Source: Denitratisoma sp. DHT3
Lineage (GTDB): Bacteria; Pseudomonadota; Gammaproteobacteria; Burkholderiales; Rhodocyclaceae
Length of the DNA: 64,000 nucleotides
Assembly: GCF_007833355.1 (NCBI RefSeq)
Contig: NZ_CP020914.1
Coordinates: 1,846,047-1,910,046 of the forward strand
Direction of reading: 5' to 3'
Of this stretch, positions 1-64,000 are shown in pieces. A program made the position numbers and the translations under genes. Numbering within the stretch: position 1 is the first letter of the stretch; every line of letters begins with the position of its first letter. The notes beneath the pieces are model-generated. The model did not search any database and was not told the DNA's origin. It worked only from the letters and a program-made list of their open reading frames with translations.

Positions 1-1
1 C

Positions 2-1180
2 TACTTCCATTACCTCTCCGGCTTTCCCGAACCGGAAGCGGTACTGGTGCTGATCGGCGGCCAGGAATGCAATGCGCCGCGCAGCATCCTGTTCTGCCGC
101 GACAAGGACGTGGACAAGGAAATATGGGACGGCTTCCGCTACGGCCCCGAGGCGGCGCGGACGCAATTCGGCTTCGACGAGACCTTCTCCGTCGCCGAAC
201 TGGAGAAGAAACTGCCCGAACTGCTGGCCGACCAGCCGACCCTCTGGTACTCGCTGGGCCACGACGCCGAATGGGACGCCCGCGTCACCGCCGCCCTGAA
301 TTCGGTGCGCGCCCAGACCCGCGCCGGCAAGCGCGCACCGGCCGCGATCCACGACGTGCGCGTGCCCCTGGACGAGATGCGCCTGATCAAGGACGGCCAG
401 GAGACCGCCCTGATGAAGCAGGCCGCCGCCATCAGCGCCGACGCCCATCGGCGCGCGATGCGTTGCGCCGCGCCGGGCCGCCACGAATACGAGATCGAGG
501 CCGAACTGCTGCACGAGTTCCGCCGGCGCGGCAGCCAGGCGCCAGCCTACGGTTCCATCGTCGCCGCCGGCGCCAATGCCTGCGTGCTGCACTACGTCAG
601 CAACGACCGGCAGATCCAGGACGGCGACCTGATCCTGATCGACGCCGGCTGCGAACTCGACGGCTACGCCGCCGACATCACCCGCACCTTTCCCGCCAAC
701 GGCCGCTTCTCCGGCCCCCAGCGGGACATCTACCAACTGGTGCTGGCCGCCCAGGACGCCGCCGTCGCCGCCATCCGCCCCGGCGCCCGCTTCCACCACC
801 CCCACGACGCGGCCGTCGGGGTCCTGGCGCAGGGACTGCTCGACCTCGGGCTGCTCGCCGGAACACTGGACGAAGTGCTGACGAAGGAAACCTACAAGCG
901 CTTCTACATGCACCGCACCAGCCACTGGCTGGGCCTCGACGTCCATGACGTGGGCGAATACAAGGAGGGCGACGACTGGCGCGTGCTCGCCCCCGGCATG
1001 GTGCTGACCGTGGAGCCCGGCTGCTACATCCGTCCCGCCGACGACGTGCCGGCGGCCTTCTGGAACATCGGCGTGCGCATCGAGGACGACGCCCTGGTCG
1101 GCACCGACGGCTGCGAACTGATCACCCGCGGCGTGCCGGTCGCCATCGACGAAATCGAAGCACTGATGCGAAAGGATTGA
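2..1180 (+). CDS. pepP: Xaa-Pro aminopeptidase, 5' end cut by window edge
   Basis: This is a M24B metallopeptidase that removes the N-terminal residue from peptides with proline in second position, in the cytoplasm. The frame is open from base 2; about 392 residues are visible, so roughly 45 of a usual ~440 are missing, and internal GTG/ATG codons should not be taken as the start. The pita-bread metal ligands are present in order: Asp in IDAGCELDG (near 640), Asp in AADITRTF (near 675), His in SHWLGLDVHDVG (near 920), Glu in VEPGCYI (near 1011) and Glu in RIEDD (near 1080). It is followed with almost no gap by ubiH, a pairing common in gamma- and betaproteobacteria. Confidence 0.95.
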   Translation, partial: YFHYLSGFPEPEAVLVLIGGQECNAPRSILFCRDKDVDKEIWDGFRYGPEAARTQFGFDETFSVAELEKKLPELLADQPTLWYSLGHDAEWDARVTAALNSVRAQTRAGKRAPAAIHDVRVPLDEMRLIKDGQETALMKQAAAISADAHRRAMRCAAPGRHEYEIEAELLHEFRRRGSQAPAYGSIVAAGANACVLHYVSNDRQIQDGDLILIDAGCELDGYAADITRTFPANGRFSGPQRDIYQLVLAAQDAAVAAIRPGARFHHPHDAAVGVLAQGLLDLGLLAGTLDEVLTKETYKRFYMHRTSHWLGLDVHDVGEYKEGDDWRVLAPGMVLTVEPGCYIRPADDVPAAFWNIGVRIEDDALVGTDGCELITRGVPVAIDEIEALMRKD

Positions 1181-1182
1181 GC

Positions 1183-2337
1183 GTGGCGCATGAGAACGTC
1201 GATATCGCCGTGATCGGCGGAGGACCGGCTGGAATGGCATTGGCCCTGGCCCTGCATCGCCACGGCCAGGCCGCCGAAATCTTCGACGCCCGCGCCCGCG
1301 ACGCCGGCCGCGCCGACCAGCGCATCCTGGCCCTCTCGCACGGCTCCCGGCAGACCCTGGAGTGGCTGGATGCCTGGGAGGCGATCGAGTCCACGCCGAT
1401 CCGCGCCATTCACGTCTCCCAGCGCGGCGGCCTGGGGCGCACCCTGATCCGCGCCGAGGAAGTCGGCGTGCCGGCTCTGGGCTACGTGCTCACCGCCGCC
1501 AGCCTGATCGCCGCCCTCGACGGCGCCCTGCGGCGGGCGCGGATTCCCTATCGCGAGCACAGCAAGGTCGACGTCGTCGGCGCGGCATCGAGCGTTGCGG
1601 ACGCGGTCGACTTCAACATCGCCGGCGTGCGCCACCGCGCCGCCCTGCTGGCCTACGCGGAAGGCGCGATCGGCGAGGAAGTGGACGCCGGCCGCCGCGA
1701 CTACGGCCAGCACGCGCTGATCTTCACCGCCACCGCCAGCCAGCCCCACGGCGGCCGGGCCTGGGAGCGCTTCACGCCCGACGGCCCGCTGGCCCTGCTG
1801 CCACTCGCCGGCAACGGCGGCCGCGACCTGGCGGTGGTGTATACCTGCGATCCGGAACAGGCGCGGCAATTCACCGCGCTGGACGACACCGCCTTCCTCA
1901 CCCGCCTTCAAGCGCATTTCGGCAACCGGCTGTACTTCACCGCGCTGGGGCCGCGCCACGTGTTTCCGCTCGGCCTGCGCTATCGCAGGACCGTCGTCGC
2001 CCCGCGCCAGGTCTGGCTCGGCAATGCCGCCCAGACCCTGCATCCGGTGGCCGGCCAGGGCTTCAACCTGGCCCTGCGCGACATCCGCGACCTGGCCCGC
2101 AGCCTGGGCCCCGCCGCCGATCCGGGAGACGCCGCCCTGCTGGCCGCCTACGCCGCCCGCCGCCAGGCCGACCGCAGCGGCACCATCGGCTTCACCGACT
2201 CGCTGGTGCGGCTGTTCAGCAACGACAACCCGCTGCTGCACCACCTGCGCGGCGCCGGCCTGCTGGCGCTGGACCTGCTGCCGCCGCTCCGCCACTTCGT
2301 CGCCCGGCGCATGATCTGGGGCGCAAGGGCCTGGTGA
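1183..2337 (+). CDS. ubiH: UbiH-type FAD-dependent ubiquinone biosynthesis hydroxylase
   Basis: This flavoprotein monooxygenase hydroxylates the ubiquinone ring precursor (2-octaprenyl-6-methoxyphenol hydroxylase family). It has about 384 residues. The Rossmann motif GGGPAGMALALALHRHG lies at the N-terminus. The second FAD motif GNAAQTLHPVAGQGFNLALRD lies near residue 285; E. coli UbiH also has GN rather than the more usual GD there. A TTG at 1177 overlaps the pepP stop, but I prefer the GTG at 1183 because AAAGGA ends 6 nt before it. It is probably cotranscribed with pepP. UbiF/VisC-like relatives share the fold, so the exact hydroxylation position is inferred. Confidence 0.9.
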   Translation: MAHENVDIAVIGGGPAGMALALALHRHGQAAEIFDARARDAGRADQRILALSHGSRQTLEWLDAWEAIESTPIRAIHVSQRGGLGRTLIRAEEVGVPALGYVLTAASLIAALDGALRRARIPYREHSKVDVVGAASSVADAVDFNIAGVRHRAALLAYAEGAIGEEVDAGRRDYGQHALIFTATASQPHGGRAWERFTPDGPLALLPLAGNGGRDLAVVYTCDPEQARQFTALDDTAFLTRLQAHFGNRLYFTALGPRHVFPLGLRYRRTVVAPRQVWLGNAAQTLHPVAGQGFNLALRDIRDLARSLGPAADPGDAALLAAYAARRQADRSGTIGFTDSLVRLFSNDNPLLHHLRGAGLLALDLLPPLRHFVARRMIWGARAW

Positions 2338-2381
2338 GGGGGCATCTGCTATGCTATCCGCGGACTGTCCGGAGACACGCA

Positions 2382-2642
2382 ATGCCGACGATCAGCAGCT
2401 TTTTCGGAATCGTGATCCAGATGTTCTGGCGCGAACATGCGCCGCCCCATTTTCATGCGCTCTACGGCGAGCATGAGGCCCTGATCGATATCAGGACCCT
2501 GGAAATCATTGCAGGGGAATTGCCCAAGAGGGCTCTCGGTCTGACTGTCGAGTGGGCCATTGAGCATCGCGCAGAATTGATGGAGGACTGGAATCTATGC
2601 CAATCCAAGCAAATACCCCGCAAGATTCCGCCGCTGGAATAA
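2382..2642 (+). CDS. DUF4160 family protein
   Basis: This 86-residue protein has the DUF4160 hallmarks: a start MPTISSFFGIVIQMFW, the segment HAPPHFHALYGEHEA, and a C-terminal helix AIEHRAELMEDWNLC. The biochemical function is unknown. It starts 44 nt after ubiH and overlaps the next gene by 46 nt. DUF4160 and DUF2442 genes are very often adjacent, which has led to suggestions of a toxin-antitoxin-like or regulatory pair. That role is inference, since nothing catalytic is visible. Confidence 0.8.
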   Translation: MPTISSFFGIVIQMFWREHAPPHFHALYGEHEALIDIRTLEIIAGELPKRALGLTVEWAIEHRAELMEDWNLCQSKQIPRKIPPLE

Positions 2643-2923
2643 ACCCGTCGCCCATCGCCCCGTGGAGAGTGGCCGCAGTGTCAGTGTTGCCCGGCCACAG
2701 GCTCGCCGTTACATTCAAGGATGGCAGCAGCGGCACCCTGGACCTGTCCTCGGTTCTGGAGGCAAAAGATGCCGGCATCTATACCGCCCTGGCCGACCCG
2801 GAGTTCTTTGAACAGGCCACCCTGGAACTCGGCGTGATCACTTGGCCCAATGGCGCAGATCTGGACCCTGCCTGGATCTATGAGGAAACACGCAACAGGA
2901 AACTGTGGTCCGTCCCCTTTTAA
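2597..2923 (+). CDS. DUF2442 family protein
   Basis: This 108-residue protein has a DUF2442 core, PWRVAAVSVLPGHRLAVTF, then DGSSGTLDLSSVL, and near the C-terminus WPNGADLDPAWIYEE. The ATG at 2597 has a GGAGG at 2582-2586. Translation is probably coupled to the overlapping DUF4160 gene. About 23 N-terminal residues precede the conserved core and may be a consequence of the overlap. Function is unknown; it may bind DNA or the DUF4160 partner. Confidence 0.8.
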   Translation: MPIQANTPQDSAAGINPSPIAPWRVAAVSVLPGHRLAVTFKDGSSGTLDLSSVLEAKDAGIYTALADPEFFEQATLELGVITWPNGADLDPAWIYEETRNRKLWSVPF

Positions 2924-2972
2924 CCGCGTGGCAAGGGGAATGGCCCGTCCGAGTCCCGGCGGACCGGGATGT

Positions 2973-3383
2973 TCAGTCAAACGGGTTGATGACGCGAGCA
3001 CCCGCGCCCCTGAAGTCTTCCGTGTTGCGTGTGACGATGGTCAGATCGTAGATGAGCCCGATCGCGGCGATCTGTTTGTCGATGGGATGGTGCGGATTCG
3101 GCGACATGAGCCTGCCCCACACTTGCGCACAGTCGATATCGAAACCGAGAATCCTGTCGGCGTAATCCGCGACAAGGGCATCGAGCCAATCCTCAAGCCG
3201 CTTCGCCTGCGCCATGTCGCCACGGCCGCGCACATTTTCCAGCCCACGACGAATTTCGCCGACGGTTTGCACGGCCAGGTAGATTTCTTCCGCCGCAAGC
3301 GCGGCGAAAAACCGCCGTACGCCGGAATTGGCCCGATCCCCCTTGCGCAGCTCGCTGACGACGTTGGTATCCAGCAGGTACAT
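2973..3383 (-). CDS. PIN-domain toxin of VapC/FitB type
   Basis: The protein has 136 residues and belongs to the PIN ribonuclease superfamily; family members cleave RNA when not held by their antitoxin. Acidic residues expected for Mg2+ binding are visible: Asp in MYLLDTNVVSELR (residue 5), Glu in VGEIRRGLE, and Asp in the C-terminal TRNTEDF. The wording MYLLDTNVVSELRK and TRNTEDFRGAGARVINPFD resembles FitB more than archetypal VapC. The gene starts in a TGATG overlap with the upstream antitoxin gene, so the two are translationally coupled. Confidence 0.88.
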   Translation of the reverse strand: MYLLDTNVVSELRKGDRANSGVRRFFAALAAEEIYLAVQTVGEIRRGLENVRGRGDMAQAKRLEDWLDALVADYADRILGFDIDCAQVWGRLMSPNPHHPIDKQIAAIGLIYDLTIVTRNTEDFRGAGARVINPFD

Positions 3384-3595
3384 CAGGCCCGACGGGAATC
3401 GAAGTCTTCGTCGGTGCCGACATCAGGCATGTCGGCCAGTACCTCCTTGAAGGTGCGACGCAACGGGCGGACAAGCGCCGCGCGCAGAATTTCCCGGTGC
3501 TCCGCCTCGGCGCTGCGTCCGTGCGCAGCCGCCGCCCGTTTCAATGCCTGCGTCACCGCGGGGTCGATGTTGCGAACGACTAGATTGGTGGCCAT
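3383..3595 (-). CDS. FitA/VapB-type ribbon-helix-helix antitoxin
   Basis: This 70-residue antitoxin precedes and overlaps the PIN gene. Its N-terminus MATNLVVRNIDPAVTQALKR followed by AAAHGRSAEAEHREILRAAL is the ribbon-helix-helix of FitA-like proteins. The C-terminal tail should wrap the toxin active site. A GTG at 3607 extends the frame, but GGAG just before the ATG at 3595 makes the latter the better start. It probably represses its own promoter; a direct repeat beside the -10 is listed separately. Confidence 0.87.
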   Translation of the reverse strand: MATNLVVRNIDPAVTQALKRAAAAHGRSAEAEHREILRAALVRPLRRTFKEVLADMPDVGTDEDFDSRRA

Positions 3596-3611
3596 GACGT
3601 GCTCCACAGAA

Positions 3612-3633
3612 TGATTGCAGTGATTGCATTATA
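3612..3633 (-). promoter_or_regulatory. FitA/VapB promoter -10 with direct-repeat operator candidate
   Basis: On the minus strand a TATAAT-type -10 covers 3633-3628. Immediately downstream are two copies of an octamer, TGATTGCA on the plus strand (3612-3619 and 3621-3628), spaced 9 nt start to start. The position overlapping the core promoter of an antitoxin gene suits autorepression. No convincing -35 was seen. Confidence 0.4.
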
Positions 3634-3706
3634 GAAAATTCGCACTCACGACAGAGGCGCCACGTTGTCTTCCCTTCCTGCGGCACGCCCCCCCCCATCT
3701 CCGCCA

Positions 3707-3736
3707 TTGCACAAAAATTAATCACGCGGGTAGAAT
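3707..3736 (+). promoter_or_regulatory. Sigma-70 promoter for dusB-fis
   Basis: A -35 TTGCAC (3707-3712), an 18 bp spacer and a -10 TAGAAT (3731-3736) lie 38 bp before the dusB ATG. The spacer and hexamers are close to consensus. In many proteobacteria the dusB-fis promoter is growth-rate controlled, and this is the natural candidate here. Confidence 0.6.
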
Positions 3737-3773
3737 CCGCCCCCTTCCCCCGGATTTGCCCATTCACGTCGCC

Positions 3774-4784
3774 ATGGACTTTCTCGGTTTCACGCTGCGC
3801 AACAATCTGTTCGTCGCGCCCATGGCCGGGGTGACGGATCGCCCGTTCCGCCAGTTGTGCAAGCAGTTGGGCGCGGGGCTGGCGGTGTCCGAGATGGTGA
3901 CGTCCAACTCCCTGCTCTACGGCAGCGCCAAGACCCGGCGCCGCGCCAACCACGATGGCGAGGTGGAGCCGATCTCGGTGCAGATCGCCGGCGCCGACCC
4001 GAAAATGATGGCAGAGGCCGCCCGCTACAACGTGGACAATGGCGCCCAGATCATCGACATCAACATGGGCTGCCCGGCCAAGAAGGTCTGCAACGTGATG
4101 GCCGGCTCGGCGCTGATGCAGGACGAGGCCCTGGTGGGGCGCATCCTCGACGCGGTGGTGGCCGCCGCCGGCAGCACCCCGGTGACCCTGAAGTTCCGCA
4201 CCGGCTGGAACCGCGAGCACAAGAACGCCCCGACCATCGCCCGCATCGCCGAGTCCGCCGGGGTGCGCGCCGTCGCCATCCACGGCCGCACCCGCGCCGA
4301 CCAGTACACCGGTTCGGCCGAATACGACACCATCGCCCTGGTGAAGACCCTGGTGCGGATTCCGGTGATCGCCAACGGCGACATCACCACGCCGCAGAAA
4401 GCCAAGGCCGTGCTGGAGGCCACCGGCGCCGACGGCCTGATGATCGGCCGCGCCGCCCAGGGCCGGCCCTGGCTGTTCCGCGAGATCGAGCATTACCTGA
4501 GGACCGGCGAGCTGCTGCCGCCGCCGCGGGTGGCCGAGATCCATCGCATCCTCAAGTCGCACCTGGCCGACCTCTACGCCTTCTACGGCGAGGAGACCGG
4601 CGTACGCATCGCGCGCAAGCACATCGGCTGGTACACCAAGGGCCTGGTGGGCTCCTCCCACTTCCGCCACGCGATGAACCAGCTCGCCACGGTGGAACGG
4701 CAACTGGCGGCCACGGACGAATTCTTCCTCGCCCAGGCCGCCGCCAACGACCAACTTTGCTACGAGGAGGCGATCGCCGCATGA
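3774..4784 (+). CDS. dusB: tRNA-dihydrouridine synthase B
   Basis: This 336-residue FMN enzyme reduces uridine to dihydrouridine in the tRNA D-loop. The TIM-barrel start is MDFLGFTLRNNLFVAPMAGV. The catalytic region is DINMGCPAKKVCNVMAGSAL with Cys at residue 100. The FMN phosphate site is GADGLMIGRAAQGRPW. The open frame extends upstream to 3624, but conservation begins at the ATG at 3774, just after the promoter. The gene heads the dusB-fis operon; its stop overlaps the start of a mini-ORF (ATGA at 4781-4784). Confidence 0.95.
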   Translation: MDFLGFTLRNNLFVAPMAGVTDRPFRQLCKQLGAGLAVSEMVTSNSLLYGSAKTRRRANHDGEVEPISVQIAGADPKMMAEAARYNVDNGAQIIDINMGCPAKKVCNVMAGSALMQDEALVGRILDAVVAAAGSTPVTLKFRTGWNREHKNAPTIARIAESAGVRAVAIHGRTRADQYTGSAEYDTIALVKTLVRIPVIANGDITTPQKAKAVLEATGADGLMIGRAAQGRPWLFREIEHYLRTGELLPPPRVAEIHRILKSHLADLYAFYGEETGVRIARKHIGWYTKGLVGSSHFRHAMNQLATVERQLAATDEFFLAQAAANDQLCYEEAIAA

Positions 4785-4897
4785 GCGCCCCGCACGGCCG
4801 CCCGAAGGGGCGCATTACACAGACCGGAGCCGCAGTGCGGCGAACCGTCGTCACCCCCTCCCTTGAGGAGGGGGTCGGGGGGAGGGTAATCCAGTGA
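4781..4897 (+). CDS. Mini-ORF 1 of dusB-fis relay (38 aa)
   Basis: This small ORF (MSAPHGRPKG...) begins in an ATGA overlap with the dusB stop and ends in a GTGA overlap with the next mini-ORF. It spans three potential hairpins: a CGCCC/GGGCG stem near 4800, GCCGC/GCGGC near 4831, and a GC-rich stem near 4852-4873. A purine-rich GGGGGGAGGG lies just before its stop and could serve the next start. The peptide has no recognisable domain and may be translated only to carry ribosomes to fis. Short GRPKG-containing leaders are something I recall from other Burkholderiales annotations, but I cannot verify that here. Confidence 0.5.
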   Translation: MSAPHGRPKGRITQTGAAVRRTVVTPSLEEGVGGRVIQ

Positions 4898-5019
4898 GTG
4901 CCCAGCGCCGGGCCGCCCCTAGCGGGCGCCAGTCAACAACACGGAGGTCGCGCCAGGCGCGGCCGAACACTTGTCACTCCCTGCCTCGGGCAGGGGGTTG
5001 GGGGGAAGGTCGTCCATGA
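4894..5019 (+). CDS. Mini-ORF 2 of dusB-fis relay (41 aa)
   Basis: The second module starts at GTG 4894, overlapping the stop of mini-ORF 1, and its TGA (5017-5019) overlaps the fis ATG (5016-5018). Its DNA can be aligned with module 1 along its length: both begin (A/G)TGAG(C/T)GCCC, both have three hairpin positions, and both end in a G-rich ribosome-binding stretch. The encoded peptide is quite different from that of module 1, so conservation is at the level of structure and start/stop signals rather than protein. Confidence 0.5.
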   Translation: MSAQRRAAPSGRQSTTRRSRQARPNTCHSLPRAGGWGEGRP

Positions 5020-5246
5020 GCGCCGAACTAGCCGACTGCGTCCGCAGGTCCCTCAACCGCTACTTCCGCGACCTCGACGGTCAGGAGCCGCACGCCATCT
5101 ACGACATGGTGATCCGCACCGTGGAGCGGCCGATGCTGGAAGTGGTGATGAAACAGGCCAACGGCAACCAGAGCGCGGCCGCCGAGATTCTCGGCATCAA
5201 CCGCAACACCCTGCGCCGCAAGCTCACCGAACACGATTTGCTCTGA
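5016..5246 (+). CDS. fis: Fis family nucleoid-associated regulator
   Basis: This 76-residue DNA-binding protein consists of a dimerising N-terminal part and a C-terminal helix-turn-helix, NQSAAAEILGINRNTLRRKL (residues about 50-70), characteristic of Fis. It bends DNA and regulates rRNA, supercoiling and growth-phase genes. An in-frame upstream ATG at 4971 is rejected because GGAAGG lies just before 5016 and the protein then has the family's start. Translation is likely coupled to mini-ORF 2. The stop region holds a short tandem duplication (CTCTGAAGCCC twice, 5241-5262). Confidence 0.93.
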   Translation: MSAELADCVRRSLNRYFRDLDGQEPHAIYDMVIRTVERPMLEVVMKQANGNQSAAAEILGINRNTLRRKLTEHDLL

Positions 5247-5267
5247 AGCCCCTCTGAAGCCCACATG

Positions 5268-5329
5268 GCGCCGGCTCGCTTTGCTCGCACATCCGACCTG
5301 CCGGTTCAATTCGCGATTTCACGTTAAGT
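5268..5329 (-). repeat. Short-form dispersed repeat (minus orientation)
   Basis: Read on the minus strand it begins TTAACGTGAAA (near 5327), continues GAATTGAACCGGCAG, and ends with a CGAGC...GCGAGCC terminus near 5273. The same ends flank copies at 31166, 35182 and 36692 and the long-form repeat. It fills most of the fis-purH gap. Confidence 0.65.
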
Positions 5330-5339
5330 CCATCCGACC

Positions 5340-6929
5340 ATGAAAGTCACTCAAGCCCTGATCAGCGTTTCCGACAAGCACGGCGTCGTCGATTTCGCCC
5401 GCGCGCTCGACCAACTCGGCGTCAAGCTGTTGTCCACCGGCGGCACCGCCAAGCTGCTGCGCGAGGCCGGCCTGCCGGTCACCGACGTCTCGGACTACAC
5501 CGGTTTCCCGGAAATGCTCGACGGCCGCGTCAAGACCCTGCATCCCAAGGTCCACGGCGGCATCCTGGGGCGGCGCGACTTGGCCGAGCACCGCCAGACC
5601 ATGGCGCAGCACGACATCCCCGCCATCGACCTGGTGGTGGTGAATCTCTATCCCTTCCGCGAGACCGTGGCCAAGCCCGGCTGCACCCTGGAGGACGCGA
5701 TCGAGAACATCGACATCGGCGGCCCCGCCATGGTCCGCGCCGCCGCCAAGAACCACGGCAACGAAGCGGGCGGCGTCGGCATCGTCACCGATCCGGAGGA
5801 CTATGGCCTGATCGTCGAGGAGCTGGAGCAGAACGACCGGGTGCTGACCTACCGGACCCGTTTCGAACTGGCGAAGAAGGCCTTCACCCATACCGCCCGC
5901 TACGATTCGGCCATTTCCAACTGGCTCACCAGCCTGGATGCCGACGACAAGCCCGGCGTCTTCCCCGAGCAGTTGCAACTGGCCTTCGACCGGGTGGAAG
6001 TGCTGCGCTACGGCGAGAACCCCCACCAGCAGGCCGCCTTCTACCGCGAGACCGACCCGGTGCCCGGCACCATCGCCAGCTACCGCCAGCTCCAGGGCAA
6101 GGAGCTGTCCTACAACAACATCGCCGACGCCGACGCGGCCTGGGAATGCGTCAAGGCGTTCGATAGTCTGGGCGCCCACGCCGCCATCGCCTGCGTCATC
6201 GTCAAGCACGCCAACCCCTGCGGCGTGGCCCTGGGCGCGACGGCGGAGGAAGCCTATCGCAAGGCGTTCTCCACCGACCCCACCTCGGCCTTCGGCGGCA
6301 TCATCGCCTTCAACCACGCCATCGACAAGGCGGCGGCGGAAGCCGTCGCCGGCCAGTTCGCCGAAGTGATCATCGCCCCCGAGATCACCGCCGAGGCGCG
6401 CGCCGTCTTCGCCGCCAAGCAGAACCTGCGCGTGCTGCTGGTGCCCCATGGCCAGATCAGCGGCGCCTTCGACTACAAGCGCGTCGGCGGCGGCCTGCTG
6501 GTGCAAAGCGCCGACGAGGCGCGGGTGGCGCTCAACGACATCAAGGTGGTGACCAAGCGCGCGCCGAACGAGCGGGAGATGGGCGACCTGCTGTTCGCCT
6601 GGCGCGTCGCCAAGTACGTCAAGTCCAACGCCATCGTCTATTGCAAGGACGGCATGACCGTCGGCGTCGGCGCCGGCCAGATGAGCCGGGTGGACTCGGC
6701 GCGCATCGCCGCGATCAAGGCCGAGAACGCCAAGCTGACGGTGAAGGGCTCGGTGGTCGCTTCCGACGCCTTCTTCCCCTTCCGCGACGGTCTCGACGTG
6801 CTGGCCCAGGCCGGCGCCACCGCGGTGATCCAGCCCGGCGGCTCGGTGCGCGACGCGGAAGTGATCGCCGCCGCCGACGAGCAGGGCGTCGCCATGGTGT
6901 TCACCGGCTTCCGGCACTTCCGTCACTAA
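5340..6929 (+). CDS. purH: Bifunctional AICAR transformylase / IMP cyclohydrolase
   Basis: PurH catalyses the last two steps of de novo IMP synthesis: formyl transfer from 10-formyl-THF to AICAR, then ring closure. At 529 residues it has normal length. The N-terminal cyclohydrolase domain shows [29 protein letters not shown] and [14 protein letters not shown]. The transformylase domain shows [15 protein letters not shown], the catalytic KHANPCG and [13 protein letters not shown], and ends FTGFRHFRH. The gene lies between a short-form repeat and a palindromic spacer before purD, so purH and purD probably form one unit. Confidence 0.98.
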
Positions 6930-6938
6930 ACTCATTTG

Positions 6939-7025
6939 CCACGGAGGGCGCGGAGCACACGGAGATTCCTGTCGCATCGGTTTTTCCGTTTTCGACTCTG
7001 TGTCCTCTGTGATCTCTGTGGCTAA
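6939..7025. repeat. Imperfect inverted repeat in the purH-purD spacer
   Basis: The left part reads GCCACGGAGG...CACGGAGA and the right part TCTGTGTCCTCTGTG...CTCTGTGGC, which pair imperfectly around a T-rich centre. Similar CACAGAG-type repeats occur in many bacterial genomes. A fragment (TCTGTGTCCTCTGTGGCTTG) recurs at about 41042-41062. It could fold in the mRNA between purH and purD. Confidence 0.5.
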
Positions 7026-7034
7026 GAGGTTTTC

Positions 7035-8306
7035 ATGAAACTACTCGTCATCGGCTCCGGTGGCCGCGAACATGCCCTGGCCTGGCGCCTGGCCCAATCC
7101 CCCAAGGTGCAGAAGGTCTACGTGGCGCCCGGCAACGCCGGCACGGCGCGCGAGGCGGGAATCGAGAACCTGCCGCTGTCCGCGATTCCCGAGCTGGTCG
7201 AATTCGCGCGCCGGGAGGACATCCACGCCACCGTGGTGGGCCCCGAGGCGCCGCTGGCGGCCGGCGTGGTGGATGCCTTCCGCGCCGTCGACCTGCGCAT
7301 CTTCGGCCCCACCCGGCTGGCGGCCCAGCTGGAATCGTCGAAGGACTTCGCCAAGCAGTTCATGGCCCGCCACGGCATTCCCACCGCCCGCTTCCAGACC
7401 TTCGGCAACGCCGAGGCCGCCCATCGCTACGTCGACGCCGAGGGCGCGCCGATCGTCGTCAAGGCCGACGGCCTCGCCGCCGGCAAGGGCGTGGTGGTGG
7501 CGATGAGCGCGGACGAGGCCCACCAGGCCATCGACGACATGCTCTCCGGCAACAAGCTCGGGGATGCCGGCGCCCGCGTCGTGATCGAGGAGTTCCTCGA
7601 TGGCGAGGAGGCCAGCTTCATCGTCATGGCCGACGGCCGGCACGCCCTGGCGATGGCCACCAGCCAGGACCACAAGCGCCTGCTGGACGGCGACCTCGGT
7701 CCCAACACCGGCGGCATGGGCGCCTATTCGCCGGCGCCGGTGGTCACGCCCGACGTCCACGCCAGGGTGATGCGCGAGGTGATCATGCCCACCATCCGCG
7801 GCATGGAGAGCGACGGCATCCTCTACACCGGCTTCCTCTACGCCGGCCTGATGATCAAGGCCGACGGCTCGCTGAAGGTGCTGGAATTCAACTGCCGCTT
7901 CGGCGACCCTGAAACCCAGCCGATCATGATGCGGTTGAAGAGCGATTTCGTCGACCTGATCGACGCCGGCATCGATGGCCGGCTCGACCAGGTGGAGGCC
8001 GAATGGGACCGCCGCGTGGCGCTGGGCGTGGTGCTGGCGGCCGGCGGCTATCCGGACAACCCGAAGAAGGGCGACGTGATCCACGGCCTGCCCGAGCGGT
8101 CCGCCGAGGACGCCCACGTGTTCCATGCCGGCACCGCCCTGGCCGACGGCCACGTCGTCACCGCCGGCGGCCGGGTGCTCTGCGTCACCGCGCTGGGCGA
8201 CACCGTGAAGCTGGCCCAGAACCGGGCCTACGAAACGGCCGAACAGATCCGCTTCGACGCCATGCAGATGCGTCACGACATCGGTCACCGCGCCATCCGG
8301 CGCTGA
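7035..8306 (+). CDS. purD: Phosphoribosylamine-glycine ligase
   Basis: PurD joins glycine to phosphoribosylamine with ATP, the second step of purine synthesis. The 423-residue protein starts MKLLVIGSGGREHALAWRLA, has the ATP-grasp segment VVKADGLAAGKGVVV near residue 140, the signature RFGDPETQP near residue 287, and the expected C-terminal domain. AAGAGG precedes the ATG. No internal break is seen. Confidence 0.98.
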   Translation: MKLLVIGSGGREHALAWRLAQSPKVQKVYVAPGNAGTAREAGIENLPLSAIPELVEFARREDIHATVVGPEAPLAAGVVDAFRAVDLRIFGPTRLAAQLESSKDFAKQFMARHGIPTARFQTFGNAEAAHRYVDAEGAPIVVKADGLAAGKGVVVAMSADEAHQAIDDMLSGNKLGDAGARVVIEEFLDGEEASFIVMADGRHALAMATSQDHKRLLDGDLGPNTGGMGAYSPAPVVTPDVHARVMREVIMPTIRGMESDGILYTGFLYAGLMIKADGSLKVLEFNCRFGDPETQPIMMRLKSDFVDLIDAGIDGRLDQVEAEWDRRVALGVVLAAGGYPDNPKKGDVIHGLPERSAEDAHVFHAGTALADGHVVTAGGRVLCVTALGDTVKLAQNRAYETAEQIRFDAMQMRHDIGHRAIRR

Positions 8307-8323
8307 GCGCGAAAGCCCTTCCC

Positions 8324-9943
8324 ATGGCGACCCGCTGGCGCGTTTTCCGGTTGATGAAAACGCGCCTGATCGCCTTCGCCCTGGCGCTGGTCCTGCTCGG
8401 TCTGCTCGTCCGCATCCTGCTTCTGAGCGGTTTCCTGCGCGAAGAAATCGAGCAGTTGATCACCGCGCAGCAGATTTCCCAGGCCGACTACGTGGCGCAG
8501 GACATCGACGCCAAGATCCGGGCGCGCCAGGATCTGGTGCGGCAGCTGGCCGACCATCTGCCGGTGGATCTGCTGCGGCGGCCCGACGCCCTGCAAGCCT
8601 GGCTGGTCGAACGGCAGGATCTGTATCCGCTGTTTTCCAACGGCCTGACCGTGATCGACCTCGCCGGCATCGCGCTGGCCGACGCCTCGCCGCTGGAAGG
8701 GCGGCGCGGCGCCTCCTATGCCGACCGCGACTGGTTCAAGGCGGTGCGCAACAGCGGCAAGAGCGTCATGAGCCCGCCCCTGCTGGGTCGGATCAGCCGC
8801 CAGCCCAGCATCGTCATGGCGGCGCCGATCAAGGACGGGTACGGGAACCTGTTCGCCGTCCTGGCCGGCACCACGGCCCTCGCGGCGCCGGGCTTCCTCG
8901 ACCTGGTGCAGGAACACAAGGTGGGCCAAAGCGGCGGCTTCCTGGTCGTCTCCCCCCAGGACAGGATTTTCGTCACCGCCTCCAACCCGGAGCTGACGCT
9001 CCGCCCCTTGCCGGCGCCCGGCGCCAATCCGCTCCATGATCGCGCCATGGCCGGCTACCGGGGCGGCGGCCTCACCGTCAATGCCCAGGGGAAAGGGGAA
9101 ATCTCCGCCATCGCCAGCATTCCCGCCGCCAACTGGTTCCTGGTCGCCAGCACCCCGGCCCGGGAAGCCTTCGCGCCCATCGACCGCCTGTACGGCGTCC
9201 TGCTGCGCAATACGCTGCTCATCGGCATCGTCGTCGTCCTGAGCGCGCTGATCGTCCTCAGCTGGCTGTTCCGGCCCCTGACCCACGCCGCGCAACAAGT
9301 GAATGCGATGGCCGCGGGACGGATCGGCCTGCGGGCGCTGCCGGTGGTCAGAAACGACGAGGTGGGCGACCTCGCCGCGGGCTTCAACCTGCTCCTGGGC
9401 AAGCTGCGCGATCGCGAGGCCATCCTGGCCCGCATCGCCCACCACGACCCGCTCACGGCGCTGCCCAACCGCTCCACCCTCCTCGATCGCCTGAACCAGA
9501 GCATCGCCCTGGCCCAACGGCGGCACAGCCGGCTGGCGTTGCTGTTCCTCGATCTGGACGGTTTCAAGTCGGTCAACGACGATCACGGCCACGACGCCGG
9601 CGACCGCCTGCTCCACGCCGTCGCCCAGCGCCTGCGCGGCACCGTGCGCAAGGCCGACATGGTCGCCCGCTTCGGCGGCGACGAGTTCGTCATCCTGCTC
9701 ACCGACATCGGCGACGCCGCCAGCGCCGAGCGGATCGCGGACAAGTGCCTCGCCGCGCTGGCGCCGCCGGTGGCCGTGGACAAGCTGCAACTGACGATCG
9801 GCGCCAGCATCGGCATCGCCCTCTACCCCGACCATGCCGACAACGCCAGCAGCCTGCTGGCCTGCGCCGACGCCGCCATGTACGACGCCAAGCGCAGCGG
9901 ACGCAACAGCTGCCGCCTCGCTCCCTTGCCCGAAAACACGTAG
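8324..9943 (+). CDS. Membrane diguanylate cyclase with periplasmic Cache-like sensor and HAMP
   Basis: This 539-residue protein should make cyclic di-GMP from two GTP at the membrane. A transmembrane helix (about residues 14-34) is followed by a ~250-residue periplasmic region resembling a dCache sensor ([21 protein letters not shown]), a second helix near 290-310, a HAMP-like linker, and a GGDEF domain from about residue 370. The active motif FGGDEF is at 450-455, and a complete inhibitory I-site, RKAD, lies five residues before GGDEF. The domain is therefore probably active and product-inhibited. An ATG at 8354 is an alternative start. The signal sensed is unknown. Confidence 0.9.
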
Positions 9944-9950
9944 GACCGCC

Positions 9951-10859
9951 ATGGATACCCAACGCCTCAGAGACTATTTCACCGGCCTGCAGGAACGCAT
10001 CGTCGGCGCCCTGGAAACCTTCGACGGCCGGAAGTTCACACGCGACGCCTGGGGTCGCGGCACGTCGATCCTGATCGAGGAAGGCGACTTCTTCGAGCGG
10101 GGCGGAGTGAATTTCTCCCACGTCACCGGCGACCGGATGCCCGCCTCGGCCACCGCCCACCGTCCGGAACTGGCGGGACGGCGCTTCGAGGCGATGGGCC
10201 TCTCCCTGGTGCTGCATCCGCGCAACCCCTACTGCCCCACCAGCCATGCCAACGTGCGCTGCTTCATCGCCACCGCGGCGGGCCAGGAACCGGTCTGGTG
10301 GTTCGGCGGCGGCATGGACCTGACGCCCTACTACGGTTTCGAGGAGGACGCGGTGCATTTCCACCGCACCTGCCGCGACGCGCTCGCCCCCTTCGGCGCC
10401 GACGTCCATCCGCGCTACAAGAAATGGTGCGACGAGTATTTCTTCCTCAAGCACCGCAACGAGGCGCGCGGCATCGGCGGCGTGTTCTTCGACGACCTGA
10501 ACGAAGGCGGCCCCGGCGGCCCGGACGCCAACTCGCCGTTCGAGCGCTGCTTCGCGCTGGCCCGGGCGGTGGGCGACAATTTCCTCGACGCCTATCTGCC
10601 GATCCTGGAACGGCGCCGCGACCTGCCCTACGGCGAGCGGGAGCGCGACTTCCAGGCCTACCGGCGCGGCCGCTACGTCGAATTCAACCTGGTCTGGGAC
10701 CGGGGCACCCTGTTCGGCCTGCAATCGGGCGGGCGCACCGAGTCCATCCTGATGTCCCTGCCGCCGCTGGTGAAGTGGCGCTACGACTGGCACCCGCAGC
10801 CGGGCAGCGCCGAGGAACGGCTGTACACGGAATTCCTGCCGCCACGCGACTGGGTCTGA
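9951..10859 (+). CDS. hemF: Oxygen-dependent coproporphyrinogen III oxidase
   Basis: HemF converts coproporphyrinogen III to protoporphyrinogen IX using O2. The 302-residue protein carries the family signatures [43 protein letters not shown] and, near the C-terminus, [20 protein letters not shown]. It begins 8 nt after the cyclase gene and converges on the heme cluster hemY-hemX-hemD-hemC. Its presence implies aerobic heme synthesis. Confidence 0.98.
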
Positions 10860-10960
10860 ATTGATTCCTCCGGATCAACAATGAAACATCGCTAAAAAGA
10901 AGGGAAAGACCAAGCCCAGGCAGGGAGCGGAAGAGAAATTCAACCCTCGAAGCCAGGGCT

Positions 10961-10989
10961 TTGATTGTTTCCCAAAAAGAAACAATCAA
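10961..10989. terminator. Inverted repeat between convergent hemF and hemY
   Basis: A perfect 11 bp stem, TTGATTGTTTC (10961-10971) and GAAACAATCAA (10979-10989), encloses a 7 nt A-rich loop; AGGG/CCCT flanks can extend it imperfectly. It lies just past the hemY stop and about 100 bp past the hemF stop. There is no clear U-tract, so a bidirectional terminator or transcript-stabilising hairpin are both possible. Confidence 0.5.
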
Positions 10990-10991
10990 CC

Positions 10992-12191
10992 CTACTGAAT
11001 GGCGATTTGATTTTCAGCGACCTTGAGCGCGGCGGCCGCCCGGTAGTGCGAGTTGGCTTCCTCGGGCCGCTCCAGGTAGTCCAGCAGTTGCGCCAGCTCC
11101 AGATGGGTCTCCAGCAACGGCCGCACCGACAGCGAGGCTTCCAGATAGCTCTGCGCCTTGCCCCAGAGTTGCTGGCGGCGGCAGAGCCGGCCCAGGGTCA
11201 GCAGCAGCTGCGCATCGCGGGGCTGCGAGGGCAGCCACTTCTCCGCGTGGGAAATGCGCCGCAGCACGTCGCCGCCCTCGCATTCGCCATAGGCGCTGAC
11301 CAGCGCCGAGTCCCATTGCTCGGCCAGGGCGTCCTCGATCAGGCGCGCCGCTTCGCTGCAATCGCCGATGGCGATCAGGCGGCGGGCGGCGTCCAGCGCC
11401 AGGCGCGGATCGCGGCGTTCCTCCTCGGGCATCCGGGCCAGGTATTGCCCCAGGCCGTCCCGGTCATCGCCCAGGGCGCGCAGGTTGCCGCGATGCGCGC
11501 GCAGGCGCAGCGCGGCGGCCTGGGTCGGCGTCATCGCATGATGCTTTTCCAACTGGCGCAGCAGATGCAGCACCTCGCGCCAATTGCCCAGGCCCTGCTC
11601 GACCTTGAGCGACAGGCGCAGGGCCGCGATATGGCGTCCCTTCTCGCGCTCCAGGGCCTGCAGCGCGGCGCGGGCGCGGAGGAAGTCGCGGGATTCGGCG
11701 GCCACGGTGGCATCCACCATCAGCCGGGCCATGCGCAGCGGATCGTCGGCACGGTCGCCGCCCAGTTCCCGCCAGTGTTCGCTCTTTTGCCTGTCGCCCA
11801 TGTTGTGGGCCGCGACCTGGGCGATCAGCGTGGCCATCGCCGACGACTGGCCGGCGCGATAGGCCATCTCGGCCCGTTTCAGGGCGTGGCCGAAACGGCC
11901 CTCCAGCAGCAGGCGGCCGGCGTCCTGGATCGCCATCTGACTCTTGGCGTGCAGCCGGTCGGCGCGGAAGGCCGCCACCTGGGCGGGCATCGCCAGCACG
12001 GCGGCGGCGCCGCGCAGCAGCAGATGAAGCAGGAAGAAACCGCCCAGCGTCAGCAGCACCAGCAGGTTGAGGGACAGTTCGACGCGCCAGGGCGGCAGCA
12101 CGAACAGCACATAGCCCGCGTTGTAGCGGGCCGCCAGCGACAGGCCCACCGCCAGGGCCGCCAAAGCGATCAACCAGAGCAGGACGCGCAT
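10992..12191 (-). CDS. hemY: HemY-like membrane TPR protein
   Basis: This 399-residue inner-membrane protein belongs to the proteobacterial HemY_N family, not the protoporphyrinogen oxidase of the same name in Gram-positives. Two N-terminal transmembrane helices (MRVLLWLIALAALAVGLSLA and LLVLLTLGGFFLLHLLL) are followed by an alpha-helical TPR-like region with repeats through the C-terminus. It starts in a TGATG overlap with hemX. The role in late heme synthesis is inferred from constant linkage to hemCDX. Confidence 0.88.
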   Translation of the reverse strand: MRVLLWLIALAALAVGLSLAARYNAGYVLFVLPPWRVELSLNLLVLLTLGGFFLLHLLLRGAAAVLAMPAQVAAFRADRLHAKSQMAIQDAGRLLLEGRFGHALKRAEMAYRAGQSSAMATLIAQVAAHNMGDRQKSEHWRELGGDRADDPLRMARLMVDATVAAESRDFLRARAALQALEREKGRHIAALRLSLKVEQGLGNWREVLHLLRQLEKHHAMTPTQAAALRLRAHRGNLRALGDDRDGLGQYLARMPEEERRDPRLALDAARRLIAIGDCSEAARLIEDALAEQWDSALVSAYGECEGGDVLRRISHAEKWLPSQPRDAQLLLTLGRLCRRQQLWGKAQSYLEASLSVRPLLETHLELAQLLDYLERPEEANSHYRAAAALKVAENQIAIQ

Positions 12192-13390
12192 CAGCGGCTT
12201 TCCTGCGTCGCGGCGGCGCCCTTGGCCGCCGTGGCGCGGGGGGCCGACGGCAGCGCTTCGCGGCTGCGGCTCAACTTGAAATTGCGCACCGCGTCGAGCG
12301 TCTCGTTCAGGCTCGGCAGGTCCTTGGCGATATCCATCTCGCCCAGGCTCCTGACCGTGTCCAGCGCGTGCTGCACCGGGCGGGCGCGGCCGTCGAAATA
12401 GTGATTGAGCCAGATGCCGGACTGGCGCATGTCCTCGCGGAAGGAACGCGCATCGCGCGACAACAGGGAAAGCCGGGCATTGACCAGGCGCAGCTTGAGG
12501 TTCTCGCGCAGGAAGAAGGTCTGGCTGGGCGCGAGCAGGCCCGGATCGACCTGGTCCACCCGTTCGATGCGCACCAGCTGACGCGCCTCGGCCCACAGGT
12601 CGCCGAACAGGGTGCGCCACCACGCGGGCGCGGCGGCCTCCGTGGCGGGCAGCCCCCCTCCCCCTTTGTCTTTGCTCCCCTTGGCGGCCCGCGCCGCCGG
12701 CTGCGGCCGTTGCTCGAAGGCGAAGGGCAGGCCGTCGACCGCCGCGATCAGGCTTTCCAGCTTCATCGCCATGCCCGAGATGTCGGCTCCGGGCTGCGCC
12801 TTGAGCCGCTCGATGTCGCGGCTGATCAGCTTGCGCAGGGCCAGCCACTGCGGCTGGTTGGCGCGGGCCAGGCGGGCGTCGGCGCCCTCCAGGGCGATCA
12901 GCGCCGCCTCGACGTTGCCGGCCAGTTGCAACTGCTGGGCGGCGATCGTCAGGGTCTGTTCGATCTCGGCCAGCAGACGCTCGTCGCGGCCGCGCGAGAG
13001 TTCCTGGTACATCGCGTCCAGCGCCAGTTGCTGGCTTTGCGACTCGACCAACTGGGCTTCCAGCACGCCGAGCTTGGCCTGGAGCGCCGCCACCGCCTCC
13101 TGGTTCTGCCGCGACAGGACGCGGCTCTCCCGGGCGACGCTGTCGCCCTCGGCCAGGCGCCTGGCCACTTCGGTTTGCAGATCGGACAGCCGGACGCGGG
13201 TCTCCAGCCACTGCCAGCCGAGCAGGCCCAGGGCGGCGAAGGCGATCAGCACGGCGGGACGGCGCAACGGCGCCCGCGCGCGGGAAGCCGCGCCGCCCTC
13301 GGGGCCGCGGCTGGTCAGCGCGGGCGCGGGGTCGGCGGAAGGAACGGAGTTATTGGTGTTGTTCACGGGCGAAGTATTGCATGAGTCCAT
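12191..13390 (-). CDS. hemX: HemX-like membrane protein
   Basis: The roughly 399-residue protein has a basic, Pro/Ala-rich N-terminus, one transmembrane helix (PAVLIAFAALGLLGWQWLE, about residues 45-63) and a long coiled-coil periplasmic part (VARRLAEGDSVARESRVLSR onward). It matches the HemX family annotated historically as uroporphyrinogen-III methyltransferase, although no methyltransferase motifs are visible. The ATG at 13390 overlaps hemD by 41 nt; a GTG at 13366 would shorten the overlap to 17 nt. An assembly or scaffolding role in heme synthesis is inference. Confidence 0.85.
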   Translation of the reverse strand: MDSCNTSPVNNTNNSVPSADPAPALTSRGPEGGAASRARAPLRRPAVLIAFAALGLLGWQWLETRVRLSDLQTEVARRLAEGDSVARESRVLSRQNQEAVAALQAKLGVLEAQLVESQSQQLALDAMYQELSRGRDERLLAEIEQTLTIAAQQLQLAGNVEAALIALEGADARLARANQPQWLALRKLISRDIERLKAQPGADISGMAMKLESLIAAVDGLPFAFEQRPQPAARAAKGSKDKGGGGLPATEAAAPAWWRTLFGDLWAEARQLVRIERVDQVDPGLLAPSQTFFLRENLKLRLVNARLSLLSRDARSFREDMRQSGIWLNHYFDGRARPVQHALDTVRSLGEMDIAKDLPSLNETLDAVRNFKLSRSREALPSAPRATAAKGAAATQESR

Positions 13391-14147
13391 CGAGCAGGCC
13401 CGCGTCGCCGGGGCCGGTCAGAATCACCGATTGCAGCCCCAGTGCCGCCGCCTGCTCGGCGATGCGGGCGTGGGGCGCGAAGGTGGGGGTCTTCTTCAGC
13501 CAGGCCTGGCCCAGCTTGCCGACCATGGCATGGAGGTTGCGCAGGCCCTCGCTGCTGGTCACCGTCATCGCGTCGAGCGTGCCGTCGGACCAGAGTTTCA
13601 AGAGCGGCGCCGGGTCCAGCGCCGGCCGGCTGCGCCGGTAGCAGCTCAGGTACTCGACCTGGGCGCCGCGCGCGGCCAGGGTCTCGCCCAGCAGCTCGCG
13701 GCCGCCGTCGCCGCGGAAAATGATCACCCGCCTGCCGGCCATGGCCCGCAGCGGAGGCAATTCCAGCAGCGCCTCGGAATCGAAGCGGTCGGCGGGGGCG
13801 ATCACCCGCCCAATGCCGTAGCGCGCCAGTTCCGCCTCGCTGCTCTTGCCCACCGTCGCCGCCGGCAGGCCGGCCGGCCAGGCGCGGCGCGAGAGGATCA
13901 CCGAGAGGGCGTGATGCACGGCGTTGGGGCTGACGAACACCGCCAGATCGAACTGCTCCAGGCGCCGCGCGACTTCCAGCAAGGGCGTCACATCGTCGAT
14001 CGGCGCGATCGCCAGCACCGGGAACAGCACCGGGTGCGCGCCCCGTTCCGCCAGGGCCTGGGCGAGATGCGCGGCCTGTCCGGCCGGCCGCGTGATCACG
14101 ATCCGGCGTCCCGCCAGCACGTCGTCCGGGCAGCAGACCGCGGCCAT
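13350..14147 (-). CDS. hemD: Uroporphyrinogen-III synthase
   Basis: HemD cyclises hydroxymethylbilane with inversion of ring D. The 265-residue two-lobed protein shows the weakly conserved family pattern: an N-terminal VITRPAGQAAHLAQAL, central DLAVFVSPNAVHHAL, a linker YLSCYRR, and near the C-terminus MTVTSSEGLRNL. It follows hemC after only 3 nt on the minus strand and overlaps hemX. Confidence 0.93.
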   Translation of the reverse strand: MAAVCCPDDVLAGRRIVITRPAGQAAHLAQALAERGAHPVLFPVLAIAPIDDVTPLLEVARRLEQFDLAVFVSPNAVHHALSVILSRRAWPAGLPAATVGKSSEAELARYGIGRVIAPADRFDSEALLELPPLRAMAGRRVIIFRGDGGRELLGETLAARGAQVEYLSCYRRSRPALDPAPLLKLWSDGTLDAMTVTSSEGLRNLHAMVGKLGQAWLKKTPTFAPHARIAEQAAALGLQSVILTGPGDAGLLDGLMQYFAREQHQ

Positions 14148-14150
14148 CGT

Positions 14151-15131
14151 TTATGACTTGGCGGCCGCCGGCGCCTGCGGCGGGGCGTCCCCCAGGGCGG
14201 CGAGAATCCGGTCCGCCCCCTGCGCCCGCAGCTCGGCGGCCAGGGCCAGGCCGAGCGTTTCCGGCTCGGCGCTGTCGCCTTCCAGTTCGGCGCGCGCGAT
14301 GCGGCTGCCGTCCGGCAGGGCGACGAAGCCGCGCAGCCACAGGCGCTGCCCGCGCAATTCGGCATAGGCGCCCAGGGGCACTTCGCAACTGCCGGCCAGC
14401 GCCCGCGACACCGCGCGTTCGGCGCGCACGCAGGCGGCGGTGGCGGGATCGTTGAGGAAGGCCAGCCAGCCGGCGACCTCCGGCCGCCCGGCCAGGGCCT
14501 CGATGCCCAGGGCGCCCTGGCCGGCCGCGGGCAGCGAGGCCGCGGCCGGCAGCACCGAGCGGATCCGATCCTTCAACCCCAGGCGGGTGAGGCCGGCCGC
14601 CGCCAGGATGATCGCGTCGTATTCGCCGGCATCGAGCTTGCGCAGCCGGGTGTCGAGGTTGCCGCGCAGGCTGGTCACCGCCAGGTAGGGATAGCGGGCG
14701 TGGAGCTGGGATTCCCGGCGCAGGCTGGAGGTGCCGACCACGGCGCCGGGCGGCAGGTCGTCCAGCGTCGCGTACTTGTTGGAGACGAAGGCGTCCAGCG
14801 GCACTTCGCGCGGACCGATCGCCGCCAGGGTGAAATCCGCGCCCATTTCCATCGGCACGTCCTTCATCGAATGCACGGCGATGTCGGCGCGGCGGTCGAG
14901 CAGCGCGGTTTCCAGTTCCTTGACGAACAGGCCCTTGCCGCCCACCTTGGCCAGCGGACGATCGAGAATCTGGTCGCCCCGGGTGGTCATGCCCAGCAGC
15001 TCGACGCTGCAACCGGGATAGCGGACGCGCAGCAAATCGCGCACATGTTCCGCCTGCCACAGGGCAAGGCGGGATTCGCGGGTGGCGATGACGATGCGCT
15101 GCGGCGCGGCGATGGTGTCGGAGGAATTCAC
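14151..15131 (-). CDS. hemC: Hydroxymethylbilane synthase (porphobilinogen deaminase)
   Basis: HemC polymerises four porphobilinogens on a dipyrromethane cofactor. The 326-residue protein contains [18 protein letters not shown], the active-site region [10 protein letters not shown], the substrate-binding [15 protein letters not shown], and the cofactor-attachment Cys in [16 protein letters not shown]. It heads the hemC-hemD-hemX-hemY unit. In many proteobacteria this cluster lies next to algZ-algR and argH, as here. Confidence 0.97.
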
Positions 15132-15220
15132 GGCATGCCTTGAAAACGGTCGAAAACCGCGTGGATTCTAGCATGTCCGCCGATGCCGCCGGCGCTGTGC
15201 GGGCTCCGCCGGCCGGCGCT

Positions 15221-15432
15221 TCAGCGTGAAAAACGAGCTTTGCCGCCGCGCCACCCCGGAGGATGGCGAAGGGATGGAATACCGAAAAAGCTTTTCCGCC
15301 GGGCCGCCCCAAGGAAAAGCGGCACGCGGCGCCAGCCGCGTCCTATCGGTGCCGCCACGAAGCTCCCCCAAACATCCGAGCGCAGCGAGCCAGAAAGAAC
15401 CCCCTCCGGGGGCGAAGGGGGGCGAGCCCCAC
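15221..15432 (+). repeat. Long-form dispersed repeat in the hemC-algR gap
   Basis: This 301 bp gap is mostly repeat. A left terminus (CAGCGTGAAAAACGAGCTTT) at 15222 is followed by a partial copy, then a second left part AGCTTTTCCGCCGGGCCGCC (from about 15288), the core GCGGCACGCGGCGCCAGCCG, CCTATCGGTGCCGCCACGAAG, the CGAGCGCAGCGAGCC terminus, and a G-rich end that stops at the algR termination codon. No gene is visible in the gap. Confidence 0.75.
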
Positions 15433-16248
15433 TCAGCCTTTCAACAGCGCCCGCAACTGCGGCCACTGGCGGCGGCTGGCCGCCACCCGGTCGGGGATGC
15501 CGCGCAGGATCAACTGCCAGCGCGGTTCCGCCTCGTTCGCGGCCTCGGCGCCGCCGGCCTCCCCTTCGCTCCCCTCGCCCTCCCCGCCGCGCTCGTAGCC
15601 GGCGATGGCGGCGCGCGCCACCAGGCAGTTGCGATGCGCGCGGATGAAGCGGGCGCCGAACTCGGCCTCCAGCTGGGCCAGGGAATCCTCCAGCAGATAT
15701 TCGCCGGACGCGGTCCGGGCCGTGACATAGCGCTGGTCCGCCTTCAGGTACAGCACGTCCTCGACGGGGATCAGGCGCACCCGCCCGCGCTCGCTCGAAC
15801 GCAAGTGGCGGCGGCCTTCCGGCGCCAGCGTCTGCAACGCCGCGGCGTCGAGTCCTCGCGCCGCGCCGCCCTGGCGGCCGACCCGGATCAGCGCCTCCTG
15901 CAGGCGCTGGGCGCGCACCGGCTTCAGCAGGTAATCCAGCGCGCACAGCTCGAAAGCCTTGACCGCGTACCGATCGTAGGCGGTGACGAAGATCAGCGCC
16001 GGCGCCGGCGCCCGCCGCGCCAGATGGAGCGCCAGTTGCAGACCGTCCATGCGCGGCATGCGGATATCCACCAGCACCGCGTCGAGGAGCAGATGCTCGG
16101 CGCGCTCCAGCGCCTCGACGCCGTCCGCGGCCTCGGCCAGTACCTGGGTCGGCACCGCGTCGGCGACGTCCTCCAGCAGTTGCCGCAACCGGGCCCGCGC
16201 CGGTGCTTCGTCATCGACCAGCATCAGGCGCAGCGGCAAGGCGCTCAC
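15433..16248 (-). CDS. algR: LytTR-family response regulator, AlgR-like
   Basis: The 271-residue regulator has an N-terminal receiver domain (MLVDDEAPARARLRQLL, phosphoacceptor Asp in LVDIRMPRMDG, Lys in LLKPVRAQ) and a C-terminal LytTR DNA-binding domain (VRLIPVEDVLYLKADQRYV, RFIRAHRNCLVAR). The start is a GTG whose last two bases form the stop of algZ (GTGA at 16245-16248). Between AIAGYERG and WQLILRG is an acidic Glu/Gly/Ala-rich stretch of about 25 residues that looks longer than in the AlgR proteins I know. The target genes are unknown. Confidence 0.88.
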   Translation of the reverse strand: MSALPLRLMLVDDEAPARARLRQLLEDVADAVPTQVLAEAADGVEALERAEHLLLDAVLVDIRMPRMDGLQLALHLARRAPAPALIFVTAYDRYAVKAFELCALDYLLKPVRAQRLQEALIRVGRQGGAARGLDAAALQTLAPEGRRHLRSSERGRVRLIPVEDVLYLKADQRYVTARTASGEYLLEDSLAQLEAEFGARFIRAHRNCLVARAAIAGYERGGEGEGSEGEAGGAEAANEAEPRWQLILRGIPDRVAASRRQWPQLRALLKG

Positions 16249-17114
16249 AACGCCGTCTCCCGCCGATGGGGCAGCACGATGCGCAACTGGTAGCGGTCGC
16301 CCTTGACCTCGACGTTGAGGCTGGCGGCCTGGCCGTAGAACAGTTGCAGGCGCTCGCGGATGTTGGCCAGCGCCATGCGGTTGCCCTGGGCATGGACATG
16401 CCCCGGTCGGAATGGATTGGACAACTCGATCAGCACCATCGGGCCGGCGCTGGCCAGGCGGATGGCGATCGGCCCCGGCGCCGGCAGCGGCTCGATGCCG
16501 TGGTAGACCGCGTTTTCCAGCAGGGGCTGGAGGATCAGGCGCGGCATGGTGGCGTCCGGCGGGCAGTTGGCGACGTCCCACTGCACCTGCAGCCGCTCGC
16601 CCAGGCGCAGGCGCTCCAGGTCGAGGTACTGGCGACAGAGGGCGATCTCCTCCGACAGCGACACCAGCTCCCGCGGGTCCTGCATCTGGGCGCGGAACAG
16701 CTCGGCCAGTTCCTCCAGCGCCGCCTCCGCCCGTCGTGGATCGCCGCGGATCGTGCCCAGCACCGCGTTCAGGCTGTTGAACAGGAAATGAGGGCGGATG
16801 CGGGCGGTCAGGGCCATCAAGCGGGCCTCGGTCAGCGCCTCGCTCGGCGGCCGGCGCGCGCCCAATGCCAGGGACAGCGCCAGGGCCAGCGCGGCCCCCG
16901 CTCCGCCCCACCCCAGGGCCGCCGCCAGGCCGGGCTCCAGCCCGCCCCAACGCAGCATCAGCGCGAGCAACCCGACCAGCGCCTCGCTGGCGGCGAACAC
17001 CGCCAGCCCCCGCGCCAGGGGCCGCTCCAGCCATTCGCGCCAGCCCCCGCACGGCGCGGCGGACATGGCGGCGGCATCGGGGAATTGCCGTATACTTTCG
17101 TCCTCTTCGGCCAT
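16245..17114 (-). CDS. algZ: LytS-type sensor histidine kinase, AlgZ/FimS-like
   Basis: This 289-residue membrane kinase has N-terminal hydrophobic segments (about residues 33-85) and a His_kinase domain of the LytS/AlgZ class with the phosphorylated His in RIRPHFLFNSLNAVLG (near residue 108). The catalytic half contains ILQPLLENAVYHGIEPL and ANIRERLQLFYG. It probably phosphorylates AlgR, with which it overlaps. The gene diverges from argH, 44 bp away. Confidence 0.88.
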   Translation of the reverse strand: MAEEDESIRQFPDAAAMSAAPCGGWREWLERPLARGLAVFAASEALVGLLALMLRWGGLEPGLAAALGWGGAGAALALALSLALGARRPPSEALTEARLMALTARIRPHFLFNSLNAVLGTIRGDPRRAEAALEELAELFRAQMQDPRELVSLSEEIALCRQYLDLERLRLGERLQVQWDVANCPPDATMPRLILQPLLENAVYHGIEPLPAPGPIAIRLASAGPMVLIELSNPFRPGHVHAQGNRMALANIRERLQLFYGQAASLNVEVKGDRYQLRIVLPHRRETAL

Positions 17115-17158
17115 TGGCCAATCCCATTGACTCTCATTGATTCGGCGGCATTTCGATT

Positions 17159-18556
17159 ATGACAGAACAACTCGGCGCGGCAGACGCCGGCAAGGCCTGG
17201 TCGGGACGTTTTTCCGAACCGGTTTCCGATCTGGTGAAGCGTTACACCGCCTCGGTGTTTTTCGACCGGCGCATGGCGTTGCAGGACATCCGCGGCTCGC
17301 TGGCCCACGCCAGGATGCTGGCCAGGCAACGGATCATTTCCGCCGAGGACCTGGCCGCCATCGAGCGCGGCATGGCCCAGGTGCAAGGCGAGATCGAGTC
17401 CGGCGGCTTCCAGTGGAACCTGGACGACGAGGACGTCCATCTCAACATCGAGAAGCGCCTCACCGCACTGGTCGGCGATGCCGGCAAGCGCCTGCATACC
17501 GGCCGCTCGCGCAACGACCAGGTGGCCACCGACATCCGCCTCTGGCTGCGCGACACCATCGATACGGTGGATGGCCTGCTGGCCGCCTACATCCGCGCCC
17601 TGCTGGCGCTGGCCGAGGCGCACGCGGCGACGCCCCTGCCCGGATTCACCCATTTGCAGGTGGCGCAGCCGGTCACCTTCGGCCACCATCTGCTGGCCTA
17701 TGTGGAGATGGCCCGCCGCGACCGCGAACGCATGATCGACGCCCGCAAGCGCGTCAACCGCCTGCCGCTGGGCAGCGCCGCGCTGGCCGGCACCACCTTT
17801 CCCATCGACCGCGAATTCGTCGCCCGCGAACTGGGTTTCGAAGGCGTCTGCGAGAATTCGCTGGACGCCGTGTCGGACCGGGATTTCGCCATCGAATTCC
17901 TCGCCGCCGCGTCCCTGGTGATGGTCCATGTCTCGCGCTTCTCCGAGGAGCTGATCCTCTGGATGAGCCCGCGCGTGGGCTTCATCGACATCGCCGACCG
18001 CTTCTGCACCGGCTCCTCCATCATGCCGCAGAAGAAGAACCCGGACGTGCCGGAACTGGCGCGGGGCAAGAGCGGGCGCGTGTTCGGCCATCTGATGGGC
18101 CTCCTGACCCTGATGAAGGGTCAGCCGCTGGCTTACAACAAGGACAACCAGGAGGACAAGGAGCCCTTGTTCGACACCGCCGACACGTTGGTCGACACCC
18201 TGCGCATCTTCGCCGACATGGTGCCCGGCATCAGCGTCAAGCCGGAAGCCATGGCCGCCGCGCTGAAGCAGGGCTACGCCACGGCGACGGATCTCGCCGA
18301 CTATCTGGTGAAAAAGGGCCTGCCCTTCCGCGATGCCCACGAAGCCGTGGCCCGCGCGGTGCGCGCCGCCGAGCAGAAGGGCTGCGACCTGCCGGATTTC
18401 AGCCTGGCCGAGTTGCAGGCGTTCTCGCCCCTGATCGGCGAGGACGTCTTCGCCGTGCTCACCGTGGCCGGCTCGCTCGCCGCCCGCAACCACGTCGGCG
18501 GCACCGCGCCCGAGCAGGTGCGCGCCGCGATCCAGCGCATCCGCCAGGGGCTCTGA
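17159..18556 (+). CDS. argH: Argininosuccinate lyase
   Basis: ArgH splits argininosuccinate into arginine and fumarate, the last step of arginine synthesis. The 465-residue protein starts with [20 protein letters not shown] and has [18 protein letters not shown], the catalytic signature [16 protein letters not shown] near residue 283, and [13 protein letters not shown]. It is of normal length and intact. Confidence 0.98.
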
Positions 18557-18608
18557 GTTGCAACCTCCCCGCCCCGCGTCCCGGCACTAGGCGGGGTACG
18601 TACCGGCC

Positions 18609-19895
18609 ATGGAGCGCATCGGCAAATACGCCATCCTGCGCCAGCTCGGCCAGGGCGCCACGTCCACCGTGTATCTGGGCCACGACGACTTCGCCCGGCG
18701 CGAAGTGGCGGTCAAGGTGATCGCCCAGGAGGCCCTGCAGGACCGCGAGAAGGGCCGGCTCTACCGCCATCTGCTGATCAACGAAGCCTCGCTGGCCGGC
18801 AAGCTGAACCACCCGCACATCGCGCAGATCTACGACGCGGTGCTCGGCGACGACCTCAGCTACATCGTGATGGAGTACGTGCCGGGCGGCACGCTGGAAT
18901 CGTTCTGCGCCCCGGAGCGCCTGCTGCCGCTGGAACGGGTGGTCGAGATCGTTTTCAAATGCACCCGCGCGCTGGACTACGCCCATCGCCTGGGGATCAC
19001 CCACCGCGACATCAAGCCCGCCAACATCCTGCTGGCGCCGCAGGGCGACGGCGACATCAAGATCTCGGACTTCGGCGCGGCCCTGCTCAACGACAGCAAT
19101 CAGAGCCGCACCCTGGTGACGGGCGTCGGCTCTCCGGCCTACATGTCGCCGGAACAGGTGCAGGACCAGCCCCTCAGCCATCAGACCGACATCTACTCCC
19201 TCGGCGTGTTGATGTACCAACTGCTTTCCGGGCGCCTGCCCTTCCATGCCAGCAGCAACTACGGGATGGTGTACCAGATCGTCAATGCCGAACCGCCCCC
19301 GCCGTCGACCTTCCGCGCCGAAATCCCGCCGGAGCTGGACGCCATCGTCACCCGGGCGATGCAGAAATCCCCCGAGGCGCGCTACCGCGACTGGGACGAG
19401 TTTTCCCACGACCTGGCGCAGTCATTCCGCAATCAGAAGCTGCCCACCCGGCACGACAACGTGGCGGACAGCGAGAAGTTCGAGACCCTGCGCGAACTGC
19501 CCTTCTTCCGCGAGTTTTCCGATGCCGAGCTGTGGGAGGTGATGCGGCTCGCCACCTGGAGCGACGTCAGCGCCGGCACGCTGCTGATGAGGGACGGCGA
19601 GGCCGGCGACTACTTCTGCTTCGTGGTCGGCGGCGAAGCCCGGGTCGCCAAGCGCGGCCGCACGCTGGGCCTGCTGACGCCCGGCGACTGCTTCGGCGAA
19701 ATGGCCGTGGTCGCGCGCAACGTCCGGGCGCGCGGCGCCGACGTGACGGCGCAGACCGATTCGCGCATCATCACCATCCGCGCCGAGGCGCTGCGCCACG
19801 CCTCCGACACCTGCCGCATGCACTTCTACCAGGGCTTCCTGGAGGTTCTCGCCCGCCGCCTGTCGATGGCCAACGCCCGCCTCGCGGCGCTCTGA
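18609..19895 (+). CDS. Serine/threonine protein kinase with C-terminal cyclic-nucleotide-binding domain
   Basis: The 428-residue protein combines a Hanks-type kinase (about residues 1-280) with a cNMP-binding domain (about 295-420). The kinase has all key residues: glycine loop LGQGATSTVYLG, Lys36 in VAVKVI, HRDIKPANILL, DFG in ISDFGAALL, and an APE-like SPEQ. The C-terminal part (FFREFSDAELWEVMRLATW, MRDGEAGDYFCFVVGGEARV, GDCFGEMAVV) is a cyclic-nucleotide fold with the FGEMA segment of the phosphate-binding cassette. No membrane helix is present. This suggests a kinase gated by cAMP or another nucleotide. Substrates are unknown. Confidence 0.92.
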   Translation: MERIGKYAILRQLGQGATSTVYLGHDDFARREVAVKVIAQEALQDREKGRLYRHLLINEASLAGKLNHPHIAQIYDAVLGDDLSYIVMEYVPGGTLESFCAPERLLPLERVVEIVFKCTRALDYAHRLGITHRDIKPANILLAPQGDGDIKISDFGAALLNDSNQSRTLVTGVGSPAYMSPEQVQDQPLSHQTDIYSLGVLMYQLLSGRLPFHASSNYGMVYQIVNAEPPPPSTFRAEIPPELDAIVTRAMQKSPEARYRDWDEFSHDLAQSFRNQKLPTRHDNVADSEKFETLRELPFFREFSDAELWEVMRLATWSDVSAGTLLMRDGEAGDYFCFVVGGEARVAKRGRTLGLLTPGDCFGEMAVVARNVRARGADVTAQTDSRIITIRAEALRHASDTCRMHFYQGFLEVLARRLSMANARLAAL

Positions 19896-19950
19896 GCGAA
19901 CTTGGCGGCCTTTGGCCGCCCTCCGCGCTTAACCAAAACCTCGGTTCAAA

Positions 19951-19992
19951 CCACGGTGACACGGCGGGCACGGCGAAAATCTTCCTCGTCGA
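19951..19992 (+). repeat. Segment A of the composite repeat, copy 1
   Basis: A stretch reading GTGACACGGCGGGCACGGCG then AAAATCTTCCTCGTCGA precedes the 69 bp palindrome. The same segment precedes the second palindrome (about 42463-42507) and, reversed, follows the third (46880-46922). Confidence 0.6.
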
Positions 19993-20061
19993 GTAGGAGC
20001 GGGCCATGCCCGCGACCGGCGCATTGCCGCCCACCGGTTCGCGGGCATGGCCCGCTCCTAC
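19993..20061. repeat. 69 bp palindromic repeat, copy 1
   Basis: The arms are perfectly complementary over 23 nt: the left arm starts GTAGGAGCGGGCCATGCCCG and the right arm ends CATGGCCCGCTCCTAC. The 23 nt centre differs between copies. Copies at 42508-42576 and 46811-46879 have the same length. The look is of a REP-like element that could fold into a long hairpin in DNA or RNA. Confidence 0.8.
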
Positions 20062-20089
20062 AAGGTCAGAACGCCCGTGCTTCCTTGAC

Positions 20090-20231
20090 AGCGCTTTTCC
20101 GCCGCGCCGCCGCAAGGAAAAGCGGAACGCGGCGTCAGCCGCAACCTATCGGTGCCGCCACGAAGCGCCCCCAAACACCCGAGCGCAGCGAGCCATATCG
20201 AATCCCCCGGAGGGGGCGAAGGGGGGCGAGC
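20090..20231 (+). repeat. Long-form dispersed repeat, tyrA 3' side
   Basis: It completes the 336 bp gap between the kinase gene and tyrA. It reads AGCGCTTTTCCGCCGCGCCG, GGAAAAGCGGAACGCGG, CCTATCGGTGCCGCCACGAAG, CCCAAACACCCGAGCGCAGC and a G-rich terminus that ends at the tyrA stop codon. The linker (GGTCAGAACGCCCGTGCTTC) between the palindrome and this repeat recurs near 46793. Confidence 0.75.
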
Positions 20232-21104
20232 CTACCCACCCCCATTCAGCCAAGCCTCGCGCGCCCGGCGCGCGGCGTCGAACAGGGCCTCCAGTCCGGG
20301 ACCGTCGGCGCTGGCGAGCAGGACGCGCAGACGCAGCAGCTGGGCCATGTAGGCATCGAGTTCCTGCAGCAGGGCGTGGCGGTTGGCGATGCTGATGTCG
20401 CGCCACATTTCCGGATGGCTGCTGGCGATCCGGGTGAAATCGCGGAAGCCGCTGGCGGCGAAGCTGAACAGCTGCTCGGCGTTTTCCCGATCGGCGATCT
20501 CATGCACCAGGGCGTAGGCCAGCAGATGGGGGAGGTGGCTGACGGCGGCGAAGGTGCGGTCGTGCCCTTCCGGCGTCAGCTCGCTGACGCGGGCGCCGCA
20601 GGCTTCCCAGGCGGCGCGCACCCGCGCCACGGCGGCCGCGGGGTTCTCCGGCAGCGGCGTCAGCACCACGCGCTTGTCGCGATACAACTCCGCCACGGCG
20701 GCGGCCGGCCCGCTTTTTTCCGCCCCGGCAATCGGATGCCCCGGCACGAACTGATCGATCCTGCCGCCCAGCGCGGCGCGGGCGGCGGCCACCACGTCGG
20801 ACTTGGTGCTGCCGCCGTCGGTCACCACCGTACCGGAGGCGAGGTGGGGCGCCATGGCGGCGAAGGCCGCGGACATCTGTCCGACGGGCATGCCCAGGAG
20901 CACCAGATCGGCGTGCTCAAGCCCGTCGCTCCAGTCCTCGGCGATGCGATCCAGGATGCCCAGCGCCTGGGCCGCTTCCAGGGTTTCGCGCCGGCGCCCG
21001 AGACCGACGACCTCATCCACCACGCCGGCCGCCTTGAGGGCCAGGGCGAAGGAGCCGCCGATCAGGCCGACGCCGGCCACCAGGACTTTGCCAAGCCGTG
21101 CCAT
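20232..21104 (-). CDS. tyrA: Prephenate dehydrogenase
   Basis: TyrA oxidatively decarboxylates prephenate to 4-hydroxyphenylpyruvate for tyrosine synthesis; members of this class may also use arogenate. The 290-residue protein has an N-terminal NAD(P) fold (VLVAGVGLIGGSFALALK), GHPIAGAEKSGPAAA, and the catalytic helix SHLPHLLAYALVHEIADRE. It is the distal gene of the gyrA-serC-serA-pheA-hisC-tyrA block. In many betaproteobacteria aroA follows; here a repeat cluster and unrelated genes follow. Confidence 0.95.
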   Translation of the reverse strand: MARLGKVLVAGVGLIGGSFALALKAAGVVDEVVGLGRRRETLEAAQALGILDRIAEDWSDGLEHADLVLLGMPVGQMSAAFAAMAPHLASGTVVTDGGSTKSDVVAAARAALGGRIDQFVPGHPIAGAEKSGPAAAVAELYRDKRVVLTPLPENPAAAVARVRAAWEACGARVSELTPEGHDRTFAAVSHLPHLLAYALVHEIADRENAEQLFSFAASGFRDFTRIASSHPEMWRDISIANRHALLQELDAYMAQLLRLRVLLASADGPGLEALFDAARRAREAWLNGGG

Positions 21105-21116
21105 GCGCCGTCCGCC

Positions 21117-22211
21117 TCAAGCCGCCAGGGCAACGCCCAGCGCCTCCAGGAAGCGGGCGTTCTCCCGCTCCAGGCCGATGGTGACGCGCAAGTGCTCGGG
21201 CATGCCGTAGCCGGCGATCGGCCGCACGATCACGCCCTCCCGCAGCAGGCGCTGGTTGACGCCGGCGGCGTCGCCGGCGCGGAAGGTGACGAAGTTGCCG
21301 TGGGAAGGAATGTGCTCCAGGCCCAGGCGCTTCAGGCCGGCGACGATCTGCTCCATGCCCACGCGATTGAGTTCGAAGCTCTCGGCCAGGAACAGGTGGT
21401 CGTCCAGCGCGGCCTGGGCGGCGGCCAGGGCCAGGTTGTTGACGTTGAAGGGCTGGCGCACGCGGTTCAGCAGATCGGCCACGGCGGCGGATGCGGCGGC
21501 GAAGCCGACGCGCAGGCCGGCCAGGCCGTAGATCTTGGAAAAGGTGCGGGTCACCACCAGGTTGGGGAACTCGCCCAGCCAGGCCGTGGCGTCCTCGCGC
21601 AGGGCGGGCGGCAGGTATTCATTGTAGGCCTCGTCCAGCACCACCACCACCTCGGCCGGCACGCGGCCGAGGAAGGCGCGCAGTTCGGGGTAGGGCAGGA
21701 AGGTGCCGGTCGGATTGTTGGGGTTGGCGATCCAGACCACGCGGGTGTCGGGTCGGATCGCGGCGGCCATCGCCTCCAGGTCGTGGCCGAACTGGCGGGC
21801 CGGCACCTCGATGCATTCGGCGCCCGTGGTCAGCGTCGCCAGCGGGTAGACGGCGAAGGCGTGGCGCGAGAACACGGCGGAGCGGCCCGGCGCCAGGAAG
21901 GCGCGGGCGACCAGGTCCAGCACGTCGTTGGAGCCGTTGCCCAGCACCACCTGGCCGGGCGCCAGCCCCAGGCGCCCGGCCAGCAGGGCGATCAATTCGA
22001 ACTGGTCCGGATAGCGCTCGATGCCGTCGATCGCCTGCGCCACCGCGGCCCGCGCCTTCGGGCTCATGCCGAGCGGATTCTCGTTGGAGGCGAGCTTGAC
22101 GATGCGCTCCACCGGCAGCCCCATCTGCCGCGCCAGCTCGGTGATCGGCTTGCCCGGCACATAGGGGGAAATGGCGCGAACGTAGTCGGGAGCCTGGGAG
22201 GCGATGCTCAT
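21117..22211 (-). CDS. hisC: Histidinol-phosphate / aromatic aminotransferase
   Basis: This 364-residue fold-type I PLP enzyme is called HisC from KLASNENPLGMSPKA, IANPNNPTG, DEAYNEYLP and the PLP-Lys motif TFSKIYGLAGLRVGFAAA. Its position between pheA and tyrA suggests it transaminates phenylpyruvate or prephenate-derived keto acids, possibly as well as histidinol phosphate. The start is the ATG at 22211 (MSIASQAPDYV); the upstream extension lacks conservation and overlaps pheA. Confidence 0.93.
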   Translation of the reverse strand: MSIASQAPDYVRAISPYVPGKPITELARQMGLPVERIVKLASNENPLGMSPKARAAVAQAIDGIERYPDQFELIALLAGRLGLAPGQVVLGNGSNDVLDLVARAFLAPGRSAVFSRHAFAVYPLATLTTGAECIEVPARQFGHDLEAMAAAIRPDTRVVWIANPNNPTGTFLPYPELRAFLGRVPAEVVVVLDEAYNEYLPPALREDATAWLGEFPNLVVTRTFSKIYGLAGLRVGFAAASAAVADLLNRVRQPFNVNNLALAAAQAALDDHLFLAESFELNRVGMEQIVAGLKRLGLEHIPSHGNFVTFRAGDAAGVNQRLLREGVIVRPIAGYGMPEHLRVTIGLERENARFLEALGVALAA

Positions 22212-22224
22212 GATCGGTTGAACC

Positions 22225-23307
22225 TCAGAAAGCGGCGCGGGGATAGGACCCCAATTCCTTGACGAAACCGGCGCAGGCCCGCAACTCCGCCAGCGCGGCG
22301 GCCAGCGGCGCATCGAGGCGATGCCCCTCCAGATCCACGTAGAACACGTACTCCCAGGGGCTTCCCCCCAGGCCCCGGGCGGGACGCGACTCGAAGCGGC
22401 TCATCGACACGCCGTGCCGGGCAAAGGCGCCCAGCAGCTCATGGACCGCGCCGGGGCGGTTCTGCGCCGAGCAGACCAGGGAGGTGCGGTCATGGCCGGA
22501 GGGCCCGGCGTCATGATGGGCGACCACCACGAAGCGGGTGGTGTTGTTGGGATCGTCCTCGATGTTGGCCGCCAGTATCGGCAGATCGTAGAGCGAGGCC
22601 GCGGCCTCGCCGGCGATGGCGGCGGAATCCGGCTCCGCGGCCGCCAGACGGGCGGCTTCGGCATTGCTGGCCACGGCCACGCGCGGCACCTGCGGCAGGT
22701 TGCGGTTCAGCCACTCGTGGCACTGGCCCAGGGACTGGGCATGGGAATAGATCGTCTTGACGGCGGCCACGGCGGTGGCTCGCGACATCAGATTGTGGTG
22801 GATCGGCAGCAGCACTTCGCCGCAGATCCGCAGCGGCGACAGCAGCAGCAGGTCCAGGCTGCGGCCCACGGCGCCTTCGCTGGAGTTTTCCACCGGCACC
22901 ACGCCGTAATCGGCGTTGCCCGCCTCCACGGCGCGGAAGACGTCATCGATGGCGGCGCAGGGGGAGAACCCGGGCGCGGCGCCGAAATGCTTCTTCGCCG
23001 CGCTCTCCGAGTAGGTGCCGGCCGGCCCCAGATAGGCGATGGCGAGCGGCTGCTCCAGCGCCAGGCAGGCGGACATGATCTCGCGGAACAGGTACTGGAC
23101 CGTCGCGCCCGACAAGGGGCCCGGATTGCGCTCGGCGATGCCGCGCAGTATCTGGGCCTCGCGTTCCGGCCGGTAGATCACGCCCTGCTTGATCTCGCCG
23201 ATGCGGTGCGCCAGCCGCGCCCGTTCGCTGATCAGCCGGAGCACCTCGGCATCGATGCGGTCGATGCCGTCCCGAAGGCGTCCCAGTTCCTCCTGCTCAT
23301 CCGCCAC
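22225..23307 (-). CDS. pheA: Bifunctional chorismate mutase / prephenate dehydratase (P-protein)
   Basis: PheA converts chorismate to prephenate and then to phenylpyruvate. The 360-residue protein has an AroQ-type mutase at about 1-90 (LRDGIDRIDAEVLRLISERA), a dehydratase domain (YLGPAGTYSESAAKKHFG; VPVENSSEGAVGRSLDLLL; NTTRFVVV) and a C-terminal ACT regulatory domain (NRPGAVHELLGAFARHG; ESRPARGLGGSPWEY) for phenylalanine feedback. It starts 3 nt after the serA stop in the direction of transcription. Confidence 0.97.
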   Translation of the reverse strand: MADEQEELGRLRDGIDRIDAEVLRLISERARLAHRIGEIKQGVIYRPEREAQILRGIAERNPGPLSGATVQYLFREIMSACLALEQPLAIAYLGPAGTYSESAAKKHFGAAPGFSPCAAIDDVFRAVEAGNADYGVVPVENSSEGAVGRSLDLLLLSPLRICGEVLLPIHHNLMSRATAVAAVKTIYSHAQSLGQCHEWLNRNLPQVPRVAVASNAEAARLAAAEPDSAAIAGEAAASLYDLPILAANIEDDPNNTTRFVVVAHHDAGPSGHDRTSLVCSAQNRPGAVHELLGAFARHGVSMSRFESRPARGLGGSPWEYVFYVDLEGHRLDAPLAAALAELRACAGFVKELGSYPRAAF

Positions 23308-23310
23308 GGC

Positions 23311-24495
23311 TCAGGCGTCCAGTGGCAGGTAGCGCACGACCAGCACGCCCTCGATCCCGGCGATGCCGTCGATCACGGCCTGGCCGACCTGGCTGTCCAC
23401 ATCCACCAGGGTATAGGCCATCTCGCCGCGGGACTTGTTCACCATGTTGTGGATGTTGAGTCCGGCCTGGGCCAGGGCGGTGGAGATCTGCCCCACCATG
23501 TTGGGCACGTTGGCGTTGGCGATCGCCAGGCGGTAGGCGGATTCGCGCGGCATCGAGACGTTGGGGAAGTTCACCGCGTTCTGGATGTTGCCGTGTTCCA
23601 GGTAGTCCACCAGTTGGTCGGCGACCATCACGGCGCAGTTCTCCTCCGCCTCCTGGGTGGAAGCGCCCAGGTGCGGCAGGGCGATGATGCCCGGCTTGCC
23701 GTTGATCGCGGCGCTGGGGAAGTCGCAGACGTAGCGCCCCAGCTTCTTTTCCGCCAGGGCGGCCAGCACCGCCTCCTCGCTCACCACGCCCTCGCGGGAG
23801 AAGTTGAGCAGCACCGCGCCGTGCCGCATCGCGCCGATGTTGTCGGCGTTGATCAGGTTGCGGGTGGCCTCCACCAGCGGCACGTGCAGGCTGACGAACT
23901 GGGAATGCTTCAGCACCTCGGCCACGCTGTGGGCCTTCCTCACCTGGGAAGGCAGGCTCCAGGCCGCATCCACGGTGATCTCGGGGTCGTAGCCGTAGAC
24001 GTTCATGCCCAGCTTGATCGCCGCGTCGGCCACCAGGCAGCCGATCTTGCCCAGGCCGATGATGCCCAGGGTCTGGCCCGACAGTTCGTAGCCGGCGAAG
24101 GTCTTCTTGCCATCCTCCACCTTCTTGTCCATCTCGGGGTCGGCCGCGTCCAGCCGGGAGACGAAGTCCAGGGCGCCGGCGATGTTGCGGGCCGCCAGCA
24201 GCATGCCGGCGATCACCAGCTCCTTCACCGCGTTGGCGTTGGCGCCGGGGGCGTTGAACACCGGCACGCCGCGCTGGCTCATCGCCTTCACCGGGATGTT
24301 GTTGGTGCCCGCGCCGGCGCGGCCGATGGCGCGCACGCTGTGCGCGATGTCCATCGCGTGCATGTCGGCGGAGCGCACCATCACGGCGTCGGGCGCCGCG
24401 ATGTCCTTGCCGGTCGCGTAACGCTCGGCGGGCAGGCGCTTCAGTCCGAGGGCGGAAATCTGGTTCAGGATCAGGATCTGGAATTGGTTGGCCAT
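23311..24495 (-). CDS. serA: D-3-phosphoglycerate dehydrogenase with ACT domain
   Basis: This 394-residue NAD-dependent 2-hydroxyacid dehydrogenase catalyses the first step of serine synthesis. Features are IGRAGAGTNNIPV, the NAD-binding GIIGLGKIGCLVADAA, the catalytic Glu and His regions (REGVVSEEAVLAAL; ALPHLGASTQEAEEN), and a C-terminal ACT-like tail (NMVGQISTALAQAGLNIHNM). It is adjacent to serC, giving consecutive pathway steps. Confidence 0.94.
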   Translation of the reverse strand: MANQFQILILNQISALGLKRLPAERYATGKDIAAPDAVMVRSADMHAMDIAHSVRAIGRAGAGTNNIPVKAMSQRGVPVFNAPGANANAVKELVIAGMLLAARNIAGALDFVSRLDAADPEMDKKVEDGKKTFAGYELSGQTLGIIGLGKIGCLVADAAIKLGMNVYGYDPEITVDAAWSLPSQVRKAHSVAEVLKHSQFVSLHVPLVEATRNLINADNIGAMRHGAVLLNFSREGVVSEEAVLAALAEKKLGRYVCDFPSAAINGKPGIIALPHLGASTQEAEENCAVMVADQLVDYLEHGNIQNAVNFPNVSMPRESAYRLAIANANVPNMVGQISTALAQAGLNIHNMVNKSRGEMAYTLVDVDSQVGQAVIDGIAGIEGVLVVRYLPLDA

Positions 24496-24499
24496 GAGA

Positions 24500-25582
24500 T
24501 CACCCGTGCTTGGCTTCGAATTCTTTCATGTATTCGACCAGCGCCTTGACGCCTTCGACCGGCATCGCGTTGTAGATCGAGGCGCGCATGCCGCCGACCG
24601 AACGGTGCCCCTTCAGCTGGATCATGCCGCGCTCCTTGGCGCCCTTGAGGAAGGCCTCGTCGAAGGACTCGTCCTTGAGGGTGAAGGGCACGTTCATGCG
24701 GGAACGGTCTTCCTTCTTCACCGGGTTCTTGAAGAACTTGCTGTTGTCGAGGAAGTCGTAGAGCAGCGCGGCCTTCTCGATGTTCTTTTGCTCCATGGCC
24801 GCCAGGCCGCCCTGCTTCTTCAGCCACTGGAACACCAGCCCGGCGATGTAGATCGAATAGGTGGGCGGGGTGTTGTACATCGAGTCGTTGTCGGCATGGG
24901 TCTTGTAGTCCAGCATGGTGATGGGCTTGGGCTGGGCCTGCCCGATCAGGTCGTCGCGCACGATGACGATGGTGAGGCCGGCGGGGCCGATGTTCTTCTG
25001 CGCGCCGGCGTAGATCAGGCCGTACCTGGCGACGTCGACGGGCTTGGACAGGATGTTGGAGGACATGTCGCAGACCAAGGGCACGGCGCCGGTCTCGGGG
25101 ATCCAGTGGAACTCGACGCCGCCGATGGTCTCGTTGGCGGTGTAGTGCACGTAGGCGGCGTTCGGATCCAGCTTCCAGCCGGACTGGGCCGGGGCGTAGC
25201 TGAAGTTGGCGTCCTCGGCGGTGGCCACCACATTCACCTGGCCGAAGGCCTTGGCTTCCTTGATCGCCTTCTTCGCCCACTCGCCGGTGTTCACGTAGTC
25301 GGCGCCGGTCTTGCCGCGCATCAGGTTCATCGGGATCATCGAGAACTGCAGGGTGGCGCCGCCTTGCAGGAACAGCACCTTGTAGTTGGCGGGAATGCCC
25401 ATCAGCTCGCGCAGGTCGGCCTCGGCCTGGGCGTGGATCGCCATGTATTCCTTGCCACGATGGCTCATCTCCATCACCGACTGACCGGAACCGTTCCAGT
25501 CCAGCATCTCCGCGGCGGCCTGCTGCAGCACGGCCTCGGGCAGGGTGGCGGGACCGGCGCTGAAATTGAATACGCGTGCCAT
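24500..25582 (-). CDS. serC: Phosphoserine aminotransferase
   Basis: SerC makes phosphoserine from 3-phosphohydroxypyruvate and also serves pyridoxine synthesis. The 360-residue PLP enzyme begins MARVFNFSAGPATLPEAVL, has EMSHRGKEY and GGATLQFSMIPMNL, and the PLP-Lys in GAQKNIGPAGLTIVI. A GTG at 25594 overlaps the gyrA stop region, but the family starts at the ATG at 25582. The gene lies 8 nt downstream of gyrA. Confidence 0.97.
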   Translation of the reverse strand: MARVFNFSAGPATLPEAVLQQAAAEMLDWNGSGQSVMEMSHRGKEYMAIHAQAEADLRELMGIPANYKVLFLQGGATLQFSMIPMNLMRGKTGADYVNTGEWAKKAIKEAKAFGQVNVVATAEDANFSYAPAQSGWKLDPNAAYVHYTANETIGGVEFHWIPETGAVPLVCDMSSNILSKPVDVARYGLIYAGAQKNIGPAGLTIVIVRDDLIGQAQPKPITMLDYKTHADNDSMYNTPPTYSIYIAGLVFQWLKKQGGLAAMEQKNIEKAALLYDFLDNSKFFKNPVKKEDRSRMNVPFTLKDESFDEAFLKGAKERGMIQLKGHRSVGGMRASIYNAMPVEGVKALVEYMKEFEAKHG

Positions 25583-25590
25583 GGTGGATA

Positions 25591-28176
25591 TCACTCCTCT
25601 TCGTCGATTTGGGTGGATTCGTCGGATTCTTCGTCGGTCTCGATGACCTTCTCGACGCCTGCCAGGAAGGTGCCGTCGTCGAGGTTGATCAGGGTCACGC
25701 CCTGGGTCGCCCGGCCCAGTTCGCGGATGTCGGTGATGCGGGTGCGGATCAGCACGCCGCCGGTGGAGATCAGCATGATCTCCTCGCGCGTCTCGCCGGA
25801 CTGGACCAGGACCGCGGCGACGACCTTGCCGTTGCGCTCGGAGGTCTGGATCGCGATCATGCCCTTGGTGCCGCGGCCGTGGCGGGTGTATTCGGCGATC
25901 GGGGTACGCTTGCCGTAGCCGTTCTCGGTGGCGGTCAGCACCGAGTAGTTCTCGCTGTCGGCGACCAGCATGGAGATCACCCGCTGTCCCTCCTCCAGCA
26001 TCATGCCGCGCACGCCGCGCGCCTCGCGGCCCATCGGCCGCACGTCCTCCTCGTCGAAGCGCACCGCCTTGCCGGCGTCGGAGAACAGCATCACGTCGCA
26101 GCGGCCGTCGGTGATGGCGACGCCGATCAGATGGTCGCCCTCGTCCAGGCCGACGGCAATGATGCCGGCCTTGCGCGGGTTGGCGAAGGCCGTGAGGGCG
26201 GTCTTCTTCACCGTGCCCAGGGCCGTCGCCATGAAGATGTAGTGCTGCTCGTCGAATTCCTTCACCGGCAGCACGGCGGTGATCTTCTCGCCCTCCACCA
26301 GGGGGAACAGATTGACGATGGGCTTGCCGCGCGAGTTGCGGGTGCCTTCCGGCACTTCATAGACCTTGAGCCAATACACCCGCCCCTTGTTGGAGAAGCA
26401 GAGGATGTAGTCGTGGGTGTTGGCGATGAACAGCCGGTCGACGAAATCGTCCTCCTTCATCGCCGCCGCCTGCTTGCCGCGGCCGCCGCGCTTCTGCGCG
26501 CGGTAGTCGGCCAGCGGCTGGCGCTTGAAGTAGCCGCCGTGGGACAGGGTCACCACCATGTCCTCGCGCGCGATCAGATCCTCGATGTTGATGTCGGCGG
26601 TGCTGGCCACGATCTCGGAACGGCGATGGTCGCCGAACTGCAATTTGATCGCCGCCAGCTCCTCGCCGATGATCGCGGTGATGCGCTCGGGCCGCGCCAG
26701 GATGTCCAGCAGGTCGGCGATCTGGGCCATCACTTCGCGGTATTCGGCGACGATCTTGTCCTGTTCCAGGCCGGTCAGGCGCTGCAGGCGCAACTCCAGG
26801 ATCGCCTGGGCCTGGGTGTCGGTGAGCCGGTAGCCCTGGACCGACAGCCCGAATTCCGCGCCGACGCCCTCGGGACGGGATGCGCCGGCATCGGTGGCGC
26901 GGGCCAGCATCTCCTCCACCAGCGGGGAGCGCCACAGGCGCGCCATCAGTTCGCGCTTGGCGTCGGCCGGCGCCGGCGCCGCCTTGATCAGGGCGATGAT
27001 CTCGTCCACGTTGGACAGCGCCACCGCCAGGCCTTCCAGGATATGGCCACGTTCCCTAGCCTTGCGCAGCTCGAACACCGTGCGCCGGGTGACCACCTCG
27101 CGCCGATGCGACAGGAAGCAATCGAGCATCTCCTTCAGGTTCAGGAGGCGCGGCCGGCCGTCCACCAGCGCCACCATGTTCATGCCGAAGGTGTCCTGGA
27201 GCTGGGTCTGCTTGTAGAGGTGGTTCAAGACCACCTCGGGCACTTCGCCGCGCTTCAGCTCGATCACCACCCGCATCCCGGACTTGTCCGACTCGTCCTG
27301 GAGATGGGAGATGCCCTCGATCTTCTTCTCGTTGACCAGTTCGGCGATCTTCTCCAGCAGGGTGCGCTTGTTCACCTGGTAGGGCAGCTCGTCGACGATG
27401 ATCGCCTGCTTGCCGGACGGCAGGTCCTCGACATGGGTGCGGGCCCGCATCACCACCCGGCCGCGGCCGGTGCGGTAGCCCTCGTGGACGCCGGAGAGTC
27501 CGTAGATCAGGCCGGCGGTGGGGAAGTCCGGGGACTGGACGATCTGGATCAGTTCCTCGATGTCCGCCTCGGGATTGGCCAGCAGGGCCTGGCAGGCGTC
27601 GATCACCTCGGAGAGGTTGTGCGGGGGAATGTTGGTCGCCATGCCCACGGCGATGCCGGAACTGCCGTTGATCAGCAGATTGGGCACCCGCGAGGGCAGG
27701 ATCAGGGGCTCCCGTTCGGAACCGTCGTAGTTGGGACCGAAATCGACGGTCTCCTTCTCGATGTCGGCCAGCAGCTCGTGGCCGATGCGCGCCATGCGGA
27801 TTTCAGTGTAACGCATCGCCGCCGCGTTGTCGCCATCCACCGAGCCGAAGTTGCCCTGGCCATCGACCAGCATGTAGCGCAGGGAGAAGTCCTGCGCCAT
27901 GCGCACGATGGTGTCGTAGACCGCCAAATCGCCGTGGGGGTGGTACTTGCCGATCACGTCGCCGACGATGCGGGCCGACTTCTTGTACGCCTTGTTCCAG
28001 TCGTTGGAGAGTTCGTGCATCGCGTACAGCACCCGCCGATGCACCGGCTTCAGGCCGTCCCGCGCATCGGGCAGCGCCCGCCCCACGATCACGCTCATCG
28101 CGTAATCCAGGTAGGAGTGGCGCATTTCCTCCTCAAGACTGATCGGAAGGGTTTCTTTGGCGAAGGTGGCGGTCAT
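25591..28176 (-). CDS. gyrA: DNA gyrase subunit A, with Leu at the quinolone Ser83 position
   Basis: GyrA is the breakage-reunion subunit of gyrase, introducing negative supercoils with GyrB. The 861-residue protein has the N-terminal winged helix ([20 protein letters not shown]), the catalytic Tyr in [10 protein letters not shown], the GyrA-box QKRGGRGKQ and a complete C-terminal beta-pinwheel with an acidic tail. In the quinolone-resistance region the sequence is [19 protein letters not shown]: Leu84 (TTG, 27925-27927) stands where E. coli has Ser83, while the Asp matching Asp87 is kept (Asp88). The gene heads the serC-serA-pheA-hisC-tyrA run. Confidence 0.98.
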
Positions 28177-28328
28177 CGTGTTCTATGGGGCGCCGGAAGC
28201 GCGCTGTCGGCCTTGCGGGAAGTCGGCGATTCTAGCATGGGGGGCCTGCCCCGACGGCCCCGGCCGGCCCCTTCCGCCAGCGTCGCCCCGATGTTGTATC
28301 CCACTGAATACTCTGGTTAAATCGAACG

Positions 28329-29648
28329 ATGACAGCTTCCACGCCGCAACACCCCGCCGGCCATGTCATCGACCTGTTGATCGATGCCCGGTGGATCATC
28401 CCGGTAGAACCTTTTCGCGCCCTGCTCGAAAACCACTCCGTCGCCATTTGCGACGGCCGCATCCTCGACCTGCTGCCCAGCGCGCAAGCCGACACCGCCT
28501 ATCGGGCGCGGCAGCGGGTGGTTCTCGACCAGCATGTGCTGATTCCCGGCCTGGTCAATCTGCACAGCCAGTGCGCCACGCGACTGTTGCCGGGAAACCA
28601 TGGCGACGGCGGCCGCGTCTGGCCGACGCGGAGTCGCCCCCTCAATGCCGACCTGGTCCGCGATGGCACCCTCCTGGGCGCCGCCGAGATGCTCCGGGGG
28701 GGCGTCACCTGCCTCAACGACGTGCATGCGTTTCCCGCAGCGGCGGCCCAGGCGGTCCTGCGCCTGGGGATGCGCGCCACCCTGGGACTGCTGGTCCTCG
28801 AATCCCCTTGCGCCTACGCCAGCGATGCCGCCGACTACCTCGCCAAGGGCCTGGCCGCCCGCGACCAGCTGGCCGGAACCGAGCGGCTCCAGTTCAGCCT
28901 CGCCCCCTACGCGCCCTACGCCGTCTCCGACCGGACGCTGGAACGCATCGCCACCCTGGCGGCGCAACTGGACCTGCCGGTCCACGTCCGCATCAACGAG
29001 ACCGCCCATGAAGATGCCGAAAGCCAGCGCCGCCACGGGCTGCGCCCGCTGGAACGGCTGCGGCGCCTGGGACTGCTGGGCCCCGGCCTGATCGCCGCCC
29101 ATGCCGTGCATCTCGACGACCAGGACATCGCGCTGCTGGCCGACCACGGCTGCAGCATCGCCCACTGCCCCACCGCCAACATGAACCTCGCCAGCGGCAT
29201 CGCGCCGATTGCCGATGCCTCGGCCAGGGGAGTACGGGTAGGCCTGGGCACCGACGCGGCCCCCGCCAACGGACGCAACGACATGTTCCGGGAAATGCGC
29301 CATGGCGCCCTGCTGGGGCGGGCCGCCACCGGCGACCCGGAGGCTTTCGACGTTCACACCATGCTGCGCATGGCCACCCTGAACGGCGCGGCCGCCCTCG
29401 GTCTGGATGATCGCATCGGCTCGCTGCGCCCCGGCAAGTGCGCCGATCTGTGCGCCGTGCGCCTGGATGACTGGCTGCCGTCGCCCTGCGCCGACCCCGC
29501 CGCCCATTTGCTGCATGGCGCCAGCCGGGATCAGGTCAGCCACGTCTGGATCGATGGCGTTGAAAAATTATGTCACAGTCAACTTCATGACATTCGTGCC
29601 GGCGAATTGCTTGATATTTGCGCTTTATGGCAGAATAGAGCTATGTAA
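28329..29648 (+). CDS. TRZ/ATZ-type amidohydrolase, metal site degenerate
   Basis: The 439-residue protein aligns by eye with the TRZ/ATZ/MtaD hydrolases (5'-methylthioadenosine/S-adenosylhomocysteine or guanine-type deaminases) commonly found before ubiG in betaproteobacteria: LIPGLVNLHS, VRDGTLLGAAEMLRGGVTC, DAADYLAKGLAARDQL, AAHAVHLDDQDIALL, GLGTDAAPANGRNDMF. However, the HxH metal motif is HSQ, the usual His of the LHET segment is Asn (VRINETA), and the segment normally LMRGLADDLPL is replaced by LLPGNHGDGG. The remaining His (AHAVHL) and Asp (GTD) ligands are kept. It may be non-catalytic or have altered metal use. It diverges from gyrA. Confidence 0.85.
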   Translation: MTASTPQHPAGHVIDLLIDARWIIPVEPFRALLENHSVAICDGRILDLLPSAQADTAYRARQRVVLDQHVLIPGLVNLHSQCATRLLPGNHGDGGRVWPTRSRPLNADLVRDGTLLGAAEMLRGGVTCLNDVHAFPAAAAQAVLRLGMRATLGLLVLESPCAYASDAADYLAKGLAARDQLAGTERLQFSLAPYAPYAVSDRTLERIATLAAQLDLPVHVRINETAHEDAESQRRHGLRPLERLRRLGLLGPGLIAAHAVHLDDQDIALLADHGCSIAHCPTANMNLASGIAPIADASARGVRVGLGTDAAPANGRNDMFREMRHGALLGRAATGDPEAFDVHTMLRMATLNGAAALGLDDRIGSLRPGKCADLCAVRLDDWLPSPCADPAAHLLHGASRDQVSHVWIDGVEKLCHSQLHDIRAGELLDICALWQNRAM

Positions 29649-29750
29649 TAAAGAAGTAGAGGCCCAGGGAATGAGGTTGCCGGGCCGCCGGTCGACAACA
29701 GAGAGGACCGGGAACAGGATCATCATCAATACCAACAAAGGGGTAACCAA

Positions 29751-30404
29751 ATGAAGAATGCCCAGATATCCGCACTATTGGCCGTCCTGCTCGGCCTCAG
29801 CGCTTCCGCCTTTGCCCAGACGCCGGGCGTCGATCTGAAGGGCACCGTCGGCTATGTCATCGACCAGCGCGGCTACGTCGCCAAGAACAGCACCGGCCTG
29901 TGCTGGCGCACCGGCTACTGGACGCCGGCCATGGCGATCGAGGAATGCGATCCCGACCTGGTGAAGAAGCCCGAGCCGGTCAAGGTTGCCGCTCCCGCCG
30001 TGGTGCCGCCGCCCAAGCCCGCCGCCGAGAAGATCACGCTGGCCGCCGACACCCTGTTCGATTTCGACAAGGCCGATCTGCGTCCCGCCGGCAAGGAAGC
30101 GCTGGACGACCTGACCACCAAGATCAAGGACATCAAGCTCGAAGTGATCACCGCCGTCGGCCACGCCGACCGCATCGGCAAGGATGCCTACAACCAGAAA
30201 CTGTCCGAGCGCCGCGCCGCCTCCGTCAAGTCCTACCTGGTCAGCAAGGGCATCGAGGACAACCGCGTCTTCGCCGAAGGCCGGGGCGAGACCCAGCCCG
30301 TGACCGGCGACAAGTGCGGCAAGAGCGTCGTCAAGAGCAAGAAGCTGATCGAGTGCCTGCAACCCGATCGCCGCGTCGCCATCGAAGTGATCGGCACCAA
30401 GTAA
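29751..30404 (+). CDS. OmpA-family outer membrane protein
   Basis: The 217-residue protein has a signal peptide (about 1-22, ending SASAFA), a short N-terminal domain with two Cys, a Pro/Lys hinge (PKPAAEK), and a C-terminal OmpA/MotB peptidoglycan-binding domain with FDFDKADLRPAGKEAL and NQKLSERRAASVKSYLV. There is no eight-stranded barrel, so it is a small periplasmic or outer-membrane anchoring form, as in other betaproteobacteria beside ubiG. The C-terminal domain has an insertion with two further Cys (GDKCGKSVVKSKKLIECL). A strong terminator follows. Confidence 0.92.
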   Translation: MKNAQISALLAVLLGLSASAFAQTPGVDLKGTVGYVIDQRGYVAKNSTGLCWRTGYWTPAMAIEECDPDLVKKPEPVKVAAPAVVPPPKPAAEKITLAADTLFDFDKADLRPAGKEALDDLTTKIKDIKLEVITAVGHADRIGKDAYNQKLSERRAASVKSYLVSKGIEDNRVFAEGRGETQPVTGDKCGKSVVKSKKLIECLQPDRRVAIEVIGTK

Positions 30405-30421
30405 TCCTTTCGCCGATCGGG

Positions 30422-30450
30422 AAAAGCCCTGCCTGGCAGGGCTTTTTTTT
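30422..30450 (+). terminator. Intrinsic terminator after the OmpA-family gene
   Basis: The stem arms AAAAGCCCTGCC (30422-30433) and GGCAGGGCTTTT (30435-30446) are perfectly complementary and run into T-only sequence through 30451. This is a classical rho-independent terminator and separates the OmpA-family gene from ubiG. Confidence 0.92.
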
Positions 30451-30464
30451 TAGGGAACATCGCC

Positions 30465-31169
30465 ATGAGCACAATCAACGCCGACCCGCAGGAACTCGCC
30501 AAGTTCGGCGAACTCGCCCACCGCTGGTGGGACCCCAACTCCGAATTCAAGCCCCTGCACGACATCAACCCCCTGCGCCTGGACTGGATCGACCATGCCG
30601 CCGGCCTCGCGGGCAAGCAGGTACTGGACGTGGGCTGCGGCGGCGGCCTGCTTTCCGAGGGCATGGCGGCCCGCGGCGCCCAGGTGACGGGCATCGACCT
30701 GTCCGACCAGGCGCTGGGCGTGGCCCGCCTGCACCTGTTCGAGAGCAACCTGCAGGTCGACTACCGGAAGATCGCCGTCGAAGCGCTGGCGGCGGAACGG
30801 CCCGCCAGCTACGACGCCGTCACCTGTCTGGAAATGCTGGAGCATGTGCCCGACCCGGCCAGCGTGGTGCGGGCCTGCGCAAAGCTGGTCAAGCCCGGCG
30901 GTCCGGTGTTCTTCTCCACCATCAACCGCAACCCCAAGGCCTATGCCTTCGCCGTGCTCGGCGCCGAATACCTGCTGAAACTGTTGCCGCGGGGCACCCA
31001 CGACTATGCCAAATTCCTGCGGCCGGCCGAACTTTCCGGCTTCTGCCGGGAAGCCGGCCTCAACATCGGCGAAATCATCGGCATGAGCTACAACCCGTTA
31101 ACCCGGACCTACACGCTGGGCCGGGACACCAGCGTCAATTACCTGATGCGCACGGTGCGCAATGATTAG
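30465..31169 (+). CDS. ubiG: Ubiquinone biosynthesis O-methyltransferase
   Basis: UbiG is the SAM-dependent O-methyltransferase acting twice in ubiquinone synthesis. The 234-residue protein has [22 protein letters not shown] motif [24 protein letters not shown], and the C-terminal [14 protein letters not shown]. It pairs with gph downstream as in other betaproteobacteria. The stop codon TAG (31167-31169) is also the left end of a short-form repeat (TTAGCGTGAAAA). Confidence 0.97.
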
Positions 31170-31219
31170 CGTGAAAACGAATTGAAACGGCAAATTGAAC
31201 GGTCGAGCATGGCGGCAAG
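31166..31219 (+). repeat. Short-form dispersed repeat in the ubiG-gph gap
   Basis: It starts TTAGCGTGAAAACGAATTG, continues AAACGGCAAATTGAACGG, and has a diverged right end (CGAGCATGGCGGCAAGG). The first bases supply the ubiG stop codon. Confidence 0.55.
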
Positions 31220-31228
31220 GTTGGTGCC

Positions 31229-31900
31229 ATGAGCATCGAGGTCGTTCTCTTCGACCTCGACGGCACCCTGGTGGATACGGCGCCGGACCTGATCGGCGCC
31301 CTCAACCGCCTGCTGACGGAGGAAGGCCGCGCGCCGCTGCCCGCCGCCGCCCTGCGCCGCCATGTCTCCGGCGGCACCCGGGCCCTGATCGGCCAGGGCT
31401 TCGGCCTGACGCCGGCAGAGCCGGCCTATGCGGCGCTGGCCGAGCGCTTTCTGGGCTTCTACGAGCGCCACGTCTGCGACGCAAGCCGGCTCTTCCCCGG
31501 AATCCCTGAACTCCTGGAAACCCTGGAGCGCGGCGGCACCCGCTGGGGCATCGTCACCAACAAGGGACGGCGCTTCACCGAACCCCTGGTGCGCCGACTG
31601 GGCCTCGCCGAGCGCGCCGCCTGCGTGATCTCCGGCGACAGCGCCGCCCGCGCCAAGCCCCACCCCGACCCGCTGCTGCTGGCCTGTGCCCGGGCCGCGG
31701 TGGCCCCCGAACGCAGCCTCTACCTGGGCGACGATCTGCGCGACATCCAGGCCGGCCACGCCGCCGGCATGCTCGCGGTGGTGGCCGCCTACGGCTATCT
31801 GGGAGATGGCCCCCCGTACGGGGAATGGGGCGGCGACGGAGTGATCCAGCATCCCGCGGAACTGCCGGAATTGCTGGAACGGATCGCGATCCGCAAATAA
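31229..31900 (+). CDS. gph: Phosphoglycolate phosphatase
   Basis: This 223-residue HAD-superfamily hydrolase removes phosphate from 2-phosphoglycolate formed by DNA repair or oxygenation reactions. Motif I is LFDLDGTLVDTAPDL, motif II includes GIVTNKG, motif III the Lys in AARAKPHPDP, and motif IV LYLGDDLRDIQAG. The Gph assignment rests on the short cap domain and linkage to ubiG; other HAD substrates are possible. Confidence 0.93.
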   Translation: MSIEVVLFDLDGTLVDTAPDLIGALNRLLTEEGRAPLPAAALRRHVSGGTRALIGQGFGLTPAEPAYAALAERFLGFYERHVCDASRLFPGIPELLETLERGGTRWGIVTNKGRRFTEPLVRRLGLAERAACVISGDSAARAKPHPDPLLLACARAAVAPERSLYLGDDLRDIQAGHAAGMLAVVAAYGYLGDGPPYGEWGGDGVIQHPAELPELLERIAIRK

Positions 31901-31901
31901 C

Positions 31902-31934
31902 GACGGGGACCGAAGTCCCCGCCGGCTTTTCTTT
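31902..31934. terminator. Bidirectional terminator between gph and ssrA
   Basis: GGGGAC-CGAA-GTCCCC with flanking pairs forms a stable stem (31902-31923). On the plus strand it is followed by CTTTTCTTT, and on the minus strand by GTTATTT. It can end both convergent transcripts. Confidence 0.75.
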
Positions 31935-31935
31935 G

Positions 31936-32181
31936 GTAACAAGGCTCAAGCAGCCTCGGCATAGGCCTTAAGCGGCCAGTGCGAAACGCTCATCGTTGGC
32001 GTTTGGAGATTTGCTTCATTAACGTCGATCGCCTGACGGGTTGCCTGCTTACCTTCACTCGCCCTGTCGAAGCCATGGCACCCCCACCTAAGAGCACTGC
32101 CCGAGCCCTGCGCTTAGGTGGAGGTGAGGGGAATCGAACCCCTGTCCAGAACGCCTCCAGTTCGCCGGAGTTACAACCATG
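31936..32181 (-). ncRNA. ssrA: tmRNA, circularly permuted two-piece form
   Basis: tmRNA rescues stalled ribosomes and tags the nascent protein. On the minus strand the acceptor piece comes first (about 32181-32117): it contains the T-arm AGGGGTTCGATTCCCCT and the acceptor 3' strand CACCTCC followed by ACC, with the final A not encoded. A ~31 nt intervening segment with its own stem follows. The coding piece then begins at 32085 with GGGGGTGCCATGGCTTCGAC, whose first seven bases pair with CACCTCC. The tag frame (32000-31968) reads ANDERFALAA and stop. This order, acceptor before coding piece, defines the permuted tmRNA seen in betaproteobacteria and a few other lineages. The exact 3' end is estimated. 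Confidence 0.93.
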
Positions 32182-32187
32182 AGACGG

Positions 32188-32216
32188 ATTATGGGGGCAC
32201 CGGGCGCAAGTTTCAA
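32188..32216 (-). promoter_or_regulatory. Sigma-70 promoter of ssrA
   Basis: On the minus strand, -35 TTGAAA (32216-32211), a 17 bp spacer and -10 CATAAT (32193-32188) precede the acceptor piece by a few bases. Spacing is ideal and both hexamers match at five of six positions, suiting a strongly expressed stable RNA. Confidence 0.75.
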
Positions 32217-32266
32217 GAGCGCGTGCAATTCGTGCGCAATCCAGCGGCCGGAATCGGTCCCGGCCG

Positions 32267-33022
32267 TCAGTTGCGGGCATGGGACAGCTCGAATTCATCG
32301 ACCCCGTCGAAATGCGTCAATTCCTCGGAAAGCCGGGAGATGGAGGTCACGTTGTTCTTGTCGAGGGCGATGGCGATGTAACGCCACTCCTGGCGGCCAT
32401 CGGTGAACTGGATGCGGAAGGAACCGGGCGCGATTTCATAGCCCCGCAGCCGCGCCTCGCGTTTCAGCACCTCCTCGTTGGGCGAGAAACCGGGACGAAA
32501 GCGCAGCATCATGGCGATCGCCGGCCGCGAAGGCAGCCATTGTTCCAGGCGAGCGGCCCACATCATCAGGGCCGCCGAAAGCAGCGCCAGCAGAATGGCC
32601 GCCGCATAGAAACCCAATCCGACCAGGACCCCGATCGCCGAAGCGGCCCAGATCGAAGCGGCGGTGGTCAGGCCGCTGATGTTCAGCCCTTCCTTCATGA
32701 TGACGCCGGCGCCGAGGAAGCCGATGCCGGTGACGATGCCCTGGATCACCCGGGTCGGGTCCGGCGGCAAATGGCCGAACAGGTTTCCCGCCCCCGCATA
32801 CCAGTACTCGGGATAACCGGTCACCACGGTAATTGCGCAGGACGCCATGCAGACCAGGCCGTAGGTGCGCATGCCGGCGGCACGGCCATGGTAGGAGCGC
32901 TCGTACCCCACCAGAAGGCCCAGCAGCAGGGCGCCAGCCAGGTTGAACAGGATGATCACATTGATGGCCACTTCCTGGGGAGACCAGTAGCGGGCGAGGG
33001 ATTCCAGTGAAATTGGGCTCAT
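32267..33022 (-). CDS. MgtC/SapB family membrane protein
   Basis: The 251-residue protein has four to five N-terminal transmembrane helices with the MgtC signature (NLAGALLLGLLVGYERSYHG then RAAGMRTYGLVCMASCA; GVIMKEGLNISGLTTAASIW) and a soluble C-terminal domain (about 165-250). Family members act in magnesium homeostasis, intramacrophage survival or ATP synthase control; which applies here cannot be told. The start is the ATG at 33022 (MSPISLESL). The downstream neighbour is the 3' side of ssrA. Confidence 0.88.
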   Translation of the reverse strand: MSPISLESLARYWSPQEVAINVIILFNLAGALLLGLLVGYERSYHGRAAGMRTYGLVCMASCAITVVTGYPEYWYAGAGNLFGHLPPDPTRVIQGIVTGIGFLGAGVIMKEGLNISGLTTAASIWAASAIGVLVGLGFYAAAILLALLSAALMMWAARLEQWLPSRPAIAMMLRFRPGFSPNEEVLKREARLRGYEIAPGSFRIQFTDGRQEWRYIAIALDKNNVTSISRLSEELTHFDGVDEFELSHARN

Positions 33023-33119
33023 GAAAACCAGAAGAAAATGGATGCGGCACATAGAACGGCGGGCAAAGCCCGCCGCAGCGGGGAATCGCGAAAAGCAGCA
33101 AGCGCGGCGCCGACAACGA

Positions 33120-35171
33120 TCAGTCGTCCTCCTCCTTCAATCGGAAGCGGGCGGCCAGCTGCGATTGCAGCTGAGGCGGTACGGTCGCATAACGGGAAAA
33201 CTCCAGGGTGTAGCTGCCGCGGCCGCCGGTCCTGGACTTGAGTTGCGACGGGTAGTCGTCGAGCTCGGCCAGGGGCGCCTCGCCGGTGATGGAGACCATG
33301 TCGCCGCCGCGCCGGTCGGTGCCGGTGATGTGGCCGCGGCGCGAGGACAGGTCGCCGGTGAGATCGCCGATGGCGGATTCGGGGGCGATCACCTCCATGC
33401 TGACGATCGGCTCCAGCACGGTGGGGCTGGCGGCGCGGATCGCCGCCACCGCCGCCTTGCGGCCGGCGGTGACGAACGCCACCTCCTTGCCGTCCACCGG
33501 ATGGGTCTTGCCGTCGAACACCGTCACCCGCACGTCCTCCACCGGATAGCCGGCCACCACGCCGTCGGCCAGCGCCTGGCGCACGCCCTTCTCCACCGCC
33601 GGCATGAACACGCCGGGAATCGCGCCGCCCTTCACCGCGTCGACGAACTCGAATCCGGCGCCACGCGCCCGCGGCTCGATGCGCAAGAACACCTCGCCGA
33701 ACTGGCCGGCGCCGCCGGATTGCTTCTTGTGCCGGTAGTGGCCCTCGGCCCCGCTGCTGATGGTTTCCCGGTAGGGAATGCGGGGCGGCGAAGTATCCAC
33801 CTCCAGCTTGTACTGTCCGGCCATCTTGGCCAGCTTGGCCTTCAGGTGCATCTCGCCCAGCCCGCGGACCACCGTCTCATTGCTGGCCGGATGGCGCTCG
33901 ATGACGAAGGTGGGATCCTCCAGCGCCAGCTTGCCCAGCACCTCGAACAGCCGCTGCTCGTCGCCCTTGCGCCGCGTCTCCACCGCCAGCCCCGCCATCG
34001 GGCGGGGAAATTCGAGGGGAGCCAGGTGGATGTGGTCCTCGTCGTGCGAATCGTGCAGCACGCAGTCGAATTCCAGCTCATCCACCTTGGCGACGGCGCC
34101 GATGTCGCCGGGGACCAGGACCGGCACCTCGTTGTAGGTCTTGCCCTGCAGCCGATACAGATGCGCCACCTTGAAGGCGCGCTTGCCGGAGCCGGCGAAG
34201 AGCTGCATGTCCTTGCGCACCGTGCCCTGATGGACGCGGAAGATGCCGACCTTGCCCATGTAGGGATCGGACACCACCTTGAACACGTGGGCCAGCACGT
34301 GCCGTGCGGCATCGGGCGCCGCGACGAAAGGTTGCCGCGCCGATGCCGCCTCGCCCTTGTAGAACAGCGGCGGATTGCCCTCGGCCGGATTGGGCGCCAG
34401 CGTCGCCAGCACGTGCAGCAGTTCGCGGACGCCGGCGCCGGTCTTGGCGGAGACGAACAGGATCGGAATCAGATGCCCCGTCCGCAGCGCCTTCTCGAAC
34501 GGCGCGTGCAGCGCCGCCGGCGCGGGGTCGGCGCCGTCCTCCAGATAGCGGGCGAGCAGTTCCTCGTCCTCCTCCACCAGCTGGTCGATCAGGGCGCGAT
34601 GGGCGGCGGCCACCGACTCGAAATCCGAGTCCCCGGCCTCGTGCTCCAGCACCTCCACCACGCCGCTGGCGTGCCGCGCCGGCAGGTCCAGGAGCAGGCA
34701 CCCGCGGCCGAAACGATTGCGGACGTCCGCCACCAGGCCCGGCAGATCGACGTTCTCGGCATCGATCTTGTTGATCACGATCATGCGGCACAGGCCGCGC
34801 TCGCCGGCCCAGCGCATCATGCGCTCGGTCATCAGTTCGACGCCGGTCTGGGCGTTGATCACCACCAGCGCCGTATCCACCGCCGCCAACGCCGGCAGCG
34901 CCTGACCGGCGAAGTCGGGATACCCCGGTGTGTCGATCAGATGGATTCGGCGCGAATCCCAATCGAAGCCGACGACGGCGGACTGCAGGGAATGCCCGGC
35001 CTCCTTCTCCTCGGGGTCGAAATCGCAGACGCTGCTGCCCTTGGCCACCGCGCCGCAACCGGTGACGGCTCCGGCACTGTAGAGCAGCATCTCGGCCAGA
35101 CTGGTCTTGCCCGCCCCGCCGTGCCCCACCAGGGCAACGGTGCGGATCGATTCGGTTGACTGCAGCGCCAT
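33120..35171 (-). CDS. Elongation factor G paralogue (EF-G-like)
   Basis: This 683-residue translational GTPase has G1 GHGGAGKTSLAEML, G3 DTPGYPDF, G4 NKID, and EF-G domains II-V. In place of the canonical switch I RGITI it has AGHSLQSAV, typical of the accessory EF-G-like group rather than the essential translocase. The main fusA normally lies in the str operon, which is not in this window. A role in ribosome recycling, stress or an auxiliary GTPase function is possible. The ATG at 35171 is chosen because upstream sequence is repeat. Confidence 0.9.
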   Translation of the reverse strand: MALQSTESIRTVALVGHGGAGKTSLAEMLLYSAGAVTGCGAVAKGSSVCDFDPEEKEAGHSLQSAVVGFDWDSRRIHLIDTPGYPDFAGQALPALAAVDTALVVINAQTGVELMTERMMRWAGERGLCRMIVINKIDAENVDLPGLVADVRNRFGRGCLLLDLPARHASGVVEVLEHEAGDSDFESVAAAHRALIDQLVEEDEELLARYLEDGADPAPAALHAPFEKALRTGHLIPILFVSAKTGAGVRELLHVLATLAPNPAEGNPPLFYKGEAASARQPFVAAPDAARHVLAHVFKVVSDPYMGKVGIFRVHQGTVRKDMQLFAGSGKRAFKVAHLYRLQGKTYNEVPVLVPGDIGAVAKVDELEFDCVLHDSHDEDHIHLAPLEFPRPMAGLAVETRRKGDEQRLFEVLGKLALEDPTFVIERHPASNETVVRGLGEMHLKAKLAKMAGQYKLEVDTSPPRIPYRETISSGAEGHYRHKKQSGGAGQFGEVFLRIEPRARGAGFEFVDAVKGGAIPGVFMPAVEKGVRQALADGVVAGYPVEDVRVTVFDGKTHPVDGKEVAFVTAGRKAAVAAIRAASPTVLEPIVSMEVIAPESAIGDLTGDLSSRRGHITGTDRRGGDMVSITGEAPLAELDDYPSQLKSRTGGRGSYTLEFSRYATVPPQLQSQLAARFRLKEEDD

Positions 35172-35181
35172 CTCGTTCCCC

Positions 35182-35275
35182 TTAACGTGAAATACACCAT
35201 TGAAACGGCAAGTCAAACATACGAGCGCAGCGAGCCGATATCGTCATCTCCCCCGGAGCGGGGGACGTAGGCGGA
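35182..35275 (+). repeat. Short-form dispersed repeat upstream of the EF-G paralogue
   Basis: TTAACGTGAAATACACCATT, GAAACGGCAAGTC, AAACATACGAGCGCAGCG and AGCCGATATCG, followed by a G-rich CCCCCGGAGCGGGGGA. It joins the left end of the family directly to the right end of the long form, so it looks like an internal-deletion derivative. Confidence 0.7.
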
Positions 35276-35511
35276 GTTTCGCGGCGCATGCGCCGGTCAC
35301 GTTATCGAGCCCGGCTCATTCTACGCCGGCCGCGGCCAATGGTTCCGCCTTCGTTCCGCCTTCGTTCCGCATCCAGTGCGGCGGTGCGGATGCTTCCCGC
35401 GATCCGCCCGCCATATAATCACGCCATGACGTCATGCCTCCATCCTCCGCCCGGCACGCTGCCGGCGCTCGTCCCCGGAGCGGCCTTGTCCCCGTCCGTT
35501 CGGAGAAACCC
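35276..35511. other. Intergenic region with 11 bp tandem repeat and radical SAM gene promoter
   Basis: No gene is seen. An 11 bp unit TTCCGCCTTCG is repeated about two and a half times at 35343-35370. A TATAAT -10 lies at 35414-35419, with only a weak -35 (TGCTTC) 17 bp upstream, about 90 bp before the radical SAM ATG. Confidence 0.45.
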
Positions 35512-36687
35512 ATGAATCAGCACACCATCGAAATTCTCAAATCCGGGGCGCCTCGCCCCTGTCCGGCCTCCGACGCCGACGCCATCGTCGGCGGCCGCGT
35601 CGAACTGCAACTCCTGACCACCCTCAAGTGCAACCTCAAATGCACCTACTGCTCGCTGGGTGTCGGCGACGTGCTCGGCTCCCAGACTCAGGTGGCCTAC
35701 GACATCGACCATCTCGCCGCCTTCGTGGACAAGCACCTCAAGGAAAAGGAGGTCTACGTCACCTTCTACGGCGGCGAGCCGCTGCTCAACACCAACATGA
35801 TGCAGGAGGTGATGCAGCGCTTCCCGCTGTTCCGCTACCAGCTCCAGACCAACGGCACCCTGCTCGACAACCTGCCGGACTGGGTGCTGCACAAGCTGTC
35901 CAACATCCTCGTCTCCATCGACGGCGGCGAGGAGACCACCGACGGCTACCGGGGCCGGGGCATCTGGCGCCAGGTGATCAAGAACGTCGGCCACGTGCGC
36001 GACCGGGTCGGCGGCACCATCACCGCCCGCGTCACCTGGGGGCGGCCGGACACCACGTTCGAGGAACTGGACGACCTGGCCGAATCCTTCGACTACCTGT
36101 ACTGGCAGTTCGTCGCCGACGAGCATTACTTCGACGATTCCGTGGCCAAGCGCCAGGCGGTGCTGGTGCAGCTGATCGACAAGTTCTTCCGCCGCACCGA
36201 CAAGCTCTACCCGCTGATCCCGCTGATGGGCATGGTGCGCAACAAGCTGTTCCCCTCCCGTGCCAAGGAACTCTACGCCGGCCTGACCCAGTGCCGGGTC
36301 TCCACCCACATCATCAACGTGATGCCCGACGGCAAGATCTTCCCTTGCCCCGACATGATGTACGTGCCGGAGATGCAGCAGGGCGACGTGATCGGCAACT
36401 GGCTCCGGCGCAGCCCCCTGCAACCCCATCCGGACATGCCCTGCGAGGACTGCGAAGCCTTTTCCTGGTGCCGCCGCAACTGCATGAAGAACCTCTATCT
36501 GGGCTATGTGAAGAACGACCTGCGCTACCGCAACAACGTGGTGGAGCCGATCTGCGAGCTGATCCGTTTCATGGGCCGGGAGATCGACCGCCACGATCCG
36601 GCCGCCTGGTTCGCCCAGGCCAGCCTGCCGGTGCGCCAGCAGGTCACCGGCGCCGAAGTCTACGAGTACTGCGAGATCATGCCCTGA
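35512..36687 (+). CDS. Radical SAM protein with SPASM-type C-terminal cluster domain
   Basis: The 391-residue protein has the radical SAM cluster motif CNLKCTYC (CxxxCxxC, about residues 40-47), GGEP in VTFYGGEPLLN, and a C-terminal Cys-rich region (QCRVSTHIINVMPDGKIFPC; CEDCEAFSWCRRNC) that fits SPASM auxiliary Fe-S clusters. SPASM enzymes often modify ribosomal peptides or protein partners. No precursor peptide gene was recognised nearby. The start has GGAG 6 nt upstream. It is followed by a P450 gene on the same strand, which suggests a shared pathway; the substrate is unknown. Confidence 0.88.
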   Translation: MNQHTIEILKSGAPRPCPASDADAIVGGRVELQLLTTLKCNLKCTYCSLGVGDVLGSQTQVAYDIDHLAAFVDKHLKEKEVYVTFYGGEPLLNTNMMQEVMQRFPLFRYQLQTNGTLLDNLPDWVLHKLSNILVSIDGGEETTDGYRGRGIWRQVIKNVGHVRDRVGGTITARVTWGRPDTTFEELDDLAESFDYLYWQFVADEHYFDDSVAKRQAVLVQLIDKFFRRTDKLYPLIPLMGMVRNKLFPSRAKELYAGLTQCRVSTHIINVMPDGKIFPCPDMMYVPEMQQGDVIGNWLRRSPLQPHPDMPCEDCEAFSWCRRNCMKNLYLGYVKNDLRYRNNVVEPICELIRFMGREIDRHDPAAWFAQASLPVRQQVTGAEVYEYCEIMP

Positions 36688-36691
36688 ACCT

Positions 36692-36743
36692 GGCTCGCCA
36701 CGCTCGCGTGTTTGTCTTGCCGTTTCAATTTGCTGTTCCACAC
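36692..36743 (-). repeat. Short-form dispersed repeat between the radical SAM and P450 genes
   Basis: Read on the minus strand: GTGGAACAGCAAATTGAAAC, GGCAAGACAAACACGCGAGC, GTGGCGAGCC. It matches the 35182 copy in the ATTGAAACGGCAAG and CAAACA..CGAGCG..GCGAGCC parts. It lies within an apparently cotranscribed pair. Confidence 0.6.
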
Positions 36744-36765
36744 CAACCCCAGTCAGGAGCAGATC

Positions 36766-38136
36766 ATGCAGACCGCACAACCGGACAACGACTATCTCGC
36801 CCGCCCCGACAACACCCGCCTGCGCCATATTCCGGGTGACTACGGGCTGCCCTTCCTGGGCTGCATGATCCCGCTCATCAACAACCCCTCGGCCCTGATC
36901 CGCCGCTACTACGAGCGCTACGGGCCGGTCTGCCGCACCCAGGCCACCGGCCAGAAAATAGTCTGGGCGCTGGGGCCGGACTACAACCGCGACATCACCG
37001 TCGACCCGGAGCAGATCTACTCGGCCCGCATGGGCTACGACGGCATGCTGCGCGACTTTTTCGCCGGCGGGCTGCTGATGAAGGATTTCGGCGAGCATCA
37101 CTTCCATCGCCGCATCATGCAGACCGCCTTCAAGATCGACTCGCTGAAACAGCATCTGCTGCAGATCAACGAGCGCGTCGCCCACGACCTGCCGGACTGG
37201 AGCACCCGCCCGGACTTCCATTTCTACCCGGCGATCAAGGCCCTGCTGCTGGACATCGGCGCCCGCGTCTTCGTCGGCCTGGAGATGGGCGGCGAGGCCC
37301 AGCGCCTGAACCAGGCCTTCCTCGACATGATGGAGGGCGTGCTCTCCATCGTCCGCCGCGACTGGCCGGGCCTGCTCTACCATCGCGCGATGAACGGCCG
37401 CCGCGAACTGGAGCGTTTCTTCCTCGAACTGATGCCGGCCAAGCGGGTCTCCGACGGCAACGACATGATGGGCCACTTCGCCCGCGCGCTCGACGAGACC
37501 GGCCAGCCCTACCCGGACCAGGTGGTGCGCGACCATATCCTGTTCCTGCTGCTGGCGGCCCACGACACCACCACCAGCGCCCTGACCATGGCGGCCTACT
37601 ACCTGGCGCGGCATCCGGAATGGCAGGAGCGGCTGCGCGCCGAAGCCCTCGGTACGAATCTCGCGGCGCCCGACTACGAGACCATCAAGAGCGGCCTGCC
37701 GCTCACCGAGCAGACCTTCCACGAAATCCTGCGCCTGCATCCCCCCGTGCCCCAGTTGATGCGGCGCACGGTGCGCGACACGGAACTGGGCGGCTACGAG
37801 ATTCCGGCCGACACCCTGGTGGCGATCTCTCCCGCCTTCAGCCACCGGATGGCGGAATACTGGCGCGACGCGGACCGGTTCGATCCCGACCGCTTCGGCC
37901 CCGAACGTCAGGAACACAAGGCCCACCCCTATCTCTGGGTGCCTTTCGGCGGCGGCGCCCACAAGTGCATCGGCATGCACTTCGCCGACCTCCTGTTCAA
38001 GTGCGTGCTGCACGACATGCTGCGCCGCTACCGCTGGTCGCTGCCCGCGGGCTATCCGGCCAGTCCGGCGATCATGCACTTCCCCTTTTCCAAGCTGAAG
38101 GACGACCTGCCCCTGCGCCTGACGCCCCTGAGTTGA
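36766..38136 (+). CDS. Cytochrome P450
   Basis: The 456-residue protein has the P450 landmarks in order: I-helix LAAHDTTTSAL, K-helix ExxR in EILRLHPPVP, PERF-like DRFDPDRFGPER, and the heme-binding loop PFGGGAHKCIGMHFA with the Cys ligand. No N-terminal membrane anchor is present, so it is soluble and needs separate redox partners, none of which lie nearby. The overall style resembles CYP51/CYP120-like enzymes of lipophilic substrates, but the substrate is unknown. The start is the ATG at 36766; sequence upstream is repeat. Confidence 0.93.
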   Translation: MQTAQPDNDYLARPDNTRLRHIPGDYGLPFLGCMIPLINNPSALIRRYYERYGPVCRTQATGQKIVWALGPDYNRDITVDPEQIYSARMGYDGMLRDFFAGGLLMKDFGEHHFHRRIMQTAFKIDSLKQHLLQINERVAHDLPDWSTRPDFHFYPAIKALLLDIGARVFVGLEMGGEAQRLNQAFLDMMEGVLSIVRRDWPGLLYHRAMNGRRELERFFLELMPAKRVSDGNDMMGHFARALDETGQPYPDQVVRDHILFLLLAAHDTTTSALTMAAYYLARHPEWQERLRAEALGTNLAAPDYETIKSGLPLTEQTFHEILRLHPPVPQLMRRTVRDTELGGYEIPADTLVAISPAFSHRMAEYWRDADRFDPDRFGPERQEHKAHPYLWVPFGGGAHKCIGMHFADLLFKCVLHDMLRRYRWSLPAGYPASPAIMHFPFSKLKDDLPLRLTPLS

Positions 38137-38154
38137 AAGCAACCAAGAAACACA

Positions 38155-39480
38155 ATGCCTGATTCCATTACCGGCCCCGAACTGCTGGCGCCCGCCGGCT
38201 CGCTGGCCATGCTAGACACCGCCCTGGCCTTCGGCGCCGGCGCGATCTACGCCGGCCAGCCGCGCTACAGCCTGCGCGCCCGCAACAACGACTTCGGCAA
38301 GCTCGACGCCCTGGCCCAAGGCATCGAACGCACCCACGCCCTGGGCCGCAAGCTCTACGTCGTCAGCAACATCTATCCGCACAACGCCAAGCTCAAGACC
38401 TACCTGGCCGACATGGCGCCGGTGATCGCCCTCAAGCCCGACGCGCTGATCATGGCCGACCCCGGCCTGATGCTGATGATCCGCGAAGCCTGGCCCGAGA
38501 TGCCGATCCATCTCTCGGTCCAGGCCAACACCGTCAACCACGCGGCGGTGCGCTTCTGGCGCCAGGCCGGCGTCTCGCGGGTGATCCTGTCGCGTGAACT
38601 GTCCCTCGACGAGATCGCCGAGATCCGCCAGGAATGCCCCGACACCGAACTGGAAGTCTTCGTCCACGGCGCCCTGTGCGTGGCCTACTCGGGGCGCTGC
38701 CTGCTCTCCGGCTACTTCAACCACCGCGATCCGAACCAGGGAACCTGTACCAATTCCTGTCGCTGGGATTACAAATTGAACCCGGCCAGCGTCGAAGACA
38801 GCGGCGATGTCCAGTCCTGCGGCGGCACTGCGCTGGGCAACGCGCCCCAGGACAAGGTCTGGCTTCTGGAGGAGGGTACCCGCCCCGGCCAGCTGATGCC
38901 GATCGAGGAGGACGAGCACGGCACCTACATCCTCAATTCCAAGGACCTGCGGGCGATCGAGCATGTGCAGCGGCTGGTGGAGATCGGCGTCGATTCGCTG
39001 AAGATCGAGGGCCGCACCAAATCGCCCTACTACGTGGCACGCACCTGCCAAGCCTACCGCCGGGCGATCGACGCCGCCGTCGCCGGCCGGCCCCTGGATC
39101 CGCGCCTGCTGGGGGAATTGGACGGCCTGGCCAGCCGGGGCTACACCGGCGGCTTCTACGAGCGGCATCCGGACCGGGAGCACCAGAACTATCTGCGCGG
39201 CCATTCCGAATCCGGGCGCAGCCTGTACGTCGGCGACCTGCTGGGCTACGGTGCCGACGGCCTGGCCGAGATCGAGGTCAAGAACCGCTTCGCCCGCGGC
39301 GACCGGCTGGAACTGATCCATCCCGCCGGCAACCGGGAAGTGACGGTCTCCGCGCTCCACAACGCGGAAGGCGCGGCCATCGAGGTGGCGCCGGGCAGCG
39401 GCCATCGCGTGCACCTGGCGCTGCCGCCGGGGCTGGAGGGCGCCTTCGTCGCCCGCTTCCTGGAACCGGACCGTGGATGA
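38155..39480 (+). CDS. trhP: U32 family protein, TrhP-like tRNA 5-hydroxyuridine synthesis
   Basis: The 441-residue protein is a YegQ/TrhP-type U32 member. In E. coli TrhP supports prephenate-dependent hydroxylation of U34 in tRNAs. Signatures are ELLAPAGSLAMLDTALAFGA, IYAGQPRYSLRARNNDF, the Cys-rich HGALCVAYSGRCLLSGYF and NQGTCTNSCRWDYKL, and SLKIEGRTKSPYYVA. The Cys set fits an Fe-S cluster. It follows the P450 gene by 18 bp and overlaps the next gene by 8 nt. The symbol rests on family resemblance. Confidence 0.88.
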   Translation: MPDSITGPELLAPAGSLAMLDTALAFGAGAIYAGQPRYSLRARNNDFGKLDALAQGIERTHALGRKLYVVSNIYPHNAKLKTYLADMAPVIALKPDALIMADPGLMLMIREAWPEMPIHLSVQANTVNHAAVRFWRQAGVSRVILSRELSLDEIAEIRQECPDTELEVFVHGALCVAYSGRCLLSGYFNHRDPNQGTCTNSCRWDYKLNPASVEDSGDVQSCGGTALGNAPQDKVWLLEEGTRPGQLMPIEEDEHGTYILNSKDLRAIEHVQRLVEIGVDSLKIEGRTKSPYYVARTCQAYRRAIDAAVAGRPLDPRLLGELDGLASRGYTGGFYERHPDREHQNYLRGHSESGRSLYVGDLLGYGADGLAEIEVKNRFARGDRLELIHPAGNREVTVSALHNAEGAAIEVAPGSGHRVHLALPPGLEGAFVARFLEPDRG

Positions 39481-40048
39481 CGCGGTGCGGGCCGCGCTCG
39501 CCCGCTGGCCCAATGTTCCCGATGTCTACGGCTGGCTGTCGCTGGACCGGCGCGGCCGCTGGCGCATCAAGGGCGAAGTGGTGAGCAACGCGGCGCTGGC
39601 GGCGTTCATCGGCCGCAACTACGACGTGGACGCGCGCGGTTGCTGGTATTTTCAGAACGGTCCGCAACGGGTCTTCGTCGCCCTGGAATACACGCCCTGG
39701 ATTCTGCGTCTCGCCGCGCCCGGCCGGCTCGAAACCCATACCGGCCTGCCCGTGGAGCATCCGCGCCGCGCCTGGCTGGATGAAGAGGGCAACCTGCTGA
39801 TCGACATCGGCAATGACCTGGGACCAGGCGGCATGGGTCTGGTCTGCGACCGCGACCTGGCGGCGTTGATCGAGGGCCTGACGCTCGCCGACGGCAGCGC
39901 GGCGGACACCGAAACGCTGGAACGCATTCTGGCGCAAGGAAGTATTCCACCCGGCGTCGAACTGCGCCTGCAAGGCTTCGGCGCTCCGCTGCCGGTGACG
40001 TTCGCCAGCACGGCGGAGATTCAGCGGCTGAGCGGCCATGAACCTTAA
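39473..40048 (+). CDS. DUF2946-like protein
   Basis: The 191-residue protein begins MDDAVRAALARWPNVPDVYGWLSLDRRG..., with FIGRNYDVDARGCWYFQNGPQRVFVALEYTPW and LPVEHPRRAWLDEEGNLLI. I recognise this as the betaproteobacterial DUF2946-type family of unknown function. It uses a GTG start overlapping the trhP stop by 8 nt, so translation is coupled. No signal peptide or membrane helix is visible. Coupling to TrhP hints at tRNA modification, but this is inference. Confidence 0.65.
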   Translation: MDDAVRAALARWPNVPDVYGWLSLDRRGRWRIKGEVVSNAALAAFIGRNYDVDARGCWYFQNGPQRVFVALEYTPWILRLAAPGRLETHTGLPVEHPRRAWLDEEGNLLIDIGNDLGPGGMGLVCDRDLAALIEGLTLADGSAADTETLERILAQGSIPPGVELRLQGFGAPLPVTFASTAEIQRLSGHEP

Positions 40049-40063
40049 AACGGCTCTTCGGAG

Positions 40064-40190
40064 CTAGCGTGAGAAACAAGCTTTTCCGCCGGGCAATAAT
40101 CCCAAGGAAAAGCGGCACGCGGCGCCAGTCGCAACCTATCAATGCCGCTACAGCGTTCGCCGTGATATCGAGTGCAGCGAGCCGTATGCC
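40064..40190 (+). repeat. Long-form dispersed repeat before cassette copy 1
   Basis: CTAGCGTGAGAAACAAGCTT, TTCCGCCGGGC, GGAAAAGCGGCACGCGGCGC, CGCAACCTATCAATGCCGCT and GATATCGAGTGCAGCGAGCC. The G-rich right end is missing. It fills the gap between the DUF2946-like gene and the nucleotidyltransferase cassette. Confidence 0.75.
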
Positions 40191-40244
40191 TGTACGGTTC
40201 CAAGGTCGGTGTATCCTCTGAGCGTCCCAGGAAAGGAGGATGAC

Positions 40245-40487
40245 ATGAGAACTGTAGGTCAGCGCAAAGAGCGCCCCATTAGCCTTCTTGCGTCTGGCAC
40301 CCTCCTGGCCGAGGGCGCTCGATTCAACGATGAGATGCATCGGTTGCCTACGGGCGACACGACATTCATTCCCAAAGGCGTGTATCGCTTCAAGACACAC
40401 GAAGACGCCTACCGGCATCAGCTTGACTGTGTGGCCAAGGGAATGGCAAAAGTTGCATTGGAGCGAGTACATGGACGAAACGGATGA
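40245..40487 (+). CDS. Small cassette protein, copy 1 (partner of nucleotidyltransferase)
   Basis: This 80-residue protein of unknown function has the core SGTLLAEGARFNDEMHRLPT, GDTTFIPKGVYRFKTHEDA and LDCVAKGMAKVALER. A very strong AAAGGAGG precedes the ATG. It overlaps the nucleotidyltransferase start by 17 nt. A paralogue with the same partner is at 56074-56301. The small-upstream, larger-downstream coupled layout is typical of toxin-antitoxin pairs, and this member would be the candidate antitoxin; that is inference. GC content is lower than in neighbouring genes. Confidence 0.75.
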   Translation: MRTVGQRKERPISLLASGTLLAEGARFNDEMHRLPTGDTTFIPKGVYRFKTHEDAYRHQLDCVAKGMAKVALERVHGRNG

Positions 40488-40968
40488 ATATTGTCGTCCG
40501 GCGTCCTTGGAAGACCTGAAGGCGCTGATTGAGTCATTGAATCGACAGCAAGTCGATTACCTGCTCATTGGTGGGTATGCCTTGTTTGTGCATGGCTACC
40601 ATCGGGCCACGACGGACATTGACGTACTGGTTCCGGCAACAGTGGAATCGGGGGTCAGAGTCAAGGCGGCGTTGATGGTGTTACCTGATCAGGCCGCAAA
40701 GGACTTGGAGCCGGAGTGGTTCACGGAAGGTGAAAACATTCGGATTGCCGATGCCTTCCTGGTCGATGTCATGCTGAATGCGTGCGGCGAAACGTACGAC
40801 ACGCTCAAGCAATATGCCGTGACCGTAGACCTGGAGGGCACTCCCGTTCGAACGGTAAGCCTTGAAGGGCTTTTGCGGACAAAGCAAACCATGCGCGACA
40901 AGGATGTGGCAGACAGGCACATTCTGGAGCGAGCACTGAAACTGTTCAAAGAACGATCCAAGGAATAG
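40471..40968 (+). CDS. Nucleotidyltransferase-fold protein, cassette copy 1
   Basis: The 165-residue protein carries the minimal nucleotidyltransferase signature: LLIGGYALFVHGYHRATTDIDVLVP, that is GG followed by DxD, so catalytic carboxylates are kept. A C-terminal segment RTVSLEGLLRTKQTMRDKDVADR resembles AbiEii-like and DUF6036-like proteins, some of which are toxins. The copy at 56301-56789 is highly similar by eye. It starts inside the 3' end of the small gene and is followed by a strong terminator, making a self-contained unit. Confidence 0.82.
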   Translation: MDETDEYCRPASLEDLKALIESLNRQQVDYLLIGGYALFVHGYHRATTDIDVLVPATVESGVRVKAALMVLPDQAAKDLEPEWFTEGENIRIADAFLVDVMLNACGETYDTLKQYAVTVDLEGTPVRTVSLEGLLRTKQTMRDKDVADRHILERALKLFKERSKE

Positions 40969-40978
40969 GCCGTGACCT

Positions 40979-41010
40979 CAAAGAGCCTCCGCACCGCGGA
41001 GGCTCTTTTC
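40979..41010 (+). terminator. Intrinsic terminator after cassette copy 1
   Basis: AAAGAGCCTCCGC-ACC-GCGGAGGCTCTTTT forms a perfect 13 bp stem with a triloop and a short T run (40979-41010). It ends the cassette transcript and lies before the convergent sensor kinase gene. Confidence 0.9.
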
Positions 41011-41098
41011 CATTGTGGGCGTGGAACCATGCTTCTTGCGTTCTGTGTCCTCTGTGGCTTGCAGTACGGTTTTCACTCGCGCCGGCCGAATTCCCGGA

Positions 41099-42442
41099 TT
41101 ACGACCCCCGACCCTGACCGGCGCCGGCGAAACTCACCCGTACCGCCAGCCCCCGCCCGGCGGGGCCGTCGGCCAGCGCCAGCCGTGCGCCGTGCAGTTC
41201 GGCGATGCGGGCGACGATGGACAGGCCCAGGCCGGAGCCGCTTTCGCCGCTGCCGGCGATGCGATAAAAACGGTCCAGCACCTGCGCCCGCTCTTCGGCC
41301 GGGATGCCGGGCCCCTGATCGACGACGGCGAGCGCCGCGACGCCATCGGCGCCGCGCTCCAGCACGACCCGCACCTGACTGCCCGGCGGGCTGTAGCGCA
41401 CCGCGTTGTCGAGCAGATTGCGCAGCAGCACGGACAACAGGACCGGCTGCCCGAGGATCGGCAGCGGCGGCCCCTCCTCCAGGACCAACTCGATGCCCCT
41501 CGCCAGCGCCTGGGGCGCGCTGCGCGCCACCGCCTCGGCCGCGCAGGCGCGCAGCTCGCAGTCGATCAGGCCGGCGCCGCGGCTGCCGCTGTCGAGCCGG
41601 GCCAGGGTCAGCAACTGCTCGACCAGGTGGGTGGCCCGATCCGTCGCGGCGACCACATTGGCCAGCGCCCGCCGCCGCTCGTCCTCGTCCCGGCTGGCCT
41701 GCGCCACCTGGGCATGGGTGCGCATCGCCGCCAGCGGCGTGCGCAGTTCGTGGGCGGCATCGGCGGTGAAGCGGCGCTCCTGCTCCATGGAGCGGGCGAT
41801 GCGTCCCAGCAGGCCGTTGAGCCGTTCCAGGATCGGCCGCAGCTCGCCCGGCGTCCCGGCCAGGGGGATCGCGTCGAGCCGGTCGGGGGAACGCTGGCCG
41901 ATCGAATCCGCCAGCCGCGACAGCGGCGCCAGGCTGCTGCGGATCAGCAGAGTCAACGCCAGGACCAGGAGCGGCAGGGCCAGGGCCAGCGGCTTCAACA
42001 ACTGGCGCGCCAGTTCGCTGGCCACCGCATGGCGCGCATCATGCGCCTCGCCCACCTGGATCAGTTGCCGCGGCGCCACCCCGCGCAGGCTGTACACCCG
42101 CCACGCGGCGCCCCCGATCCGCGCGTCGGAAAACCCCTCGGCCACCGGCGACAGCGGCGCATCGGGCGCCGCCCTGGAGTGGACCCGCAAATGCCCATCC
42201 TCCCAGACCTGGAACGCCACCTTGCGCGCATAGTGATGGGTGGGCAGATGCTCCACCCCCGCCGCCCCGCCGTCGCCGACGAAGGCCGCGAGCAGGGCCG
42301 CCGTCTGCGCCAGATGGGCGTCGAACAACTCGTCGGCCTCGTGGATCGCCTTGCGCCAGGCCAATGCGCTCAGGGCGACCCAGATCACCAGCACGATCGC
42401 CAGAGTACCGAGCAGAAGCCGCAAGCGCAGCGTGTTCTTCAT
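41099..42442 (-). CDS. Sensor histidine kinase, QseC-like
   Basis: The 447-residue membrane kinase has transmembrane helices at about 7-27 and 150-170 around a periplasmic sensor domain, a HAMP-like linker, a HisKA box with phospho-His in AAHELRTPLAAMRTHAQV (near residue 235), and a HATPase domain (LLRNLLDNAVRYSPPGS; VVDQGPGIP; GSGLGLSIVARIAELHG). The style matches QseC/TctE kinases. Its partner regulator is 350 bp upstream on the same strand, separated by repeats. The signal is unknown. Confidence 0.9.
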   Translation of the reverse strand: MKNTLRLRLLLGTLAIVLVIWVALSALAWRKAIHEADELFDAHLAQTAALLAAFVGDGGAAGVEHLPTHHYARKVAFQVWEDGHLRVHSRAAPDAPLSPVAEGFSDARIGGAAWRVYSLRGVAPRQLIQVGEAHDARHAVASELARQLLKPLALALPLLVLALTLLIRSSLAPLSRLADSIGQRSPDRLDAIPLAGTPGELRPILERLNGLLGRIARSMEQERRFTADAAHELRTPLAAMRTHAQVAQASRDEDERRRALANVVAATDRATHLVEQLLTLARLDSGSRGAGLIDCELRACAAEAVARSAPQALARGIELVLEEGPPLPILGQPVLLSVLLRNLLDNAVRYSPPGSQVRVVLERGADGVAALAVVDQGPGIPAEERAQVLDRFYRIAGSGESGSGLGLSIVARIAELHGARLALADGPAGRGLAVRVSFAGAGQGRGS

Positions 42443-42462
42443 GGTTCAGCGGGCCGTCAAAG

Positions 42463-42507
42463 CAAACCACGGCGACACGCCGGGCACGGCGAAATCTTCC
42501 GCGTCGT
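42463..42507 (+). repeat. Segment A of the composite repeat, copy 2
   Basis: ACCACGGCGACACGCCGGGC and ACGGCGAAATCTTCCGCGTC directly precede palindrome copy 2, matching the segment at 19951-19992. Confidence 0.6.
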
Positions 42508-42576
42508 GTAGGAGCGGGCCATGCCCGCGACCAGCGCATCGTCGACCACCGGGTCGCGGGCATGGCCCGCTCCTAC
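42508..42576. repeat. 69 bp palindromic repeat, copy 2
   Basis: The 23 nt arms are identical to the other two copies (left arm begins GTAGGAGCGGGCC, right arm ends GGCCCGCTCCTAC); only the 23 nt centre differs. It lies between the QseB-like and QseC-like genes. Confidence 0.8.
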
Positions 42577-42783
42577 ATGCAGGGCTTCGACAAGCTCAGC
42601 CCGAACGGGTGGTAATTGTCCAGCGCTGCCCCGACAGAGCTTTTCCGCCGCGCCGTCGCAAGGAAAAGCGGCACGCGGCGCCAGCCGCAACCTATCGGTA
42701 GCCGCGACAGCGCTTCCCGTGATATCGAGCGTAGCGAGCCGACTCGAACCCCCCGGAGGGGGGCGAAGGGGGGCGAGCCAGAC
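42577..42783 (+). repeat. Long-form dispersed repeat between regulator and kinase genes
   Basis: After a short GGCTTCGACAAGCTCAGCCC motif (about 42583-42605), of a type common in many genomes, comes a long-form copy from about 42637: AGAGCTTTTCCGCCGCGCCG, GGAAAAGCGGCACGCGGCGC, CAACCTATCGGTAGCCGCG, GATATCGAGCGTAGCGAGCC and a G-rich end 11 bp before the regulator stop. Together with segment A and the palindrome it makes up the 352 bp gap. Confidence 0.75.
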
Positions 42784-42794
42784 CCCAAGCCTTC

Positions 42795-43454
42795 TCATGG
42801 CCTGGGCACCAGATACCCAACCCCGCGCACGGTGCGGATCAGGTCCGGCGCCAGCTTGCGGCGCAGATGATGGACATGGACCTCCAGGGTGTTGGAGCCC
42901 ACTTCCTCGCCCCAGGGATAGAGCTTGGCCTCCAACTGGGCGCGGGTCAGCACCGTGCCGGCGTTGAGCAGCAGCTCGTGCAGCAGGGAGAACTCGCGCG
43001 GCGAGAGTTCCACCGGCCGGCCTTCCCAGGTGACGGAACGCGCCGCCGGGTCCAGCTCCAGGGCGCCATGCACCAGACACGGCGCCGCGGCGCCGGCGGC
43101 GCGGCGCACCAGGGCACGCAGGCGGGCCGCCAGCTCGCCCAGATCGAAGGGCTTGATCATGTAATCGTCGGCGCCGCCGTCGAGGCCGGCGATCACGTCC
43201 GCCGGGGTGTCGCGGGCGGTCAGGATCAACACCGGCAATACCGAACCGCTCTCGCGCAGGCGGCGCAGCAGGTCCAGGCCGCCCAGCCGCGGCAGCCCCA
43301 GGTCCAGCACCAGCGCCGAGAACGGTTCGGCCTGCAAGGCCGCCAGACCGGCCACGCCGTCCTTCACCCATTCGACCTGGAAGCCGGCCTGGCGCAGGCC
43401 GGCCGCGATGCCTTCGCCCAACAAAGAATCGTCCTCGACGATCAGAATCCGCAT
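42795..43454 (-). CDS. OmpR-family response regulator, QseB-like
   Basis: The 219-residue regulator has a receiver domain (MRILIVEDDSLLGEGIAAGL, phospho-Asp in LVLDLGLPRLGG at about residue 51, Lys in MIKPFDLGEL) and a C-terminal winged helix (LVHGALELDPAARSVTWEG; TLEVHVHHLRRKLAP; IRTVRGVGYLVP). It is the probable partner of the downstream QseC-like kinase. The two genes usually touch in such systems. Confidence 0.92.
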   Translation of the reverse strand: MRILIVEDDSLLGEGIAAGLRQAGFQVEWVKDGVAGLAALQAEPFSALVLDLGLPRLGGLDLLRRLRESGSVLPVLILTARDTPADVIAGLDGGADDYMIKPFDLGELAARLRALVRRAAGAAAPCLVHGALELDPAARSVTWEGRPVELSPREFSLLHELLLNAGTVLTRAQLEAKLYPWGEEVGSNTLEVHVHHLRRKLAPDLIRTVRGVGYLVPRP

Positions 43455-43460
43455 TTGGGC

Positions 43461-43645
43461 TCGCTCCCCTTCGCCCCCGCCGGGGGGGGAAGAATTTGGC
43501 TCACCCCCCTTCGCCCCCCTCCGGGGGGTTCGAGTCGGCTCGCTATGCTCGATATCACGGGGAGCGCTGTCGCGGCACCGATAGGTTGCGGCTGGCGCCG
43601 CGTGCCGCTTTTCCTTGCGACGGCGCGGCGGAAAAGCTCTGTCAA
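43461..43645 (-). repeat. Long-form dispersed repeat (minus) upstream of the QseB-like gene
   Basis: On the plus strand it shows two G/C-rich right ends in a row (about 43461-43528), then GGCTCGCTATGCTCGATATC, the CACCGATAGGTTGCGGCTGG core, GCGCCGCGTGCCGCTTTTCC and GGCGGAAAAGCTCTGTC. Orientation is opposite to the copy on the other side of the regulator gene, so the gene is flanked by inverted copies. Confidence 0.75.
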
Positions 43646-43668
43646 TGAAACGCGGATTGAATCACTAC

Positions 43669-43777
43669 CCGCTCGGGCTGAGCCTGTCGAAGCCTGTCCT
43701 GAGCCAAGACGAAGGGCCTGTCCTGAGCTTGACGAAGGGCCTGTCCTGAGTCTCGCCGAGGGGCTCAGTGCGAACGG
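43669..43777. repeat. Tandem CCTGTCCTGAGC/GACGAAGGG-type repeat
   Basis: A unit of about 23-30 bp containing CCTGTCCTGAGC and CGAAGGG recurs three to four times between the repeat at 43461-43645 and the permease stop. The motif is complementary in part to the one at 42583-42605 and belongs to a very widespread class of bacterial intergenic repeats. Together the two stretches fill the 352 bp gap before the permease gene. Confidence 0.6.
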
Positions 43778-43806
43778 ACTTGATCCGCGTTTCCTTGGCA
43801 ATAGAC

Positions 43807-46299
43807 TCACAGTGCCTCCCGCAACACTTGCAACGGGCTGCCCGACAGCGCCTTGCGGCTGCCCAGCAGGCCGGCGGCCAGCACCAGGACGAGGCCCAGC
43901 AGCACGCCGGCGAAGAGCAGCCGGGCGTCCGGCGCATAGGGCAGATGGAACACCAGCCGCGCCAGGAGCATGCTGATCAGGCTGGCGCCGATGCCCGCCA
44001 GGAGGCCGGCGGTCAGGCCCAGCGCGGCGAACTCGGCGGCGAGCGCCTGACGCAGTTGCGGCCCGCGCGCACCCAGGGCGCGCAGCACCGCCAGTTCCTG
44101 CGCGCGCTCGTCGGCACTGGACTGGAGCGCGGCATACAGCACCGCCAGCCCGGCCAGCAGCGAAAAACCGAACACCGCCTGCACGGCGCGGGCCACCTGG
44201 TCCAGGGTGTCCTGCAACTGGCGCACCACGCTGGCCACGTCGATCACCGTCAGGTTGGGCAGCGCCCGCACCAGCGCGTCGACGAAGCCGCCCTGTTGCG
44301 CCGGCAGATGGAAGCTGGTGATGTAGCTGACCGGAAAACCCTCCAGCATCCCCGGCGCGGCGATGACGAAGAAATTCACCCGCATCGAGTCCCAGTCGAG
44401 CTTGCGCAGGGAGGTGATCGGCGCGGCGATGGTGTTGCCGGCGATGTCGTAGGTCAGCACGTCGCCCAGCTTGAGGCCCAGGGTCTCGGCCAGCCCCAGC
44501 TCCACCGAGAACGCCGGGCTGCCGCCGGCGCCGTGCCAATGCCCGGCCTGGAGCCGGTTGCCGTCCGGCAGCCGGTCGCCCCAGGAGAGGTTGAATTCCC
44601 GATCCATCAGGCGCTGCGCCCGTTCGTCGGCGTAATCCGCCGGCCCCGTCGGCCGGCCGTTGATGGCCACCAGCCGGCCACGCACCATCGGCTCCAGGAA
44701 CGGCGGCGCCAGGCCGGCGGCGCGGAAGCGGGCGTTCAGCGACTCGCGCTGCTCGGGCTGGATGTTGATCGCGAAGCGGTTGGGCGCGTCCGCCGGCACC
44801 CGACTTTTCCACGCCGCCAACAGGTCGTCGCGGGCGACGGTGATCAAGAGCAGCGTGGTCAATCCCAGCCCCAGCGCCAGGGCCTGGATCAGGCTGCCCG
44901 CCAGGCGCCGGCGCAGGCTGGCCAGGCCGTAGCGCCAGCCGATGCCGCCGCCGTGGCGCAGCGGCCCGAGCAGCGCCAGCAGCAGCCGGGCCAGCGCGCC
45001 GTAGAGCAGGAAGGCGGCGGCGAAGCCGCCCAGCACGATGCTGCCCAGCGTCACGTCGCCCGCCACCCAGAACATCAGGCCGGCCAGGGCGGCGGCGCCC
45101 AGGAACCAGACCGCCAGCGAGACCGGCTCCGGCCCGGCGGTCTCCCGCCGCAGCACGCGCAGGGTGGACACCCGGCGCAATCGCAGCAGCGGCGGCAGGG
45201 CGAAACCGACGACCAGGGTCAGACCGATCGCCAGGCCCTGCGCCCACGGCGTCCAGGAGGGCGGCGGCAGGGCCTCCGCCACCAGACCCGCCAGTAGGCG
45301 TTGCAGCAGGGCCTGCACGCCATAGCCGGCGACGGTGCCGGCCAGCGCCAGGACGAGACCGAAGGCGACGAAGGCGCCGCCATGGATCAGCAGCACCTGC
45401 CGGCTGCTGGCCCCCAGGCAGCGCAGCACCGCGCAGCCGTCGAGGTGGCGGCGCATGTAGCGGCGCGCCGCCAGCCCCACGGCGACGGCGGCCAGCACCA
45501 CGGCCAGCAGCGCCGCCAGGCGCAGGAAGCGCTGTGCCCGCTCCAGCACCTGGCGCACTTCGGGACGGGCGTTGTCCATGGTTTCGAGTTTCTCGCCGCG
45601 CTCCAGACGCGGCTCCATCCACTGGTGGAACGCCGCCACCGCCGCCATTCCCGTCGGCGCCTTGCCCGCCGCCAGATGCAGGTGCCAGGCGATGCGGCTG
45701 CCCGGCTGGACCAGGCCGGTGGCGGACAGGTCCGCCTGATTCATCAGCACGCGGGGACCGAGGGCCAGCAGGTTCAGGCCGCGCTCCGGCTCCAGGGTCA
45801 ACAGCGCGGCGATGCGCAGCTCCCGCGTTCCCACCCGCAGCGTGTCGCCCACGGCCAGGCCGAGGGCGGAGAGCAGACGCTCATCCACCCAGACGCTGCC
45901 GGACGCCGGCACCCCGGCCACGGGCGCGTCCGCCCGCCCCGGCGCGGACGCGACGCGCAGCGTGCCGCGCAGCGGATAGTTGGGAGAGACCGCCTTGATG
46001 TCGGCCAGATGGCTGTGCCCGCCGGCGATCACCATGCTGGGAAAGCTGGCGCTCTCTGCGACGGCCAGGCCCCGCGCCTGCGCTTCGCGCGCCACCGCCG
46101 CCGGCCAGGGATGGTCGGCCGACAACAACAGGTCGCCGCCCAGCAGTTCGTGGGATTGCAGCACCAGCGCCTGCTCCACCCGGTCGGTGAGGAAGGAGAC
46201 GCTGGTGAGCGCCGCCACCGCCAGCGCCAGGGCGAAGCCCAGCACGTTCAACTCCCCGGCCCGGGCGTCCCGGATCAGCATTCGCAGCATCAGCAACAA
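43807..46299 (-). CDS. FtsX-family ABC transporter permease, YbbP-like
   Basis: The 830-residue permease has the duplicated FtsX architecture: an N-terminal helix (about 20-40), a large periplasmic domain, two bundles of membrane helices (about 255-400 and 415-490), a second periplasmic domain, and three C-terminal helices from about 710 ending SRKALSGSPLQVLREAL. This matches the YbbP/LolC-like permeases that work with a small ABC ATPase to move lipoproteins or lipids. No ATPase gene lies next to it. The start could be TTG 46299, ATG 46290 or ATG 46281. A repeat array begins immediately upstream. Confidence 0.85.
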   Translation of the reverse strand: MLLMLRMLIRDARAGELNVLGFALALAVAALTSVSFLTDRVEQALVLQSHELLGGDLLLSADHPWPAAVAREAQARGLAVAESASFPSMVIAGGHSHLADIKAVSPNYPLRGTLRVASAPGRADAPVAGVPASGSVWVDERLLSALGLAVGDTLRVGTRELRIAALLTLEPERGLNLLALGPRVLMNQADLSATGLVQPGSRIAWHLHLAAGKAPTGMAAVAAFHQWMEPRLERGEKLETMDNARPEVRQVLERAQRFLRLAALLAVVLAAVAVGLAARRYMRRHLDGCAVLRCLGASSRQVLLIHGGAFVAFGLVLALAGTVAGYGVQALLQRLLAGLVAEALPPPSWTPWAQGLAIGLTLVVGFALPPLLRLRRVSTLRVLRRETAGPEPVSLAVWFLGAAALAGLMFWVAGDVTLGSIVLGGFAAAFLLYGALARLLLALLGPLRHGGGIGWRYGLASLRRRLAGSLIQALALGLGLTTLLLITVARDDLLAAWKSRVPADAPNRFAINIQPEQRESLNARFRAAGLAPPFLEPMVRGRLVAINGRPTGPADYADERAQRLMDREFNLSWGDRLPDGNRLQAGHWHGAGGSPAFSVELGLAETLGLKLGDVLTYDIAGNTIAAPITSLRKLDWDSMRVNFFVIAAPGMLEGFPVSYITSFHLPAQQGGFVDALVRALPNLTVIDVASVVRQLQDTLDQVARAVQAVFGFSLLAGLAVLYAALQSSADERAQELAVLRALGARGPQLRQALAAEFAALGLTAGLLAGIGASLISMLLARLVFHLPYAPDARLLFAGVLLGLVLVLAAGLLGSRKALSGSPLQVLREAL

Positions 46300-46302
46300 T
46301 TG

Positions 46303-46790
46303 GGTTCTCCCCCCTTCGCCCCCCTCCGGGGGGTTCGAGTCGGCTCGCTGCGCTCGATATCACGGGGAGCGCTGTAGCGACACCGATAGGTTGCGGCTGG
46401 CGCCGCGTGCCGCTTTCCCTTGGGGCGGCCCGGCGGGAAAGCTCTGTCGGCATTTCCTCCCTTCGCAATCCTCCGCGGGGTTCGAGTCGGCTCGCTGCGC
46501 TCGATATCACGGGGAGCGCTGTAGCGACACCGATAGGTTACGGCTGGCGCCGCGTGCCGCTTTCCCTTGGGGCGGCCCGGCGGGAAAGCTCTGTCGGCAT
46601 TTCCTCCCTTCGCAATCCTCCGCGGGGGACGCGTCGGCTCGCTGCGCTCGATATCACGGGGAGCGCTGTAGCGACACCGATAGGTTACGGCTGGCGCCGC
46701 GTGCCGCTTTCCCTTGGGGCGGCCCGGCGGGAAAGCTCTGTCGGCATTTCCTCCCTTCGCAATCCTCCGGCGGAAAAGCTCTGTCAAGGA
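46303..46790 (-). repeat. 147 bp tandem array of the long-form repeat, three units
   Basis: Three head-to-tail copies start at about 46334, 46481 and 46628 (equivalent bases exactly 147 bp apart). Each contains GTCGGCTCGCTGCGCTCGAT, ATCACGGGGAGCGCTGTAGC, CACCGATAGGTT(G/A)CGGCTGG and GGCCCGGCGGGAAAGCTCTG. Units are nearly identical, with single-base differences. Because 147 is divisible by 3, long frames run through on both strands, but they are not genes. Confidence 0.85.
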
Positions 46791-46810
46791 GGCACGGACG
46801 TTCTGACCTT

Positions 46811-46879
46811 GTAGGAGCGGGCCATGCCCGCGAACTGGTGGGCGGCAATGCGCTGATCGCGGGCATGGCCCGCTCCTAC
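46811..46879. repeat. 69 bp palindromic repeat, copy 3
   Basis: The arms are identical to copies 1 and 2. Here the composite is in reverse orientation: the tandem array and linker lie before it and segment A (46880-46922) after it on the plus strand. Confidence 0.8.
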
Positions 46880-47004
46880 AGGGCGAGGAGGGTTTTCGCC
46901 GTGTCCGCCGTGTCGCCGTGGTTTGCGGCTGGTGCCGCATGGCGCGTTTTCCCATCGTGGCCCTCGTGGGAAAGGCGGCCCGGCGGAGGCGCTGGTTTTT
47001 CACG

Positions 47005-47006
<2 letters not shown>
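46880..47006 (-). repeat. Segment A plus partial repeat, upstream of the radA stop
   Basis: On the plus strand GGGTTTTCGCCGTGTCCGCC and GTGTCGCCGTGGTTTGCGGC, then CCCATCGTGGCCCTCGTGGG and GCCCGGCGGAGGCGCTGG, end at TTTTTCACGCTAC, the reversed left terminus of the dispersed family. It reaches the 3' end of radA. With the preceding elements it fills the 705 bp gap between the permease and radA. Confidence 0.65.
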
Positions 47007-48372
<1,366 letters not shown>

Positions 48373-48373
48373 C

Positions 48374-49507
48374 TCAGCTCGCGCGCTCCACTACCACCAC
48401 CGGCACCCGCGCGGTCAGGGCGCACAACGGCTCGTAGCTGATGGTGCCGGCGGCGGCGGCCACTTCCTCCAGCGGCAGATGGCCAGCGGCGCCGTCGCCC
48501 CAGAGCGTGACCGGGGCGCCCACGCCGGCATCGGGCAGGTCGGTGAGGTCCACGCACACCTTGTCCATCGACACCCGCCCCACCAGCCGGCTGCGCCGCC
48601 CGGCCACCATCACCGGCGTGCCGCTGGGCGCGTGGCGCGGATAGCCGTCGCCGTAGCCGCCGGCGGCGATGCCGATCCGCATCGGCCCCGGCGCGACGAA
48701 GGCGCTGCCGTAACCGACGGCGTCGCCGGTCGCCAGTTGCCGCACCGCGAGCACCTCGCTCTCCAGGTTCATCACCGGTTTCAGGCCCAGGTCGGCGGCG
48801 CTGTGCAGCTCGGGGCAGGGCGAACAGCCGTAGAGCATGATGCCCGGCCGGGCCCAGTCGCCGGCGCCGCCCAGCGCCTCGGGGAAGCGCAGCAGCGCGG
48901 CGGAATTGGCCAGGCAGAGCGGCAAGCCGTCAGCCATGTCGGCGATGCCGCCCCGCAGCGCATCGAAGCGCGCCATCTGCCGGGCGATGCCGGCCGGCTC
49001 GTCGGCGTCGGCGAAGTGGGTCATCAGGGTGATGCCGGCGACCCGCGGCGAGGCCCGCAGCAGGGTCAGGGCCTGGCGGAAGTCGGCCGCGTCGAAGCCC
49101 AGGCGGTTCATGCCGGTGTTGAGCTTGAGATAGACCGGCAGGGGCTCGTTCAGATCCGCCAGCAGGGGCGAATCCACCAGCCAGCGCACCTGGGCCGGGC
49201 TGTGCAGCACAGGGATCAGCCGCAGGCGGGCAAACTGCGGCAGCTCATCCTCGCTGTAGAAGCCTTCCATCATCAGCAGGGGCTGGCGGATGCCGGCCGC
49301 CCGCAGCGTCTCGGCGCCATCCAGTTCCAGGAGCGCGAAGCCGTCGGCGACCCCGGCCAGCGCCTCCGCCACCCGCACTTGGCCATGGCCGTAGCCGTTG
49401 GCCTTGACCACGCACCAGAGGGCGGTGGCGCCGGCGTGGCGCCGGGCGACGGAATGATTGTGGCGCAGGGCCGCCAGGTCGATGCGGGCGCGTAAGGGAC
49501 GGGTCAT
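48374..49507 (-). CDS. alr: Alanine racemase
   Basis: Alr is a PLP enzyme supplying D-alanine for peptidoglycan. The 377-residue protein has the PLP-Lys motif VVKANGYGHG near residue 35, GYGSAFVAPGPMRIGIAAGG with the region of the second catalytic base, and VGRVSMDKVCVDLTDLP. The start is the ATG at 49507 (MTRPLRARIDLAALRHN). The alr-radA unit diverges from lplT, an arrangement seen in other betaproteobacteria. Confidence 0.96.
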   Translation of the reverse strand: MTRPLRARIDLAALRHNHSVARRHAGATALWCVVKANGYGHGQVRVAEALAGVADGFALLELDGAETLRAAGIRQPLLMMEGFYSEDELPQFARLRLIPVLHSPAQVRWLVDSPLLADLNEPLPVYLKLNTGMNRLGFDAADFRQALTLLRASPRVAGITLMTHFADADEPAGIARQMARFDALRGGIADMADGLPLCLANSAALLRFPEALGGAGDWARPGIMLYGCSPCPELHSAADLGLKPVMNLESEVLAVRQLATGDAVGYGSAFVAPGPMRIGIAAGGYGDGYPRHAPSGTPVMVAGRRSRLVGRVSMDKVCVDLTDLPDAGVGAPVTLWGDGAAGHLPLEEVAAAAGTISYEPLCALTARVPVVVVERAS

Positions 49508-49641
49508 GCTGGGAAGCGAAGGCGGGAAACGATTGGCAAGCCCGCAGTTTCTCACATACGGCGGCAGGCCAGGGTTCCCCTGCCCGCGTCAAGGTGATGG
49601 CTCTGCTTTCATGTTATAAACGCGGCTCTTCGAGCTTGCCC

Positions 49642-50907
49642 ATGACTCCCGGCTTCTACATCATCATGGCGGCGCAGTTTCTTTCCGCGCTCGCCGACAA
49701 CGCCCTGTTGATCGCCGCCATCGCCATCCTGCGGGATATGCATGCCCCGGCGGAATACGAACCACTGCTGAAAACCTTCTTCACTGTTTCGTACGTGGTC
49801 CTGGCCGCCTTCGTCGGCGCCTTCGCCGATTCGATGCCCAAGTGGCGGGTGATGTTCATCAGCAACGGCATCAAGGTCCTCGGCTGCGGCCTGATGTTCT
49901 TCGATGTCCACCCCTTGCTCGCCTACAGCGTGGTGGGCCTGGGAGCGGCGGCCTATTCGCCGGCCAAGTACGGCATCCTCACCGAATACCTGCCGCACCG
50001 CCTGCTGGTGGTGGCCAACGGCTGGATCGAGGGTCTGACGGTGATCGCCATCATCCTCGGAATCATGCTGGGCGGCGCCCTGATCAAGCCGGACATCGCC
50101 CAGGCCCTGCTCGCCTTCGACCTGCCGCTGATCGACACCGGCATCGACACGGTGAGCGAAATGAACCTGGCCGTGATCGGCATCCTCTATCTGCTGGCGG
50201 CCCTGTTCAATCTCTACATCCCCGACACCGGGGTGGACCACAAGCCGCTGAAGAAGAACCCGGTCTACCTGTTCCACGAATTCAACCACTGCCTGCGCCT
50301 GCTCTGGCGCGACCGGCTGGGACAGATCTCGCTGGCGGTGACCACCCTGTTCTGGGGCGCCGGCGCCACGCTGCAATTCATCGTGATCGAATGGGCCAAG
50401 ACGGCGATGAACATGGATCTTCCCCGTGCCAGCATGTTGCAGGGGGTCGTCGCCGTCGGCGTGGCCCTGGGCGCGGTGCTCGCCGCCAAGCTGATCACCC
50501 TGCGCCGCTCGGTGCAGGTGATTCCCCTGGGCGCCGCCATGGGCGCGGTGGTGCTGGGCATGATCTTCGTCCGCGATTACCACCTGGCCATCGGCCTGCT
50601 GGTGCTGATCGGCGTCCTTTCCGGATTGTTCGTGGTGCCGATGAACGCCCTGCTCCAGCATCGCGGCCACGTGCTGATGGGCGCCGGCCACTCCATCGCG
50701 ATCCAGAATTTCAACGAGAACCTGTCCATCCTGGTCATGACCGGCGTCTACTCGGCCCTGCTGGGGGCGGGTCTGTCGATCTACTGGATCATCGCCCTGT
50801 TCGGCCTGTTCGTCAGCGGCGCCATGCTGCTGGTACGCCAGCGCCACCTCGCCCACCAGCACCAGCACGACGACCTGGCGCTCCTGGAGCGCGAAGCAGG
50901 CCACTGA
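49642..50907 (+). CDS. lplT: Lysophospholipid transporter LplT
   Basis: LplT is a major-facilitator flippase moving lysophospholipids across the inner membrane for re-acylation. The 421-residue protein has about 12 hydrophobic helices and the family segments MAAQFLSALADNALLIAAIA, YSPAKYGILTEYLP, and LQHRGHVLMGAGHSIAIQNF. No acyltransferase domain is fused. The ATG at 49642 is preferred over an upstream in-frame start at 49594. Confidence 0.92.
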   Translation: MTPGFYIIMAAQFLSALADNALLIAAIAILRDMHAPAEYEPLLKTFFTVSYVVLAAFVGAFADSMPKWRVMFISNGIKVLGCGLMFFDVHPLLAYSVVGLGAAAYSPAKYGILTEYLPHRLLVVANGWIEGLTVIAIILGIMLGGALIKPDIAQALLAFDLPLIDTGIDTVSEMNLAVIGILYLLAALFNLYIPDTGVDHKPLKKNPVYLFHEFNHCLRLLWRDRLGQISLAVTTLFWGAGATLQFIVIEWAKTAMNMDLPRASMLQGVVAVGVALGAVLAAKLITLRRSVQVIPLGAAMGAVVLGMIFVRDYHLAIGLLVLIGVLSGLFVVPMNALLQHRGHVLMGAGHSIAIQNFNENLSILVMTGVYSALLGAGLSIYWIIALFGLFVSGAMLLVRQRHLAHQHQHDDLALLEREAGH

Positions 50908-50969
50908 TCAAGGGACGAGCCTCGGGAATCGAGATTGTTCACATCTTCACAAGCGCAAGGGAATGCACC

Positions 50970-51377
50970 ATGGAAAACCGGCCGCAATTCCTCCCGGTCC
51001 TGCGGGTGGGCATCGAACAGGTCGACCAGGAGCATCAGCGGCTGATCGAAATCGCCGGCCAAGTGTATGACAGCCTCGCCGCGAACGGCGCCGACGCCGT
51101 CGCCGCCGCCCGTGCCGCCATCGTCGAACTGCTCGACTACGCCGCCACCCATTTCGCCAGCGAAGAGGCGTTGATGGCGGCGGCGGGCTATCCCGAACTG
51201 GCGGCGCATCGGCAACTGCATGAGCAACTGCTGTCCCAGGCCCGCGACATGGCGCTTCGGGTCGAATCCGGCGACCCCTATGTGCCGGGGGAGCTGAACC
51301 GTCTCATCTACCACTGGATGGTCAAGCACATCCAGACCGAAGACCGGCGGTTCGGCGAGTTCGTCGCCGCACGCTGA
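50970..51377 (+). CDS. Bacteriohemerythrin
   Basis: The 135-residue protein is a single hemerythrin domain: LRVGIEQVDQEHQRLIEIAG, ATHFASEEALMAAAGYPELA, AHRQLHEQLL and WMVKHIQTEDRRF supply the His/Glu/Asp ligands of a di-iron O2-binding site. It has no membrane helix. Likely roles are O2 storage or sensing; the neighbours give no specific clue. GGGA precedes the ATG. Confidence 0.92.
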   Translation: MENRPQFLPVLRVGIEQVDQEHQRLIEIAGQVYDSLAANGADAVAAARAAIVELLDYAATHFASEEALMAAAGYPELAAHRQLHEQLLSQARDMALRVESGDPYVPGELNRLIYHWMVKHIQTEDRRFGEFVAAR

Positions 51378-51418
51378 CCGCGCCGGGCCAGGATCGGCCC
51401 GCGCCTCGGAGCGCGCCC

Positions 51419-51916
51419 TCAGAGCACCACGGGCCGATCCGGCAGCTCGTTGTGGTCGGGCCCGGCCACCGGGAAATGCCGGATCAGCAATTGCGCCGCC
51501 TGGTCCACGGCCTCCAGCGCGCCACGCCGGAAATCGCCGTCCCTGAAGGCCAGCTCCATGCCGCGGCAGATGAGGTCCCACGCCTCCTGCGACACCCGGG
51601 CGTCGATGCCGCGGTCGGCGAGGATTTCCACCCGCCGGTCCACCAGTTGCACATAGAGCAGGATGCCGCTGTTTTCCTCGGTGTCCCACACCCGCAAGCG
51701 GGAGAACAGCTCGGCCGCCCGCTGCCGCACCGATTCGCCGCGCCAGAGCACGGCCAGCGGCAAGGGCCCCTCGACGACGAAACGCAATTCGCCGCGATGG
51801 CCGGTTTCCGCCGCGCCGATCGCGGCCTCGATGGCGTCCAGCGTGGCCCGGTCGAAGGACCGACGCGCCCACCAGGCGGGCACCAGCAGATGTTTCAGCA
51901 GGCGTCGCAATTTCAT
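51419..51916 (-). CDS. TPM-domain protein
   Basis: The 165-residue protein has a TPM (TLP18.3/Psb32/MOLO-1) domain: IEAAIGAAETGHRGELRFVV, SGILLYVQLVDRRVEILADR, GIDARVSQEAWDLICRGME. There is no signal peptide. It is the third gene of a lemA-ygcG-TPM unit on the minus strand, 1 nt from the previous gene. This trio is widespread and of uncertain function, possibly linked to envelope stress. Confidence 0.85.
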   Translation of the reverse strand: MKLRRLLKHLLVPAWWARRSFDRATLDAIEAAIGAAETGHRGELRFVVEGPLPLAVLWRGESVRQRAAELFSRLRVWDTEENSGILLYVQLVDRRVEILADRGIDARVSQEAWDLICRGMELAFRDGDFRRGALEAVDQAAQLLIRHFPVAGPDHNELPDRPVVL

Positions 51917-51917
51917 C

Positions 51918-52811
51918 TCACCAACTCCCCGAGGCGCCGCCGCCGCCGAAGCCGCCACCGCCGCCGCTGAAACCACCGCCCCCGCCGCCGATGCCGCCCC
52001 GGCCTCCGCCCCCGGTCAGGGCGCCCAAGGCGATGTTGAGGCCGAACAGCGCCAGAAAGAGACCGACGCCGGCGCCGATCAGCGCGCCCATCACGGAAGC
52101 GGAAAGCAGCCAGCCGACCACGCCACCGCCGGCGGCCACCAGCGAGGAACCGACCAGGTTGCCGAGCAGCGTCCGCAGCAGGGCGCCACCGAGCGCGGCG
52201 GCGGCCAGCAGAAACAAGAACGTGCCTTCGCCGATGTCGCCAAGGCCACCCATATCACCGCCCCCATCGCCACCCGCAGCGCCGCCCGCGGGCGGCGGCA
52301 GCGCCTCGCCGTCGATCACCGCGCCGACCGCGGCCACGCCGGCCGCGAGGCCGCCGTAGTAATCGTCCGCCTTGAAACGGGGCACGATGGTCTCGCTGAC
52401 GATGCGCTTGGCGGTGGCGTCGTTGAGCGCGCCTTCCAGGCCGTAGCCGACCTCCAGGCGCACGCGACGGTCGTCCTTGGCGACGATCAGGATCACCCCG
52501 TCGTCGATGCCCTTGCGTCCCAGTTTCCAGGCCTCGGCCAGGCGGATGCCGAACTGCTCGATGGCCTCGGGCCGGGTGCTGGGCAACAGCAGAATGCCCA
52601 CCTGGGCACCCTTGGCCTGCTCGATCGCCGCCAGCGCCGCTTCGAGGCTGGCCTTCTGCTCGGCCGCCAGGGTGCCGGTCAGGTCCGTCACCCGCGCCTG
52701 GAGCGGCGGCAGCGGCTGGAGTCCGGCCTCGGCGCCGCTCTCGGCCGCCGCGACGTTCCAGCCAAGAACCGCCAGCAACAGCCAGCACAGGGCGAGCAGG
52801 CGCAACGGCAT
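51918..52811 (-). CDS. TPM-domain membrane protein, YgcG-like
   Basis: The 297-residue protein has a signal peptide (about 1-23), a periplasmic TPM domain (LQARVTDLTGTLAAEQKASL; GVILIVAKDDRRVRLEVGYG; DDYYGGLAAG), hydrophobic helices around 205-270, and a C-terminal Gly-rich tail that ends GGASGSW. The Gly/Phe-rich tail with terminal SGSW is characteristic of this family beside lemA. Confidence 0.9.
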   Translation of the reverse strand: MPLRLLALCWLLLAVLGWNVAAAESGAEAGLQPLPPLQARVTDLTGTLAAEQKASLEAALAAIEQAKGAQVGILLLPSTRPEAIEQFGIRLAEAWKLGRKGIDDGVILIVAKDDRRVRLEVGYGLEGALNDATAKRIVSETIVPRFKADDYYGGLAAGVAAVGAVIDGEALPPPAGGAAGGDGGGDMGGLGDIGEGTFLFLLAAAALGGALLRTLLGNLVGSSLVAAGGGVVGWLLSASVMGALIGAGVGLFLALFGLNIALGALTGGGGRGGIGGGGGGFSGGGGGFGGGGASGSW

Positions 52812-52817
52812 GGGCGC

Positions 52818-53420
52818 TTACTTCGCCGGCGCGGCGTCGAACTTGATCGCGGGCGGCGCGGAAATCGCCTTTTCGTCCTCCACGGCGAAATTGGCCTTGG
52901 GCTTCCAGCCCATCACCGTCGCCGTCAGGTTGTTGGGGAAGGTCCGCACCGAAATGTTGTAGGTCTTGACCGCCGCGATGTAGCGGTTGCGGGCCACGGT
53001 GATGCGATTCTCGGTGCCCTCCACCTGGGCCTGCAGGTCGCGGAAATTGGCGTCGGCCTTCAGTTGGGGATAGTTCTCCGCCACCACCAGCAGCCGCGCC
53101 AGGGCGCCGCCCAGCTCGCCCTGGGCCTGCTGGAACTTGGCGAAGGCGGCGGGATCGTTGACCAGTTCCGGCGTCGCCTTGAGGCCGGCGACATTGGCGC
53201 GAGCCTCGGTGACGCGGGTCAGCACTTCCTTCTCGTGCGAGGCGTAGCCCTGCACCACCGACACCAGGTTGGGAATCAGATCGGCGCGGCGCTTGTACTG
53301 GTTCAGCACCTCCGACCAGGCGGCACTCACCCCCTCGTCGTTGATCTGGATCTGGTTGTAGCCGCAGCCCGACAACAGGGCCGCAGCCAGGGCAATCACG
53401 GCGAAGAGACGAAAGCGCAT
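52818..53420 (-). CDS. LemA family lipoprotein
   Basis: The 200-residue protein has an N-terminal lipoprotein signal with lipobox LLSGC (Cys at 19), followed by the LemA helical core: YNQIQINDEGVSAAWSEVLN, QYKRRADLIPNLVSVVQGYA, AQGELGGALARLLVVAENYP, LQAQVEGTENRITVARNRY. It heads the lemA-ygcG-TPM unit. Function is unknown. Confidence 0.93.
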   Translation of the reverse strand: MRFRLFAVIALAAALLSGCGYNQIQINDEGVSAAWSEVLNQYKRRADLIPNLVSVVQGYASHEKEVLTRVTEARANVAGLKATPELVNDPAAFAKFQQAQGELGGALARLLVVAENYPQLKADANFRDLQAQVEGTENRITVARNRYIAAVKTYNISVRTFPNNLTATVMGWKPKANFAVEDEKAISAPPAIKFDAAPAK

Positions 53421-53510
53421 GGAAGGGTCCTCCGGAATGGGTCTATGAATGTCGTCGATATGGGGGGGCGGTCACGGTAACACAAGCATAGACACTTATT
53501 GGACATCGAA

Positions 53511-53930
53511 TCACGCCGACCATACGCCGATGCCGCTCTCAGCGGCAGCACGCTGCAAGGACTTGTCCCGAGTGGCCAACGGCAAACCGGTCGCCAATGC
53601 CGAGTCGAGGTAAAGCGCGTCGTAGCTGGTCAGGTGATAGCGCAACGCCAGGGCGTGCAATTCAAAAACCGACATCTGGGATTCCCGCCGCCGCACCGGC
53701 AGGCGCTGCAAATGACGGAGCAGTTGGACCGTCTTGTCGGAAGCGATCCGCCCGTGTCGTTCCAGTGACAGCAGAACGTTGAGCATCTCGACGTGCCACC
53801 AGCCGGGCACCACGGCAAAATTGTCGACCAGGGCATCCAGCGCCGCTTCCGTGTAGGCATCGGCCTGATCATCAAACAACCAGGCGATGCTGACAGAGCA
53901 ATCGACCACGTAAATATTCCTCATGGCCAT
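53511..53930 (-). CDS. PIN-domain toxin (VapC-like) of the second module
   Basis: The 139-residue PIN protein has VVDCSVSIAWLF with the first acidic residue, GWWHVEMLNVLLSLERHG with Glu, and the C-terminal LTSYDALYLDSALATGLPLA and TRDKSLQRAA. It resembles VapC proteins paired with Phd/MazE-type antitoxins. The start is in a TGATG overlap with the antitoxin; ATG 53930 or 53924 is possible. It is unrelated in detail to the PIN gene at 2973. Confidence 0.88.
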   Translation of the reverse strand: MAMRNIYVVDCSVSIAWLFDDQADAYTEAALDALVDNFAVVPGWWHVEMLNVLLSLERHGRIASDKTVQLLRHLQRLPVRRRESQMSVFELHALALRYHLTSYDALYLDSALATGLPLATRDKSLQRAAAESGIGVWSA

Positions 53931-54172
53931 CAACGCCGCCCCTCGGCAACGAGTTGGGCGATATCGAAACTCTCCACCCGATTGACGTGCCGAAATTCGC
54001 GCAAGGCGTCGATCGCCTGCCGCACATCGGCACGGGCAGCATCGCCTTGTGGAGGCCGAATCTCGGCCAGCGGCTTGCCACGCCGGGTCAGCACCACCAC
54101 CTCGCCTTCGGCCGCCGCCTGCGCCAACTGGCCGAGACTGGCTTTGGCTTCGAATAATCCGATCGTGATCAT
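53930..54172 (-). CDS. Phd/YefM-type antitoxin
   Basis: The 80-residue antitoxin has the Phd fold signature: MITIGLFEAKASLGQLAQAA, AEGEVVVLTRRGKPLAEIRP, then an acidic and basic helical tail for toxin binding. It precedes and overlaps the PIN toxin gene. In-frame sequence upstream of the ATG is dispersed repeat and is not part of the gene. Confidence 0.88.
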   Translation of the reverse strand: MITIGLFEAKASLGQLAQAAAEGEVVVLTRRGKPLAEIRPPQGDAARADVRQAIDALREFRHVNRVESFDIAQLVAEGRR

Positions 54173-54175
54173 AAT

Positions 54176-54194
54176 GAACAGTCCTGTTGAACAG
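54176..54194 (-). promoter_or_regulatory. Operator candidate upstream of the Phd-type gene
   Basis: A palindrome CTGTTGAACAG (54184-54194) and a half-site GAACAG (54176-54181) lie immediately before the antitoxin ATG. Phd-type antitoxins autoregulate through short palindromes at this position. Confidence 0.45.
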
Positions 54195-54204
54195 TATCGT
54201 AAGT

Positions 54205-54366
54205 TTAGCGTGAAAATCGAGTTTCTCCGCCGGGCCGCCTTTCCCACGATGGCCACGATGGGAAAAAGCGGCACGCGGCACCAGCCGCAACCTATCGGTG
54301 CCGCAACGAAGCATCCCCAAACATCCGAGCATAGCGAGCCATATCGAACCCCTCGAAGGGGGAGAA
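54205..54366 (+). repeat. Long-form dispersed repeat between the toxin-antitoxin pair and prfB
   Basis: TTAGCGTGAAAATCGAGTTT, CTCCGCCGGGCCGCC, GGAAAAAGCGGCACGCGGCA, CAACCTATCGGTGCCGCAAC, CCCCAAACATCCGAGCATAG and CGAGCCATATCGAACCCCTC, with a G-rich end. It is one of the most complete copies. A TATAAT -10 for prfB lies 18 bp beyond it (54384-54389). Confidence 0.78.
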
Positions 54367-54424
54367 CCCGAAACCGCCCCGCGTATAATTGCGCTCCTTT
54401 TTAGCCACAGCCGGAAACACCGCC

Positions 54425-55529
54425 ATGGAAGCCGAACGCCTGAACCAGATCGCCAACCGCATTGCCGACCTCAGCCAGCGGGACAATGAACTTCGGAGGT
54501 ATCTTTGACTTCGACGTCAAAGCCGAAAAACTCGCCGAACTGAACCGGGAACTGGAAGACCCGGCGATCTGGAACGACGCCGACCGGGCCCAGGCGCTCG
54601 GACGGGAGAAGAAATCCCTGGAAAACGTGGTGCTGGCGCTCGAATCCGTGGCCCAGCGGCTGAAGGACGGCGACGAACTGTTCGCGATGGCGCGCGAGGA
54701 AGGCGACGAGGACACCGTCGCCGCCGTGGAAGCCGATCTCGACGCGGTGGAGAAGGAAGTCGCCGGCCTCGAATTCCGCCGCATGTTCAACAACCCGGCG
54801 GACCCCAACAACTGCTTCATCGACATCCAGGCCGGCGCCGGCGGCACCGAAGCCTGCGACTGGGCCAGCATGCTGCTGCGCCAGTACCTGAAATACTGCG
54901 AGAAGAAGGGTTTCAAGGCCGAACTGCTGGAACAGACCGACGGCGACGTGGCCGGCATCCGCAGCGCCTCGCTGAAGGTGGAAGGCGAATACGCCTACGG
55001 CCTCTTGCGCACCGAGACCGGCGTCCACCGCCTGGTCAGGAAGAGCCCCTTCGACTCCTCGGGCGGCCGCCACACCAGCTTCGCCAGCCTCTACGTGTAC
55101 CCCGAGATCGACGACTCGATCGAGGTGGAGATCAACCCGGCCGACCTGCGTATCGACACTTTCCGCGCCTCCGGCGCCGGCGGCCAGCACATCAACAAGA
55201 CCGACTCGGCGATCCGCATCACCCACGCCCCGACCGGCATCGTCGTGCAGTGCCAGAACGACCGCTCGCAGCACCGCAACAAGGCCGAGGCCATGGCCAT
55301 GCTGAAGTCGCGCCTGTACGAACTGGAACTGCGCAAGCGCCAGGCCGAGGCCGACAAGCTGGAAGCCAGCAAGACCGACGTGGGCTGGGGCCACCAGATC
55401 AGAAGCTACGTGCTGGACCAGAGCCGCATCAAGGACCTGCGCACCAACGTCGAAATCTCCAACACCCAGAAAGTGCTGGACGGTGACCTGGACCCCTTCA
55501 TCGAGGCCAGCCTGAAGCAGGGCGTTTGA
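54425..55529 (+). CDS. prfB: Peptide chain release factor 2, programmed +1 frameshift
   Basis: RF2 recognises UGA and UAA stops and triggers peptide release. The first frame (54425-54508) encodes 27 residues ([20 protein letters not shown] then NELRRYL) and stops at an in-frame TGA. The main frame resumes at GAC 54507, giving about 367 residues in all. The main frame has [15 protein letters not shown] with the stop-codon-reading SPF and the catalytic GGQ in [19 protein letters not shown]. An apparent start at 54462 in the second frame is an artefact. The gene has its own likely -10 and is preceded by a repeat. Confidence 0.96.
54491..54509 (+). promoter_or_regulatory. prfB: prfB autoregulatory frameshift site
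   Basis: CTTCGGAGGTATCTTTGAC holds an internal Shine-Dalgarno-like GGAGG three bases before CTT TGA C. When RF2 is scarce the ribosome slips +1 on CUU and avoids the UGA at 54506-54508. The layout matches the E. coli site. Confidence 0.93.
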
Positions 55530-55589
55530 GAATCACAGGAAACAAGGGATGCGTTTACTTGATAGACTGAGCCGAGAGGAGATTCGTCC

Positions 55590-55838
55590 ATGGCAAGCAT
55601 TACATTCGACACCCTCAAATACGCGGAGCGACTGAAAGCAGCCGGTACCACGGAGAATCAGGCTAAGGCGAAAGCCAAAGCCCTGGCCGGCGCTTTCTCC
55701 GAAGCCATGGAGGCTCAGTTGGCGACCAAGACCGACATTTACCGTGTCGAGCGGGAATTGGTCGTACTCAAATGGATGACCGGCATCGTCTTGGGCGGAA
55801 TCATTGCCCTGATCATGAAGACATTTTTCCCTGCATAA
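55590..55838 (+). CDS. DUF1640-like coiled-coil membrane protein, copy 1
   Basis: The 82-residue protein has ITFDTLKYAERLKAAGTTEN, an Ala/Lys coiled coil, ATKTDIYRVERELVVLKWM, and a C-terminal transmembrane helix (TGIVLGGIIALIMKTFF). The layout resembles DUF1640/CCDC90-like proteins. A paralogue lies at 57116-57358 on the other strand. Function is unknown. Confidence 0.75.
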   Translation: MASITFDTLKYAERLKAAGTTENQAKAKAKALAGAFSEAMEAQLATKTDIYRVERELVVLKWMTGIVLGGIIALIMKTFFPA

Positions 55839-55868
55839 ACCAGCCCTTCTCTCTGAGAGGTACCCATC

Positions 55869-56060
55869 ATGGACGTATCGGCAATCGCTTCCCTCGCCAC
55901 CGAAATGGCGACCACCCGCACCGAGCAGGCCGCGCAGATCGCGGTGCTCAAGAAAGCCATGGAAATGCAGGGCCAGGGTGCCATCCAGTTGCTGACCGCA
56001 GCGACCCAGAGCTACAACAACCCGCCCAACCTGGGCAACAGCGTCGACGTCTTTGCCTGA
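55869..56060 (+). CDS. yjfB: YjfB family protein (putative motility protein)
   Basis: This 63-residue protein (MDVSAIASLATEMATTRTEQ...) matches YjfB, a small family annotated as putative motility proteins. The C-terminus is NPPNLGNSVDVFA and stop. A second copy of that terminus is found 750 bp downstream (56808-56849) beyond the inserted cassette. The stop overlaps a TTG in frame with the next small gene. Confidence 0.82.
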   Translation: MDVSAIASLATEMATTRTEQAAQIAVLKKAMEMQGQGAIQLLTAATQSYNNPPNLGNSVDVFA

Positions 56061-56073
56061 AAGGCAGGCCCCC

Positions 56074-56301
56074 GTGCGCATCGTCGGTCATCGTAAACAA
56101 CGGCCCATCACTTTCTCGGCATCTGCGAGCCTGCTATTGGAAGGGGCGCGCTTCAATGATGAAATTCATCGGCTGCCCACAGGTGGTACGACTTTCATTC
56201 CCAAGGGGGTTTATCGATTCATGACCCTCAAGGATGCCAACCATCACCAAGCAGATTGCCTGGCCAAGGGCATGGCAACAAAAGCGCTAGAACGCCCCTG
56301 A
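56074..56301 (+). CDS. Small cassette protein, copy 2
   Basis: The 75-residue paralogue of 40245-40487 shares RPITFSASASLLLEGARFND, EIHRLPTGGTTFIPKGVYRF and DCLAKGMATKALER. The GTG at 56074 aligns with the ATG of copy 1 (VRIVGHRKQRPI against MRTVGQRKERPI). The TGA overlaps the ATG of the nucleotidyltransferase gene (TGATG at 56299-56303). It starts 13 bp after the yjfB stop. Confidence 0.75.
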   Translation: MRIVGHRKQRPITFSASASLLLEGARFNDEIHRLPTGGTTFIPKGVYRFMTLKDANHHQADCLAKGMATKALERP

Positions 56302-56789
56302 TGGAAGAGTACAGTCGGCCGGCCACCCTGGAAGACCTGAAGGCGTTGGTTCGATCACTCAATCAGGAACATGCGGATTATCTGCTGATTGGCGGCTACG
56401 CTTTATTCGCCCACGGCTATCACAGGGCGACCACTGATATTGATATTCTGGTACCCCCAACCCAGGCAGCAGGACTAAAAATCCGGCAAGCGCTGATGGT
56501 GCTTCCTGACCAAGCGGCGAAAGATATCGATCCGACCTGGTTCGAGGAAGGTGAAAATATCCGGGTGGCAGATGCCTTTGTGGTCGACCTCATGCTCAAT
56601 GCCTGCGGAGAAACCTACGAGACCCTGAGCCAGTTCGCTGAAACCATTGACCTGGACGGTCTCCCAGTCCGCACCGTCAATTTGGAAGGTTTGCTGCGGA
56701 CAAAACAAACCATGCGGGACAAGGATGTGGCAGACCGCATCGTCTTGGAACGGGCACTAGAAGCGATCCAGCATCTCAGGCGGTCATAG
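56301..56789 (+). CDS. Nucleotidyltransferase-fold protein, cassette copy 2
   Basis: The 162-residue protein has the same GG...DxD core (LLIGGYALFAHGYHRATTD then IDILVP) and C-terminal LEGLLRTKQTMRDKDVADR as copy 1. The two are clearly paralogous over their full length, with near-identity around the active site and at NACGETY. GC content is below that of the surrounding genes, suggesting horizontal gain. A toxin-type nucleotidyltransferase is plausible but unproven. Confidence 0.82.
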   Translation: MEEYSRPATLEDLKALVRSLNQEHADYLLIGGYALFAHGYHRATTDIDILVPPTQAAGLKIRQALMVLPDQAAKDIDPTWFEEGENIRVADAFVVDLMLNACGETYETLSQFAETIDLDGLPVRTVNLEGLLRTKQTMRDKDVADRIVLERALEAIQHLRRS

Positions 56790-56807
56790 ACACAAGCAAG
56801 CCCCGGC

Positions 56808-56849
56808 AACCCGCCCCACCTCGGCAACGGCATCGATGTCTTTGCCTGA
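56808..56849 (+). pseudogene. Displaced 3' end of yjfB
   Basis: Forty-two bases encode NPPHLGNGIDVFA and stop, matching the C-terminus of YjfB at 56060 (NPPNLGNSVDVFA) with synonymous and conservative changes. There is no start. It lies 18 bp after the nucleotidyltransferase stop and marks the right boundary of the inserted cassette. Confidence 0.75.
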
Positions 56850-56964
56850 CGGCCATGGCAAGCAAGCGATGGACGAAATATCGGAAGCCTTAATGAGGAC
56901 AGGGGCCTTGTTGATTCAGCCCAATAAAGAAACCACGTCATTATTCCGGGGCGGGAAGTTAGGC

Positions 56965-57032
56965 CTGAACCCGGAATCCAGGGTCGTTGCGGACTGAACC
57001 ACTGGACCCCGGATCAGGTCCGGGGTGACAAC
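56965..57032. repeat. Palindromic CCGGG-rich intergenic repeat
   Basis: CTGAACCCGGAATCCAGGGT followed by CCCCGGATCAGGTCCGGGGT forms inverted CCCCGG/CCGGGG pairs. It resembles the CCCGGATCAAGTCCGGGATGAC-like repeats known from many alphaproteobacterial and betaproteobacterial genomes. The rest of the 56850-57115 gap shows no gene. Confidence 0.55.
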
Positions 57033-57115
57033 TCAATATATATTGGGGCCGGATCAATAGCTGCCCCCGCTTAACAGTCCCAACGAACCGGGGGAAGTTG
57101 TGATTGACTCGCAGC

Positions 57116-57358
57116 CTACAAAAACTGTTTGGCGAAGTTGGTGATAGCCAATGCGATGAGCACCCCCATCATCCACTTGAGAACAGCAAGTTCGGCCTTG
57201 AGTTCGGCAATGTCGGATTTCGTCGCCAGCGTCGTATCCAAGGCTTCAGCCAGCGCGTCTTTTTGCGCTTCGGCAATGGCGCCAGCCTGCTCACGCGTCA
57301 GCCCGGCTTTTTCAAGCCGTTCGGCAAACTTGAGGGTGTCGAAGGTTACGGCGCTCAT
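57116..57358 (-). CDS. DUF1640-like coiled-coil membrane protein, copy 2
   Basis: The 80-residue paralogue of 55590-55838 has VTFDTLKFAERLEKAGLTRE, LATKSDIAELKAELAVLKWM and a C-terminal helix GVLIALAITNFAKQFL. Its orientation is opposite to copy 1. The start is the ATG at 57358 (MSAVTFDTL); the open frame upstream is not conserved. Confidence 0.75.
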   Translation of the reverse strand: MSAVTFDTLKFAERLEKAGLTREQAGAIAEAQKDALAEALDTTLATKSDIAELKAELAVLKWMMGVLIALAITNFAKQFL

Positions 57359-57447
57359 GGCTTGCGAGCATAGCCGAACCTCGACGCAAAGGCAAACCGC
57401 GACAACCACTGGCTATGTTCGATAGCCAGGTTCTGCACGCTGGCAGC

Positions 57448-57532
57448 CATCAAGTCCGCCACACCAGCGAAGGACCGTCTCCCCGGGCATGGTCCGGGGT
57501 CGGCGTCCGGCGAACCCGCCACACCGGCGAAA
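57448..57532. repeat. Direct repeats CGCCACACC(A/G)GCGAA
   Basis: Two copies of CCGCCACACCRGCGAA lie about 58 bp apart with a GGGCATGGTCCGGGGTCGGC stretch between them. This resembles common CACACCGGCGAAGG-type intergenic repeats. No gene is seen in 57359-57591. Confidence 0.45.
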
Positions 57533-57591
57533 GGGGGGGTTCCGTCTGTGGATTTATTTCACTGCCGCCACCGAGGGAAAAGGGGCCCAGC

Positions 57592-58008
57592 TCACTGCCG
57601 CAACTGCGTTGCAGGAAAGATGCTGCCGGCGGTCAGGTCGCCGCGGACCACATAGGGATAGACCAGGGAAGCATCAGACGCCCCCAGAAACAAGGTGCGG
57701 ACATAGTCGATCACCTCGGCGCGGATTTGCCGCACCGCCGGCGAAAACAGCCAGGCCTGCAAAACCTGCCGGTCGGCCGTGTTCCAGTCGGCCGCATAGG
57801 TTGTCCAATCCGCCGCCACATAACCGGCGAAATACGGGCTGCCGTCGTCCTGGCGGAAATGCACCGCATCCAGCACGTACAGCAGATCGTCCGGCCCGTT
57901 CAAGCCGGCGATGATCTCACGCGCGACACGGACATCGAGACGATCGAGATAACCATGGAAACGATCGAGCGAAAATTCGATGCGACGTCCGCTGGGCAGG
58001 GTGGGCAT
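57592..58008 (-). CDS. Hypothetical protein, unrecognised
   Basis: The 138-residue protein (MPTLPSGRRIEFSLDRFHGY..., then LDAVHFRQDDGSPYFAGYVA, AADWTTYAADWNTADRQVLQ, AWLFSPAVRQIRAEVIDYVR) shows no family I recognise. It is rich in Asp, Trp and Tyr and has no signal peptide or membrane helix. GGAG lies 6 nt before the ATG at 58008; an earlier ATG at 58020 contains that GGAG and is less likely. The coding-like composition and good ribosome-binding site make it a probable real gene. It lies downstream of, and cooriented with, the flagellin-flaG unit but beyond a terminator. Confidence 0.6.
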   Translation of the reverse strand: MPTLPSGRRIEFSLDRFHGYLDRLDVRVAREIIAGLNGPDDLLYVLDAVHFRQDDGSPYFAGYVAADWTTYAADWNTADRQVLQAWLFSPAVRQIRAEVIDYVRTLFLGASDASLVYPYVVRGDLTAGSIFPATQLRQ

Positions 58009-58114
58009 GTTTTTCTCCATTCATGAGTCGATGCCTCTGCCCTGCGATAATCGTGCCAGGAGGAAAAACGGGAGACATTGCCCCATAACACCAGACGCCC
58101 CTTTTCCCCAACGC

Positions 58115-58150
58115 AAAAAGCCCACCCGCCCCGGCGAAGGGGTGGGCAGG
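58115..58150 (-). terminator. Terminator of the flagellin-flaG transcript
   Basis: On the minus strand GCCCACCCC-TTCGCCGG-GGCGGGTGGGC is followed by TTTTTGCG. The stem is GC-rich and lies about 25-60 bp after the flaG stop. Confidence 0.82.
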
Positions 58151-58173
58151 CGCTTGCGTGAAGGTACGGTGTC

Positions 58174-58542
58174 CTAGGCTTCTTGCCGTAACAGCGCGCC
58201 TTGCAGCTTGTCGAGCGAACGGGCGAGTTCCAGCATTTCCTCGGAAGGAATCTGGCGGATCATCTCGCCGGTCTGCGCGTCCGAGACCTTGACGATGGTC
58301 TTGCCGCTTTCATCGTCGATCGAGAACGACAGGCTGTTGGGCGCCTTGGCCTCGACCAGTTGCTTCATCGCCGCCAGGGCTTTTTGCAACTGCTCGGGCT
58401 TGGACTGCTGCTGCGGCTGAGACTCGGACACGACCGCCGGCGCCTTGACGGCCGCGGCCGGCGCGCCGCCCGGTGCAACGGGGGCGGCCGGCAACGACGC
58501 GACATTGGCGCCGCCGGGGCTGCTGATCGTGTTGAGTGCCAT
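58174..58542 (-). CDS. flaG: FlaG family flagellar protein
   Basis: The 122-residue protein has a Pro/Ala/Gln-rich N-terminal half and the conserved FlaG C-terminal domain: LSFSIDDESGKTIVKVSDAQ, TGEMIRQIPSEEMLELARSL. FlaG influences filament length. It lies 80 bp downstream of the minus-strand flagellin gene and is probably cotranscribed with it. Confidence 0.9.
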   Translation of the reverse strand: MALNTISSPGGANVASLPAAPVAPGGAPAAAVKAPAVVSESQPQQQSKPEQLQKALAAMKQLVEAKAPNSLSFSIDDESGKTIVKVSDAQTGEMIRQIPSEEMLELARSLDKLQGALLRQEA

Positions 58543-58622
58543 GGCTTATCTCCTTGCCTGAACGGGCGACGGGCCCCCTGCTGCGGAACCCGTCGCCCTG
58601 CGCTTACCTTTGGCTACGACCA

Positions 58623-61292
58623 TCAACCGCGCAGCAGCGTCAGCACCTGATTGGGCAGGGCGTTGGCCTGGGCCAGCATCGCCACGCCGGCCTGCTGCAG
58701 AATCTGGGCGCGGGTCATGTTGGCGGTTTCCTGGGCGAAGTCGGCATCCTGAATCCGCGAACGGGCGGCGGAAATGTTTTCGGCCGAGGTCGTCAGGTTG
58801 GCCACCGTCGAGGCGAAGCGGTTCTGGATGGCGCCCAGGTCGGCACGAATGGTGTTCACCTGCGCCAGCGCCGAATCGATCACGCTGACCGCGTCCTGCG
58901 CGCCCGTAGCGGTGCTGATATCCACGCTGGAAAGCTTGGTCAGGCTGCTGGTGGTCGCCTGGTTGGCGGAAGCATTGAAAATGCCGCCGATGCTGCTGGA
59001 CATGTTGGAGCTCACCGCGAAGGCGCCGGAGCCCATTTCCAGCGTCACCTTGCCGGACACCACGGTGGAGTCGAGCTGGGCGCTCTTGGTCACCGTGCCG
59101 CCGTCTCTCAGCGTGATCGCCGAGCCGCTCATGCCGGTGACGGTCATGCTCTGCACCTTGGCCGTCGAGCCGGCGCCCAGATCGGTGACCGCGGCGGAAT
59201 GCCGGAAATCCTCGATCTTGATGTCGTAGCCTTCGCTGCTGACCAGCTTCAGGCTGCCCGCGCCGGTGACTTCGGCGGAGATGCCGGTGCTGTTGGTGCG
59301 TTGATTGATCGCCGTGGCCAGGCTGGCGAGGCTGGTGGTGGTCACCGAAGCGTTGATCGCCACGGCATCGCCATTCTTGCCATAAAGGTTGAAGGACACC
59401 GTGCCATCGGTGGAAAGACCGGCCAAACTGGCCTCCGAGCGCGCCGTGGCGGTGATGCCGGTGGTGGCGGAAGCCGCATTCACCAAGCCGGCGATATCCT
59501 TGGCGGTCGCGTTGGCGGCGACATCGAGCGTTTGCGTGGTGCTGCCGGTGAGGGTCATCTTCTGGGCATTCACGCCATTACCTTCCGAGATGCCGGTGGA
59601 GGCGGTGCCGACATCCAGCATCAGATCGGTGGCATTCGCCGCACCCGACTTGAATTCGGCGGCGTTGGTGACGAACTGAAGCTGGTAGCCGCTGTCGGCA
59701 GCCATCCTCACCTGACCGCGAACGGATGTGGAATCGTTGCCCGCCTCAACTAGACTCTGAGTCGTCCCATCGAGACCAGAAACCATGTTGGTGGCAGTAA
59801 TGGCACCGGTCGCCGCAGTCACCGCCGATGACAAAGTGCCATTAGTCAGTGTGGCGGTCGCTACCGCGGTGCTGGCACCGCTGTTGGTGGCGACCCCGAT
59901 TGTCGTGCCAGCATTAGCAATGGCACTGATCGCCACTGTGGAGTTACCCGACGTGTCTGTTGTACCTGCAGTTCGTTTTACTTGAATGGCCGAGCCGTCA
60001 CCTCCCGTTTGGGTAAAGGTGTAACCGGCCTCGGCCAGACCAGCATCCGCTGAAAACGCCGCAAACATGGCGTTATTGGTCGTTGCGGCATCAGCGCCGA
60101 ATGTGAAACTGACCGCAGCGGCTCCGGTGAATGTGGCGGTAACAGTTTGACCCTGATCTGCCGCATTAACGGCGGTTGCGTTCAGCGCATAGTTGACCGT
60201 GTTGTTGGCGAGCGCAAAGGTTTCAATATTGATGTCCTTGCCGGAGGCGCTGGCGATTTGCAGCTTATTGGTGCTGGCAAAGTTGTCCAAACCTTCCAGG
60301 CTCAGGTCGCTGTCGCCGTTGGCGGTATTGATGGAGGCAATTTTCTCTGCCAGGGCGGTCTGGATGTTGGTACGCGTAGCGGCGTCATCTGCACCCACTG
60401 TGTAACTGACAGTAACGGCGGTATCGGCATCGACTGAGAGATCAAAACTGACGACATCGCCAGCATCCACGGTGTTTTTCGTGGCGTGGTTCAAAATGTC
60501 GCTAAAGTCGAGCTTCATCACGTTATAACCGCTGGCCTCGATGCCCGCTTCGGCATTGAGCGCGCTGGCGATATCCGCCGCGGTCGCGGTAGTGGCGATG
60601 GTGACATCCTTGGTGGCGCCAGTTGGATCGGTGATGCGGGCGGTAGTGCCCGTGGAGGCGTTGGCGGTGCGAGCCGTCGCAGCATCTGTGGTAGCCGCCG
60701 CGGAAATACCGAGCTTGTTGCCGTCCAGGGTGGTGGTCTTGGCGCTCTTGGCGGCGGAAGTGGCGGTGGTGATCTGGTTCGCGCCAAGCGTCTGGCTGGA
60801 CGCGCCGGTGATGGAGGCGCTGATGGTCTCACGGGCGTTGGCGCCAACCTGGAAAGTCTGGGCGCTGAAGCTGCCGTCGAGCAGCTTGAGGCCGTTGAAC
60901 GAGGTGGTGCTGGAGATGCGGTCCAACTCGGAAACCAGCTGATTGACTTCGGATTGCAGGGCCAGGCGGTCGGACGCGGAGTTGGTGGCGTTGGCGGACT
61001 GGATGGACAGTTCGCGCATCCGTTGCAGGATGTTGCCGGTTTCCTGCAGTGCGCCTTCGGCGGTCTGCGCCAGCGAGATGCCGTCGTTGGCGTTGCGCAC
61101 GGCCTGGTTGAGGCCGCGGATCTGCGAGGTCATGCGGTCGGCGATGGCCATGCCGGCGGCGTCGTCCTTCGCGCTGTTGATGCGCAGGCCCGAGGACAGG
61201 CGCTGCAGCGACTGCGACAGCGTGGACTGCGAGGTCGTCAGGTTGCGTTGCGCATTCAGCGAAGTGATGTTGGTATTGATGACTTGTGCCAT
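58623..61292 (-). CDS. fliC: Flagellin, long form (889 aa)
   Basis: Flagellin polymerises into the filament. The conserved N-terminal D0/D1 ([40 protein letters not shown]) and C-terminal D1/D0 ([40 protein letters not shown], with ILQQAG) bracket an expanded central region of about 600 residues. That region is rich in Ala, Thr and Ser and carries a flagellin hook-IN type motif ([36 protein letters not shown]). At 889 residues it is far longer than the ~270-500 of typical flagellins. GGAG lies before the ATG and a sigma-28 promoter about 95 bp upstream. Confidence 0.95.
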
Positions 61293-61388
61293 GACATTCT
61301 CCTTAGAGAGGGTTTTCCCCGTCGGACGCTTCGCAAGATGCTGACGCCGGCGCCGGTTTGGTTGCGGCGGTTGCCGCGCTCAGATGCT

Positions 61389-61415
61389 TTATCGGAGCTG
61401 CACGGGAAAACTTTA
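61389..61415 (-). promoter_or_regulatory. Sigma-28 (FliA) promoter of the minus-strand flagellin
   Basis: On the minus strand TAAAGTTT (61415-61408), 11 bp, then TCCGATAA (61396-61389) matches the FliA consensus TAAAGTTT-N11-GCCGATAA with one mismatch. It lies about 95 bp before the flagellin ATG. Confidence 0.85.
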
Positions 61416-61562
61416 GTGTGAAAGACAAGCTTTTCCGCCGGGTCGCCTGTCCCACGATTCCCACGATCGGGGAAAAGCGGCGCGCGACGCCGGCCGCAAG
61501 CCCTTGGCGGCGCCACGAAGCCGCCCCCGACATCCGAGCGCAGCGAGCCGGCTCGCCCCCGG
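61411..61562 (+). repeat. Long-form dispersed repeat between the flagellin genes
   Basis: TTTAGTGTGAAAGACAAGCT, TTTCCGCCGGGTCGCC, GGGGAAAAGCGGCGCGCGAC, GCCGCAAGCCCTTGGCGGCG and CCGACATCCGAGCGCAGCGA. It is more diverged than other copies in the middle. Its left end coincides with the -35 element of the sigma-28 promoter. The rest of the 473 bp divergent region holds the two promoters and no gene. Confidence 0.68.
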
Positions 61563-61658
61563 CAAGCCTTGCCGATCCGCGGCGAATACTTGCCGGAGCG
61601 GCGGCAAATGGAATGGAATAGCGGGTATTTCCCCCTTCTTTTCCCCACCAAGACCCGC

Positions 61659-61674
61659 TGGCACGGTAGCTGCT
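61659..61674 (+). promoter_or_regulatory. Sigma-54 promoter candidate for the plus-strand flagellin
   Basis: TGGCACGGTAGCTGCT matches the RpoN -24/-12 consensus (GG and GC spaced by ten bases, GGCAC and TGCT), about 92 bp upstream of the ATG at 61766. No comparable sigma-28 site was seen on this strand. Confidence 0.6.
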
Positions 61675-61765
61675 AATCGACACTCGAGAAGAAAACTTGA
61701 GCCCGCTTTCGTTTCGGTGCGCGGGATTGATCGATACACAGCAGCAGGACGACAAGGAGAGCCTC

Positions 61766-64000
61766 ATGCCGCAAGTCATCAACACCAATATGGCGTCGCT
61801 GAATTCGCAGCGCAATCTGAATACTTCCCAGGGTGCGCTGGCGACCTCGCTGCAGCGCCTGTCCTCGGGCCTGCGCATCAACAGCGCGAAGGACGACGCC
61901 GCCGGCATGGCGATTTCGGACCGCATGTCCTCGATGGTGCGCGGCCTGAACCAGGCGACGCGCAATGCCAACGACGGCATCTCGCTGGCGCAGGTGGCCG
62001 AGGGCGCGCTGAGCGAGACCAACAACATCCTGCAACGCATCCGCGAACTGGCGATCCAGTCCGCCAACGCCACCAACTCCGCGTCCGACCGCCTGGCCCT
62101 GCAATCCGAAGTCAATCAGCTGATCTCCGAACTCGACCGTATCGCCAGCACCACCTCGTTCAACGGCCTCAAGCTGCTCGACGGCAACTTCGTGGCACAG
62201 AATTTCCAGGTGGGCGCCGAGGCGAACCAGACGATCTCGGTCTCGATGTCCGGTGCCGACGCGCAGACGCTCGGCATCAACAAGCTGACGGCCAACAACG
62301 CCACCCAGGGCATCCAGGTGGCCACGAGCGGCGCGGCGGTCGCCATGAACGGTTCCGCCCTCGGCGCGGCCTCGGCGGCCAACACCGATGTGACCACCGC
62401 CATCGGCACCCTGGTCGCCGACCAGACGCTCACCGTCATCAACTCATCGACCGGCGCGACACAAACCCTCGATATCGCCGCCACGGGGGCGAATGCCACA
62501 CGCGACGCCTACGACATCGCGACCAAGCTCAATGCCTTGGTCGGGGTTTCCGCCTCCGCGACCAACAGCGCGGCATTTGCCGTCAGCGCGCCGGATGGCA
62601 CGGCGGCCAACGGCGATCGTTACACGTTCACCCTCGCCACCGGCGACGGCGGTCCAACGGCGAATGTCAGTTTCGTGGTCAATAGCACCACCTTCCTGAA
62701 CGATTTCAATACCGCCGTCGCGAACGCGGTCGCCACGATCAATGGCACCTACGCAAGCACCAGCCCGCTCGCCAATGACCTGAAGTACGACGCCACCACC
62801 AAGACCATCACCAGCACCTCGGGTGTCAATATCGGCATCCAGGATTTTCAGGTGTATGACAACGTAACCGGCGTATTCGGAGCAACTTTCACCAACTTGG
62901 CCGCAGGCGGAACTGACACGGCCACATTTGGAATGCAGATCGGCCCACTCGGCGGCGCGGGAGTGAGTCTGTTCGGTGGTGGCGGAACGATAACAACGGC
63001 AGCCATTGCAGGAGGTACAGATACAAACGCGCAAATTGCCATTGCCGACGCAATCGATACCGCCGTTTCCACCAATAATTTGAATACAGGAGTTACGGCA
63101 ACCGGATCATTTGATGCTTCCGGCGTTGGCAGCGTTACATTCACCTACACCAATGCCGGCCAAAGTTATGGCGTAACGGTCGCACGTGCCAGCGCGGGTG
63201 ATGTTGGCTTCACTATCACGACATCCGGCGGCGCCAACTTTGCTATCAACGGTTTCGCAGCCACTGGTGGTGATGAAACCGTTACCTTCACAGCCGGAGC
63301 CGACACAGCATCCTCTGGCGGCGGCACGATCACATCGGGTGGCGCAGCACAGACCCTTTCCCCGAATGCCAACAACACCGGCGCAACGCTGGGTTTCGCG
63401 GGAAAAACCGTTACCGAACTCGCCAACGACTCAGCCGTTCAGACCGGCGCGCTCACCGTGCTGCTCGACCCGAGCTACAACATCCAGTCGGATATCGCCA
63501 ATAGTGCCGGCGGCATGCTCGACGCCGCCGCCGGCACCAACGCCGGGCTGACGCCGGGGTCGGGGTTGGCCGACGTTTCGAACGGCAACTATGTCGCCGC
63601 GCAGGCGCTGACGATCAACGGCACGGTCTCACGCAGCGTCGATATCCCCGAGAGCGCCACCGCCAAACAGATCGCCGCGCTGGTCAATGCGGTTGCGGAC
63701 ACCACCGGCGTTCAGGCCACGGCCCGCACCACCGCGACAATTTCGGATCTTTCGGCCGATGGTGTCGTTTCCTTGACGCTGTTCGGTTCCAATACGACGG
63801 TTGGCCAGGACATCTCCGCCAACGTGAAGACAACCGACCTGACCGAACTCGCCCAAGCCATCAATAGCCAGACCGGCAAGACCGGCATTGTCGCCACGCT
63901 CGACATCACCAAGACCAAGGTCAGCCTGCTCAACGACAGTGGCGAGGACATCAAGATTCTCAACTTCACCCACTCGGCTACCGCCACGGCCTCGATCCGC
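61766..64000 (+). CDS. Flagellin, second long form, 3' end beyond window
   Basis: The frame is open from ATG 61766 (AAGGAGAG upstream) to the window end, 745 codons, with no C-terminal D0/D1 yet reached, so the protein exceeds 850 residues. The N-terminus [40 protein letters not shown] and [20 protein letters not shown] is nearly the same as in the divergent flagellin. The central region is different, Gly/Ala/Thr-rich, and ends with hook-IN type motifs ([40 protein letters not shown]) that align with those of the other flagellin. The two may form a mixed filament or be alternately expressed. Confidence 0.93.

Follow-up and report, generated by a model that had tools for sequence, protein, structure and literature searches.

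Two copies of a small-protein and MenT1-like nucleotidyltransferase gene pair in Denitratisoma sp. DHT3, a probable toxin-antitoxin operon

What is the function of a cassette in which a small gene runs into a nucleotidyltransferase (NTase) gene, and which Denitratisoma sp. DHT3 carries twice, at 40245-40968 and 56074-56789 of the window (the whole 64,000-nt stretch of DNA analysed here)? A reading made from the letters of the sequence only, which we call the sequence-only reading, had recognised this two-gene cassette and taken it for a toxin-antitoxin or defence-type module. We consider each unit, with a probability of roughly 0.65, a toxin-antitoxin operon formed by an NTase toxin of the MenT1/AbiEii kind and a small-protein antitoxin. 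The features on which the analysis was based are collected in Table 1.

Table 1. Positions and properties of the features of the two gene pairs in the window.
Feature	Position	Strand	Description	Basis
Copy 1 small protein	40245..40487	+	ATG start, 80 aa, putative antitoxin, (F)IPKGVYRF segment	family alignments
Copy 1 NTase	40471..40968	+	165 aa, putative toxin, GG...DxD...D...K...D..D	
Copy 2 small protein	56074..56301	+	GTG start, 75 aa, putative antitoxin	
Copy 2 NTase	56301..56789	+	162 aa, putative toxin	
Shine-Dalgarno-like stretch GGAAAGGAGG	40230..40239	+	before the copy-1 small gene	read directly
Terminator-like hairpin	40980..41008	+	13-bp stem, short T tail	dG -23.4 kcal/mol, z -6.65

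Most of what had been read from the sequence about the layout was confirmed. The two frames share 17 nt in copy 1, and in copy 2 the ATG of the NTase gene overlaps the TGA of the small ORF by 1 nt. The GG and TTDID motifs are intact in both NTases, the catalytic Asp pair of copy 1 being D49/D51, and both proteins are conserved between the copies (identity of 72% for the NTase and 71% for the small protein). Copy 1 does have a Shine-Dalgarno-like stretch of its own, GGAAAGGAGG, 5 nt upstream of the ATG of the small gene. Two claims were kept only in part. The hairpin proposed as the terminator of copy 1 is present and stable, but its 3' arm ends with a TTTT run and a single T lies beyond the stem, which makes a weak tail, and it was absent from the output of a simple terminator scan. 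The lower GC content is clear for copy 1 (0.55-0.56 vs 0.65-0.77 in the flanks) and less so for copy 2, where the entire region 55.4-57.4 kb is low (0.54-0.58). A simple scan found no sigma-70-like promoter at copy 1 or copy 2. We infer that each pair is a co-transcribed unit. Searching the organism's own genome (3.66 Mb) at E 0.001, we found just the two pairs and one distant NTase (C1:455699).

The second gene would encode a minimal NTase with the DNA-polymerase-beta fold, of the MenT1/AbiEii kind. A profile of 62 relatives matched MenT1 among PDB sequences at E 1.4e-15 (E 0.0014 with a narrower profile), and the alignment spans the GG, the DxD, the third Asp and the C-terminal Lys/Asp motif, that is, the elements which, on an NTase fold, are found in MenT/AbiEii-type systems. 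The Pfam matches of the two copies lie below the gathering scores, both for AbiEii (PF08843; 20.3 bits for copy 2 and 18.5 for copy 1, against 22.5) and for DUF6036 (PF19502; 21.1 bits for copy 1, against 23.6, with copy 2 unlisted at E 1); in the wider NTase set, 26/61 sequences match the former and 36/61 the latter at E 0.001. As for the PADLOC models, the NTases match solely those of AbiEii type and PDC-M05A: at E 0.001 a single AbiEii model is matched by 27 of the 61, with 1.5e-6 as the best value, and copy 1 has no match at this threshold. The AlphaFold2 model of the copy-1 NTase (pLDDT 91.1, pTM 0.85) retrieved with Foldseek the MenAT1 entry first and then TM1012, and VIA on the same model gave MenT1 (13.3), TM1012 (13.1) and LnuA (12.7) as tied, followed by ANT(2'')-Ia (11.8). 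Because of this tie, the fold alone does not decide between a toxin and another enzyme. The MenT-style relation that had been suggested is nevertheless supported, MenT1 being the nearest by sequence and among the tied best folds.

The tie between MenT1 and LnuA makes a toxin slightly less likely, and slightly more likely the alternative that the NTase modifies a small molecule, as an antibiotic- or metabolite-type adenylyltransferase, with the small protein as a stabilising subunit or folding partner. In fact, the NTase superfamily includes antibiotic-modifying enzymes, which also counts against a toxin. We consider this alternative unlikely, because in the same PDB search the lincosamide enzymes were matched at about E 0.4, far from the value for MenT1, and because antibiotic NTases are not known to need a coupled small gene. 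It would also leave without explanation the retention of the small gene after loss of the NTase and the toxin-antitoxin genes found near some cassettes, both described below.

The first gene would encode a protein of 75-80 residues, predicted to consist of two helices and a loop, without a recognised DNA-binding domain. In the copy-1 protein, AlphaFold2 places helices at 18-31 and 52-77 around the (F)IPKGVYRF segment with moderate confidence (pLDDT 79.5, pTM 0.50). None of the 55 members of the family matched any Pfam family at E 0.01, the HEPN domain of a type VII partner included, and their profile had no match up to E 10 among PDB sequences, a set which may lack the MenA1 chain. The fold search returned two PDB rows with meaningless values (E 7.2 and 9.4). 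With PADLOC, one small protein of 55 matched REase_II (E 0.0013) and one of 55 AbiEi (E 0.009), while weak NCBIfam matches to acyl-CoA synthetases were read as chance. An RNA antitoxin was also discarded, as no Rfam family reached its gathering score within 38000-58600.

The sequence-only reading had proposed looking for co-occurrence of the two families, and they are tightly linked in other genomes. With the small protein as query against a single genome for each species, we obtained 33 loci. They belong to Rhodocyclales and their relatives, to Nitrospira, and to MAGs labelled Deltaproteobacteria, Desulfovibrionaceae and Gammaproteobacteria. An NTase match lies immediately downstream of the small gene in 31 of them, and the remaining two (L012 and L038) retain at most the start of the NTase. 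In the opposite direction, we considered as strong NTases those scoring >=197 bits with profile A4 in the family sample (297 genomes, own excluded) and >=146 bits with profile A6 in the class sample (321 genomes): the small gene is directly upstream in 20/20 and 5/5 cases, respectively. The weaker NTases without a small-gene match belong to other branches (12 rows in the family sample, namely G024 twice, G085, G103, G148, G023, G281, G284, G069, G257, G038 and G010, and 27 rows in the class sample), and the weak rows of the genus sample (G617 and others) are likewise outside the strong set. In almost every intact pair the two genes overlap or are directly adjacent; L032 has a gap of 25 nt. In one Nitrospira genome (L029:4816-5121), a second, truncated NTase stands in tandem behind an intact pair.

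At moderate divergence, purifying selection on the two genes is strong. Among the 16 pairs compared, those with a synonymous distance of ~0.1-1.3 gave nonsynonymous/synonymous ratios of ~0.04-0.06 for the NTase and ~0.06-0.23 for the small protein, so neither frame is there by chance; the near-identical pair L049/L050 gave 0.53 and 0.34, values resting on very few changes. This selection, together with the strict linkage and the overlap of the genes, would also suit an NTase that acts as a regulatory switch on its small partner or on another protein, by an AMPylation- or UMPylation-like reaction and with no effect as a growth toxin, and the small protein does have a conserved Tyr and Thr/Ser. 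A switch of this kind seems to us quite improbable, given the patchy spread of the system (the small gene was found in 28/297 family genomes and neither in G022 nor in G083) and the repeated loss of the NTase alone, which suggests a dispensable or costly enzyme.

The losses were counted in the sampled genomes, own excluded, accepting only strong NTases as intact and dropping the weaker rows. There were 25 loci with an intact pair (19 from the family, 5 from the class and 1 from one genus; the NTase counted as intact in G066 runs off its contig). The small gene was kept with a broken or lost NTase in 9 loci (G119, G162, G107, G079, G148, G170, G499, G297 and G621; the kept gene of G148 continues in frame into the next gene), and in no counted locus was the NTase intact and the small gene lost. 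Five loci in which both genes are decayed (G046, G056 C125, G185, G131 and G238) are outside this 9:0 count. By our own arithmetic, gene length alone would give the 9:0 split with a chance of ~0.03. The 33 loci found with the small protein were not used for the asymmetry, as they were found through that protein and overlap the sampled genomes; in this set the NTase is broken in 11 loci, both genes are broken in L035 and L022 is cut by a contig end. Deletions within or across the NTase recur (L108, L130, L106, L063, L027, L034, L035 and L014). The small frame of L108 and L130 seems to continue into the C-terminal tail of the NTase at common ALER/LERAL codons, in G621 and G170 it continues into what reads as an NTase tail, and the deletion junction of L014 has a 9-base overlap. 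Some NTase losses look like deletions between short repeats, for which reason we considered the asymmetry as just modest evidence for a harmful NTase; it argues better against a toxic role of the small protein itself. The reverse polarity, in which the small protein is a toxin that the NTase inactivates by nucleotidylation, as in the HEPN/MNT pairs of type VII, is very improbable, since 9 sampled genomes keep the small gene with a broken or lost NTase, which should be harmful if the small protein were the toxin, and none of the 55 small proteins has a HEPN match.

A toxin-antitoxin operon would work as follows. The small protein would be made first, bind the NTase and cover its active site, probably making contact through the conserved (F)IPKGVYRF segment. 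An unbound NTase would transfer nucleotides onto a target in the cell, most probably tRNA 3' ends, and growth would stop. Against this reading, the first catalytic Asp is missing from two full-length relatives (L009 and L021), so that some loci are probably inactive. Concerning the sequence-only reading, its toxin-antitoxin part agrees with the linkage, with the nearness to MenT1, with the pattern of decay and with some toxin-antitoxin neighbours, and its defence part found no direct support. There was no match in phage records, which also discards a phage origin; 20 + 5 stretches of viral contigs fit a pattern and none was confirmed; in PADLOC the NTases matched just AbiEii-type models and PDC-M05A.

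Genes of the PemK, PIN, RelB, ParE, HipA or HigB type, picked by eye, are near 7 cassette loci, and 10/10 of their proteins were confirmed. The cassette loci, 369 kb in all, include 3 with PemK, whereas the 94 matches seen across 121 family genomes predict ~0.08, a comparison made after the fact on three PemK genes already seen, with the mean genome size judged by eye and with 69 loci of which >=2 pairs are the same place (L023/L039 and L022/L044) and some are outside the family.

Distant NTases have other partners. Among 31 loci with such enzymes, ~20 have, by eye, a tiny ORF that overlaps or directly adjoins the NTase at one end, and for 4 none was listed. A divergent PKGV partner accompanies the first NTase of G024 and that of G085, and other upstream partners are found in G103 and G617. 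A divergent PKGV-type small protein with its NTase is also present in two genomes (L060:1244-1989 and L062:1501-2246), between genes whose translations read as pyrG and kdsA. Tiny overlapping or adjacent partners of several unrelated types, upstream or downstream, were seen in L076, L078, L079, L080, L083, L085, L093-L095, L119, L120 and L127; one partner of a distant NTase resembles BrnA/CopG antitoxins, just under the cut-off, in a comparison from which the partner of L096 is left out because its coordinates were wrong. We propose tentatively, as a possibility that may well prove wrong, that (F)IPKGVYRF marks a new antitoxin family that puts its loop in a MenT1-like active site, and that the wider DUF6036-like NTases would then be a large toxin superfamily which swaps many unrelated tiny partners, placed upstream or downstream. 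A small protein family without a name is now tied to a MenT1-like enzyme, and an environmental bacterium offers a compact model of NTase toxins; one enzyme core with many tiny overlapping partners would imply many unannotated toxin-antitoxin pairs.

The module looks mobile. The genus-mates G022 and G083 are without either pair, and the site of copy 1 is variable, because in G083 the same two neighbours enclose other genes, read from their sequence as cyclic-nucleotide-binding-like and chemoreceptor-like proteins. A conjugative Azospira plasmid, pAZI09, holds the pair: among plasmid records the small protein matches this plasmid only, and the NTase matches it (75%) and, distantly, one Miltoncostaea plasmid (31%). 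On pAZI09 (L134:8771-18474) a type IV CRISPR (csf) locus is found ~4 kb away from the pair. In a tree whose bootstrap is still settling, copy 1 falls within a clade of Azonexus type that has good support (11 rows, 100/98) and copy 2 outside it, in a placement without resolution. For this reason, and because the synonymous sites between the copies are saturated, a recent tandem duplication was discarded. Just 5' of copy 1 there is a dispersed repeat of ~120 nt (40065-40188), present also at about 42633-42780, 43497-43643 and 46341-46737, which forms an inverted pair at 42.6-43.6 kb; this genome has >=15 further copies and G083 has more, with part of the candidates scored. The small gene 5' of copy 2 (ORF 55869-56060), presumably YjfB-like, has its 3' end (56018-56060) repeated with 88% identity at 56807-56849, directly downstream of the copy-2 NTase; it looks as though the cassette had brought a diverged version of that ORF end with it.

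Among known systems, the closest sequence match is MenAT1 of Mycobacterium tuberculosis (Rv0078A/Rv0078B), a toxin-antitoxin pair of two genes (PDB titles 8an4 and 8an5). MenT1 shares the catalytic pattern GG...DxD...D...K...D with the NTases of the window, is longer (196 residues in the PDB chain vs 162-165) and is 17-22% identical to them; the search of PDB sequences, which may not include MenA1 itself, gave no sign of homology between MenA1 and the small protein. MenT3/TglT (Rv1045), which acts on tRNA ends, is a larger enzyme of 287-290 residues. The resemblance to AbiEii and DUF6036 consists of weak matches across the catalytic core; the PADLOC AbiEii models have 294-344 positions, about twice the length of the NTases of the window, and the AbiEi-like partner of AbiEii systems was not seen here beyond the single weak match reported above. 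The sequence tie to LnuA and ANT(2'')-Ia, which are not known to have an obligate small partner, is far weaker than that to MenT1. In HEPN/MNT pairs the NTase is the antitoxin, while in the pairs described here it would be the toxin.
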